IMG/VR virus record: IMGVR_UViG_3300036669_000019
Coordinates: 1-45,108 of that record
DNA length: 45,108 bases
Strand: one strand, 5' to 3'
DNA from: a virus
The notes beneath the pieces are model-generated. The model did not search any database, had not been told where the DNA came from, and was given only the letters and a program-made list of their open reading frames with translations. Positions 1-45,108 of the stretch are shown in pieces (position 1 is the first letter of the stretch; the number at the start of each line of letters is the position of its first letter). The position numbers were made by a program, and so were the translations under genes.

Positions 1-67
1 CTTTTACTATCTGCCATTTGTTTGTTTATATTTATTGTTATATATTAAATATCTAAAATGTTTTTCT

Positions 68-316
68 CTACTGCTTATAATCGTATTTATCAACGATATA
101 GTTTTTGAAGTTTTTAACAACATTCATGTGGTCTAGGATTATAGATACAAGAGGTTGTAGTAATTTTAAAAATGTATTCATTGTATCATTCTTATATATA
201 TGTGGGCTTAGGCTATTATCTAGTACCGATTCATCATATTTGACAAAGGAAGTATTATCATTATGTCTGCTTTTCATAAACAATAATTCAGAATTTTGTT
301 TCTTCTCGTATAGCAT
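68..316 (-). CDS. hypothetical protein downstream of baseplate gene
   Basis: An 82-residue protein that I do not recognise. Its ATG overlaps the TAA of the upstream baseplate-like gene (TAATG at 314-318), so the two are probably translationally coupled. This tight junction is the main reason to call it real. The sequence is polar, with a hydrophobic stretch around residues 50-62 and a basic/aromatic C-terminus, and has no clear signal peptide. Position suggests a small baseplate or tail accessory protein, but that is inference only. An overlapping plus-strand frame at 105-338 is treated as a shadow. Confidence 0.6.
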   Translation of the reverse strand: MLYEKKQNSELLFMKSRHNDNTSFVKYDESVLDNSLSPHIYKNDTMNTFLKLLQPLVSIILDHMNVVKNFKNYIVDKYDYKQ

Positions 317-2043
317 TATGAATTTGGTTTATTTTTAGAATCAACAGTTCCCTTTTTAATTATATTCACAGACTTCATTTGATTAACATCTATATCTGTA
401 GAATAGTATATATCATTACGATCATAAAACCCACCTCTTATTATAGGCAATTCTTCTGGTTCAAATATAATATCACCTAACACTGGATCTAATCCAATGA
501 CTTCATTTGGGTTATAAGATACTGACTTCTTTATGGATATATCATTGTTGTACTTGGAGTCAAATTTAGCTAGGCTATTTTTTTGCCTATTTATATTCTC
601 TCTATGATAGTCTTCATTTTTTTTACTTATGAATTTAACATCAACCGAATGTATATCTGTTATAGTTGACAATTCACGTATTAGGTCTAACTTAGGTATT
701 CTGTCTATTCTTCTCAAATCTAAGAAATACTCGGATATTTTATCTAATATTTGTGCATTTACAGAATCATCGGTTGTGTCAGAATATGGTATTACAAAAA
801 CATTCATAACATAATATGATAATTTTGGTGAGTCTATTCTATATTTTCTAGTAAGTTGTATTGTTCCACTAGATTTGAGATATTTATCTATTTTAGATTT
901 TTCATATCTATCTAACTCAAAGGCTCTTTTATCTATTGTAAAATAATCAGCATTTTGGTTTTTGAATAGTCTTACATTTGGTGTTGCAACTATAAATATA
1001 GTACCAGTCCTTTCATATGCATTAACATGTGAGAAAACACCTAATTTTTTAATTTGATATGCATACTGTTGAGGTAATGCTAATACAAAATTATTACTAG
1101 ATATTGGTAATATATTTTTGGTAAACTCTATGCTTTCTGCATCAGCACCAAAGTTTACATCAGTATATATGTCTATATTAAATACATCAGTAGGATCAAT
1201 AACCTCACCATTTCCATCTATTACATCCCCAACGAATCTCCAGTCATTTCTAGTTCTTCTGAATATATTACCATTAGAACCATCTGTTAATAAATAATTA
1301 ACAGTTATAATAGATCCTATCTTTGGAATAGCACCAAATCCAGAGTTCCCGAATATTATATCAACACCACCATTAAACCCAGTTCTTATAACACATGCCT
1401 CTTCTTCTGGTATCATTTCCCATATGTGTTTTTTGGATTCCCAAACATCTCCATTAACAGTAACTTCAACATTAAAATTTTCTATGTCTCTTTGTCCAGG
1501 ATTTCTAACTGAATAGGTTTGTAATTGAGATCCATCACCTGTATATCGCCTTACTTCCCACCTACCTTGAATTATTGGTAAGAATAAGCTATAATTTGGT
1601 GTTATCTTATGTGTGATAGTATCAACGCCTAGGTTAATAGAATAATCTAATGAATTAGTATTGTTTCTAATTAGAGTTCTATTTGTAAATGTAATTCTAC
1701 CACCAGGTATGCTACTTGATATATCAGAGTCTGTTTTAAGTGTCATTCTTATTGTACCAGATGAACTAATTGCTCTACCTGGTATATGACCAGCTGCTAT
1801 TGCTTCGTTTCTTATTATTCTAGGATTGTTAGACCCTGGATTGGTTAAGTCAAATTGACTTATTGAGTTTTTTAGATACAATAGTGACATTTGGTGTAAG
1901 TTTTGCACAACATATAATATCTGACCATAAGGAGAGGCGGGGGAGAACAACACACCAGCTTTATTATAAGTCTCTCTTAGATACCTCTCGATTTCTTCCT
2001 TTATACCACTAAAGGTTATTTCTGAAAATTTAGTAACTGACAT
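316..2043 (-). CDS. baseplate wedge protein, gp6/baseplate J-like
   Basis: A 575-residue protein resembling baseplate wedge subunits of contractile-tailed phages (T4 gp6, baseplate J-like family). These proteins form the inner wedge ring that links the tail hub to the peripheral baseplate. Seen in sequence: an N-terminal helical region containing SPYGQILYVVQNL (about residues 37-49), a segment with RNEAIAAGHIPGRA and IPGGRITF, and a central block with IIFGNSGFGAIPKIGS and VNYLLTDGSNG of the kind found in J-like proteins. A beta-rich C-terminal half follows. T4 gp6 is longer (about 660 residues). The ATG at 2043 lies directly downstream of the small gene ending at 2058. The family call rests on motif resemblance; another baseplate subunit is possible. 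Confidence 0.65.
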   Translation of the reverse strand: MSVTKFSEITFSGIKEEIERYLRETYNKAGVLFSPASPYGQILYVVQNLHQMSLLYLKNSISQFDLTNPGSNNPRIIRNEAIAAGHIPGRAISSSGTIRMTLKTDSDISSSIPGGRITFTNRTLIRNNTNSLDYSINLGVDTITHKITPNYSLFLPIIQGRWEVRRYTGDGSQLQTYSVRNPGQRDIENFNVEVTVNGDVWESKKHIWEMIPEEEACVIRTGFNGGVDIIFGNSGFGAIPKIGSIITVNYLLTDGSNGNIFRRTRNDWRFVGDVIDGNGEVIDPTDVFNIDIYTDVNFGADAESIEFTKNILPISSNNFVLALPQQYAYQIKKLGVFSHVNAYERTGTIFIVATPNVRLFKNQNADYFTIDKRAFELDRYEKSKIDKYLKSSGTIQLTRKYRIDSPKLSYYVMNVFVIPYSDTTDDSVNAQILDKISEYFLDLRRIDRIPKLDLIRELSTITDIHSVDVKFISKKNEDYHRENINRQKNSLAKFDSKYNNDISIKKSVSYNPNEVIGLDPVLGDIIFEPEELPIIRGGFYDRNDIYYSTDIDVNQMKSVNIIKKGTVDSKNKPNS

Positions 2044-2057
2044 ATTATTTTATTGTT

Positions 2058-2387
2058 TTATTTTTTCTCAATATCTCTTATGTAATCATAATCAAATCTA
2101 TCCTTTTCAAAAATATCTTTAACATCACTTGTAAATTTATCAATACTAGAATTTCTTTCTACGAGGTAAGAGTCCTCTAGCATAGGATTTGACTTATACG
2201 ACCATTTAAATTCTTCTCTCTCTAGATCTTCTTTCTTAATTATAGAAAACATAGTCCTATTTTCCTCATTAACAACTATTTCTATATAATTGCTATGTTT
2301 TTTGTTATATTTTTCTACTATTTCTACTGAAGAAAACTTATCTGATAAGTCAGAGTGTATTTTATTTATATTTTTCTTTAACCCCAT
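2058..2387 (-). CDS. hypothetical small acidic/basic protein
   Basis: A protein of about 109 residues that I do not recognise, rich in charged residues. It lies 14 bases upstream of the baseplate gene and is probably co-transcribed with it. The frame is open back to a GTG at 2426. I prefer the ATG at 2387 because a TTTAATATATA-like promoter candidate (2401-2412) lies between the two starts, followed by the A-rich leader AAAGAAAAATAAAG. The longer version would add 13 residues. The genomic position suggests a virion assembly or baseplate accessory role, without direct evidence. Confidence 0.55.
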   Translation of the reverse strand: MGLKKNINKIHSDLSDKFSSVEIVEKYNKKHSNYIEIVVNEENRTMFSIIKKEDLEREEFKWSYKSNPMLEDSYLVERNSSIDKFTSDVKDIFEKDRFDYDYIRDIEKK

Positions 2388-2400
2388 CTTTATTTTTCTT

Positions 2401-2412
2401 TTATATATTAAA
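2401..2412 (-). promoter_or_regulatory. candidate phage promoter element (TTTAATATATAA)
   Basis: On the minus strand this reads TTTAATATATAA, 13 bases before the ATG at 2387. The same element recurs close upstream of many genes in this window, so it probably acts as a -10-like promoter box. It sits inside the longer GTG-started frame, which argues for the ATG start. Confidence 0.4.
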
Positions 2413-2474
2413 TTTATCAATCCCACCTATTCATTAATGTATTTAAGACATTAGTTGCATTTCCATTTGAGAAA

Positions 2475-2486
2475 TTAAATATATAA
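2475..2486 (+). promoter_or_regulatory. candidate phage promoter element
   Basis: TTAAATATATAA about 34 bases before the ATG at 2521, a close variant of the element seen before other genes here. The leader that follows is A-rich and has no Shine-Dalgarno sequence. Confidence 0.35.
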
Positions 2487-2520
2487 TACACTTAAAGGTT
2501 AAAAAATAATTTAAAAACGA

Positions 2521-3237
2521 ATGGGTTTCTCAGACATAAGACAATTAATAGATGAGTATGGTGTGTTAGGCATTTTGTCTATTGTTGCCATATTTTCAAT
2601 AGTATCTATTGTTAAAAGTAGGTGGTTTGGTGATATTGTTAGCAACTTCTATACAAGTATTATAAAAAGATTTATGAGAAGTAAAACAAAGACATCAAAG
2701 CCAATTAAGGATGCTACTGAATCAGATGTACTGAATCATGACATATTTAATTATGTTGATTACTGGACTATATCTAAACTTCCTGCATTACAACTTTCGA
2801 CTGCATATAGGACTGTTGTATTTAGAAAATATTTGACAATATTCTTAGCTTCTTATAAAAAAAACATTTATAATTATGTTGATTGTAAAAATTATCAAGA
2901 TATGGATCAAGCAGAACTATCAACTTCTTTACTGAATCTGTTGAATATCATAATTTATGATTATGAAAAAGAGGCTAATGATGTTGGTATTCCACAAATA
3001 GTTATAGATAAAATGAGAGTTAAGAACAACTCTAATATATCATTAACTATAGATTTGATAGAGGGGATTTGTAGTTCACAATTTTATGAGTCTACTAAAA
3101 ATTTATTGAAAATATATTCAATATTAAATATTATTCTATCTATACTAGAAAGTACTATATCAGGATCAGAGGCTGTTTGTGACTCTATAAATGGTAAGCT
3201 AAGTGGAAATACATTTGAGGGTAAGATAGAACCATAA
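2521..3237 (+). CDS. predicted N-terminally membrane-anchored protein
   Basis: A 238-residue protein that I do not recognise. Residues about 14-32 (VLGILSIVAIFSIVSIVKS) form one hydrophobic transmembrane segment followed by basic residues, suggesting an N-out/C-in anchor with a mostly helical cytoplasmic domain. A second mildly hydrophobic helix lies near residues 198-212. The gene converges on the guanylate-kinase-like gene with 7 bases between the stops, and has its own promoter candidate at 2475-2486. A role at the host membrane, such as superinfection exclusion or lysis control, would be speculation. Confidence 0.65.
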   Translation: MGFSDIRQLIDEYGVLGILSIVAIFSIVSIVKSRWFGDIVSNFYTSIIKRFMRSKTKTSKPIKDATESDVLNHDIFNYVDYWTISKLPALQLSTAYRTVVFRKYLTIFLASYKKNIYNYVDCKNYQDMDQAELSTSLLNLLNIIIYDYEKEANDVGIPQIVIDKMRVKNNSNISLTIDLIEGICSSQFYESTKNLLKIYSILNIILSILESTISGSEAVCDSINGKLSGNTFEGKIEP

Positions 3238-3244
3238 TATTAAA

Positions 3245-3802
3245 TTAAAGTCTTTTAATGGAATTTTTTATTATGTCAATTATATTGGATGTATCAAAAA
3301 AAGTATCAGTGATTTGTAAATCATAAATATTAAAATCTTTAAAGTCTATATCATCCCCAATGAATCTTCGAGATACACTATCACTGTGGTCATTTCTATT
3401 AATAACTCTTTTTTTTCTAACATCTTTATCTATATCTAGATATATTACAAATATGCTATCTCTTTGGTTGTTTTTTAAGTATGAATTGATTTCATGTGGT
3501 GTCATTACCATAAAATCAGAGGTATTAAAATTATCTAGAGTTATACCATAATACCAGATTGGTTTATCTAAACTAGATGTTATCTCTATTTTTTGATATA
3601 TTACCATCTCATTATTTTTTATATAGTGTTCGAATTTTTTATTATTAGTATAATGGTAAGTTATATTATGTTTCTCATTCTTCCGAATTGGACGTGTTGT
3701 ATATTTTAAACACTTTACCATATTTTCTTTATCTAAACTATCCATTAAGTAATCTTTACCAGATCCACTTTTCCCAACTATTATTATTTTCTTATTAAAC
3801 AC
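3245..3802 (-). CDS. guanylate kinase-like P-loop nucleotide kinase
   Basis: A 185-residue P-loop protein. It has a Walker A motif GKSGSGKD (residues 10-17), with Asp in place of the usual Ser/Thr. The segment YTTRPIRKNE (about 34-43) matches the guanylate-kinase substrate-binding signature TTRxxRxxE, and an Arg-rich lid (RKKRVINRND, later RR) precedes a DxxDF motif. Guanylate kinases convert GMP to GDP with ATP; phages use such enzymes to supply dNTPs. Length is near the family norm of about 190-200. It may instead phosphorylate another (d)NMP. The minus-strand gene lies just beyond the LRR cluster in the direction of transcription. Confidence 0.65.
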   Translation of the reverse strand: MFNKKIIIVGKSGSGKDYLMDSLDKENMVKCLKYTTRPIRKNEKHNITYHYTNNKKFEHYIKNNEMVIYQKIEITSSLDKPIWYYGITLDNFNTSDFMVMTPHEINSYLKNNQRDSIFVIYLDIDKDVRKKRVINRNDHSDSVSRRFIGDDIDFKDFNIYDLQITDTFFDTSNIIDIIKNSIKRL

Positions 3803-3849
3803 AAATAACTTTTTTAATTATATACCATAAACATTTTAAGTTTATATTA

Positions 3850-4644
3850 TTATTCTATTATTTTATATTCTTTTTTAATTTTTTCTAAGTCTGGCATTTC
3901 TAAGTCATTATCTCTAATGAATGTTTGTAGCCTATCTAACATAACAGTATCTCTGTTTCTAACTATTTCATAGTCTATGAAGTCTTCTATTAAAAAGCTA
4001 TTAGCACTTCTGATAAAGGTATATACCAAGAGATATACTTTGTTTTCCTCTATATCTATAATTCCATTTACTTCTGGGAAATGTTCTAAATCTGTTAATC
4101 TGTTAATATTACAAAGAAAATCACCACCTACTGTTTGTGGACAATCTTCTAATGATTCTAGCTTATTATGAGAACAATAAAAATCACCATCTACTGTTTG
4201 TGGGCTACCTTTTAATGTCTCTAATTTATTGCGATGTACCATATAAATACCACCTACTGTTTGTGGTCCACCAACCAAAGTCTTTAAATTATTCAGAAAA
4301 CAATAAAATCCACCACTTATTATCTGTGGCCCACCTTCTAATGATTCTAATCCATTACCATGGCAACTAAAGCTACCACCTACTGTTTGTGGGCAACCTT
4401 CTAATGATTTCAATTTGTTAAAATTACAACTAAAACTACCACTCACATAACTAAATCTAAGTGGTAGTCTCATTAATTTTAAATCATTTAAATCAACATC
4501 TCCATCAACATCGATACTCAAATCATCATTGATAGTGTAATTCTCTATATTATATTTTTTACATGCTTTTACAACACCATTTCTTGTCTTTGGGAATTTA
4601 AGACTTACACTCTCAAATATTTTATAGGATTTTATGTGTCTCAT
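3850..4644 (-). CDS. LRR paralogue 12 (last of tandem array), five repeats
   Basis: Family description for the cluster: each protein has an N-terminal segment like MKHIKPYKIFES, a domain of about 50 residues (NYTINDDLSIDVDG core), a variable run of 21-residue LRR-like repeats (consensus LxxLEGxPQTVxGxFxC), a cap (LEHFPEV) and a conserved C-terminal domain of about 60 residues ending HYKIIE. The N-terminus resembles T4 capsid-targeting sequences, with a possible cleavage after IFE. This copy has 264 residues and five repeats; one lacks the usual Phe-x-Cys (IYMVHRN). Its N-terminus (MRHIKSYKIFESVSLKFPKT) is the most divergent of the set. Molecular function is unknown; protein binding is the expected role of LRRs. 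Confidence 0.85.
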   Translation of the reverse strand: MRHIKSYKIFESVSLKFPKTRNGVVKACKKYNIENYTINDDLSIDVDGDVDLNDLKLMRLPLRFSYVSGSFSCNFNKLKSLEGCPQTVGGSFSCHGNGLESLEGGPQIISGGFYCFLNNLKTLVGGPQTVGGIYMVHRNKLETLKGSPQTVDGDFYCSHNKLESLEDCPQTVGGDFLCNINRLTDLEHFPEVNGIIDIEENKVYLLVYTFIRSANSFLIEDFIDYEIVRNRDTVMLDRLQTFIRDNDLEMPDLEKIKKEYKIIE

Positions 4645-4646
4645 GT

Positions 4647-5312
4647 TTATTCTATTATTTTATAGTGTTTTTTAATTTCTTCTAAGTCAGGCATTTCTAA
4701 ATCGTTATCCCTTATGAAGGTTTGTAATCTATCTAACATAACAGTATCTTTGTTTCTAAGTATTTCATAGTCATTAAAATCTTCTATCATAAATCTATCA
4801 GCATTTTTTATAAAAGTGTATACTAATAGATTTACTGTGTTTTTCTTTATATATATTCTACCATCTACTTCTGAGATGTGTTCTAAGTCTTTTAATTTAT
4901 TATTAGAACAATCAAAATCACCACTTATTGTTTGTGGACAACCTTCTAGTGATTTTAATTCATTTTTATAACAATAGAAACTACCACTTACTGTTTGTGG
5001 ACACCCTTCTAATGTTTTTAATTCATTTTGGCTACATTGAAAACCACCTACTGTTTGTGGACACCCTTCTAATGTTTTTAATTCATTATCATAACATAGA
5101 AATGCACCACTCACATAACTAAATCTAAGTGGTAAGTATTCTAAATTTTTACTATATAAATGAACACCACCATCAACATCGATACTTAAATCATCATTAA
5201 TAGTATAGTTTTTTATTCTATACCTTTCACACACTTCTATAACTTCCTTTCTTGTAGTTGGGAAATTAGGACTAGCACTCTCAAATATCTCGTAAGGTTT
5301 TATATGTTTCAT
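4647..5312 (-). CDS. LRR paralogue 11, three repeats
   Basis: A 221-residue member of the tandem family, 2 bases from the next copy. It has three repeats, the first shortened to 20 residues (QTVGGFQC instead of QTVGGDFxC). The cap is unusual (LEHISEVDG in place of LEHFPEVNG). Its N-terminus MKHIKPYEIFES keeps the (I)-x-E-S site. The C-terminal domain begins LVYTFIKNADRFMIEDF. Confidence 0.85.
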   Translation of the reverse strand: MKHIKPYEIFESASPNFPTTRKEVIEVCERYRIKNYTINDDLSIDVDGGVHLYSKNLEYLPLRFSYVSGAFLCYDNELKTLEGCPQTVGGFQCSQNELKTLEGCPQTVSGSFYCYKNELKSLEGCPQTISGDFDCSNNKLKDLEHISEVDGRIYIKKNTVNLLVYTFIKNADRFMIEDFNDYEILRNKDTVMLDRLQTFIRDNDLEMPDLEEIKKHYKIIE

Positions 5313-5314
5313 GT

Positions 5315-6109
5315 TTATTCTATTATTTTATAATGTTTTTTTATTTCTTTTAAGTCTGGCATCATTAAATCATTATCACTAATAAAGGTCTCTAGTCTAT
5401 CTAACATAACAGTATCCCTGTTTCTAACTATTTCATAGTCTATAAAGTCTTCTATCATAAAGCTATCAGCTTTTTTAATAAAGGTATACACTAGTAAATA
5501 TACTGTGTTTTCCTCTATATTTATACTACCACTTACTTCTGGGAAGTATTCTAAGTCTTTTAATTTATTATAGACACAATAAAAATCACCACCTACTGTT
5601 TGTGGACTGCCTTCTAATGTCTCTAATTTATTTCTATAACAACTAAATCTACCATCTACTGTTTGTGGACAGCCTTCTAATGATACCAATTCATTTTCAT
5701 AACAAGTAAAATCACCACCCACTGTCTGTGGACAACCTTCTAATGTTTCTAGATAATTTTTAGAACAATCAAAATCACCACCAACCGTTTGTGGACAACC
5801 TTCTAATGATACTAAATCATTAATATTACAATAAAAATCACCCTTTACTGTTCGTGGACTACCTTCTAATGTCTTTAATTTATTACGATTACAATCAAAA
5901 TCACCACCTACGTAGTTAAATTTAAGTGGTAGATATTCTAAGCCATTACTAGTTAAGGAAACATCACCATCAACATCAATACTTAAATCATCATTAATAG
6001 TATAGTTTTCTATTCTATACCTTTTACACACTTTTATAACACCATCTCTAGTAGTTGGGAAGTTAGGACTATTGCTTTCGAATATCTTGTAACGTTTTAT
6101 GTGTTTCAT
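5315..6109 (-). CDS. LRR paralogue 10, five repeats
   Basis: A 264-residue member with five regular repeats and N-terminus MKHIKRYKIFES. The segment GDVSLTSNGLEYLPLKFNYV is identical to that of the neighbouring upstream copy (6111-6779), although their repeat regions differ in number and sequence. That pattern points to recent duplication or gene conversion of the N-terminal half. The C-terminal domain carries small changes (ETFISDNDLMMPDLKEIKK). Confidence 0.85.
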   Translation of the reverse strand: MKHIKRYKIFESNSPNFPTTRDGVIKVCKRYRIENYTINDDLSIDVDGDVSLTSNGLEYLPLKFNYVGGDFDCNRNKLKTLEGSPRTVKGDFYCNINDLVSLEGCPQTVGGDFDCSKNYLETLEGCPQTVGGDFTCYENELVSLEGCPQTVDGRFSCYRNKLETLEGSPQTVGGDFYCVYNKLKDLEYFPEVSGSINIEENTVYLLVYTFIKKADSFMIEDFIDYEIVRNRDTVMLDRLETFISDNDLMMPDLKEIKKHYKIIE

Positions 6110-6110
6110 T

Positions 6111-6779
6111 CTATTCTATTATTTTATAGTGTTTTTTAATATCTTCTAAGTCAGGCATTTCTAAATCATTATCCCTTATAAATGTTTGAAGCCTATCTAA
6201 CATAACAGTATCTCGGTTTCTGACTATTTCATAGTCGTTAAAATCTTCTATCATAAAGCTATCAGCATTTTCAATAAAAGTATACACTAGTAAATATACT
6301 GTGTTTTCCTCTATATTTATACTACCACTTACTTCTGGGAAATGTTCTAAGTCTCTTAATTCATTAAAGCTACAATAAAAATTACCACCTACTGTTTGTG
6401 GGCTACCTTCTAATGTCTTTAATTCATTATGAGAACAATCAAAAAAACCATCTACTGTTTGTGGACAACCTTCTAATGTTTTTAATTTATTACTATGGCA
6501 ATAAAAATGACCACCTACTGTTTTAGGACTACCTTTTAATGATTTTAATTCATTTTTATAACAATAAAAACTCCCACTTACATAATTAAATTTAAGTGGT
6601 AGATATTCTAAGCCATTACTAGTTAAGGAAACATCACCATCAACATCAATACTTAAATCATCGTTGATAGTATAGTTCTCTATTACATACTTTTCGCACA
6701 CTTCCACAACTTCATCTCTTGTAGTTGGGAAATTAGGGCTAGTGCTTTCGAATATTTTATAGGGTTTTATATGTTTCAT
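6111..6779 (-). CDS. LRR paralogue 9, three repeats
   Basis: A 222-residue member with three repeats and N-terminus MKHIKPYKIFES. It is the last copy before the unrelated Gly/Ser-rich gene at 6781-7293 and starts 1 base after that gene's stop, so the LRR operon is probably read through the intruder. It shares its pre-repeat segment with the 5315-6109 copy. Confidence 0.85.
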   Translation of the reverse strand: MKHIKPYKIFESTSPNFPTTRDEVVEVCEKYVIENYTINDDLSIDVDGDVSLTSNGLEYLPLKFNYVSGSFYCYKNELKSLKGSPKTVGGHFYCHSNKLKTLEGCPQTVDGFFDCSHNELKTLEGSPQTVGGNFYCSFNELRDLEHFPEVSGSINIEENTVYLLVYTFIENADSFMIEDFNDYEIVRNRDTVMLDRLQTFIRDNDLEMPDLEDIKKHYKIIE

Positions 6780-6780
6780 T

Positions 6781-7293
6781 TTACTTTTTTATTGTGGTAA
6801 ACTCTTTTTTTAAGAAGTTATTGAAATTCATAACAGATTTGCCCTTCTTGCTATCATCTTTAACACCATTCTTATCATCTTTTTTCTTCTGATTGAATGA
6901 ATTTCTAAGAGCTTTTAAATCTATTTTCTTCTCTCTTGACTTCTTACCAGTCATAGCACCATGATTTCTACCCATCGGTACCATTTGGAAAACCCTATTA
7001 TTACCACTTGGATTATAAGGTGCTGCCACATCACCAGATCCAGATGTTCCACCATTGCTTGCCCAGCTAGTTCCTATAGTCTGACCACCAAGACCTGATG
7101 GTTGTGATGAGACGATAGCTCCTGCTCCACCACCTGCTGATGGTCCGCCAGTAGCCGAAGTGTTTTCAGTTAGTTTTGATTCTTCTATTTTTATAGCATC
7201 TAAAACGTTATACATTTTCAAACTACTAAGCTCTCTATTACTTATTAATTTACTCTTTAAATTATAAAGTTGTTCTAAATTAAGATTTTTCAT
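6781..7293 (-). CDS. Gly/Ser-rich protein inserted in LRR cluster
   Basis: A 170-residue protein that I do not recognise. Residues 1-45 look helical and include IKIEESKLTEN. Residues about 46-105 are a low-complexity Gly/Ala/Ser/Asn/Pro region, followed by MVPMGRNHGAM and a Lys-rich tail (KKSREKKIDLKALRNSF, then KKKDDKNGVKDDSKKGK). The basic, disordered composition would fit a virion-internal or scaffolding-core protein, and IEE-S and LTE-N resemble prohead-protease sites, but this is inference. It is the only non-LRR gene inside the cluster; a 49-base gap (7294-7342) with an A+T-rich promoter-like stretch separates it from the preceding copy. Confidence 0.65.
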   Translation of the reverse strand: MKNLNLEQLYNLKSKLISNRELSSLKMYNVLDAIKIEESKLTENTSATGGPSAGGGAGAIVSSQPSGLGGQTIGTSWASNGGTSGSGDVAAPYNPSGNNRVFQMVPMGRNHGAMTGKKSREKKIDLKALRNSFNQKKKDDKNGVKDDSKKGKSVMNFNNFLKKEFTTIKK

Positions 7294-7342
7294 ATTCTTT
7301 TAAACCATTTAAAGTATATATAAAAATAAGATAATGTATTAG

Positions 7343-8014
7343 TTATTCTATTATTTTATAGTGTTTTTTTACTTCTTCTAAATTAGGCATTTCTAAATCA
7401 AATCCTTCTATGAATGTTTGGAGTCTATCTAACATAACGGTATTACCATTTCTAACTATTTCATAGTCGTTAAAATCTTCTATCATAAATATATCAGCAT
7501 TATCAATGAAAGTATACACAAGAGAATATATTGGATTTTTATAACCTATAATTACATCACCATTTACTTCTGGGAAGTATTCTAAATCTGTTAATTTATT
7601 ATAAGAACAATCAAAAACACCACTTACTGTTTGTGGACAACCTTCTAATGTCTTTAATTCATTATGGGAACAGTCAAAATCACCACCTACTGTTTGTGGA
7701 CAACCTTCTAATGTCTTTAATTGATTACCATAGCAATAAAAGCCACCACCTACTGTTTGTGGACAACCTTCTAACGATTTTAATCCATTATAATAACACC
7801 TAAATTCACCACTCACATAATTAAATTTAAGTGGTAAATATTCTAAGTCTTCTCCCCCTAAATCAAAACCATCATCAACATCAATACTTAAATCATCATT
7901 AATAGTGTAGTTATCTATTCCATACTTATTACATACTTCTATAACTTCCTCTCTTGTAGTTGGGAAGTTAAGACTAGCACTCTCGAATATTTTATAAGGT
8001 TTTATATGTTTCAT
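7343..8014 (-). CDS. LRR paralogue 8, three repeats
   Basis: A 223-residue member with three repeats. N-terminus MKHIKPYKIFESASLNFP. Its cap carries a one-residue insertion (DVIIGYKNPIYSL). The C-terminal domain has IEGFDLEMPNLEEVKK where most copies have IRDNDLEMPDLEEIKK; the IEGFDLEMP variant reappears in the first copy (12415-13083), another sign of exchange between non-adjacent members. Confidence 0.85.
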   Translation of the reverse strand: MKHIKPYKIFESASLNFPTTREEVIEVCNKYGIDNYTINDDLSIDVDDGFDLGGEDLEYLPLKFNYVSGEFRCYYNGLKSLEGCPQTVGGGFYCYGNQLKTLEGCPQTVGGDFDCSHNELKTLEGCPQTVSGVFDCSYNKLTDLEYFPEVNGDVIIGYKNPIYSLVYTFIDNADIFMIEDFNDYEIVRNGNTVMLDRLQTFIEGFDLEMPNLEEVKKHYKIIE

Positions 8015-8016
8015 TT

Positions 8017-8811
8017 CTATTCTATTATTTTATAGTGTTTTTTAATATCTTCTAAATCAGGCATTTCTAAATTATTATCCCTTATGAAAGTTTGAAGCCT
8101 GTCTAACATAACAGTATCACCATTTCTAACAATCTCATAGTCTACGAAGTCTTCTATCATAAAGCTATCCGCTTTATTGATAAAGGTATACACTAATAAA
8201 TTTGCTGTGTTTTCCTCTATATCTATAATTCCATTTACTTCTGGGAAGTGTTCTAAGTCTTTTAATTTATTCCAAGAACAATCAAAATCCCCACTTACTG
8301 TGCTTGGACTACCCTCTAGTGATTTTAAATAATTGGTGTTACAATCAAAACCCCCATTTACTGTTTGTGGACTACCTTCTAATGTCTTTAATTCATTATA
8401 AGGACATCTAAAATCACCACCTACTGTTAGTGGGCTACCTTCTAACGATACTAATTCATTATCAGAACAACTAAAATCACCACCTACTGTTAGTGGACTA
8501 CCTTCTAATGTTTTTAATTCATTATCATAACAATAAAAATGACTATCTACTGTTTGTGGACAACCTTTTAACGATACTAGTCTATTTCCATTACAATCAA
8601 AACCACTACTCACATAATTAAATCTAAGTGGTAAGTATTCTAAATTTCTACTAGTTAAATAAACATCACCATCAACATCAATACTTAAATCATCATTAAT
8701 ACTGTAGTTTCTTATATCATATTTTTTACACACTTCTATAACTTCCTCTCTCGTAGTTGGGAAGTTAGGACTTTTATTCTCGAATATTTTATAGTGTTTT
8801 ATATGTCTCAT
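8017..8811 (-). CDS. LRR paralogue 7, five repeats
   Basis: A 264-residue member, N-terminus MRHIKHYKIFENKSPNFP, so the putative cleavage site reads IFE-N. Five repeats; two successive ones use SPLTVGGDF instead of PQTV, and the fifth uses SPSTVSGDF. The C-terminal domain is close to consensus. Confidence 0.85.
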   Translation of the reverse strand: MRHIKHYKIFENKSPNFPTTREEVIEVCKKYDIRNYSINDDLSIDVDGDVYLTSRNLEYLPLRFNYVSSGFDCNGNRLVSLKGCPQTVDSHFYCYDNELKTLEGSPLTVGGDFSCSDNELVSLEGSPLTVGGDFRCPYNELKTLEGSPQTVNGGFDCNTNYLKSLEGSPSTVSGDFDCSWNKLKDLEHFPEVNGIIDIEENTANLLVYTFINKADSFMIEDFVDYEIVRNGDTVMLDRLQTFIRDNNLEMPDLEDIKKHYKIIE

Positions 8812-8813
8812 GT

Positions 8814-9605
8814 TTATTCTATTATTTTATAGTGTTCCTTAATTTTTTCTAAATCAGGCATTTCTAAATCGTTATCTCTAATGAATGTTTGTAATCTATC
8901 TAGCATAACAGTATCTCTGTTTCTAACTATTTCATAGTCTACAAAGTCTTCTATCATAAAGATATCAGCATTATCAATGAAAGTATATACTAAGTGGTGT
9001 ACTAAATTCTTGGCAGTATATATAGGTCCATTTACTTCTGGGAAATATTCTAAATCAGTTAATTTATTGTTATATATATTGAAATAACCACCTACTGTTT
9101 GTGAACAACCTTTTAACGTGTTTAATGTGTTATTAGAACAATCATAATCTTCATTAACTGTTTGTGGGCCACCTTCTAATGATTCTAATCTATTACCAAA
9201 ACAATGAAACGCTCTTACTTCTTGTGGACATCCTTTTAATGATTTTATTACATTTTTAGAGCAATTAAAAACTTCATCTACTGTTTGTGGACATCCTTTT
9301 AATGATTCCAAATCATTATCAGAGCAATTAAAACTACCACTAATAGTTTGTGGACATCCTTCTAATGATTTTAACTTATTATCAGAGCAATTAAAATTCC
9401 CACTCACATAATTAAATTTAAGAGGTAGATATTTCAAGTCTTGTGTATCTAAAAAAACACCACCAGAAATATCAATACTTAAATCATCGTTGATAGTATA
9501 ATATCTTATATCATATCTTTTACACACTTCTATAACTTCCTCTCTCGTAGTTGGGAAGTTAGGACTTTTATTCTCGAATATCTTGTAAGGTTTTATATGT
9601 TTCAT
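8814..9605 (-). CDS. LRR paralogue 6, five degenerate repeats
   Basis: A 263-residue member with the most degenerate repeats of the set. One repeat is 20 residues long (PQEVRAFHC), one has QTVNEDYDC, and the last has FNIYNNK with no Cys. The pre-repeat segment also differs (YYTINDDLSIDISGGVFL). N-terminus MKHIKPYKIFENKSP shares the IFEN variant with its neighbour at 8017-8811. The C-terminal domain remains conserved, so the divergence is concentrated in the putative binding surface. Confidence 0.85.
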   Translation of the reverse strand: MKHIKPYKIFENKSPNFPTTREEVIEVCKRYDIRYYTINDDLSIDISGGVFLDTQDLKYLPLKFNYVSGNFNCSDNKLKSLEGCPQTISGSFNCSDNDLESLKGCPQTVDEVFNCSKNVIKSLKGCPQEVRAFHCFGNRLESLEGGPQTVNEDYDCSNNTLNTLKGCSQTVGGYFNIYNNKLTDLEYFPEVNGPIYTAKNLVHHLVYTFIDNADIFMIEDFVDYEIVRNRDTVMLDRLQTFIRDNDLEMPDLEKIKEHYKIIE

Positions 9606-9607
9606 TT

Positions 9608-10276
9608 TTATTCTATTATTTTATAGTGTTTTTTAATTTCTTCTAAGTCAGGCATTTCTAAATCATTATCTTTAATAAAAGTTTGGAGTCTATCTAACAT
9701 AACAGTATCTCTGTTTCTAACTATTTCATAGTCGTTAAAATCTTCTATCATAAAACTATCAGCATTTTTAATAAAAGTATATACTAATAAATATACTGGG
9801 TTTTCAGGCATAACTATACGACCATTTACTTCTGGGAAGTACTCTAAATCTCTTAGCTTATTATTATCACAATTAAAAATGTCTTCTACTACCGATGGAC
9901 AACCTTTCAATGATGTTAATTTATTATTATAACAAAAAAAATGACCACCTACTGTCTGTGGACTACCTTTGAGTGATACTAAATTATTATTATTACAATA
10001 AAAAACACCATCTACTGTCTGTGGACTACCTTCTAATATCTCTAGTTTGTTATTATTACAAAAGAAATAACCACTAACATAATTGAATGTGATGGGTAAA
10101 TATTCTAAGCTTCTGCTATTTAAATAAACATCATCATCAACATCAATGCTTAAATCATCATTAATAGTGTAATTTCTTATATCATATCTTTTACACACTT
10201 TTATAACCTCATCTCTTGTAGTTGGGAAGTTAGGACTAGCACTCTCGAATATTTTATAGGGTTTTATGTGTTTCAT
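9608..10276 (-). CDS. LRR paralogue 5, three repeats
   Basis: A 222-residue member with three repeats, the third diverged (CPSVVEDIFNC). The pre-repeat segment has PITFNYVSGYFFC in place of PLKFNYV. N-terminus MKHIKPYKIFESASPNFP is the family consensus. The cap has PENPVYLLVYTF. Confidence 0.85.
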   Translation of the reverse strand: MKHIKPYKIFESASPNFPTTRDEVIKVCKRYDIRNYTINDDLSIDVDDDVYLNSRSLEYLPITFNYVSGYFFCNNNKLEILEGSPQTVDGVFYCNNNNLVSLKGSPQTVGGHFFCYNNKLTSLKGCPSVVEDIFNCDNNKLRDLEYFPEVNGRIVMPENPVYLLVYTFIKNADSFMIEDFNDYEIVRNRDTVMLDRLQTFIKDNDLEMPDLEEIKKHYKIIE

Positions 10277-10277
10277 T

Positions 10278-10946
10278 TTATTCTATTATTTTATAGTGTT
10301 TTTTAATTTCTTCTAAATCTGGCATTTCTAAACCATTATCTCTAATGAAAGTTTGAAGCCTATCTAACATAACAGTATCTCGGTTTCTGACTATTTCATA
10401 GTCGTTAAAATCTTCTATCATAAAGCTATTGGCTTTTTCGATAAAGGTATATACTAATAGATTTACTGTGTTTTCCTCTATATCTATAATTCCATTTACT
10501 TCTGGGAAGTGTTCTAAGTCTTTTAATTTATTTCTATAACAACTAAAATACCCATTTACTGTTTGTGGACCACCCTCTAGTGTTTCTAATTCATTATTAT
10601 AACAATTAAAATCCCCATTTACCGTTTGTGGACTACCTTCTAATGTCTTTAATTCATTATAACCACAACCAAAATTACCACCTACTGTTAGTGGACTACC
10701 TTCTAACGATACTAATATATTTTCACGACAAAAAAATCCACCACTCACATAATTAAATCTAAGAGGTAGATATTTTAAGTCTTGTATATTTAAATATACA
10801 CTACCACCAACATCGATACTTAAATCATCATTAATAGTATAGTTTCCTATTCCATACCTATTACACACTTGTATAACTTCTTCTCTTGTAGTTGGGAAGT
10901 TAGGACTTTTATTCTCAAATATTTTATAGGGTTTTATATGTTTCAT
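10278..10946 (-). CDS. LRR paralogue 4, three repeats
   Basis: A 222-residue member with three repeats, N-terminus MKHIKPYKIFENKSPNFP. Its first two repeats (ILVSLEGSPLTVGGNF, CGYNELKTLEGSPQTV) are nearly identical to those of the first copy of the array (12415-13083), although two other copies lie between them. This supports non-adjacent gene conversion. Confidence 0.85.
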   Translation of the reverse strand: MKHIKPYKIFENKSPNFPTTREEVIQVCNRYGIGNYTINDDLSIDVGGSVYLNIQDLKYLPLRFNYVSGGFFCRENILVSLEGSPLTVGGNFGCGYNELKTLEGSPQTVNGDFNCYNNELETLEGGPQTVNGYFSCYRNKLKDLEHFPEVNGIIDIEENTVNLLVYTFIEKANSFMIEDFNDYEIVRNRDTVMLDRLQTFIRDNGLEMPDLEEIKKHYKIIE

Positions 10947-10947
10947 T

Positions 10948-11742
10948 TTATTCTATTATTTTATATTCTTTTTTAATTTCTTCCAAATCAGGCATTTCTA
11001 AATCGTTATCTTTAATGAATGTTTGAAGTCTATCTAACATAACAGTATCTCTATTTCTAACTATTTCATAGTCATTGAAATCTTCTATCATGAAGCTATC
11101 AGCATTTTCAATAAAAGTATACACTAGTAAATATACTGTGTTTTCCTCTATATTTATACTACCACTTACTTCGGGGAGGTGTTCTAAGTCTTTTAATTTA
11201 TTATAAGAACAATAAAAATTCCCATTTACTGTTTGTGGACTACCTTCTAATGTCTTTAATTCATTTCTATAACAATTAAAATAACCACCTACTGTTTGTG
11301 GACTACCTTCTAATGATTTTAATTTATTATTACTACAATAAAAATCACCATCTACTGTTTGTGGACAACCTATCAATGATTTTAGTTTATTATTACTACA
11401 ATAAAAACCACCACCTACTGTTTGTGGACAGCCTTTTAATATCTTTAATTTATTAAAATGACAACTAAAATTACCATTTACTCTTTGTGGACAACCTTTC
11501 AATGTTTCTAAATTATTATTAGAACAACCAAAATAACCACTCACATAATTAAATTTAAGTGGTAGATATTCTAAGCCTTTGCCATATAAACGAACATCAC
11601 CATCAACATCAATACTCAAATCATCATTAATAGTGTAATTTTCTATTTCGTAATCTTCACACACTTCTATAACTTCTTCTCTTGTAGTTGGGAAGTTAGG
11701 ACTAGCACTCTCGAATATCTTATAAGGTTTTATATGTTTCAT
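10948..11742 (-). CDS. LRR paralogue 3, five repeats
   Basis: A 264-residue member with five repeats. One has PQRVNGNF and another SLIGCPQTV, otherwise regular. Its cap reads LEHLPEV. N-terminus MKHIKPYKIFESASPNFP. It ends EYKIIE, as does the last copy of the array, where most members end HYKIIE. Confidence 0.85.
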   Translation of the reverse strand: MKHIKPYKIFESASPNFPTTREEVIEVCEDYEIENYTINDDLSIDVDGDVRLYGKGLEYLPLKFNYVSGYFGCSNNNLETLKGCPQRVNGNFSCHFNKLKILKGCPQTVGGGFYCSNNKLKSLIGCPQTVDGDFYCSNNKLKSLEGSPQTVGGYFNCYRNELKTLEGSPQTVNGNFYCSYNKLKDLEHLPEVSGSINIEENTVYLLVYTFIENADSFMIEDFNDYEIVRNRDTVMLDRLQTFIKDNDLEMPDLEEIKKEYKIIE

Positions 11743-11744
11743 AT

Positions 11745-12413
11745 TTATTCTATTATTTTATAGTGTTTTTTAATTTCTTCTAAGTCAGGCATTTCTAAAT
11801 CATTATCCCTTATGAATGTTTGTAGCCTATCTAACATAACAGTATCACTGTTTCTAACTATTTCATAGTCGTTAAAATCTTCTATCATAAAGCTATCAGC
11901 ATTTCTGATAAAGGTATATACTAATAAATTTACTGGGTTTTTATCTATGTTTATAATTCCACTTACTTCTGGGAAGTATTCTAAGTCTTTTAATTCATTT
12001 TCATAACAAAGAAAATCACCACCTACTGTTTGTGGACAACCTTTTAATGATTTTAATTCATTTTTAAAACAAGTAAAACTACTATTTATAGTTTGTGGAC
12101 AACCTTTCAATGATTTCAGTTTATTATTAGAACATTTAAAATCACCATTTATAGTTTGTGGACTACCTTCTAACGATTTTAATTTATTATTTTCACAATA
12201 AAAATTCCAACTCACATAATTAAATTTAAGTGGTAAGTATTCTAAACTTTTAATATATAATCTAACATTACCATTAACATCAATACTTAAATCGTCATTA
12301 ATAGTGTAGTTCTCTATCCTATACTTATCACACACTTCTATAACTTCCTCTCTTGTAGTTGGGAAGTTAGGCTCGACACTCTCGAATATCTTGTAAGGTT
12401 TTATGTGTTTCAT
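11745..12413 (-). CDS. LRR paralogue 2, three repeats
   Basis: A 222-residue member with three repeats, two of which carry PQTIN in place of PQTVG. N-terminus MKHIKPYKIFESVEPNFP. The pre-repeat segment has a Trp (NYVSWNFYC) not seen in the other copies. Confidence 0.85.
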   Translation of the reverse strand: MKHIKPYKIFESVEPNFPTTREEVIEVCDKYRIENYTINDDLSIDVNGNVRLYIKSLEYLPLKFNYVSWNFYCENNKLKSLEGSPQTINGDFKCSNNKLKSLKGCPQTINSSFTCFKNELKSLKGCPQTVGGDFLCYENELKDLEYFPEVSGIINIDKNPVNLLVYTFIRNADSFMIEDFNDYEIVRNSDTVMLDRLQTFIRDNDLEMPDLEEIKKHYKIIE

Positions 12414-12414
12414 T

Positions 12415-13083
12415 TTATTCTATTATTTTATAGTGTTTTTTAATTTCTTCTAAGTCAGGCATTTCTAAATCAAATCCTTCTATGAATGTTTGAAGTCTAT
12501 CTAACATAACAGTATCTCTATTTCTAACTATTTCATAGTCATTGAAATCTTCTATCATAAAGCTATCAGCTTTATAAATAAAGGTATATGCTAAGTGATA
12601 TACTGCGTTTTTATTTATACGTACAAATCCATTCACTTCTGGGAAGTGTTCTAAGTCTTTTAATTCATTATTGACACAATTAAAATTCCCACCTACTGTT
12701 TGTGGACAACCTTTTAATGATTTTAATTCATTATTGTCACAACTGAAATCACCATTTACTGTTTGTGGACTACCTTCTAATGTCTTTAATTCATTATAAC
12801 CACAATCAAAATTACCACCTAGTGTTAGTGGACTACCTTCTAACGATACTAATATATTTTTAAAACAATCAAAACCACCACTCACATAATTAAATCTAAG
12901 TGGTAAGTATTCTAAATTTCTATTATCTAAATAAACAACACCGTCAACATCGATACTCAAATCATCGTTTATGGTATAATTTCTTATATTATATCTTTTA
13001 CACACTTTTATAACCTCATCTCTTGTAGTTGGGAAGTTAGTGCTAGCACTCTCGAATATATTATAAGGTTTTATATGTTTCAT
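12415..13083 (-). CDS. LRR paralogue 1 (first of tandem array), three repeats
   Basis: A 222-residue member and the promoter-proximal gene of the array. N-terminus MKHIKPYNIFESASTNFP; three repeats. A TTAATATATA promoter candidate lies just upstream (13088-13099) and no other gene precedes it on this strand, so the whole cluster may be transcribed from here. It shares repeat blocks with the 10278-10946 copy and a C-terminal variant (IEGFDLEMP) with the 7343-8014 copy. Confidence 0.85.
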   Translation of the reverse strand: MKHIKPYNIFESASTNFPTTRDEVIKVCKRYNIRNYTINDDLSIDVDGVVYLDNRNLEYLPLRFNYVSGGFDCFKNILVSLEGSPLTLGGNFDCGYNELKTLEGSPQTVNGDFSCDNNELKSLKGCPQTVGGNFNCVNNELKDLEHFPEVNGFVRINKNAVYHLAYTFIYKADSFMIEDFNDYEIVRNRDTVMLDRLQTFIEGFDLEMPDLEEIKKHYKIIE

Positions 13084-13087
13084 AGAG

Positions 13088-13099
13088 TATATATTAATT
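13088..13099 (-). promoter_or_regulatory. candidate promoter of the LRR operon
   Basis: Minus-strand AATTAATATATA directly before the first LRR gene (ATG at 13083). It matches the element found before several other genes and is the only strong copy upstream of the cluster. Confidence 0.45.
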
Positions 13100-13136
13100 T
13101 GTATATTATGTATTAAAATATAAACAAAACATGTTT

Positions 13137-13149
13137 CTTATAATATATA
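13137..13149 (+). promoter_or_regulatory. candidate promoter before J-domain gene
   Basis: TTATAATATATAA lies inside the longer version of the J-domain frame (ATG 13131) and about 24 bases before the ATG at 13173. This favours the shorter start. Confidence 0.35.
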
Positions 13150-13172
13150 AATATAAAGGTAACCACCACCCA

Positions 13173-13814
13173 ATGGATAGAATTAAAGAGTTAGAATTGA
13201 AAAAACTTATAAAAGAGTTAGATTATATAGAAGAAAACTATAATTATGTATCCGAAATAGTCTCAAATTCTGATGATTTATTCACAAAAGCTATTGATGA
13301 TGTTCTAGAAGATAATCCTAGTCTTAAAAAAGCATATAACAATAAATTAGAACAAGCTCTAAACAAAGACTTAGAAAATAAAATAAAAGAACTTAAAAAT
13401 GAAATATCACAAGAAAGTGAAAAGAATGATGATAATAAGGAAGAGAAGGAAAGCATTGAAGAGTCTGTTGGAAAAGTGGATGATGATATAAAGTTAAGAC
13501 AATTATATAGGTCTATTGCTAAAATAACACACCCAGATAAAGTTAAAGATAAGAAAAAAAATAATACGTATATAAATGCTACTGTTGCATATAAAGATAA
13601 GGATAGAATAGCTATGTATAGAATATGTGATGGGTTAGATATAAATTATAGCCTAGATGAAAGTGATAAGGATAACATGTTAGGAGTAATAGATTCTTAT
13701 CGAGATAAAACAGTATTTTTGGAATCTACCTTTACCTGGAAATGGTTTAATACAGAGGATAATAAAACAAAAGAAAATATTGTTATGACATTTATTAAAA
13801 TGAAGTTAAGATAA
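13173..13814 (+). CDS. J-domain (DnaJ-like) protein
   Basis: A protein of 213 residues from the ATG at 13173; an upstream ATG at 13131 would add 14 residues but encloses the promoter-like TTATAATATATAA. The N-terminal half is a charged helical, probably coiled-coil region (KELELKKLIKEL... KEEKESIEES). The C-terminal part has LYRSIAKITHPDKVKD, where His-Pro-Asp (residues 120-122 of the short form) is the hallmark of J domains. That motif activates the ATPase of Hsp70/DnaK. Phage J proteins may recruit host DnaK for replication or assembly. The J domain looks incomplete or divergent after helix III, and there is no Gly/Phe or zinc region, so it is not a canonical DnaJ. Confidence 0.65.
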   Translation: MDRIKELELKKLIKELDYIEENYNYVSEIVSNSDDLFTKAIDDVLEDNPSLKKAYNNKLEQALNKDLENKIKELKNEISQESEKNDDNKEEKESIEESVGKVDDDIKLRQLYRSIAKITHPDKVKDKKKNNTYINATVAYKDKDRIAMYRICDGLDINYSLDESDKDNMLGVIDSYRDKTVFLESTFTWKWFNTEDNKTKENIVMTFIKMKLR

Positions 13815-13818
13815 TGCT

Positions 13819-15627
13819 TTATTTACCCAACCATTCCCATCTACAAGATCCACAATCAAAAATTCTATAATATCCAATTTCATTCATTATTTCTATTTCT
13901 GTTTTATCTGAACTATACCCCATTTTAACAAGCTTGTCCTTCCTCCAGTTAAACCTATGTGTTTTTATACCATCAATGACCCAGTAATAATTAGGTGCAG
14001 TTTGATGATTTCTTTTAAATTTTAATACATCATACAAATTTCCCCTTCCCCTAGACGAATCACTATAACTCATCACATATTCTGGATTATAATTCTTTAT
14101 GAAGAAATTAAATAATCTAGATGCACCACCTATGACAGATGTATTTATCTTATTACAGAACCTTAATAACTCCCATCTATTTGCAGAGGATTTATGACCT
14201 AAAGATTTTCTAAGGCTACCAAAACTTATTAAACTAACTAGTTCTTTCTCAAAAAATAAGCCTATTTTAACTCTAGAACCAACAAATCCCTGTATATGAT
14301 TGTCTAATAAAAACTTCTTAACTATAGAGTTATCTTTTATCTCTTTTATAACACACTTTCTAGCAAATATCCTATCTGATTTATTTAACTTATAAGATAT
14401 AATAGATTTTACAATATCTTTCTTATAATCCCAATCATCTTCCCAAATGTGTATTAACTGAATATCAACATCTTCACACTCTTTACTTTTGTCTAAATGG
14501 TAACTCTTGGTCTTAAACAAATCACTATGCCAATAAAGTCCATTAAACTCAAATGCTATTTTTAAAGAAGGTATATATATGTCTAACTCCTTTGATATAA
14601 TATTCCTAGCATTTGAAACAATCTTTTCCTTGTATATGCTTTTTATAAAGTCTAATACTTCTAGCTCTTTATTAGATTTACCACTAGATATAGGATTACA
14701 ATATACACATACACCACTATTTGATTTAATACGAAACCACATAAGTTGTCTATTTATACTAAAATGCTTATCACATGTTTCACACACTAGCTTAAACACA
14801 GTATCGGTATTGTTATTATTTTGCTTCTTTGATATAAAGGATACTTCTTTTGGTAAAGAATCTATAAGGCTTTTCATTTGTGTATTATTATAAGAATCAA
14901 TTCTTTTTTTAGCTATTGTATTTGCCTTAAAGTGATGGTCAACTCCCCATTTTTTCATTGATGATTCTTTTATCTTCTCATTCCTATAGTCATTAAATAA
15001 TGATATACTACCCCAATTTTCTTCTAGTGTTTTCTTCTTCTTTTCATCTATTAACTTCTTTTCATCTAATGATTTGTCCTTATTAGAATTTGCCCTTGTT
15101 CTAATTATATCCTCTCTATCTGTGTTGTGTGAAAAGGTACTTATGCTTTTCTTAGATATTAGATTTGATTGCTGAGCCCATTTAACACCATACCTATTAT
15201 CCATAGTGGAGTTAAATCTAGCCTTAACATCATTATTATGCATATAATGCTTACCATCCCATTTCTCTTTAATCTTATATTGTTCTTTATCTTTTATCTC
15301 TTTTGACTTCTTAGGATTGTCTACACCATATTTATCTATACAAGTATTTTTTCTTGATATAACTACACATTCTTTAGAACCACATGTTTTTCTATGTCCA
15401 TTTTTAAAACCTATAAACTTAGTTCTTTGTCCACAAAAACATATATTTGGTATATTAATTTTATTTATATAATAATATATTTTTTCTGATGTTGTTAAGG
15501 GAATATCCACAAATGATTTACCAAGTGAGTCATTTATGTGTTTTAAATACAAAAAGTTCTCACTCTTATTCAAAAAGCTACACAATGATCCTATATTGCA
15601 TGTCTTTTTTTCTATTAGTTCTCGCAT
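13819..15627 (-). CDS. EDxHD (Vsr-like) homing endonuclease
   Basis: A 602-residue free-standing homing endonuclease. The nuclease core lies at about residues 345-400: KELDIYIPSLKIAFEFNGLYW followed by YHLDKSKEC and IHIWEDDW, which matches the EDxHD family (I-Bth0305I-like, related to Vsr and PD-(D/E)XK folds). Two Cys clusters (C63/C65 with C82/C87; C282/C285 with C307/C310) look like zinc-binding DNA-recognition modules. Between them are repeated segments like CIDKYGVDNPKKSKEIKD, RYGVKWAQQSN and KWGVDHHFKAN, typical of phage homing nucleases. Such elements spread by cutting intron- or insert-less alleles. It lies 4 bases from the convergent J-domain gene, with no sign of an intron around it. 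Confidence 0.75.
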   Translation of the reverse strand: MRELIEKKTCNIGSLCSFLNKSENFLYLKHINDSLGKSFVDIPLTTSEKIYYYINKINIPNICFCGQRTKFIGFKNGHRKTCGSKECVVISRKNTCIDKYGVDNPKKSKEIKDKEQYKIKEKWDGKHYMHNNDVKARFNSTMDNRYGVKWAQQSNLISKKSISTFSHNTDREDIIRTRANSNKDKSLDEKKLIDEKKKKTLEENWGSISLFNDYRNEKIKESSMKKWGVDHHFKANTIAKKRIDSYNNTQMKSLIDSLPKEVSFISKKQNNNNTDTVFKLVCETCDKHFSINRQLMWFRIKSNSGVCVYCNPISSGKSNKELEVLDFIKSIYKEKIVSNARNIISKELDIYIPSLKIAFEFNGLYWHSDLFKTKSYHLDKSKECEDVDIQLIHIWEDDWDYKKDIVKSIISYKLNKSDRIFARKCVIKEIKDNSIVKKFLLDNHIQGFVGSRVKIGLFFEKELVSLISFGSLRKSLGHKSSANRWELLRFCNKINTSVIGGASRLFNFFIKNYNPEYVMSYSDSSRGRGNLYDVLKFKRNHQTAPNYYWVIDGIKTHRFNWRKDKLVKMGYSSDKTEIEIMNEIGYYRIFDCGSCRWEWLGK

Positions 15628-15684
15628 GAGTAAGCATATATGTTTTAGTATATATCAAATATAGCCACTTTCTTAATATCAGAA

Positions 15685-15696
15685 AATAATATATAA
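15685..15696 (+). promoter_or_regulatory. candidate phage promoter element
   Basis: AATAATATATAA about 18 bases before the ATG at 15715; same class as the other TAATATATA elements. Confidence 0.35.
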
Positions 15697-15714
15697 GTAA
15701 AATACTATTTATTT

Positions 15715-16500
15715 ATGGAAGGAGAAGATTACAAACCATTTCAAGGTGGTCAAACAATAGAAGAGTTTATAGATTCTATACAAACAGAATTAACAATAGC
15801 ATGTTCTTTACCTAAGACATTGCCAGATGAGGCAATAAGGCTTACAATAGAAAAAAGAGCATTGCCATATTTCTATAGGTCTTATATGTATGCAGTTCAG
15901 AAAATGTACTTTTTAATAAGAAAGGAAGCCTTTCAGACAGATGAATTTACTAAGTATAACTATGTGACAGTTCCTTGTGAAATACAGTCTGTAACTTACT
16001 TATATGAAGTTAGAGGGGATTCATTGTTTCAGTTGGGTATTAATACTCCTAATATGTCGGTTAATTTAGGTGTTACAAATCAACCCTACCTATCTTCCTA
16101 CGTAACCACAATCGGTGAGCTTGGGGTGTATAAAACAGTACTAGATAGTATGTCTGATATGCTTAACCAGATGAATAAGTATACATTAAAGCACCAATAC
16201 AACCAATTAAACCACAGATTACACATATTGACTAATATTAAGCACAACGTGATTATGGAAGCCTATGCCGATATTCCTAAAGAGAATTTATTTAACGATG
16301 ACCTTTTCTTTAAATATGTAGCAGGGTATGCTAAACAACAACTAGGCAACATGGTTGGTAGGTATGACTTCTCATTACCTGGTGCTGTTAAGATAAATGG
16401 AGCTGACTTGGTATCACAGGGAAAGGAGGAAACTAAGGAGGTTACGGATTATATAGGCGAAATGTCTAATTCATCATTCTTCTTCATGGTTAAAAAATAA
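15715..16500 (+). CDS. putative virion structural protein
   Basis: A 261-residue protein without a recognised family motif. It is helical at the N-terminus (TIEEFIDSIQTELTIACSLP, then IEKRALPYFYRSYMYAVQKMYFLI) and beta-rich in the middle (YVTVPCEIQSVTYLYEVRG). It has no signal peptide or membrane segment. Codon and base use look less A+T-biased than the neighbours, as often seen for strongly expressed late genes. It is flanked by two homing endonucleases, which usually insert next to conserved phage genes. A head-tail connector, neck or tail-completion role is plausible but unproven. Confidence 0.5.
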   Translation: MEGEDYKPFQGGQTIEEFIDSIQTELTIACSLPKTLPDEAIRLTIEKRALPYFYRSYMYAVQKMYFLIRKEAFQTDEFTKYNYVTVPCEIQSVTYLYEVRGDSLFQLGINTPNMSVNLGVTNQPYLSSYVTTIGELGVYKTVLDSMSDMLNQMNKYTLKHQYNQLNHRLHILTNIKHNVIMEAYADIPKENLFNDDLFFKYVAGYAKQQLGNMVGRYDFSLPGAVKINGADLVSQGKEETKEVTDYIGEMSNSSFFFMVKK

Positions 16501-16549
16501 AATCTTTGTTCACCATCTATGGTATCCATATTTTTCTCATATATAATAT

Positions 16550-17374
16550 ATGAAAACAATATGCATATATACACTAACAGATTCAATAACTAATCAGATA
16601 AGGTATGTTGGTAAAACTCAATTAAAGGTAAATAAAAGGCTAAATGCACATATAACAACTTCTAAGCTAGGATCAAAATCTCACAAAGCTAATTGGATTA
16701 GATCTCTACTTGAAAAAGGTGAAAAGCCTATTATAGAAGTTATTGATGAGGTTTCTAGTGAGGATTGGGAGTTTTGGGAAACTTACTGGATAACACAACT
16801 AAGATGCTGGGGATTTAACCTAACAAACTTAACTAGTGGTGGCATAGGTCTTAATGGTTATAAACATAATAAAGAGAGTAAGCTAAAAATGAGAAAATCC
16901 AAACTAGGATGTACTTTGACAAATTCACATAAAGAAGAAATTTCAAAGTCTGTGAAAGACATATACATAGATAGACCAAACTATAATAGGAGTGGTAATA
17001 ATATTAAAAAAGTAATTGATAAAGACTTACTATACAAATTATATATAACGGATAATCTATCTATACCAAGTATTTCTAAGGAATTAGGTTTTAGTGGAAA
17101 GAAAATATGGCAGTCTTTACAAGACCATAATATTAAAAAAGAAAAAGAAGTTTGGAGAAAACAACTTAGTAACTCAAAGAAAATTGTGTATCAATATAGT
17201 TTAGATGGTAAATTTTTAAAAGAATGGGATTCCCCAGCTCAAGTAAATAGAGAACTAGGTTATAATAAAGGTAATATAGCAAATGTGTGTAGGGGTTTGT
17301 CAAAGACAGCAATGGGATTCATATGGAGATATAAAGATGAGTTCATTAAGATTGATTTAGATTTGATAAGATAA
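16550..17374 (+). CDS. GIY-YIG homing endonuclease with NUMOD repeats
   Basis: A 274-residue endonuclease of the GIY-YIG family. The N-terminal catalytic domain has CIYTLTDSITNQIRYVGKT (GIY equivalent at residues 6-8, YVG at 19-21), with the conserved Arg in NKRLNAH and a downstream Glu in DWEFWETYWI. The central HNKESKLKMRKSKLG is a NUMOD3-like DNA-binding motif. The C-terminal VYQYSLDGKFLKEWDSPAQV with GNIANVCRGLSKTAMGFIWRY is a NUMOD1/IENR1-like module. A short A+T-rich leader with TATATAATATATG precedes the start. It is free-standing, between a probable structural gene and small unknown genes. Confidence 0.85.
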   Translation: MKTICIYTLTDSITNQIRYVGKTQLKVNKRLNAHITTSKLGSKSHKANWIRSLLEKGEKPIIEVIDEVSSEDWEFWETYWITQLRCWGFNLTNLTSGGIGLNGYKHNKESKLKMRKSKLGCTLTNSHKEEISKSVKDIYIDRPNYNRSGNNIKKVIDKDLLYKLYITDNLSIPSISKELGFSGKKIWQSLQDHNIKKEKEVWRKQLSNSKKIVYQYSLDGKFLKEWDSPAQVNRELGYNKGNIANVCRGLSKTAMGFIWRYKDEFIKIDLDLIR

Positions 17375-17388
17375 GCAATATTTGTAAC

Positions 17389-17398
17389 TTAATATATA
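17389..17398 (+). promoter_or_regulatory. candidate phage promoter element
   Basis: TTAATATATA five bases before the ATG at 17403; same element class as at 13088, 21320 and 40791. A start this close to the -10-like box would give a leaderless or nearly leaderless message. Confidence 0.4.
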
Positions 17399-17402
17399 CT
17401 TT

Positions 17403-17843
17403 ATGAATCATATTAAAAAATTCGAAAATTATACACCTGAATTAAACTATTCATTAGAATATTATAAAAAATTCAAAGAGTCGGATTTTCCCAAAACTCT
17501 AACTTTTAGTAATCCTAAAGCAACATATAAAAGAGTTGCATTTGTACCAGGATCTAATAAGGTATTTATGGACTATCGTTTAGATAGTAAAGATCCTAAT
17601 AGGGATAATAGTTACGAAGGAAGTATACCAGAGCAAGTTAGATTTAATTTTTCGGTCACATATGATATGACTGATAAGAAAGAGAAAACTAAATGCTTTG
17701 TGAAGATTGAAGCTGGGACACTTACTTGGTTAGAATTTGATTATGAGGATGGTGAAATTGATTACATGGATGTCAAAAGAGCTAAACTAACTACAAAATC
17801 ATTTAGTGATATAAAAAAAATACTCAAAAAATACTCAATATAA
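17403..17843 (+). CDS. hypothetical protein with CTS-like N-terminus
   Basis: A 146-residue protein that I do not recognise. Its N-terminus MNHIKKFENYTPELNYS has the basic/aromatic pattern of the LRR family (MKHIKPYKIFES), but the (I/L)-x-E site is less clear. The rest is beta-rich (KRVAFVPGSNKVFMDYRL, TKCFVKIEAGTLTWLEFDYED). It sits 2 bases before the next gene (ATG at 17846) and probably forms an operon with it. Confidence 0.6.
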   Translation: MNHIKKFENYTPELNYSLEYYKKFKESDFPKTLTFSNPKATYKRVAFVPGSNKVFMDYRLDSKDPNRDNSYEGSIPEQVRFNFSVTYDMTDKKEKTKCFVKIEAGTLTWLEFDYEDGEIDYMDVKRAKLTTKSFSDIKKILKKYSI

Positions 17844-17845
17844 TT

Positions 17846-18196
17846 ATGGAAAAAAGAAACAAAAGATTTATAAAAACAATGGCAATGTTTATAAAAGAAA
17901 GTGCTGAAGTGGACGAAACTTATATAGAGACAATTGAATTTGATGATGAAACATTAACTATACACAAAATTGCGGATAGTCCATTAAAAACACAGTTTTA
18001 TGCTAATACATTGGAAGGAGAATCTTACATTGATATAAGTAAGATATTATCTGATAACATGTTAATAGATGCTGTGTGGATAGAGAAAGGTGGTGATGAA
18101 GAAAGAATAGCTGATAAAATAGATTGTTTGTCTAAAACAGACAAAACTACTAAGGCTGGTTTTAAAACTTTCATAATGTATAAAACAAATAAATAA
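17846..18196 (+). CDS. hypothetical protein with CTS-like N-terminus
   Basis: A 116-residue protein that I do not recognise. Residues 8-19 read FIKTMAMFIKES, ending in Ile-Lys-Glu followed by Ser, matching the (I/L)-x-E pattern of T4-like prohead protease sites. The remainder is acidic with two predicted strands (IETIEFDDETLTIHKI). It is the last gene of a two-gene unit, closed by the hairpin at 18197-18225. Confidence 0.6.
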   Translation: MEKRNKRFIKTMAMFIKESAEVDETYIETIEFDDETLTIHKIADSPLKTQFYANTLEGESYIDISKILSDNMLIDAVWIEKGGDEERIADKIDCLSKTDKTTKAGFKTFIMYKTNK

Positions 18197-18225
18197 AAAA
18201 AAACCACCTCTAAGGTGGTTTTTTT
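18197..18225. terminator. bidirectional hairpin terminator
   Basis: AACCACCT-CTA-AGGTGGTT hairpin flanked by A-runs on the left and T-runs on the right. It lies between convergent genes (17846-18196 plus, 18226-19287 minus) and can terminate both. Confidence 0.85.
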
Positions 18226-19287
18226 TTATTTATGGAATCTATTAAAAGACATTTGTGATATTTGAATAATCTCTGGTCCGCCTATAAAATCTTCTAGTGT
18301 TCTACACCCAGTATATGACATAGCGGATTTTAAATAATCGCTAAAGTTTTCTACCCATCCGTCCAAAGTATATTCGACCAAGTTATATTTGGTTATACCT
18401 TCACCTGTTTTTAAATCTTTTTTATTCCAGGCTTTCTGTACTTCTTTTGTTGACATACCTCTATAGTATTTATATACATTATCACCACTTTCAAATAATG
18501 TCCTAGCAGTCATATAATCCTTTTCTACATAAGTATTATCACTAAGCTTAGTATAACTAGTGCTACAACTTTCCATACATTTATTAAAAATACCACCAAG
18601 CATAACATAATCAGCACCAACTGCAATGGCTTTTATAACATCTGAAAAGCTTTTAAAGCCACCGTCTGCTATTATCTTTGTTGGCTTAGCATATAACAAT
18701 CCTATATCATAACACTCTGATATAAGCGATGCCATTGGGTAATGGATAGATACATTGGCAGATGTTGTACAAGAACTTCCACCACCTATACCAACTCTTA
18801 TATAATCAACACCAATAGCACAATAAGTTTTATATGTTTCTGGGTTGGCTATATTACCAACCATAAGTTCCTTATCATTGCCATACTTATCTTTTATCTT
18901 TTTTGATATATTTATAAGTTTTTCCATATGACCATTAGCAACATCTATTAGTATCCTATTTGGTAATAACAAATCATTATTTACTTTCTCTATAATATCA
19001 TCAAGTCCATATGAATAGAAATACTTCTGTTCACTGCCTTTCTTGAACTTAACATTTCTAGGTAGACAAACGTTTATATCCTTATCGTGAAATGTTTTAG
19101 AATTATTTCCATCAATAACTGTATCCATTGGTGCAGTAAATAGAGGAAGCATATTATATAAGTCTGTTATAATAACTTCATTTCTTGAAGATATGCTACT
19201 TATAGCCTGTGGTACTAATGATATGTCATTCCAATCTAGTTTTATATCTCTCATATTAGTAAAAGATATATCTACCTTGTTCATCAT
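18226..19287 (-). CDS. IMP dehydrogenase / GMP reductase family enzyme
   Basis: A 353-residue TIM-barrel enzyme of the IMPDH/GMPR family, which interconverts IMP with XMP or GMP with IMP using NAD(P). Seen: KLDWNDISLVP (family N-terminus), FTAPMDTV, DVANGH (residues 115-120), GNIANPETY, the catalytic loop VGIGGGSSCTT with Cys173, IADGGFKSFSDVIKAIAVGADYVMLGG (from residue 206), and a flap YYRGMSTKE. The CBS domains of bacterial IMPDH are missing, so the size fits GMP reductase, while RGM is more IMPDH-like; the direction is undecided. The first ATG overlaps the upstream gene by 32 bases. An ATG at 19254, one base past that gene's stop, is a good alternative start (MRDIKLDWND). Confidence 0.8.
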   Translation of the reverse strand: MMNKVDISFTNMRDIKLDWNDISLVPQAISSISSRNEVIITDLYNMLPLFTAPMDTVIDGNNSKTFHDKDINVCLPRNVKFKKGSEQKYFYSYGLDDIIEKVNNDLLLPNRILIDVANGHMEKLINISKKIKDKYGNDKELMVGNIANPETYKTYCAIGVDYIRVGIGGGSSCTTSANVSIHYPMASLISECYDIGLLYAKPTKIIADGGFKSFSDVIKAIAVGADYVMLGGIFNKCMESCSTSYTKLSDNTYVEKDYMTARTLFESGDNVYKYYRGMSTKEVQKAWNKKDLKTGEGITKYNLVEYTLDGWVENFSDYLKSAMSYTGCRTLEDFIGGPEIIQISQMSFNRFHK

Positions 19288-19564
19288 CTATACAATAAAT
19301 AGAAATGGGGTATAGTTTGACAATTCCTTTCTCTTCCCTTACCATAACTCTAATAGTTCCATCTATAATCTCTTGATTACTTATCTTAGCAGTTGATCCA
19401 TTAAGACCTTTGAATACAGAGAAACTATCACTAGTGCTATATATTTCCATAAAGTTCTCATTACCATTTATCCTACCCTTCATACTTTTAGGATAGGCTT
19501 TGTTAATCATACTCAATATAGAGTCTTTCTCTGTGATTTCTACTTTTACTTCGTGTTTTGTCAT
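19256..19564 (-). CDS. hypothetical protein upstream of IMPDH-like gene
   Basis: A 102-residue protein that I do not recognise, probably a single alpha/beta domain (VKVEITEKDSILSMINKAYP, then TIRVMVREEKGIVKLYPISI). It is preceded by an A-rich leader (AATAAAAATCATTAAA) and overlaps or abuts the IMPDH-like gene, so the two are likely co-expressed. Any link to nucleotide metabolism is only by position. Confidence 0.6.
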   Translation of the reverse strand: MTKHEVKVEITEKDSILSMINKAYPKSMKGRINGNENFMEIYSTSDSFSVFKGLNGSTAKISNQEIIDGTIRVMVREEKGIVKLYPISIYCIDDEQGRYIFY

Positions 19565-19642
19565 TTTAATGATTTTTATTATTTATTATTTATTGTTTTA
19601 TGCTCAATGTTCTAAAAAGTTTAATAAAAGGAGGCTTTGAAT

Positions 19643-19654
19643 AATAATATATAC
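19643..19654 (+). promoter_or_regulatory. candidate promoter of small RNA
   Basis: AATAATATATAC, same element class as before the protein genes, followed after about 6 bases by the structured segment 19660-19744 and not by an ORF. Confidence 0.4.
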
Positions 19655-19657
19655 TTT

Positions 19658-19745
19658 TAACACCGAGGGGCGAATGCCCTTACTTTAGGATCGGTGTAGT
19701 TATAACAACTATAAAAAGCCAGAAATTCGCTACTTCTGGCTTTTA
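19658..19745 (+). ncRNA. candidate structured small RNA with own terminator
   Basis: About 88 bases with no ORF. A 7-bp stem ACACCGA/TCGGTGT (19660-19666 with 19691-19697) encloses a hairpin GGGC-GAAT-GCCC (19668-19679). A small hairpin TAGTT/AACTA follows (19697-19711), then a strong hairpin with a U-run (19713-19744). A promoter-like element lies immediately upstream. The order promoter, nested stem-loop, terminator is what an independently transcribed phage small RNA would look like. I recognise no known RNA family, and no coding gene is placed for it to be a cis riboswitch on this strand. Confidence 0.5.
19713..19744. terminator. bidirectional hairpin terminator
   Basis: AAAAAGCCAGAA stem with TTCTGGCTTTT and a 9-base loop. 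It ends the candidate small RNA on the plus strand and lies 5 bases past the stop of the minus-strand gene 19749-20099, which it can also terminate. Confidence 0.75.
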
Positions 19746-19748
19746 TTT

Positions 19749-20099
19749 TTAAAGATATACTTGCTTTAACTTTAAATTTCTTATAAATGATTTATTTTCT
19801 ATAGCTTGTGAATCAGTAACTGATAATATAAATGTAACTCTAACATCACCGTTTTTGAAAGCCGATGAAATTGTCATTCTTTCTATAGTAGAATTGTATA
19901 ATACATAAGACACTTTAGGACTATTATCATCATATATTATAAATTCAATATCGCCACTAGTTCCTTTAATATCTAAATACACTTTTTTTGGAATGGTGCA
20001 TGTCATTCTGACTGATTCCCAACTTTGCCAGCTATTAGGTCTTATGTTACTACCAATCTTATTACAAATGTAAAATACACTATTGTATATGAATTTCAT
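19749..20099 (-). CDS. hypothetical beta-rich protein
   Basis: A 116-residue protein that I do not recognise. Its predicted strands (VRMTCTIPKKVYLDIKGTSGDIEFIIYDD, DVRVTFILSVTDSQ) suggest a small beta-sandwich of the carbohydrate-binding or structural-decoration sort, but no motif settles it. It is a single gene divergent from nrdB, with about 200 bases between them holding A+T-rich promoter-like sequence and no ORF. Confidence 0.55.
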   Translation of the reverse strand: MKFIYNSVFYICNKIGSNIRPNSWQSWESVRMTCTIPKKVYLDIKGTSGDIEFIIYDDNSPKVSYVLYNSTIERMTISSAFKNGDVRVTFILSVTDSQAIENKSFIRNLKLKQVYL

Positions 20100-20296
20100 T
20101 TTATTTATTTATTAATTTAAAACAAATATACTAAATAATTATATATTGACAACATAATAGTTGTATAAAAAATATATGGATAAACAAGTCTTATATTAAT
20201 ATAAGTTAAACATATCAAAAGATATTAAAAAATATCTAGAAATAACTAAACATAGTAGAGTTATAATGATATATATAGTAAACAAAATTTAATTAT

Positions 20297-21265
20297 ATGA
20301 GCAAACAAGAAGAACCAATTTTAAAGGAAAATCCAAATAGATTTGTAATATTTCCATTACAACATAACGATATTTGGCAAATGTATAAAACAGCAGAACA
20401 TTCATTTTGGACTGCCGAAGAAATTGATCTATCACAAGATATGGACGATTGGGAAAATAAGTTAAATGATGATGAAAGATTTTATGTTAAGAATGTCTTG
20501 GCTTTCTTTGCGGCGAGTGATGGGATAGTTAACGAGAATTTAGCTGAAAATTTCTTAACTGAAGTTCAGTATGCAGAGGCTAAATTCTTTTATGGCTTCC
20601 AAATCATGGTAGAAAATATTCACTCGGAGACTTACTCTCTATTAATTGATACTTACATCAAAGATAATGAGGAGAAAGAGCGTTTGTTTAATGCACTAGA
20701 GACTGTACCTTCTGTGAAAAAGAAAGCAGATTGGGCTTTACAATGGATTGAATCAGATTCATTTGCTGAGCGTTTAATTGCTTTTGCAGCAGTTGAGGGT
20801 ATATTTTTCTCTGGATCATTTTGTTCTATCTTCTGGTTGAAGAAAAGAGGTTTAATGCCAGGTCTTACATTTTCAAATGAACTTATATCAAGAGATGAAG
20901 GTTTACATTGTCAATTTGCAACTATGATACATAACGATCATGTTATAGACCAAGTTCCAAAAGAAAGAATTAAGGCTATATTATGTGATGCTGTTGAAAT
21001 TGAGAAAGAATTCGTATCAGAATCTTTACCAGTTGCACTTATTGGTATGAACGCAGACCTTATGAAGCAGTATATAGAGTTCGTTGCAGACTTCTGGTTA
21101 TTAGAACTAGGTTGTGAAAAAGTTTATAATTCTGAAAATCCATTTGATTTTATGGATATGCTTTCTTTACAAAACAAAACCAACTTTTTCGAAAAAAGAG
21201 TGGGTGAATATCAAAAAGTATCTGATAAAGCTATTGATTATGATGACCTTGATGAAGATTTCTAG
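20297..21265 (+). CDS. nrdB: ribonucleotide reductase small subunit (R2)
   Basis: A 322-residue class I RNR beta subunit, which holds the di-iron/tyrosyl radical needed to reduce ribonucleotides to deoxyribonucleotides. Seen: metal ligands Asp75 (FAASDG), Glu106 and His109 (VENIHSE), the radical Tyr113 (HSETYSLL), a second ligand set in [11 protein letters not shown] and ISRDEGLHC, and the acidic C-terminus DDLDEDF that docks into the large subunit. It is strikingly similar to the eukaryotic-type R2 ([20 protein letters not shown]), a subtype also found in Bacteroidota. No nrdA is in the window. It is a single gene with a terminator at 21288-21318. Confidence 0.97.
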
Positions 21266-21287
21266 AGATTTATATTTTATTTTAATG

Positions 21288-21318
21288 AAAACCCATAATT
21301 ATATTATGGGTTTTTTTT
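21288..21318 (+). terminator. nrdB terminator
   Basis: AAACCCATAAT/ATTATGGGTTT hairpin followed by a T-run, just after the nrdB stop. The next promoter-like element begins immediately behind it. Confidence 0.85.
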
Positions 21319-21319
21319 A

Positions 21320-21331
21320 TTTAATATATAA
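21320..21331 (+). promoter_or_regulatory. candidate phage promoter element
   Basis: TTTAATATATAA directly behind the nrdB terminator and 17 bases before the ATG at 21349. The terminator-promoter-gene order makes this one of the clearest examples of the element. Confidence 0.5.
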
Positions 21332-21348
21332 AAGTAAAAAAAATATAG

Positions 21349-21978
21349 ATGGCAAATATAAAAAAGACTTTTACAAGCTTCATAAATGAAAGCAAAGTGT
21401 ATAAATTGGGTGATCAATATTCAAGTGATTATGATTATGATGGCATGGTTGATATGTTCCTAAAAATTAGCTTTGATAGTTCTATAGAGGACTTAGGAAA
21501 GTTAAAAGATTCAGCAGTAGATGTCAACTATCACACCGAGGCAAGAATAATTAGTGATATAATCAAATCAATAAAAGAGGATGATAAGGAAAAATTTGAT
21601 ATACTTAAACAAAATATATTGGACATATATGATGAGGATATAACAGAATCTTTAGAAGGTGAACTTAATGGTTTGTTGGTTAGTGTGTTCAGACCTAGTG
21701 ACATGGGTGATACAAGTGCAAATGGTTTAAGTAGTAAAAAAGATAGATTGATGCTTGTATTCGAAGGTTCGAAATCGCCATTTAAGACAAGCGAGGGTGA
21801 AGATTACTTAGTTCTTATTAAGAGAACTATTTATGGTAAAGAAGTATTGAGTGCAGTACCCAAGAGCATATTAGATTCAGGTAAACATTCAATGTTTGGT
21901 GGTAATTTTATATATACTTCTGACACAAGATTTCCTTCTGATTCACCAATAAAGGTTCATGATAGAGTCGAAAAATAG
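21349..21978 (+). CDS. hypothetical protein with CTS-like N-terminus
   Basis: A 209-residue protein that I do not recognise. The N-terminus MANIKKTFTSFINESKVY contains Phe-Ile-Asn-Glu followed by Ser, closely resembling T4 capsid-targeting sequences (Phe-Ile-x-Glu before the cut). The body is helical at residues 30-100 and probably alpha/beta afterwards (LLVSVFRPSDMGDTSANGL, RLMLVFEGSKSPF). It is a monocistronic unit with its own promoter element and terminator, as is the next gene, which suggests strong, separate late expression. Confidence 0.65.
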   Translation: MANIKKTFTSFINESKVYKLGDQYSSDYDYDGMVDMFLKISFDSSIEDLGKLKDSAVDVNYHTEARIISDIIKSIKEDDKEKFDILKQNILDIYDEDITESLEGELNGLLVSVFRPSDMGDTSANGLSSKKDRLMLVFEGSKSPFKTSEGEDYLVLIKRTIYGKEVLSAVPKSILDSGKHSMFGGNFIYTSDTRFPSDSPIKVHDRVEK

Positions 21979-22000
21979 TATATGAAATAACATTATTTAA

Positions 22001-22031
22001 AAAAACACATAATCACACTATGTGTTTTTTT
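22001..22031 (+). terminator. hairpin terminator
   Basis: AAAAACACATA/TATGTGTTTTT hairpin with a T-run after the gene ending at 21978. Confidence 0.8.
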
Positions 22032-22033
22032 AA

Positions 22034-22045
22034 TTTAATATATAA
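22034..22045 (+). promoter_or_regulatory. candidate phage promoter element
   Basis: TTTAATATATAA immediately behind the hairpin at 22001-22031, 35 bases before the ATG at 22081. Confidence 0.45.
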
Positions 22046-22080
22046 CATAAGTTATAAACTTAAAATGAGTAAAATAAACT

Positions 22081-22629
22081 ATGAAATATTTAAGCAAATT
22101 TAGTGAAGTAGAAGTAATAAATGAATCTTTACCTAGGCAAAAAAGTGTAGACCAGTTGGAAAGAGTTATGAAGTTATCTTCTAAGACAGATATAGGGAAC
22201 AGAATATCAGATATGAGTAAGGAAGGTGCTAATATTGTGTATATTAGAAATCCTATTGAGAATGGATTAGAGTCATATGAAGATTTTGAAAAAAAGAATA
22301 AAAAGTTTATACCATCATGGAACTTAAAGCATTTAATGTCTCCTTTTAACGAAAGCTTTGAGTATGATAAAGATTCTAGAGGTAATACAGATCACAGTGA
22401 GACAGAAAAAATAGCAACTGAAATACTTCCTCGTTTAGAAAAAATGAGAAGTGACGGTGAATCTGTAACAGTAAGAGTATTGGATAAGATGTTAGATAAG
22501 CTAGATATACACAAAAGTAAATTTGACTCAGTAATGCACCATGTTGTTGATAAAGGATTCGACCTTGATATGGAACAAGATTTAGGTGCAGATGAAGATG
22601 AAAGCTACTTAGATATTAAGATTAAGTAA
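22081..22629 (+). CDS. hypothetical protein with CTS-like N-terminus
   Basis: A 182-residue protein that I do not recognise. It begins MKYLSKFSEVEVINESLPRQ, with Ile-Asn-Glu followed by Ser at residues 13-16. The body is charged, probably mostly helical, and has a Pro-rich turn near IPSWNLKHLMSPF. The stop is directly abutted by the convergent small gene 22630-22797. Confidence 0.6.
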   Translation: MKYLSKFSEVEVINESLPRQKSVDQLERVMKLSSKTDIGNRISDMSKEGANIVYIRNPIENGLESYEDFEKKNKKFIPSWNLKHLMSPFNESFEYDKDSRGNTDHSETEKIATEILPRLEKMRSDGESVTVRVLDKMLDKLDIHKSKFDSVMHHVVDKGFDLDMEQDLGADEDESYLDIKIK

Positions 22630-22797
22630 TTACCTAAGAACCATATACTTAATACCATTAACTATTTTAGTTTCATACTTACTACCATCATTTACTTTTT
22701 TCTTAGTTGACTTTTTAGTAGACGAAGCGGTTTTTTTATTCTTTTCTGGTTCTCCATACTTATTTTTAAGAAGTTCTTTCATTGAAAATTTTTCCAT
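22630..22797 (-). CDS. small Lys-rich protein (55 residues)
   Basis: A short minus-strand ORF in an otherwise unexplained gap. It translates as MEKFSMKELLKNKYGEP, then a basic linker (KNKKTASSTKKSTKKKV), then YETKIVNGIKYMVLR. It begins with a coherent helix and ends with a small beta-like tail, and its stop abuts the convergent gene exactly (22629/22630). The basic linker would suit a nucleic-acid or virion-core contact. The function is unknown, and the case for it being real is composition and packing only. Confidence 0.5.
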   Translation of the reverse strand: MEKFSMKELLKNKYGEPEKNKKTASSTKKSTKKKVNDGSKYETKIVNGIKYMVLR

Positions 22798-22826
22798 AGC
22801 AGTTGTTTTTTTTACAAATATAATAT

Positions 22827-22842
22827 TTTAATATATATATAA
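22827..22842 (+). promoter_or_regulatory. candidate phage promoter element
   Basis: TTTTAATATATATATA, 20 bases before the ATG at 22862, in the divergent region between the small minus gene and the 2H phosphoesterase gene. Confidence 0.4.
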
Positions 22843-22861
22843 ATTAAAAATAAGTAAAAAT

Positions 22862-23395
22862 ATGATAATTACAAGCTATTCATTGTTCATCAATGAGAAA
22901 AACGAAACCAAAGAAGAAAAAATATATGAATATGGATGTGCTATGTTATACTTCAATGTTAAGAACTGGGAAGAAATAACTAGCTTTATAGACAAAGAGG
23001 ATATAGGTGAAGATGGTTTGGAAGATGAGCCTCACTTAACACTTCTATTTGGACTTCATAAAGACGAAGTTAGCATAGATGACGTGAAAAAGGCATTTGA
23101 AGGTTATACTTCTATTGATATAGAATTAGAGTCAGTTGATTTATTTGAGAATGATAAGTTTGATGTTGTTAAATTCAAAGTTAAAAAAACTAAAGAATTG
23201 TTAGATATTAATGAAAAATTATCTATATTGCCACATACTACAGACTTCCCTGATTATAATCCACATATCACAATAGCTTATGTGAAGAAAGGTAAGGGTA
23301 AAAAGTATGTTGTTGATAATTACAATGCTACTCTATCATCTAAAAAAGTTATGTACTCGGCAGATGAAAAGACTATGTTTAAACTAGAAGAATAA
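22862..23395 (+). CDS. 2H phosphoesterase with CTS-like N-terminus
   Basis: A 177-residue protein of the 2H phosphoesterase (LigT/2'-5' ligase-like) superfamily. Two His-x-Thr signatures are clear: PHLTLLFGL (His58, Thr60) and PHITIAYVKKG (His135, Thr137), at the expected spacing for the two-lobed fold. Members hydrolyse 2',5'- or cyclic phosphodiester bonds. Phage members include the anti-CBASS enzyme Acb1 (T4 57B), which degrades cyclic-oligonucleotide alarms. The N-terminus MIITSYSLFINEKNE ends in Ile-Asn-Glu, the same putative packaging/cleavage pattern as its neighbours. Substrate and packaging are inferences; tRNA or RNA end processing is the main alternative. Confidence 0.8.
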   Translation: MIITSYSLFINEKNETKEEKIYEYGCAMLYFNVKNWEEITSFIDKEDIGEDGLEDEPHLTLLFGLHKDEVSIDDVKKAFEGYTSIDIELESVDLFENDKFDVVKFKVKKTKELLDINEKLSILPHTTDFPDYNPHITIAYVKKGKGKKYVVDNYNATLSSKKVMYSADEKTMFKLEE

Positions 23396-23411
23396 CCTTA
23401 AAATAAATAAA

Positions 23412-24152
23412 ATGAATTACAAGTCAATACCAGAAATGCTTAGTTGGTTAGAAAATAAATCTGAAATAAATTGGATTTTACTGGACACTGAAACCACAGG
23501 ACTCAAAGGTTCTAAAATAGAGCAACTAACTCAAGTGTCTGCTAAGTTAGTTAAATATGATTATTTAGAAAATAAATTCTTATACAAGGCAGAATTTGAT
23601 GAAAAAATATTATTAACCGCTGAAACAATTAGGCGTTATGATATAGTTAAGCCTATATTAGAGTTTAATCATTATGATGATGGTGATTATGTGTATAAAA
23701 ATGAAAATATTGTACTAGATAGTTTTTTTGAATTTATAAAACAAAATACTCCTAGTCTATTAGTTGCACAAAACGCACCGTTTGATGTTGATATGTTAAC
23801 TGGTAGGTATAATCATAAAATAGTTGAAGAAGTTTTTGATACTAAAATGCTTATTAGGTTATATTTAATACCTATTTTCCAAAAATTATCTGAAACTGAT
23901 AACCATTATAAAGAACTCCTAAATAAAATTGGAACATCTGATAGAGACAATGGTCTTATATCATCTTCTTTGTCCAAAATCGGTCCAGCACTAGATATAG
24001 ATATGAAAGGATACCATAATGCACTTACAGATTGTGTATTAATGGGTGAGATGTGTATAAGTATATTTAGAACTATGAAAGATAACCATTCTTTAGACAT
24101 AGAGAAGTATCAGCTAGATAGAGTGAATGTTATAAAGACTAAGAAACAATGA
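23412..24152 (+). CDS. DEDDh 3'-5' exonuclease (DnaQ-like)
   Basis: A 246-residue exonuclease of the DnaQ/RNase T superfamily. Exo I is WILLDTETTGL (Asp25, Glu27), Exo II is AQNAPFDVDML (Asp125), and Exo III is YHNALTDC (His202, Asp207), so all five DEDDh residues are present. These enzymes remove nucleotides from 3' ends in proofreading, repair or RNA turnover. As a stand-alone protein it could serve the phage replisome or act as a nuclease on host nucleic acids. A TAAATAAA leader precedes the ATG. Its TGA stop overlaps the start of the next, interrupted reading frame (ATGA at 24149-24152). Confidence 0.88.
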   Translation: MNYKSIPEMLSWLENKSEINWILLDTETTGLKGSKIEQLTQVSAKLVKYDYLENKFLYKAEFDEKILLTAETIRRYDIVKPILEFNHYDDGDYVYKNENIVLDSFFEFIKQNTPSLLVAQNAPFDVDMLTGRYNHKIVEEVFDTKMLIRLYLIPIFQKLSETDNHYKELLNKIGTSDRDNGLISSSLSKIGPALDIDMKGYHNALTDCVLMGEMCISIFRTMKDNHSLDIEKYQLDRVNVIKTKKQ

Positions 24153-24352
24153 AATTAGATACAACAGATAAAACAACAAGACCAGATTCCAAGCTATTTG
24201 AAGGTTGATTAGTGTTTTGGAAATATGAGGAAATGGTATATCTTAGAGTATATAATAAAGAAGCAGAAACTGGGATAATATCTTTCAAAAACCTTGATAA
24301 ACCATATTTAGAAGTTCCTTTAGTTGAACTATCTATTATTTGGACACAGTGA
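24149..24352 (+). pseudogene. small gene interrupted by in-frame TGA at codon 20
   Basis: A reading frame starts at the ATG of the ATGA overlap with the exonuclease stop and reads MKLDTTDKTTRPDSKLFEG. It then meets TGA (24206-24208) and continues in the same frame for 47 sensible residues (beginning LVFWKYEEMVYLRVYNKEAE and ending VELSIIWTQ) to TGA at 24350-24352. The downstream part is protein-like and the start is translationally coupled, so this is most simply a 67-residue gene with one nonsense change (TGG to TGA would restore a Trp). Alternatives are a sequencing error, readthrough, or re-initiation at the ATG at 24233. The function is unknown. Confidence 0.55.
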
Positions 24353-24554
24353 ACTTTAGATAGATAGGGTGAATATGTTAAATAAATACTAAAAAATAAA
24401 CAAACAGTAATATTGCTTATATAAAGATTCAGTATTATAAAGTGTTGGGAAATAAAGAAAAATAAATAAAAATAAATCTAAACTTTTCAGACCTTTTTAA
24501 TATAACATATATCAACAATTAAGTTGAATATAAAAATAAATAAAAAGCAATATT

Positions 24555-25529
24555 ATGGAAGAATTAGATCAATTATTTGACGGAAGTCTAGACACGAAAA
24601 TGGACTTCTTAGAGGAAAAAAAGACCTCAAACAACGATGGAATTTATCGTGTTGACTTGACAAAGGTTAAGGACACTAAAAGAGGATATCGTTCGGTTGT
24701 TAGGTTTTTACCTAACCTAACAGAGGAAGGTAAATTAGGACAAGTAGCACTTGAAAAGATTTCACACTATGTAGAAATTAAAGAACCAAGAGAATTAGGT
24801 GGTTATTATGACTCTCCTAAAAACTTTGGAGAACCATGTCCACTTACAAATCTTTTTTATCAGATGAAGAACTCTAAGAATGCAGTTCTTGTTGAGAAGG
24901 CGAACGTTCTTAACTACTCTAGAAAGTACTACTCTTATGTATTAGTACTTGAAGATGAGCAACAACCAGAGTTAGTTGGTAAGATTATGGTTATGCAGTA
25001 TGGTAAGACAATTAAGGACAAGATTTCGGCAGAAAAGAATGGAGAAATCTCTGGTGAACCTTGTAATGTGTTTGAACTAGCAGATGGTAAGGACTTTGTA
25101 TTAATCGTAAAAGAAATCTCTACAGGAGATGCAACTTACCCTGATTACAAAATGAGTATGTTTAAGCAACAAACTACATCTCTACCAATCTACTTTAAAG
25201 AAACTAAAGAGTTTAAGAATGTACCTTTAGATGAAAATAACAAAGTAAGTCAAAAGGCACAAGGAAAGATTAAAGGATTTTTATTAGATAGAGATCATAA
25301 TGTAGAAGACTTCGGCCCTAAGCCACTTACTGACGAACAACATTCGAAAATTTCAGAAATTACGAATATATTACTTGGTAAGTCGTCTAATAGCTTTAAT
25401 AGTGCTAATTCAACTAGTGCTTCTGAACAAAAGCCCGAATCAAGCGACTTCGATTTCGAGAATAACTTCACGGAAGGTAAAGAAGAAGCAGTTAGTACTG
25501 ACGAAGATGACTTTTTTGACGACCTCTAG
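24555..25529 (+). CDS. gp32-like single-stranded DNA-binding protein
   Basis: A 324-residue protein with the layout of T4 gp32: a basic N-terminal segment, a core with YRVDLTKVKDTKRGYRSVVRFLPNL and aromatic-rich ssDNA-binding sequence (NYSRKYYSYVLVLED), and a disordered linker (Ser/Asn-rich, from about residue 280). It ends in a strongly acidic tail (STDEDDFFDDL) of the kind that recruits replisome partners. The protein would coat ssDNA during replication and recombination. In the core the region ISHYVEIKEP...GEPCPLTNLF has only one Cys, so the zinc knuckle of T4 gp32 appears lost. It is a single gene with a terminator at 25548-25578; the roughly 200 bases upstream (24353-24554) hold only A+T-rich leader. 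Confidence 0.78.
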   Translation: MEELDQLFDGSLDTKMDFLEEKKTSNNDGIYRVDLTKVKDTKRGYRSVVRFLPNLTEEGKLGQVALEKISHYVEIKEPRELGGYYDSPKNFGEPCPLTNLFYQMKNSKNAVLVEKANVLNYSRKYYSYVLVLEDEQQPELVGKIMVMQYGKTIKDKISAEKNGEISGEPCNVFELADGKDFVLIVKEISTGDATYPDYKMSMFKQQTTSLPIYFKETKEFKNVPLDENNKVSQKAQGKIKGFLLDRDHNVEDFGPKPLTDEQHSKISEITNILLGKSSNSFNSANSTSASEQKPESSDFDFENNFTEGKEEAVSTDEDDFFDDL

Positions 25530-25547
25530 TAGATAGTTAATATTAAG

Positions 25548-25578
25548 AAAGCACACATTATACAATGTGTGCTTTTTT
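25548..25578 (+). terminator. terminator of ssDNA-binding protein gene
   Basis: AAAGCACACATT/AATGTGTGCTTT hairpin plus a long T-run, directly after the stop at 25529. Confidence 0.85.
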
Positions 25579-25691
25579 TTGTTGTATTATTAAACAAATT
25601 AATATTTAAGTATATAATAATAAATAATAAAAGTGTTTTGATAGAATATTTAAACAAAATTATTAAAACAATAAAAAATAAAATAAATAAC

Positions 25692-26666
25692 ATGACTTTA
25701 GCTAACAAAACTTTTAGAAACAATAAGACAGGAGAAACTATAAGAGTTTTAGATAATTTTGGGGATACTGTAGTTTTAGAAAACAAGACTAAGATTGATA
25801 AGAGTGTATTATTAGATACATCTAAATACTCGGAACAAATAGATCCTAGTTCTTTTTTAGATACATCTAGTGCCTTTTCTAGTGTGCTTAATGACATCAA
25901 AAATCTAAAAACAGATGATATGATTGATGAAAATGTTAGTTTTGATAGAGATGACTCTTTTAAACCTTCTAGTAATGAGAGTGCAATCATACAATCTAGC
26001 GAAGAGGAAGAAAGAGCAGCATTAGCTAAAAAGTATGGTGCTGAGGTTGATGTTTCTGATAGTGTGAATAAGCAGAATGAAGCTATGAATAGAATCATAA
26101 ACGGTGATGATACCCCTAGTGAAAATCCTAGTAATGTTAGAAAATCACAAGATATATCTTATGATACTAAACAAACTAGCGAAACTAGGGAAACTACAAC
26201 AAGACAATCTAATGCAGAACCTATACAACAAACACAGAGGATAGATGAAGATCCGATTATAGCAATGTTTAAAAATGTCAAGAAGAATGTACCGTTTACT
26301 TTTGATTTAGAGATAGATAGGAAAATACCTCGTCTAGATTTTATAGAGATGATGGAGGATTCATATAATGTATCTATTATTGATTTTTTAGCTGAGGAAT
26401 TCACTAGAGAGTTATTACATAATCCATCCTTAGTAAAAGATAGAATTAAGAGAGAAATTGAGATAAAAGTCTATGGCGAATCTAAATCTGATAAGAAAGA
26501 ATCTAAACCTAAAGCTAAATCTAGTAAAAAGCCTAGTGCAAGTGATAGGGTTAAATCGATATCTAAGTTAGAAACAGTAGAAGAAATTGGTGTAGCTTTA
26601 AAAGGCGAGACTGCTAAGACTGTAAAAGAAGCGGGTAAGAAAAGAATTAGTGAACTAAAAAAATAG
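25692..26666 (+). CDS. hypothetical charged protein, possible replication accessory
   Basis: A 324-residue protein from the ATG at 25692. The frame is open further upstream to 25569, but that part translates hydrophobic A+T-rich sequence over the previous terminator's tail and is rejected. The leader AAATAAATAAC fits this start. Residues 1-50 form a small beta domain (TFRNNKTGETIRVLDNFGDT). A long acidic, low-complexity middle follows, with a globular part near residues 195-260 (FTFDLEIDRKIPRLDFIEMM). The Lys/Ser-rich tail ends in SISKLETVEEIGVALKGETA. I do not recognise it. It lies just behind the ssDNA-binding protein and 7 bases before the next gene. Confidence 0.65.
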   Translation: MTLANKTFRNNKTGETIRVLDNFGDTVVLENKTKIDKSVLLDTSKYSEQIDPSSFLDTSSAFSSVLNDIKNLKTDDMIDENVSFDRDDSFKPSSNESAIIQSSEEEERAALAKKYGAEVDVSDSVNKQNEAMNRIINGDDTPSENPSNVRKSQDISYDTKQTSETRETTTRQSNAEPIQQTQRIDEDPIIAMFKNVKKNVPFTFDLEIDRKIPRLDFIEMMEDSYNVSIIDFLAEEFTRELLHNPSLVKDRIKREIEIKVYGESKSDKKESKPKAKSSKKPSASDRVKSISKLETVEEIGVALKGETAKTVKEAGKKRISELKK

Positions 26667-26673
26667 ATATAAT

Positions 26674-27069
26674 ATGATTCAAGAAAATTTATTACAATCA
26701 GCAGTAACTATAAGACAAGAGTATTTAAAGGTTTCATCTAATATAGAACTATATCACAAAAGATCAAAAGAAATAGTATCTATTCTAGATAAGAATATAG
26801 AGAGTCTAGATAAGCTACAAAAAGACATCAAGAGTAAGAAGGTAACTGATCCAGAGAAGTCAATATCTAAGCTAATGGAGGTTATTAAAGAGGTAGAGGT
26901 AGAGGGAAATAAGCTAGAAACACTTATGGCACCCATGAATAAAGAGATTGAGAAACTACAAAAGGAAGAAAATGAGTTATTTAGAACATTAAAAGAAAAA
27001 AACCCAGAATTATCTGATAATCAGATAATTAAAGAGGTTGGGGATAGGCTTAGACAAGAAAATTTATAA
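26674..27069 (+). CDS. coiled-coil hypothetical protein
   Basis: A 131-residue, almost entirely helical and highly charged protein (SKEIVSILDKNIESLDKLQK, then EVEGNKLETLMAPMNKEIEK), predicted to form a long coiled coil. It follows the 25692-26666 gene by 7 bases and probably shares its transcript. It ends before the cas promoter candidate, so it is unlikely to be part of the CRISPR-Cas operon. The function is unknown. Confidence 0.65.
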   Translation: MIQENLLQSAVTIRQEYLKVSSNIELYHKRSKEIVSILDKNIESLDKLQKDIKSKKVTDPEKSISKLMEVIKEVEVEGNKLETLMAPMNKEIEKLQKEENELFRTLKEKNPELSDNQIIKEVGDRLRQENL

Positions 27070-27086
27070 ACTATTTAAATATTATA

Positions 27087-27117
27087 GTTGTATAACCAAT
27101 TATTTATAATACATTTG
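27087..27117 (+). promoter_or_regulatory. Bacteroidota-type promoter of the cas operon
   Basis: GTTG (27087-27090), exactly 19 bases, then TACATTTG (27110-27117). This matches the Bacteroidota housekeeping-sigma pattern TTTG-N19-21-TAnnTTTG except for one base in the upstream box. Transcription would start near 27125, about 20 bases before the cas6 ATG. The phage TTTAATATATA element is absent here. Confidence 0.5.
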
Positions 27118-27145
27118 TCAAAAATATAATATAATCTATTGGTAT

Positions 27146-27922
27146 ATGAAAACTAAAATAAGATTTAAAATAATAGGGCATAATAAAACAATACCCTTTA
27201 ATTACAAAAAGAAAGTGTCTTCTTTATTTCTAAAAATGATAGGAAGCAAGAATAAAGCATTTTCAGATAAGCTACATGATGTAGATTTAATATCACCTTA
27301 TGTTATATCTAATATAAGGTTTGAAAGTGGATACAAGATTGATAGAAAATTAGGATTTGATGTCTCATCTCCTGGATACATATCTATAGAAGTATCATCA
27401 TTTGTTCCTGATATTCATTCTCTATTGAACGGATTAAAGGGAGAGATGTTCCATATAAGTGGTGACAATGATAGAATCTTTTTAAAAGTAGACTATGTGA
27501 GTTGCACTGACGAATCACTAGGTACAAGAGAAGATACTGATATAGTATACAGATCCACATTTAAATCAAATGACTTTTGTTTGCTCAAGGATGGTTATAA
27601 AAAAGGCATTCGTATTTCTTATGAACCACAAGAATTCGCATCTACAGAATTCAAAACTGCTTTCTTCCAAAACTTAATTAAAAAATATGAAAATACACAA
27701 AATACTAAAAGTAATTTTGATGTTAATTCTATGGATATTTTAATGGGATCAACTAGTAGTTCGCTTACTAAGATTAACTTCTCTGGGAAGAACCTAAATG
27801 TAAAAGGATACAAAGTAACTTTTAGTCTAATATGTCCTAATGAATTAAAGGAAGTCGCATATACAAATGGGATTGGTAATTATAACAAGAATCTATTCGG
27901 ATTCGTAAATCTAGTAAAATAA
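27146..27922 (+). CDS. cas6: Cas6 pre-crRNA endoribonuclease
   Basis: A 258-residue Cas6, which cuts the array transcript within each repeat to release crRNAs. Seen: an N-terminal RRM-like start RFKIIGHNKTIPFNYKKKVSSLF, typical of Cas6 (P-x-N-Y motif), a second ferredoxin-like domain, and the C-terminal Gly-rich loop NGIGNYNKNLFGFVNL (about residues 241-256), which in this family contacts RNA. Size is normal. It is the first gene of the operon, and its TAA overlaps the ATG of cas8 by one base. A conserved catalytic His is not obvious without alignment (candidates lie in the first 45 residues). Confidence 0.88.
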   Translation: MKTKIRFKIIGHNKTIPFNYKKKVSSLFLKMIGSKNKAFSDKLHDVDLISPYVISNIRFESGYKIDRKLGFDVSSPGYISIEVSSFVPDIHSLLNGLKGEMFHISGDNDRIFLKVDYVSCTDESLGTREDTDIVYRSTFKSNDFCLLKDGYKKGIRISYEPQEFASTEFKTAFFQNLIKKYENTQNTKSNFDVNSMDILMGSTSSSLTKINFSGKNLNVKGYKVTFSLICPNELKEVAYTNGIGNYNKNLFGFVNLVK

Positions 27923-30030
27923 TGAATGTAGTAGAAGATTTATCAAAGTTTTACAGAGATAACAAAAAGGATATTGATGATAGCTTAAATTTGGGAGATA
28001 AGCTAGGGGGTAATACGTTTGTAATTCTTAATAGTAAGACTTTAGAAGTTAAAGATATATATAAAATGGTAAAGAACAAAGAATATGCCACATGTTCTAA
28101 CCATGACTTATCACTATCAGAAGAAAAATATTTAAATATGTTATATTTATGTTCTAAATATAGCCTAGATAGTGCTAACAATGGCATCCTATCCACTAGT
28201 AAGAAAGTATCGTCAGTAGTACCTGATATATTTAGATTTAGGAATAAGAAAAATGCTAAGGGCATAGGGTTTGTCCAGGAAATAAAAGAAGAAAAATATG
28301 TAAATTTATATTTCACGAACCTATTTACCAATATAACATTTTCAGAAATAATCGGTAAGTTAAAACCAAATGATAAAAAAATAGTCAAAACTATAGTATC
28401 TGATATGTTCTCATCAGTAGATACTATGAAAGAGGAATCAAGAGATAAGTTAAAAGGTTTTGGATTTACAGATAATGATATAAATTATATGCTTTCTTTT
28501 ACAGGATTTTCTAGTAAGATAAATAAAATAGTTTCTAGTTATAAGTATGTTGAAGACACCAATGGGAATGAAGTATTAGAACTTAAAATTGGTGATGATA
28601 CTTGCACACTTTCGACAGAGGAAGATATCTTTTTAGTATTAGATAAGGAAATTGACGATATTAAAGATTCATATAAAAAATATATTGAAGAAAAATTATT
28701 TAGTGCAAAAGGAGTGTTTCAATATACTATTGGAAATAATGCAAATAAGAGGTATAGATTACTAAATACTGATTGCAATTTTCTTGATTCTTTTTATGAT
28801 AAGGCTTTTATGACTAAAGAAACTATTGATACAGTGAGGAATTTTGCCCTTTTTTATGAGATATTTAAACATATTCCTAACAAATATTTATTTATAGACG
28901 GGTGCAATACTTTCCATGATAAATTTAATGAAAAAAATATATCTAATGTAATAAAAAATATGCATGTAGGAACTAAAAAAAATAACTTAAAGGTTTTACA
29001 CCTAAATGCGAAGGGAGATATAGAATTTTACGATAGCATAAGTACTGCTAATATTACTTTTAAATATCAGGAATTCTATACATATACACATGACAAATAT
29101 ATCTTTTCGTTTGACTTAGACACAGTAACATATACTAGATATAATTTATATAGAAGAATTATGGGACTATTAGACCATAAGTATATTAAATTTAATGATG
29201 ACAATAGCAAAACAAGTATACCTTCTACAATATCTAAAAATGATATTATGTTATCTGGTGTAATTGGATCTATAAAGGATGATTTGTATAATTATCTATA
29301 CAAGAATAGTGATAATATTAACATAGCAAGTGTGTTAGACAAAATAGAAAAATTTGTAATCGATAAAAAGTTGTATATGTCAAAGAATGATGGTATATTA
29401 GCAGTCGATAAAATGAGGCTTACTAAAATTTTAGAATTGAATAGAAACATTAAAAATAAATACACAAATATGGGAGATATGAAAAGAAATGCCAAGGCTA
29501 TATATGGCAAGTTTAAAGTAGAATCAATTGATTTAAATACTAGCTTAAACGAGAAAGGACTAGATATTAAAAATAGCAATGAAGAAAAGAATATTTTAAA
29601 GCTTGATAGATGGAAAGAGAGTAAATATGTAAGTTCACTCTACCTAAAAGATTCCTTTGTCGAGGAAAATAAGATTAGTGATAGTGACAAACAAGATATA
29701 AAGCTTTTTTCTTATATATTGGGTGTTGTCATAGGATATGAAACATCACATTCTGTCTCTATTAGTGCACCATCAATTATACATAAATTTAATAATAGAA
29801 CAACAGGAAGCTCGATTACTGAACTTATTAAATTATCATCTAAGTACTCATATTTAAGAGATTCCAAAGACAAAAGTAAGTATGATAGCTTATTTGGATA
29901 CTTACTTAATTTTATACAAGAAGATGGTAAGTCAAATATTAAAATAGATTTCAATTGTACTTTATTAGGAAATGTAGAAACTATGAGTCATTTGTATAAA
30001 ATTCCAAACTACAAAAATAAAAATAAATAA
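27922..30030 (+). CDS. cas8b: Cas8-type Cascade large subunit (Cas8b-like)
   Basis: A 702-residue protein in the position of Cas8b/Csh1 between cas6 and cas7 of a type I-B operon. Large subunits recognise the PAM and stabilise target opening. The sequence is mostly helical at the C-terminus, with FRFRNKKNAKGIGFVQEI near residue 110 and Lys/Asp-rich loops throughout. I see no Cys-x-x-Cys zinc motif, which many Cas8b proteins have. Sequence resemblance to described Cas8 families is weak by eye, so the call rests mainly on operon order and size. It is translationally coupled to cas6 (TAATG). Confidence 0.72.
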   Translation: MNVVEDLSKFYRDNKKDIDDSLNLGDKLGGNTFVILNSKTLEVKDIYKMVKNKEYATCSNHDLSLSEEKYLNMLYLCSKYSLDSANNGILSTSKKVSSVVPDIFRFRNKKNAKGIGFVQEIKEEKYVNLYFTNLFTNITFSEIIGKLKPNDKKIVKTIVSDMFSSVDTMKEESRDKLKGFGFTDNDINYMLSFTGFSSKINKIVSSYKYVEDTNGNEVLELKIGDDTCTLSTEEDIFLVLDKEIDDIKDSYKKYIEEKLFSAKGVFQYTIGNNANKRYRLLNTDCNFLDSFYDKAFMTKETIDTVRNFALFYEIFKHIPNKYLFIDGCNTFHDKFNEKNISNVIKNMHVGTKKNNLKVLHLNAKGDIEFYDSISTANITFKYQEFYTYTHDKYIFSFDLDTVTYTRYNLYRRIMGLLDHKYIKFNDDNSKTSIPSTISKNDIMLSGVIGSIKDDLYNYLYKNSDNINIASVLDKIEKFVIDKKLYMSKNDGILAVDKMRLTKILELNRNIKNKYTNMGDMKRNAKAIYGKFKVESIDLNTSLNEKGLDIKNSNEEKNILKLDRWKESKYVSSLYLKDSFVEENKISDSDKQDIKLFSYILGVVIGYETSHSVSISAPSIIHKFNNRTTGSSITELIKLSSKYSYLRDSKDKSKYDSLFGYLLNFIQEDGKSNIKIDFNCTLLGNVETMSHLYKIPNYKNKNK

Positions 30031-30062
30031 AATTAATACTAAACCTTAAATAAATAAATAAA

Positions 30063-30983
30063 ATGGAAGACAAATTTAAAAACACAATCATTGGAGCAGT
30101 ATCAGTGATAGTAGAAAATTCAAATCATAATAATGATCTTACTGGTCAACCTAGAGCAGTTGATGGGATATTTACCGCATCATCAGCATCTCTTAAAGCT
30201 TATGTTAAGACTATGTTAGTTAGACAAGGAGAGAAGATATTTGGTGTGAAAACAGTTGATAAGAATGGAAAGATAAATGATATTATATCACGAATAGACA
30301 ACTGTGAAATACAGACTACTAGAGACTTTTTTAATTTCCTTGATTTGAAATTCTTTGGACATACTATTCTTCATAGTAAGAAAAGACCAAAATCAGCTAT
30401 TAATGGACCTCTGAACGTAGAATATGGAAAAAACATATTTCGAGAAAATGAGTACACAACACATCAAATTACTGGACCCTTTCCATCTAATAATGGTGAG
30501 GACTCTAATGATGCTGGGACTGTTGGTACTGATGTAAGGGTAGATAAAGCAAATTATCTACATTCATTTACTTTTTCTCCTATGAATATAGAAAGAGATA
30601 CAATTATGCAAACTGATGCTTTTAAAAATGATATACCTTACTTCACTAGTAAAGAAATAGAAATTTTTAAACACGGATTTAGCAACTGTGTCGGTTCAAC
30701 AGTTAATGGATCTTATTCATCTGTTTCTAAATCAGGAACAAAGATAGGTCTTGCAGTTTTTATAACACTAAGAGAAGATTGTAAGTATTCGATAAGTATT
30801 AAAGATAATATAAAGTGTGGTGAAGAATTCAATGAGTATGACTTAACAGATCTTTTTAAGAAGATTGATAAAAACAGAGATTTGATAGAGAGTGTGGATA
30901 TAAGATACACAGAAGATGTGGTTACTTTCACACATGATTTACCAGAAAAAGATAAACTTTATAATATATCTGATAGAGGCTAA
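30063..30983 (+). CDS. cas7: Cas7 Cascade backbone subunit
   Basis: A 306-residue Cas7 of the Csh2/type I-B kind. Several copies line the crRNA. Recognisable segments: SVIVENSNHNNDLTGQPRAV (residues 14-33), SLKAYVKTMLVRQGEKIFGV (about 43-62), LKFFGHT, then NGPLNVEYGKNIFRE and THQITGPFP, which match the DxRxFG and ING-QFSxG-type motifs of Csh2 proteins. A TAAATAAATAAA leader precedes the ATG and serves as a strong Bacteroidota-type start. The 32-base gap from cas8 holds no other element. Confidence 0.88.
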   Translation: MEDKFKNTIIGAVSVIVENSNHNNDLTGQPRAVDGIFTASSASLKAYVKTMLVRQGEKIFGVKTVDKNGKINDIISRIDNCEIQTTRDFFNFLDLKFFGHTILHSKKRPKSAINGPLNVEYGKNIFRENEYTTHQITGPFPSNNGEDSNDAGTVGTDVRVDKANYLHSFTFSPMNIERDTIMQTDAFKNDIPYFTSKEIEIFKHGFSNCVGSTVNGSYSSVSKSGTKIGLAVFITLREDCKYSISIKDNIKCGEEFNEYDLTDLFKKIDKNRDLIESVDIRYTEDVVTFTHDLPEKDKLYNISDRG

Positions 30984-30995
30984 ACGTAAATTATT

Positions 30996-31811
30996 ATGGA
31001 AAAATTAATAAGTATTGACTTATCATCACCATCTTATGGATTCTTCAAAAATCCACAATACAATGGTGAGAAAAATAATAAATCATATTCATATGATAGC
31101 ATTCATAAGCTTGCAATATATGGTTTATTGGGAAGGACAATAGGTTTAAGGGGGATTGGCAACAGTCCCAACCTTTTTCCAGAATACTATGAGAAATTAA
31201 AAGGTATTAAAGTTGGTATTGAGGTTTTAAACACTATTAGAAAGGGGTGGGATAGGACAGTATCATCTTCTGGATTGTACTCGAATGGTCCCGATGGTGG
31301 TGTTAACCTTATTATAGAAAAAAATGTTATTATTTCACCAGAATATAGATTATACCTTAAGTTAGACTTGACTAATAAAATACACGAAGAAATATACAAT
31401 GTTTTTAAGGATAATTTACTATTCTATTTTGGAACTATTTATTTTGGAAATACATCTTATACTGCTCATAGAGAAAATTTCAAAGAATACAGTTTTAGTG
31501 AAGCTGAAAAATTTGAAGGAAAAGTCAAAACATTGTTTAAATCTGATTTTAAAGCACCAACAAGCAGAAGGGGTAACAATTCAAATACTGTTAAGGAAAT
31601 TGGATTCGTGTTTGAAACGAATAAAGAAGTCATCTACGAGAGAAATGTTTCTATACCAGTAGATTATGTACAAATTGGTAAGAACAATATATCATATGGG
31701 GATATTGTTGAATTTAAAATTACAAATAAAAAAATAATTATAGAAAAGGTTGATAGTAGCGAAGAATTATTAAAAATAAATGATACAGAGGATGCAATTT
31801 GTTTACACTAA
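30996..31811 (+). CDS. cas5: Cas5 Cascade subunit (type I-B like)
   Basis: A 271-residue Cas5, an RRM-fold subunit that caps the 5' handle of the crRNA. The N-terminal MEKLISIDLSSPSYGFFKNP, the helix DSIHKLAIYGLLGRTIGLRG (thumb region) and LYLKLDLTNKIHEEIYNVF with YFGTIYFGNTSYTA fit Cas5b (cas5h/Hmari-type) proteins. It starts 12 bases after cas7, and its 3' end overlaps the cas3 frame by 20-32 bases, indicating coupled translation. Confidence 0.82.
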   Translation: MEKLISIDLSSPSYGFFKNPQYNGEKNNKSYSYDSIHKLAIYGLLGRTIGLRGIGNSPNLFPEYYEKLKGIKVGIEVLNTIRKGWDRTVSSSGLYSNGPDGGVNLIIEKNVIISPEYRLYLKLDLTNKIHEEIYNVFKDNLLFYFGTIYFGNTSYTAHRENFKEYSFSEAEKFEGKVKTLFKSDFKAPTSRRGNNSNTVKEIGFVFETNKEVIYERNVSIPVDYVQIGKNNISYGDIVEFKITNKKIIIEKVDSSEELLKINDTEDAICLH

Positions 31812-34389
31812 GTTAAATGATGATTATTTGAATAATGATAAATATATAGCACATACATCATCTTATAAGAAAAGTGAGACATTAAAAGAACACCTAGATA
31901 ACGTTTTAGGTGTTTCTTTTGATTTATATAACACTTATAATATGGATATTGTATTGAATAATATAATAAATAAAATAAATCCAAGTTGGGTTGATGTCAT
32001 CAAAGATCTTTTTTTCTCAACTATATATCTACATGACTATGGGAAAATAAACCCAATGTTTCAGACTAAGTTAGGAAATTCTGCATTTGACTACCAAGTC
32101 AGTGGTAAAAACACACCAAGTTCAATAAAATCAGATAGTGGACACTCAATAATAAGTGTTATTGTTTTTATTGATTATTTTTTCGATAAGTACAAAGATG
32201 AAAGTAAATATGGAAACGCTCTAGACTCTATCATAGTTAAGTTTTCTATGAATATTTTAAAACACCATTCATCTTATATCGATGTCTTTAATGAGGAGAC
32301 ACCTAACTATGATAGATTCAAAACAGCATTTGAGATATTAAGCACAATAGGGTATGAATTTAAAACGCCTGATTTTGAATTTTCTATATTGAAAACTTTT
32401 ATAGGGTTAATAGATTGCTCTAATGAGGAAAATGAGTATATGTTCTATTTGCTTAGACTAAACTATGGAATGCTCACAAAAAGCGATTATATAGCCACCA
32501 CCAACTATATGAACGGTTATAAACATATAGAAAATATAGTTAGTACCGATGATATTAAAGATAAATTCTGGAAAAAAGACAAATTTAAAGATGGTAGTGA
32601 TAACTTCAATTCGAAAATAGACTTAACCACTCTAGATAAAATAAGCAAGACAAGGAGTAATGATAACTTAAATAATCTAAGGTGTCATATGTTATCAGAG
32701 TCTTTATCAACACTAAAAAGTAACATTAAAGAGAATGTATTTTTTCTAGAATGTCCTACTGGTGGTGGTAAAACTAATATTTCGTTTGCCATCATTGATT
32801 CTTTGATTGGTGAATTTGATTTTAAAAAAGTCTTCTATGTATTCCCCTTTAATAAACTTAGTGAACAAACTGAAGAATCTTTTATAAACACCTTTCATCT
32901 TAACCAAAATAAAGTTGTATCTTTGTCTTATGACTCTTATAAAGAGTTAGATGAGACTGTCGTAAATAAGGAAAGTAGTTCATATTCGACAGATACTGTT
33001 AATATGATGAATAATACATTTATGAACTTTCCATATTTACTCATGTCTAATATAAGGTTCTTTGACATGTTGAAAAATAATTCAAAAAAGAGTATGTATA
33101 ATCTACACACTCTATGTAATTCAGTTGTTATTATTGATGAAATACAAGCTTATGACCCATTATTGTGGTCTAAGCTTGTATATTTCATTGATGAGTATGC
33201 TTCTTTATTTAATATAAAGTTTATTATTATGTCTGCGACACTTCCTAAAATAGATACTTTGTTAAAGGAAGATAAAAAGTTTGTAAACTTAATAAGTGAT
33301 AGAAAAAAGTACTTTTTAAATAATAATTTTAAAAGTCGAGTTAGATTTGATGGATCATATTTAAATGAAAAAATGACATCGAGTAGATTAAAAGATTTAG
33401 TTATAGACATTTCTGAAAAATACTATGAAGAGAATGAGACTTCTTATACAATTGTTGAATTTATTTATAAAAAAAGTGCAGGTGAGTTTGTAAATAATTA
33501 TTCAGATCGTTTTAAAAAATATGGATACGAAGTTATGCTTCTATCATCAACAACACTAAAAAGTAAATCTTTTAGAATAATAAAGGATATAAAAACAAAA
33601 AGGTATAAAAAAGTTATATTAGTATGTACACAGACTATTGAAGCTGGTGTTGATATAGATATGGACAATGGGTTTAAAGACACAAGTGTTATAGATTCAG
33701 AAGAACAACTAGCTGGTAGAATAAACAGAAATGCTAGCAAATCTAATAATGTTCTTTACTTAGTCAACTTTGGGAATAAGTTTATTTACAAAACAGATTT
33801 AAGGTATGATGTATTCCCTGAATATGATGATAAATATATACAAGTTCTTAATAGAAAAGACTTTGAAAGTGTTTATGGTAAGATAATGTGTAAGATTAAC
33901 GATAAAGATTCTGGTAATAGCGAAAAGAGTTTAAGTGTTTATATGAGACATTTCAAGAAATTGAACTTTGGTGATATAAATAGAGAAATGGAACTTATTG
34001 ATACATCAGTCAAAAATATGACTATTTTCATACCTATGAAATTACCAATGGATGATGTCAAGCTAGTGATAAAAAACACTTCTAAAATTAAAGGGTTTAT
34101 AATAAATAATCATTTAGATGGTGAAAAGGTATGGGATGAATACCAAACACTTATAAATGCTAAAAGATTTTTAGATATTAAAAAATTACAGAATATAGTT
34201 TCTTTATTTACAACTAATTTATTTATGAGTAAAAATATTGTTAATAACATAACACCTCATCTAGAAGGTGGTGAAGATGATATTATTAAGAAATTAATTA
34301 GCTTAGATTTATATGACTATGATAATGGGTTCGATAATTTAGTATATATCGATAATAGAGATAACGTTGGATTTAATCTAATCGGATAG
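31780..34389 (+). CDS. cas3: Cas3 HD nuclease-helicase
   Basis: An 869-residue Cas3 with intact HD nuclease and SF2 helicase domains, the effector that degrades DNA marked by Cascade. HD domain: EHLDNV (His38), LHDYGK (His85-Asp86), SGHSII (His122) and KHHSS (His162-163). Helicase: Walker A CPTGGGKT (residues 325-332), DEIQ (453-456), SAT (485-487), TQTIEAGVDIDMD (from 618) and QLAGRINR (643-650). All key residues are present, so it should be active. The first ATG lies inside cas5; an ATG at 31792 is equally plausible and removes four residues. The HD-to-helicase order and length are typical of type I-B. Confidence 0.95.
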   Translation: MIQRMQFVYTKLNDDYLNNDKYIAHTSSYKKSETLKEHLDNVLGVSFDLYNTYNMDIVLNNIINKINPSWVDVIKDLFFSTIYLHDYGKINPMFQTKLGNSAFDYQVSGKNTPSSIKSDSGHSIISVIVFIDYFFDKYKDESKYGNALDSIIVKFSMNILKHHSSYIDVFNEETPNYDRFKTAFEILSTIGYEFKTPDFEFSILKTFIGLIDCSNEENEYMFYLLRLNYGMLTKSDYIATTNYMNGYKHIENIVSTDDIKDKFWKKDKFKDGSDNFNSKIDLTTLDKISKTRSNDNLNNLRCHMLSESLSTLKSNIKENVFFLECPTGGGKTNISFAIIDSLIGEFDFKKVFYVFPFNKLSEQTEESFINTFHLNQNKVVSLSYDSYKELDETVVNKESSSYSTDTVNMMNNTFMNFPYLLMSNIRFFDMLKNNSKKSMYNLHTLCNSVVIIDEIQAYDPLLWSKLVYFIDEYASLFNIKFIIMSATLPKIDTLLKEDKKFVNLISDRKKYFLNNNFKSRVRFDGSYLNEKMTSSRLKDLVIDISEKYYEENETSYTIVEFIYKKSAGEFVNNYSDRFKKYGYEVMLLSSTTLKSKSFRIIKDIKTKRYKKVILVCTQTIEAGVDIDMDNGFKDTSVIDSEEQLAGRINRNASKSNNVLYLVNFGNKFIYKTDLRYDVFPEYDDKYIQVLNRKDFESVYGKIMCKINDKDSGNSEKSLSVYMRHFKKLNFGDINREMELIDTSVKNMTIFIPMKLPMDDVKLVIKNTSKIKGFIINNHLDGEKVWDEYQTLINAKRFLDIKKLQNIVSLFTTNLFMSKNIVNNITPHLEGGEDDIIKKLISLDLYDYDNGFDNLVYIDNRDNVGFNLIG

Positions 34390-34443
34390 ATGCGAACATA
34401 TATTATGTGGAGAAAAGTATAAATCTTTAAAAATCGATTGGTA

Positions 34444-34707
34444 ATGAGAATAATATTAGTATATGATATATCAAATCACAAAAATTCAAAAGTAATGAAA
34501 TTATGTCAGATGTGCTTAAACCATGTTCAGAATTCAGTTTTTGAAGGCAAACTTACAGTATCATATCTTAAAGAGTTAATTGAAAAATTGAGGAAGATAA
34601 TAAATAAAGAGAAAGATAGTATATTAATATATACTATCAGTAATCCTAAGTGGATGAATAAAGAAATAATAGGCATTGAAAAAAATGAAATATCTAATTT
34701 TTTATAA
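34444..34707 (+). CDS. cas2: Cas2 (adaptation subunit without Cas1)
   Basis: An 87-residue Cas2 from the ATG at 34444; the frame could start at the TTG at 34438. MRIILVYDISNHKNSKVMKLCQ carries the first strand with the conserved Asp of the Cas2 ferredoxin fold, and HVQNSVFEGKL is the family's hallmark second motif. Cas2 normally bridges Cas1 dimers during spacer integration. In standard type I-B loci the order is cas3-cas4-cas1-cas2; here cas2 follows cas3 after 54 bases and cas4/cas1 are missing. It sits 79 bases from the first repeat, the expected place next to the leader. Confidence 0.88.
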   Translation: MRIILVYDISNHKNSKVMKLCQMCLNHVQNSVFEGKLTVSYLKELIEKLRKIINKEKDSILIYTISNPKWMNKEIIGIEKNEISNFL

Positions 34708-34786
34708 AAATACCTTATCTACGCCTCCCTACATTTTTTTAATAAATTCGTTTGTAATATGTTGTATATCAGTGTGTTACATAAGG
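34708..34786 (+). promoter_or_regulatory. CRISPR leader region
   Basis: A 79-base A+T-rich stretch between the cas2 stop and the first perfect repeat, with an oligo-T tract. Degenerate repeats lie at the opposite end of the array, so this is the leader side. No clear promoter match was found within it. Confidence 0.6.
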
Positions 34787-37700
34787 GTATAATCCTAGCC
34801 ATAATGGCGTTAAAATCAACAATCAATCTGGACAAATTACGAATAACACTATAGTATAATCCTAGCCATAATGGCGTTAAAATTGTAAACGCTATAAAGT
34901 AATGAATATTATCTATCTACTTGTATAATCCTAGCCATAATGGCGTTAAAATTATAAGTCTCAAAGCGAGAAGATGGCAACAATTAAAGTATAATCCTAG
35001 CCATAATGGCGTTAAAATAAGGGTTTCTTTTCGACTAAAAAACTCGAAATAAAAGTATAATCCTAGCCATAATGGCGTTAAAATTTAGAAGCTTTTCGAC
35101 TTACTTCTAATACATAAGTACGTATAATCCTAGCCATAATGGCGTTAAAATAATATTCAATGAAATAATGAAGATAAGAATTACCTCGTATAATCCTAGC
35201 CATAATGGCGTTAAAATAATGGGGAAACCTGTTGTGAGAATCCTTGCGTATTGTATAATCCTAGCCATAATGGCGTTAAAATTCGTAAATCGTGATAGTA
35301 AAAGAGTATAAGAACGGTGTATAATCCTAGCCATAATGGCGTTAAAATTTCGTTTATGAAAGCACAGGAACAATAACAAGATTGTATAATCCTAGCCATA
35401 ATGGCGTTAAAATTAAAGAAGTTAGCTTGGAAGAAATAGCCTTAGCAGCAGTATAATCCTAGCCATAATGGCGTTAAAATCCTGAATTAAAGTTAATCTG
35501 TGTAGGACTTACAGTAGTATAATCCTATCCATAATGGCGTTAAAATTAATCACGTGTGCTTGTTCCCACTTTTCTTTCTTGGGTATAATCCTAGCCATAA
35601 TGGCGTTAAAATGTTACAAAAAACCACTGGCTATACACTAAATGGTTTCGTATAATCCTAGCCATAATGGCGTTAAAATAAGTGTTTAACTTGATTTGAT
35701 TCAATTCAGCTTCTTGTATAATCCTAGCCATAATGGCGTTAAAATTTGTCTTTCCTGTCCCTGTTTCGGCTTGTAAAACTAGTATAATCCTAGCCATAAT
35801 GGCGTTAAAATTAATAGGTGAGTTTGAAAAACAATGGTGTGTAAATGTATAATCCTAGCCATAATGGCGTTAAAATTAATAGGTGAGTTTGAAAAACAAT
35901 GGTGTGTAAATGTATAATCCTAGCCATAATGGCGTTAAAATAGTTGTGTTTGAACTAACATTTACATTAAAATTACGTATAATCCTAGCCATAATGGCGT
36001 TAAAATTCATAGTAAGAATGGATTAGTTAACCAGGATGCTGTTGTATAATCCTAGCCATAATGGCGTTAAAATTGGTTAACCTATCAAACTCATACTTTG
36101 TTATAGATTGTATAATCCTAGCCATAATGGCGTTAAAATAACATAGACTGCATAGTGGTTACACTACTTACATCCCGTACAATCCTAGCCATAATGGCGT
36201 TAAAATTTAGATAAAATAAAAGTACCAAGTAACTATGACCTCGTATAATCCTAGCCATAATGGCGTTAAAATAAGTTATCAACTGCAATCACTCTATATT
36301 TGTATTGTGTATAATCCTAGCCATAATGGCGTTAAAATCTTGTTTATGTATTTCTTTAGCATAATTCATCGACTTGTATAATCCTAGCCATAATGGCGTT
36401 AAAATATCTCTTAATTCATGGGACGTAAGTAACGTGACAAACATGTATAATCCTAGCCATAATGGCGTTAAAATTGGAATTGATGGGGACTATTTTCTAA
36501 AATTCACTGGTATAATCCTAGCCATAATGGCGTTAAAATATGACATTAGCATTAGTTGCTCTAGGATTAGGTTATGTATAATCCTAGCCATAATGGCGTT
36601 AAAATCTTGTAAAAAAGGGGATATTTTTAAAAATAATGATAGTATAATCCTAGCCATAATGGCGTTAAAATCTAATGAACGCAGCTGTTCTGGTTGATAG
36701 AATACCTTGTATAATCCTAGCCATAATGGCGTTAAAATTTTCTTTTGTTTGCATATTTAATTTTTTTGTTTTTAGTATAATCCTAGCCATAATTGCGTTA
36801 AAATATAGAAGAAAATATGATAGAAACTAAAAACAAAGGAGAGTATAATCCTAGCCATAATGGCGTTAAAATTTTAGCTTGCTTTCCTTTCCCTTGTTTG
36901 TGAGTTTCGTATAATCCTAGCCATAATGGCGTTAAAATTTAGATTAATTAACTACATTTCTGTAGTTTAAAGAGGGTATAATCCTAGCCATAATGGCGTT
37001 AAAATCCCACAACTTATTATTTTGAGAGTAAAGGGAAAAATAGTATAATCCTAGCCATAATGGCGTTAAAATGCGGTTGCAGATGGCATTGTTTTTTTTG
37101 GAAGTTACGTATAATCCTAGCCATAATGGCGTTAAAATTAATATTAAGGACTGCTGAAAGTTGACCCATTGCCATGTATAATCCTAGCCATAATGGCGTT
37201 AAAATTTTCTTTTGTTTGCATATTTAATTTTTTTGTTTTTGTATAATCCTAGCCATAATGGCGTTAAAATACGATATATGATATTTTGAATGAAGATGAT
37301 GAACTGTATAATCCTAGCCATAATGGCGTTAAAATCATCGATGGCTCACTGAAGTTTATCCTGAGCTTGACGAGTATAATCCTAGCCATAATGGCGTTAA
37401 AATCCTTTTTTATAGGTTCTATATTTTTTAAATTTCTCCGTATAATCCTAGCCACAATGGCGTTAAAATGTCGTTTTTTATAAGTTTGAACCTTTTTTTC
37501 AACTTGTATAATCCTAGCCATAATGGCGTTAAAATTTTGAATAGGTAGCCTTCACTATATAAAATTCTACATGTATAATCCTAGCCATAATGGCGTTAAA
37601 ATTATCCAAAAAACTGGAATAGAAATATATCACGTACCAGTATAATCCTAGCCATAATGGCGTTAAAATACAGGTGGTTCGTCCTATACAATTACTGGCA

Positions 37701-37802
37701 CAACACAGTATAATCCTAGCCATAATGGCGTTAAAATACTGGTTATGGTAAGACTATGATGGGACTTCTGTGGTATAATCCTAGCCATGATGGCATTGAT
37801 AC
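34787..37802 (+). CRISPR. CRISPR array, leader-side block of 46 repeats
   Basis: Forty-six 30-bp repeats that begin GTATAATCCTAGCC and end ATAATGGCGTTAAAAT, with spacers of about 35-39 bases. The 8-base 3' part GTTAAAAT would be the crRNA 5' handle after Cas6 cutting; GCC/GGC gives only a weak hairpin, as usual for type I-B. Single-base variants occur (for example CTATCC at 35517, GTACAATCC at 36177, AATTGCG near 36790, CCACAATGG at 37440). The last repeat (37773-37802) is clearly decayed (CCATGATGGCATTGAT). Two spacers occur twice: 35812-35846 with 35877-35911 (adjacent), and 36739-36774 with 37206-37240. Confidence 0.98.
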
Positions 37803-37836
37803 TTGTTTACATTAGATACACACTTAGAGAGTTATT

Positions 37837-37869
37837 GCATATGTTTTTAAATATGATGGTGTTAATATA
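37837..37869 (+). repeat. ghost CRISPR repeat
   Basis: The segment ending TATGATGGTGTTAATAT matches the repeat's 3' half at 13 of 17 bases. It sits where a repeat is expected: the distance from 37773 to 37904 is 131 bases, two array units. It is flanked by two spacer-length segments. Confidence 0.55.
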
Positions 37870-37903
37870 ATATAATTTTATATCTTTGTATAAGTTGTAA
37901 CGA

Positions 37904-38663
37904 GTATAATCCTAGCCATAATGGCGTTAAAATTCAACTCCTTCTACTTTTTGTAGCATTTTCCATGGGGTATAATCCTAGCCATAATGGCGTTAAAATC
38001 GTAGTAGAATTTACAGGTATAAAGAAAAAGGTCTTAGTATAATCCTAGCCACAATGGCGTTAAAATAGAATTAAAATAAGGAGTAAAAGAATAATCTCCA
38101 AAAGGTATAATCCTAGCCACAATGGCGTTAAAATGTGAAGTAGATGTAAACATACTTGGTCATATTTTTAAGTATAATCCTAGCCATAATGGCGTTAAAA
38201 TGGTTAAAAGAGAATATATAACAAGGTTTCATTCATATATAATCCTAGCCATAATGGCGTTAAAATCCATTTGTGTTGGAGGTTTAGATAAAATCCATGA
38301 GTATAATCCTAGCCATAATGGCGTTAAAATGTTGTTAAGAAATAAGCTATTGAGTATTTATATATCTCGTATAATCCTAGCCATAATGGCGTTAAAATCT
38401 AAAAGTAATTTAGATACATTATACTCTGAAATGCTTATAATCCTAGCCATAATGGCGTTAAAATCATAAAGAACTCTAAACGTAAATTGATAGAAAGGCT
38501 TGTATAATCCTAGCCATAATGGCGTTAAAATTCGAATAAAACAAATGACGTTTATTTAAATGAGGAGGGTATAATCCTAGCCATAATGGCGTTAAAATTA
38601 TAAAATGCGACTTTGTCTTTACTGACATCCTCAGTATAATCCTAGCCATAATGGCATTATATT
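37904..38663 (+). CRISPR. CRISPR array, distal block of 12 repeats
   Basis: Twelve repeats of the same family, beyond the decayed zone. Variants are more frequent here: CCACAATGG at 38037 and 38105, and changed first bases at about 38237 (ATATAATCC) and 38434 (CTTATAATCC). The final repeat (38634-38663) is truncated or decayed (ATGGCATTATAT), as expected for the trailer end. Open frames across both blocks come from the repeat itself and are not genes. Confidence 0.97.
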
Positions 38664-38719
38664 TACTAGCTATCAATCTATATTAAGGCTATTAAAGACA
38701 ATTGAATAGATTATTTAAT

Positions 38720-38778
38720 AAGTGTTCATTATTTTATCCTGTTCAGTGACACTGAACACTTTAAAATAATGAACACTT
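38720..38778. repeat. nested inverted repeat after the array
   Basis: Outer arms of 17 bp (AAGTGTTCATTATTTTA at 38720-38736, complement at 38762-38778) enclose an inner 19-base palindrome (TGTTCAGTGACACTGAACA, 38740-38758). TGTTCA thus occurs in four half-sites. There is no T-run, so it is not a classic terminator. It could stop array transcription, bind a regulator, or form a cruciform. Confidence 0.8.
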
Positions 38779-38805
38779 TAAAACAACTTAATTAGAGCAA
38801 CTACC

Positions 38806-38818
38806 ATTTAATATATAT
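38806..38818 (+). promoter_or_regulatory. candidate phage promoter element
   Basis: ATTTAATATATAT, 17 bases before the ATG at 38836, opening the structural gene pair behind the CRISPR array. Confidence 0.45.
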
Positions 38819-38835
38819 GTAAAACAATTACATTA

Positions 38836-40776
38836 ATGGCTAAAATCTCTAAATTTGTAAAATTAAATAAAGATATATTATTAGAATATATTTATAATGA
38901 TGCTAACCTACTGAGTGAACCATATAACATATTGGTTAACTCAAAAGATAGGACAACTGGATATTTTTCAACAAGTACATCATCCACTAGCAATACAAAA
39001 ACAAATCAATTATTTAGACTAGATCCAATAGAATCTAAATGGGGTAAGGTAGATGAAAGTAATTATACATTTTTACAAGAAAAAAACTATACTGCATCCT
39101 CACCACTAAGACATGATACAGTTAAAATACATTTACCTATAAATTGGACATTTGGACAATACTTAGGATTTTATGTTAGAATATATGCATTTGATAGGTT
39201 AAATCAAACACAACATGATTTATCAAATTTCTATTTTGATATGACAGATGTTGAACAACAGTATTTACTTAATTTTTCATCACCACCACTTTTATTCCAA
39301 GAGAAACTTTGGGGTAAGAATATTGTATTAGATATACCAGCTTTAAGTGAGGTTTCTACACAATTAACAAATCAAGAACCAACTGAAAATAGTCTTAACT
39401 CTGTTCTTACTAATGGTCTTGGTTTAAATATAAATTCCCCTGTATTTATAGATTTTCATTTTATAAATAAAACTCAGAGAATAAATCAAATAAAGACATA
39501 TTTATTAGAAAGTGCAATTACTACAACAATTCCACAGACACCAGAATTTGAAAAACTAGGTCTTAAAATAGAAAACTCCCCTAATGGTGACTTTTTTGAG
39601 ATTTATGGAACATACAATGGTAATATAGCTGAATTTAAAAGGTTTATAGATGATGCAATACCATTGGGTAACAGATACTATGTACAATACAATATAACGA
39701 TATATGAGCAAAATATAAGGGGCAAAACAACTACTATAACACTTACTAATAACTTCAATGAGACTGTTGAATATAGACCTATTATAAAGTACTCAACCAC
39801 GACTGCTATTATAGATGTAGAACTTAGACTTATAGACTCTGTTGACCAGTCTTATATAATAAGAAGGGCATCATATGGTATGTTACAAGATGAGGTATCT
39901 AAGTATTCTCTTAGAATGACTAAAATAAATATAGCTAATGCATCCAAGCCAAAGGTGTATAATATAAAATCTTCAATAAATCCAGATTTAGTTGGGGTTG
40001 CTAACTCTTTTGGTGTTATACCAATAAACAACACTCCTAAATCACCTATTAGACCTAGAATAACACTAGATGAATTAAATTCAAATAATAACAATGGTGG
40101 CAATAGTGGCGTTATTGTAGAACAAGTTAAAGTACCATTCCCTGTTTTGGTAGATAGGTTTAATATAATGGCTAAATCAGAAAGTTCAGTATTGGACGAA
40201 AGTAGGTTCTATGGATTTGGTAAAATACAAATACTTTTATATCCGTTTGATAATGTAATATCATTCACAATAGCTTCTGGTACTAATGAAAAACCAAAAT
40301 ACCTAGATTTAACAGGTTATTCTGAAATTCTATTTACCATAAAGAACGACAAAACATCAATATCATTCTCTCCTTTTATAGAATCTGGTGAAGTAGACCT
40401 AGCAAATGGTATAGTTGTATTTAAAATAACACAAGGTAAATTCAGTCAAATAAAACAAATATTTACTAGTGGTATAAACGTTTTTTATATAACTGGTACT
40501 AATTCATCAACTACTTCAGTTGTCTATACTGGGTTGTTTAAAATATATGATGATATGAACAATGTTGGGGAATTAAATGATGATATAGAAAATGGTGGAG
40601 TAGAACAAGATGTTGTAACTGAACCAGAGAAGGAAACTGCAATAGTAACTAGAAGAGTTATTAGTGATGGTAATAGACCAATTAAAAAGTCTAGTTCTGC
40701 TAATACACCCAATACTAATAGCAGACCAAATGATGTTAGATTTAGGGATTCTGGTGATGATATATTCAATGAATAA
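38836..40776 (+). CDS. putative virion (tail/baseplate) structural protein
   Basis: A 646-residue protein that I cannot assign to a named family. It is beta-rich throughout, with segments such as HDTVKIHLPINWTFGQYLGFYVRIY, FIDFHFINKTQRI and YYVQYNITIYEQNIRGKTTTI. It has an Asn/Gly-rich linker (NSNNNNGGNSG, about residue 417) and a disordered C-terminus rich in Ser/Asn/Pro. There is no signal peptide or membrane segment. Size, composition, its own late-type promoter element and the following tube-like gene suggest a tail or baseplate component. Confidence 0.6.
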   Translation: MAKISKFVKLNKDILLEYIYNDANLLSEPYNILVNSKDRTTGYFSTSTSSTSNTKTNQLFRLDPIESKWGKVDESNYTFLQEKNYTASSPLRHDTVKIHLPINWTFGQYLGFYVRIYAFDRLNQTQHDLSNFYFDMTDVEQQYLLNFSSPPLLFQEKLWGKNIVLDIPALSEVSTQLTNQEPTENSLNSVLTNGLGLNINSPVFIDFHFINKTQRINQIKTYLLESAITTTIPQTPEFEKLGLKIENSPNGDFFEIYGTYNGNIAEFKRFIDDAIPLGNRYYVQYNITIYEQNIRGKTTTITLTNNFNETVEYRPIIKYSTTTAIIDVELRLIDSVDQSYIIRRASYGMLQDEVSKYSLRMTKINIANASKPKVYNIKSSINPDLVGVANSFGVIPINNTPKSPIRPRITLDELNSNNNNGGNSGVIVEQVKVPFPVLVDRFNIMAKSESSVLDESRFYGFGKIQILLYPFDNVISFTIASGTNEKPKYLDLTGYSEILFTIKNDKTSISFSPFIESGEVDLANGIVVFKITQGKFSQIKQIFTSGINVFYITGTNSSTTSVVYTGLFKIYDDMNNVGELNDDIENGGVEQDVVTEPEKETAIVTRRVISDGNRPIKKSSSANTPNTNSRPNDVRFRDSGDDIFNE

Positions 40777-40790
40777 GAGATTTTCATAAG

Positions 40791-40801
40791 TTAATATATA
40801 C
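40791..40801 (+). promoter_or_regulatory. candidate phage promoter element
   Basis: TTAATATATAC followed by CTATAAATAC, 20 bases before the ATG at 40821. The second part contains TATAAATA, the T4 late-promoter box, which may be coincidental in such A+T-rich DNA. Confidence 0.4.
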
Positions 40802-40820
40802 TATAAATACATATAATTGA

Positions 40821-41420
40821 ATGAGACTTAGTTCGCAATCATCACAGTTCATATTTAACCTACCACAATCATTCCTTCCAAATGAATTGATAGAGAGTTA
40901 TCAACCTATATTGGAAAAAAACTGGGTTCAGTATGAAAACGTCATAGACTATATAAATTCCACAATCTTGTCAGTGAATTTTCCAGGTATATCTTTTGAT
41001 ATGCCAGAGCAGATAAGAATGAGGGGTAAGAAAAGAAATTTCAAACCTTCTAAGAATCCACAAGATATAGTATCTACTAGAGAACTTCAAATAACTTTTA
41101 GATCAGTTGATGCTTATCTTAATTATTGGCTATTATTTGATATTATAAACAAGCATTATATAGATGTTGAGAATTCTTTTCTGGATCCATTTACTATAAC
41201 ATCATTGGACATACACAGAGATGCTATATACATAATTAAATTTGGTGAGATAATTCTTAGGAGTTTATCAGATGTCAATTTCAATTACTCCCAACAAAGA
41301 GTTACTGGTAAAGAATTTACACTAACGTTTAGTTTCAACTTCTATGACATAGAATTTTTATTAGATAAGAGTAAGGTATTAGAGACAAAGAATATTACTA
41401 CTATAATACAAAAAATATAA
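40821..41420 (+). CDS. putative tail tube-like structural protein
   Basis: A 199-residue protein. The N-terminus SSQSSQFIFNLPQSFLP, the strands ITFRSVDAYLNYWLLFDIIN and the C-terminal EFTLTFSFNFYDIEFLLD resemble the beta-barrel layout of tail tube or baseplate tube-initiator proteins (T4 gp19/gp54 type), but no decisive motif is visible. It follows the large structural gene by 44 bases with a promoter element between, and precedes the 92-residue gene by 4 bases. Confidence 0.5.
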   Translation: MRLSSQSSQFIFNLPQSFLPNELIESYQPILEKNWVQYENVIDYINSTILSVNFPGISFDMPEQIRMRGKKRNFKPSKNPQDIVSTRELQITFRSVDAYLNYWLLFDIINKHYIDVENSFLDPFTITSLDIHRDAIYIIKFGEIILRSLSDVNFNYSQQRVTGKEFTLTFSFNFYDIEFLLDKSKVLETKNITTIIQKI

Positions 41421-41424
41421 CTAT

Positions 41425-41703
41425 ATGGAATATTTAAAAGAATGGAAAGAGTTCAATCCTGTATTAGATTTAAAAGTAAAGGAGTATGTGAGTATGAATA
41501 AGTACAACCTACCAGATTTATGGAACAAGAGTTTGTCTGAGGACGAAAATGTAGATTCTATGATTGAGTACTTTACTAAGTATCCAAATGAAATGGTACA
41601 TTCTATAAGCAATGATAACATAAGAAAAGCGAGTCAGAAATCTAACTCGCTTGAATATGTGCCTATTCTACAGAATATAGGAGGTCATTCTTTCGAAGCC
41701 TAA
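41425..41703 (+). CDS. small hypothetical protein, convergent with clp gene
   Basis: A 92-residue charged helical protein (MEYLKEWKEFNPVLDLKVKE...) that I do not recognise. It starts 4 bases after the tube-like gene and is probably translated with it. Its stop overlaps that of the minus-strand Clp gene by 3 bases (41700-41703). Its N-terminal YLKEWKEF only loosely resembles the CTS-like pattern. Confidence 0.55.
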   Translation: MEYLKEWKEFNPVLDLKVKEYVSMNKYNLPDLWNKSLSEDENVDSMIEYFTKYPNEMVHSISNDNIRKASQKSNSLEYVPILQNIGGHSFEA

Positions 41704-43841
41704 ATTTCTTCGTCCTTAGACTTAGAAACTCTCTTCTTTCTTTTCTTACCAAGACTAACTACTGACTCATCCAAATCTTTATCATAGCTAATTGTTAGTG
41801 TAGAACCCTCTTTAGGACTTTCTTGGATGATAAACTCTGTTACATAATCATCAATCCAAGTCTGTAAAGCTCTTTTAAGAGGTCTAGCACCACTATCTAA
41901 GTTATAACCAACATCTAGAAGGTGTTCCTTCAATTCATCTGTTACAATTAGATTATATCCAATATCAGAACCTCTTTTAAGTGTCTTAGTAATTTCAAGT
42001 TCAACAATCTTCATAATGTCATCTCTGTCCAAATCTTTGAAGTAGATAATATCATCTAATCTATTGATAAACTCTGGTGGAAAAGCCACACTTAATTCCT
42101 TTTGTAAAATAGCTTTAACTTTATTGTGTTCTTTCTCAACTGATGTTTTTGTTGAGAAGCCTAGTCCAGTTCCAAAACTCTTAACCTTTCTAGTACCAAC
42201 GTTTGATGTCATCAGAATAACACAATTCTTAAAAGATACTTTTCTTCCATGTGAATCTGTTACAACTCCATCATCTAACATTTGTAAAAATAGATTGACA
42301 ACATCAGGGTGGGCTTTCTCAATTTCATCAAAAAGAATAACAGAGTAAGGCTTTCTCCTTACCTTATCCAATACATTACTATCTTCATATCCAACATACC
42401 CAGGTGCAGAACCTTGGATTCTAGTAAGGGAGACTTTCTCCATGTATTCAGACATATCTAAACGAATAATAGAATCCTCTGAGTCAAACATATACTTAGC
42501 AATTTGTTTAGCCAATTCAGTTTTACCAACTCCACTATTACCAATTAGTATTCCTGAGAAAATTGGCTTGTTAGGATCTTTCATACCAACTCTACCTCTC
42601 TGTATAGCTTGTACTACTTTTTTAACTGCTTTGTCTTGACCAACAACGTTATTTGAAATAACATCAAACATTTTGGCTAATTTAGAATTTTCTTTTTGCC
42701 CAACCTTACTAACAGGAACTCCAGTTATCATAGATACTACTTGTGCAACATCTTCTTGTGACACAACTTGTGGGTTATTTTTAGTATCTTCTTCCCACTT
42801 ATCTCTAGCCAATTCTAATTCGGCATCAAGTTCTTTCTCAACATCTCTAAGTCTAGCAGCTTGTTCATATTTTTGAGACCTAATTACTTTTTTCTTTTCT
42901 TCTTTAATATCCTCAATCTTTTTCTCGATTTCAGTTATCCTTTTAGGAACAACTATATTTGAGATATGAACTCTTGATCCTGCCTCATCTAATGCATCAA
43001 TTGCTTTGTCTGGTAAGAATCTATCACTCATATATCTGACTGTAAGATCAACACAAGATTCAATTGCCTCTTGTGAGTAAACCACATTATGATGCTTCTC
43101 ATATTTATCTTTGATGTTTCCTATGATTTGTAAAGTTTCCTCTGGTGTGGCAGGTTCTACGATTACTTTTTGAAATCTTCTTTCCAAAGCAGCATCTTTC
43201 TCAACATGCTTTCTGTATTCGTCTAATGTTGTTGCACCAATTATCTGAATTTCACCACGTGCTAATGCTGGTTTGAACATATTGGAGGCATCTAGGCTAC
43301 CAGATGCTCCACCAGCACCAACCATAGTATGAATTTCATCGATAAAAAGAATAACATTTGGCTCATCTTCTATTTCACTCATAAGAGCCTTAACTCTTTC
43401 TTCAAATTGACCCCTATATTTAGTACCAGCGACCATAGATGCTAAGTCTAACATAACAATTCTTTTATCAAAAAGAACTCTACTTACCTTTCTCTGTACA
43501 ATTCTAAGTGCTAGACCTTCTGCAATAGAAGATTTACCAACACCAGCTTCACCAATGAGAATAGGATTGTTCTTTTTTCTCCTAGATAAAATTTGAGAAA
43601 CACGTTCTATTTCTTTATCTCTACCAACAATAGGATCTAGCTTACCATCTTCTGCCATATTAGTAAGATCTCTACTATATGTATCAAGGACAGGAGTCTT
43701 AGATTTACCATTCTTCTTGTCAGGGACTTTAAAATCTTCATCTGGTGGTCCATCATCTGCAATAGAGTTTTTCACATCGATAGTTTTCCTTAAGTAATCT
43801 TTCCCTTCTTTGTCTTTTTGCATAATTTGATTTTTATTCAT
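41700..43841 (-). CDS. ClpC/ClpA-like AAA+ unfoldase lacking N-domain
   Basis: A 713-residue two-ring AAA+ (HSP100) protein. Ring 1: GEAGVGKS (residues 97-104), LFIDEIHTMVGAG, GATTLDEYRKH and an Arg finger region ALERRFQ. The middle region includes KYEQAARLRDVEKELD, a UVR-like motif as in ClpC. Ring 2: GNSGVGKT (about 433-440), RLDMSEYMEK, pore loop GSAPGYVGYE, LFDEIEKAHPDV, TSNVGTR and EFINRLDD. GTGLGFSTK contains Leu-Gly-Phe, like the ClpP-docking loop of ClpA/ClpC. The usual N-terminal adaptor domain is replaced by a charged 50-residue stretch. It should unfold proteins and may hijack the host ClpP; no clpP is in the window. Confidence 0.9.
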   Translation of the reverse strand: MNKNQIMQKDKEGKDYLRKTIDVKNSIADDGPPDEDFKVPDKKNGKSKTPVLDTYSRDLTNMAEDGKLDPIVGRDKEIERVSQILSRRKKNNPILIGEAGVGKSSIAEGLALRIVQRKVSRVLFDKRIVMLDLASMVAGTKYRGQFEERVKALMSEIEDEPNVILFIDEIHTMVGAGGASGSLDASNMFKPALARGEIQIIGATTLDEYRKHVEKDAALERRFQKVIVEPATPEETLQIIGNIKDKYEKHHNVVYSQEAIESCVDLTVRYMSDRFLPDKAIDALDEAGSRVHISNIVVPKRITEIEKKIEDIKEEKKKVIRSQKYEQAARLRDVEKELDAELELARDKWEEDTKNNPQVVSQEDVAQVVSMITGVPVSKVGQKENSKLAKMFDVISNNVVGQDKAVKKVVQAIQRGRVGMKDPNKPIFSGILIGNSGVGKTELAKQIAKYMFDSEDSIIRLDMSEYMEKVSLTRIQGSAPGYVGYEDSNVLDKVRRKPYSVILFDEIEKAHPDVVNLFLQMLDDGVVTDSHGRKVSFKNCVILMTSNVGTRKVKSFGTGLGFSTKTSVEKEHNKVKAILQKELSVAFPPEFINRLDDIIYFKDLDRDDIMKIVELEITKTLKRGSDIGYNLIVTDELKEHLLDVGYNLDSGARPLKRALQTWIDDYVTEFIIQESPKEGSTLTISYDKDLDESVVSLGKKRKKRVSKSKDEEI

Positions 43842-43969
43842 AATGTTTATAGTGATTAATAAGTATTTTGTTTCTTAAATATGGACAAATATACAAAATA
43901 GTTTTAATTAAATTGTTATAATTTGCTCAATAATTTTTTAGTTTTTATAACCAACTGATTCATTGTGTT

Positions 43970-44309
43970 TTAATGAAGTATTTTTTTTAATTTGTAGCTT
44001 CTTATTTCTTGTTTGCTTAATCTTACAAAGTAATCACTGCAAAAAGTAATATGCATTGATTTAGAATTGGGATTATATCCATACGTAACATTTTTAACAA
44101 ATGTGTTATAAAAATTAAACACATTGCTATTAACATTAAATTTGTACATATTTTTTAGTTTATTCAATAGATCCAAATCTAAATTTGTAATAATTGACCA
44201 ATCTATAGAAGGTATTACATCAGTGTATGTTGTATATGAATTTGATAGAGTGTTAAAATCAATAACTTCTATTCTTCCTATCCCCCTCTATATTAATTTC
44301 AGTTATCAT
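43970..44309 (-). pseudogene. small gene with one-base frameshift in a G5 run
   Basis: The start ATG overlaps the stop of the upstream frame (ATGA, 44306-44309) and reads MITEINIEG. At GGGGG (44282-44286 on the opposite strand) the frame breaks. Removing one G restores a single protein of about 112 residues, continuing IGRIEVIDFNTLSNSYTTYT and then through MDLLNKLKNMYKFNVNSN to KKILH. The intact 68-residue tail alone is open at 43970-44176. Either a natural frameshift or a homopolymer error in the assembly explains it. The function is unknown. Confidence 0.6.
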
Positions 44310-44803
44310 GCTAGTCTAAGCGGGTATATTAAGTTTCTTATAAATACATTTTCCTCACCACCTATTGTATCAACCCATTCTTCATAAGATTGACCACCAA
44401 GAATGTCAGTGTCATATTCAGGATATTTTTTCCTATTAAAAACTCTCTCGTCTATTATTAGACAAAAGGCAGTTAATTGATCCCCGAGATCTGGTTCGTA
44501 AAAATCACTTGTTAGGATACCTCTATCAGTTAACATCTTGTGATAATTATTGAGACTACCTAGACAATTACCATCAATACCTTTTCTGATGTTAGTAGTA
44601 CCACCATTTAATATAACAAAAGTTTCGTGATTATCTGCCCAATCTATATACTGTTTATGATATTTATTAAAGGAATTGAGTTTAGTAACATTTCTTCCAT
44701 ATCTAACTACGGAGTGTCCAAACTGTATTCCCTTTTGTATGTCCTATATATTATAAGGGACTAGTCCATACATTCTTAATTCTAGATTTTCTTCTTTTTT
44801 CAT
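44306..44803 (-). pseudogene. conserved phage protein interrupted by in-frame TAG
   Basis: From the ATG at 44803 the frame reads MKKEENLELRMYGLVPYNI, then TAG at codon 20 (44744-44746). It continues uninterrupted as DIQKGIQFGHSVVRYGRNV and FVILNGGTTN to RNLIYPLRLA, ending TGA-TAA. I recognise the MYGLVPYN...IQKGIQ.GHSVV.YG pattern as one seen in phage hypothetical proteins, and IQKGIQFGHSVV recalls the peptidyl-tRNA hydrolase 2 helix only loosely. One substitution would restore a 165-residue protein. Re-initiation at a later Met, suppression, or a base-call error are the alternatives. The gene is coupled to the frameshifted gene downstream. Confidence 0.6.
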
Positions 44804-44821
44804 AATTTTTTAATTAAATTT

Positions 44822-44852
44822 AAAAAGTTTATCTTTAAAAGATAAACTTTTT
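44822..44852. terminator. strong bidirectional hairpin
   Basis: AAAAAGTTTATCTTT and its exact complement separated by one base, ending in a T-run. It separates the broken genes at 43.97-44.80 kb from the tRNA-like region. Confidence 0.8.
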
Positions 44853-44935
44853 TACAAAGGGCTATGATTTTATCCTTCGAGATGGGAAGGGCTTATCACA
44901 ATTAAGCTTTGCCTATTATACTAGCACCCAATTAG

Positions 44936-45023
44936 TGAGAGAGGATAGGATTCGAACCCCGAAGTCTGTTAAGACACTCATATTACTTTATATAAGCCCA
45001 TTTGACCACTCTGGAACTCTCTC
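44936..45023 (-). tRNA. tRNA-Tyr-like sequence with aberrant arms
   Basis: On the minus strand the 5' GAGAGAG pairs with CTCTCTC, followed by A as discriminator. The D arm is TTCCAGAGTGGTCAAATGG, and the long variable region ends ACAGACTTC. GTTC...GAG, ACAGACTTCG and TTCGAATCC line up closely with bacterial tRNA-Tyr. The anticodon arm is wrong, however: CTTAT/ATGAG enclose 10 bases (containing GTA) instead of 7, and the T stem has an extra base and mismatches. It is either a decayed tRNA gene or carries sequence errors. The stretch 44862-44928 next to it has two tRNA-like hairpins but no complete fold. Confidence 0.45.
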
Positions 45024-45028
45024 ATATT

Positions 45029-45108
45029 CTATACTTTTTCAAATCCACATCTTTTAAGATAGCCTTGTCCAACTTCTGTACCTAACCATTGTACAGTAGA
45101 ATTTACAA
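45029..45108 (-). CDS. 3' end of a gene running off the window
   Basis: The minus-strand frame open from the window edge ends VNSTVQWLGTEVGQGYLKRC, then GFEKV and TAG at 45029-45031. The segment QWLGTEVGQ faintly recalls the REFLQ-GTE region of phage deoxynucleotide monophosphate kinases, but 25 residues are too few to name it. It lies 6 bases upstream of the tRNA-like sequence on the same strand. Confidence 0.5.
   Translation of the reverse strand, partial: VNSTVQWLGTEVGQGYLKRCGFEKV

Follow-up and report, generated by a model that had tools for sequence, protein, structure and literature searches.

A probable AbiEi-type operator without its gene in phage genomes, and its possible role as a DNA decoy

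A 53-bp element with the layout TGTTCA-N11-TGTTCA-N7-TGAACA-N11-TGAACA, at 38723-38775 of a 45,108-base virus record (the whole of this stretch is called the window here), is very probably an operator of the AbiEi type, because its layout, which recurs in viral and bacterial DNA, lies in bacteria mostly at the starts of AbiEi_2 genes, it follows the plan of the S. agalactiae operator, and the spacer preferences agree between viral and bacterial sites. Judged from the surrounding sequence, it is an orphan, in the window phage and in many others. The window has approximately 71% DNA identity to metagenomic phages of 634 and 642 kb. The statement as a whole, that an orphan operator of this type may act as a DNA decoy, is evenly balanced in our judgement.

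The operator is contained in a 59-bp nested inverted repeat (38720-38778, delimited by repeat analysis and RNA folding) that is real and far beyond chance. Perfect outer arms of 17 bp, in which 38720-38736 pairs with 38762-38778, enclose a 19-nt palindrome, TGTTCAGTG-A-CACTGAACA, at 38740-38758; the 3-nt strands TCC and CTT between the arms and the palindrome are unpaired (a 3x3 mismatch), and complementarity over the 29-nt arms of the whole repeat is 90%. The half-site TGTTCA occurs on the plus strand at 38723-38728 and 38740-38745 and on the minus strand at 38753-38758 and 38770-38775; the 17-bp arms, the palindrome and the four half-sites bear out a preliminary description of this DNA. The four half-sites make up a first 23-bp inverted repeat (38723-38745, plus strand), which has the arm length of the S. 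agalactiae AbiEi operator, a 7-bp central spacer, GTGACAC (38746-38752), and a second 23-bp inverted repeat (38753-38775, minus strand), a 23-7-23 arrangement that has the two 23-bp inverted repeats and the short gap of an AbiEi operator. The window contains 18 TGTTCA hexamers against 31 expected by chance, 4 of the 18 within the element, and no second copy of the element was found there or in a 141-kb sister contig.

The element begins 57 bp beyond a degenerate final CRISPR repeat (38634-38663, plus strand, outside the operator, located by repeat analysis), and not directly after the last repeat as was first described. Between the two, at 38664-38707 on the plus strand, is the decayed 3′ end of the cas3 gene of an alternative cassette found in the phage contig L007 (0 of 2000 shuffles as good). 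Behind the element, a promoter-like sequence of late type, TTTAATATATATGTAAAAC (38807-38825, plus strand), bears out the promoter noted earlier and is conserved in relatives; it is followed by a backbone gene (38836-40776, plus strand) that was delimited as an open reading frame and encodes a 646-aa protein without a family match. On the other side, from approximately 27070 to 38666, lies a cassette encoding Cas6, a 702-aa protein, Cas7, Cas5, Cas3 and Cas2, followed by the array. By sequence comparison this CRISPR-Cas cassette is not part of the phage backbone; the phage contigs L007, L010 and L011 are approximately 99% identical to the window on both sides and lack it. A different cassette of type I occupies this place in L007; it has a Cas7f-like protein, a 289-aa protein, Cas6b, an array and Cas3, and the inverted repeat of L007 begins 1 bp past the cas3 stop codon. 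The sequence of the right boundary is identical in the three contigs, the inverted repeat is 100% identical in all of them, and exact identity of the window with L007 restarts at 38708, 12 bp from the outer arm. Most distant relatives have no insert; in these, the upstream gene ends in a U-run terminator, and the promoter element that comes directly after it is of the TATATA type. Because near-identical phages keep the site beside a different CRISPR-Cas cassette, the neighbourhood of the array is incidental. An element linked to CRISPR is out, since the cassette adjoining the site can be either of two, and other genomes have the site without an array or inside a tRNA array.

The two type I cassettes at one locus (27070-38666 in the window, 2967-9828 in L007) mark a point of defence-cassette exchange. 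The phage cassette of the window encodes Cas2 (34438-34707; PF09827, E 8e-21), and no Cas1 turned up among those of its proteins that were tested, an odd set for a system that acquires spacers. The segments 3086-5765 and 7634-9883 of L007 hold its small type I system, in which the 289-aa protein has no family match and no Cas8, Cas1 or Cas2 was found among the proteins tested. A search for Cas7 in the viral contigs gave 31 pattern matches, none of which was confirmed. Elsewhere in the window, a tandem run of similar-sized genes, alternately of approximately 222 and 264 aa, occupies 3850-13083 on the minus strand; neither of the two genes tested has a family match above the curated cut-off.

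The exact 19-nt core was found in 15 viral stretches, 4 of them from the lineage of the window; 8 of the 11 others match the four half-sites and their spacing exactly, 2 are off by one mismatch and 1 by two. When only the layout was searched for and the spacers were left free, at least 119 viral stretches and at least 118 stretches of bacterial genomes were found, and two control patterns, the reversed layout and one with N13 in place of the N11 spacers, had no matches in the viral contigs. Grouped by shared sequence, the listed viral sites form 60 clusters. This recurrence of half-sites and spacing in many unrelated genomes strongly supports the binding site for a protein, with several half-sites, that had been suggested for the element. 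In the viral representatives, the first N11 spacer agrees with the second at only 3.8 of 11 positions on average (8 of 11 in the window), so that most sites have no long hairpin; the fold of the window lineage, at -28.1 kcal/mol, is the third lowest of the 60 representatives, for which the median is -15.0. Half-sites and spacing that stay constant while the spacers vary fit recognition of double-stranded DNA. Less regular sites were also seen: in Maribacter phage Panino one of the spacers between the four half-sites is 12 long, and a short gene annotated as hypothetical overlies the site; partial sites (18/24) were found in the Cellulophaga phages phi19:1, Nekkels_1 and Nekkels_2. Searches of the phage collection with the loci L378 and L104 gave no matches. 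A Vibrio coralliilyticus plasmid (L393, 2501-2553) holds a 22/24 copy of the site with no AbiEi gene listed nearby, and four other Vibrio plasmids have similar matches.

An AbiEi-type gene, detected with an HMM grown from seven of these proteins, is present at 81 of 118 bacterial loci among the matches listed, and in 72 of these 81 the called start of the gene lies within 60 bp of the site. The adjacent gene encodes approximately 320-390 aa; all eight site-adjacent proteins tested belong to Pfam AbiEi_2 (PF09952), both of the next genes downstream that were tested encode AbiEii (PF08843), and on a Hymenobacter plasmid the genes annotated as AbiEi and AbiEii begin at a perfect site. In an unbiased check on 247 sampled Bacteroidia genomes, with up to 2 mismatches allowed in the site, PF09952 was found in 15 genomes, the site in 12 and both in 9, the site being at the gene start in all 9; the reversed control pattern was found in none of the 247, and in 3 of the 12 site-bearing genomes the site is an orphan. 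Among the 6 AbiEi_2 genomes without a site at this threshold, one has only a short gene fragment, one has a clearly degenerate site and the remaining 4 have scattered half-sites, some at a 17-bp step. The preferences at the free positions agree between 59 viral cluster representatives and the 81 bacterial operators (r = 0.80, a value reached by 0 of 5000 position permutations), and the spacers of the window score better on the bacterial matrix than 99.5% of shuffles. The phage site is thus like the sequence at AbiEi promoters in half-sites, spacing and spacer preferences. A search of NCBIfam gave no matches, and PADLOC, applied to 6 AbiEi-type and 2 AbiEii-type proteins, gave one weak match only. 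In the window the element does not lie at an abiEi-abiEii promoter, the next gene being that for the 646-aa protein, and is therefore classed as an orphan site of operator type and not as part of an abiE operon; no AbiEi or AbiEii was found in the sister records G001 and G002.

Some of the bacterial sites away from AbiEi_2 (37 of 118 among the matches listed) are followed by genes for Fic (L183, L189 and L200), DUF6088 (L182), AbiEi_3 (L253), an AAA_21 ATPase (L239) and RhuM (L240); other flanking genes tested encode a type I restriction subunit and an HNH protein, and some are metabolic. With sites of this kind away from AbiEi_2, the range of binders may extend beyond that family, and the layout may serve several winged-helix autoregulators of the toxin-antitoxin type. 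The predicted model of an AbiEi_2 protein (mean pLDDT 90.7) has three parts, of which residues 2-106 are closest to XisH (Z 8.6), residues from approximately 128 to 210 form a winged helix (Z up to 8.6) and the C-terminal part, 221-333, is closest to the nucleotidyltransferase ANT(2′′)-Ia (Z 7.8), values near 8 that may reflect perhaps a common arrangement only. The winged helix and the C-terminal domain that define the AbiEi family are both present, as judged from the PF09952 matches of all eight proteins and from the predicted model. Foldseek found no match to the model at E <=0.001, with the Rv2827c/AbiEi chains absent among the 50 matches listed; they are also absent among the matches listed by VIA-align, an absence that excludes nothing, and the best E value in a sequence search of the PDB was 0.019. 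Residues 1 to approximately 115 of the L212 protein show a D...E-x-K-like pattern in the AbiEi_2 alignment and have a predicted fold close to XisH (Z 8.6); because of this pattern and fold, the AbiEi_2 repressor may carry a nuclease-like N-terminal domain.

In phages the site stands almost always without the gene. AbiEi was found within 6 kb of the site at 1 of 126 exact-site viral loci among the matches listed, the prophage-like contig L083; when 44 viral records, most of them fragments and 38 of them with the site, were searched whole with a profile that included the N-terminal and winged-helix parts, only L083 matched, and AbiEii was found in none of the 44. A carrier without the regulator gene, as expected of a decoy, is therefore seen in 43 of the 44 records, and also in the cultured Tenacibaculum phage pT24, whose complete record (234,670 bp) has a 24/24 site at 138768-138820, between BPT24_163 and BPT24_164, and gave no match to AbiEi. 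A binder encoded by the phage itself is out, with no AbiEi profile match in 43 of 44 records and no widely recurring neighbour gene. Viral sites are mostly intergenic; some overlap with reading frames that were predicted, of which a few are long. The commonest neighbouring gene family occurs in at most 5 of the 60 clusters, and genes start near the site in 24 of the 60 and end near it in 24, as expected if position is immaterial. A tRNA gene lies within 20 bp of the site at 28 of 127 viral loci among the matches listed and in 8 of the 60 clusters, one of which is an overlap with a predicted tRNA (L101), where 0.3 are expected for random places in the loci and 0.65 for places within 1 kb; such sites are often wedged between two tRNA genes of an array, 1-9 bp away. 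This link is suggestive only, because the arrays also hold the non-coding gaps. A literature search, with most subscription papers outside its scope, found no earlier report of such phage sites.

The site is kept unevenly among relatives. It is lacking in 22 of 24 related-phage records and present (<=3 mismatches) only in two sister records; among 9 relatives collected through a neighbouring gene, 5 keep 23-24 of the 24 half-site bases, 2 have degenerate sites with altered spacing and 2 have no site in the DNA covered. In a second set of relatives it is kept in 5 near-identical phages and absent in both of the relatives checked, at approximately 58% protein identity; the other 46 loci of this set share part of the protein only, and none reaches 19/24. 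Within clusters, the mean identity of the spacers is 0.89 and that of the adjoining 12 + 12 bp is 0.77 (39 pairs from 8 clusters), in an ungapped comparison whose pairs are not independent and in which 1 of the 8 clusters is reversed and 1 tied.

Local regulation, in which an AbiEi-type repressor of the host would serve the phage as a roadblock or switch at the element, for example to stop read-through from the CRISPR region or to silence the downstream promoter in AbiE-bearing cells, is unlikely, although in the window and in L007 the site has the CRISPR region on one side and, on the other, the promoter-like element of the 646-aa gene, whose start is 60 bp from the site, and bacterial sites lie at the start of a presumably repressed gene. 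The 60 viral clusters share no common neighbour and show no preference of starts over ends, and promoter control is harder to picture at the many sites 1-9 bp from tRNA genes in arrays. It is distinctly unlikely that a different regulator with the same recognition is meant, whether a Fic, AbiEi_3 or DUF6088 protein acting through its winged helix or a so far unknown regulator that is widespread in hosts. The Fic, DUF6088, AbiEi_3, AAA_21 and RhuM genes behind some bacterial sites speak for one, as do the 25 of 36 searched genomes with such sites in which PF09952 was unmatched and a profile comparison that aligns the winged helix of AbiEi to the C-terminus of Fic (E 5e-4, probability only 30%); AbiEi_2 is nevertheless by far the commonest partner, at 81 of 118 loci among the matches listed and in 9 of 12 genomes of the unbiased sample. 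A functionless relic of an AbiE operon that the phage, or an island in it, formerly carried is quite improbable: L083 has both site and gene, and some members of one phage family have degenerate sites or none, but intact sites occur in unrelated phages and unrelated contexts, AbiEi was unmatched in 43 of 44 viral records and AbiEii in all 44, and the spacers, which are not fixed by the layout, are on average better kept than the flanks in the non-independent comparison given above.

Roles in RNA and in recombination rank below these three and are the least likely. The element folds very stably as RNA (-28.6 kcal/mol against a mean of -7.5 for shuffled sequences; z = -7.9, 0 of 200 shuffles as good), the arms in L007 begin 1 bp after the cas3 stop codon, and the window lacks the U-run terminator found in relatives at the end of the upstream gene, all of which would suit a 3′-end hairpin that terminates or stabilises the CRISPR-cas transcript. 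We regard such a hairpin as very improbable, as a long stem is unusual among the sites, whose N11 spacers mostly pair poorly, and the element recurs away from CRISPR arrays; the RNA stabiliser considered in the preliminary description is unsupported for the same reasons. An intrinsic terminator was rejected, since the stem is followed by CTTTAAAACAACTT and not by a run of T, whereas the terminators of relatives have U-runs; the lack of a U-run had been noted correctly. Evidence for the recombination or replication structure envisaged earlier was sought and none was found. A boundary site for recombination or cassette exchange is scarcely credible, even though identity between phages with different cassettes resumes 12 bp from the outer arm and sites often abut tRNA genes; the left exchange boundary (approximately 27070) has no such element, no protein family, hence no recombinase family, recurs widely beside viral sites, and the bacterial copies lie at AbiEi promoters. 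A mobile element or exchange site was likewise rejected, since neither the window nor the 141-kb sister contig contains another copy and the left boundary has none.

A site that stands without its gene and whose position seems unimportant is most simply read as bound in trans by an AbiEi-type repressor of the host. AbiE is described as a phage-resistance toxin-antitoxin system in which the antitoxin doubles as autorepressor (PMC3985639, the part accessible), and the available portion of PMC7725324 gives tRNAs as the reported or proposed target of its toxin. When the host carries AbiE, every phage genome, replicated copies included, would bind the putative cognate AbiEi-type repressor of the host. 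Repressor drawn off its own promoter would allow more antitoxin to be made, the antitoxin gene being first in the operon; in addition or instead, DNA-bound antitoxin would be protected and kept stable. In either case the AbiEii toxin, an enzyme of the tRNA nucleotidyltransferase type, would not be released during infection. Titration of an autorepressor would, however, derepress the toxin gene too, and the net sign is not obvious. A decoy function in phages, for which we infer host AbiEi binding, titration and a benefit to the phage, is a reading that we place a little short of an even proposition. The wider suggestion that phages without relationship to one another, huge ones and cultured flavobacterial ones from the sea among them, have each acquired a bare 53-bp operator of host toxin-antitoxin repressors and keep it as a protein-free counter-defence decoy, sometimes within tRNA genes, is tentative, and we lean somewhat against it.

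To our knowledge, phage counters to toxin-antitoxin defence known so far are proteins or RNAs. If the decoy reading is true, the widespread orphan operator would amount to a counter-defence, or a means of sensing the host, that consists of nothing but DNA and escapes gene-based searches; decoys embedded among tRNA genes would sit in the class of molecule that the toxin attacks, and AbiE-type systems would be indicated as an important pressure on these phages. The 53-bp layout may serve as a sequence signature for finding more sites, with pT24 as a cultured test case, and AbiEi_2, AbiEi_3, DUF6088, Fic and other toxin-antitoxin or defence genes of bacteria may share one operator layout.

The closest known counterparts are operators of AbiEi itself. 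S. agalactiae AbiEi binds two 23-bp inverted repeats that are 3 bp apart and start with TGTTGCTTTTA, according to the accessible part of PMC3985639; the phage site resembles this operator in its adjacent 23-bp inverted repeats, whose arms start with TGTT followed by a T-rich stretch, and 7 of the first 11 bases are equal. It differs in its gap of 7 bp in place of 3 bp, in having TGTTCA at both ends of each 23-mer, and in its phage carrier without abiE genes behind the site (PMC3985639, same part). The Mycobacterium tuberculosis AbiEi homologue Rv2827c binds paired 23-bp inverted repeats, a feature that the phage site shares; its operator, as the available part of PMC7319586 describes it, lies at its own promoter and has four repeats with 13-bp gaps within the pairs. 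The bacterial AbiEi_2 (PF09952) promoters with the TGTTCA layout equal the phage site in half-sites, spacing and spacer preferences, whereas the phage site has neither the gene nor a fixed position. In synthetic circuits, decoy operators have been built to titrate a repressor that regulates itself (e.g. PMC7505660, in the portion accessible); there, as we propose for the phages, extra sites in trans alter the level of an autorepressor; the phage site would differ from these engineered decoys in being natural and in being aimed, as we infer, at the regulator of a toxin-antitoxin system.
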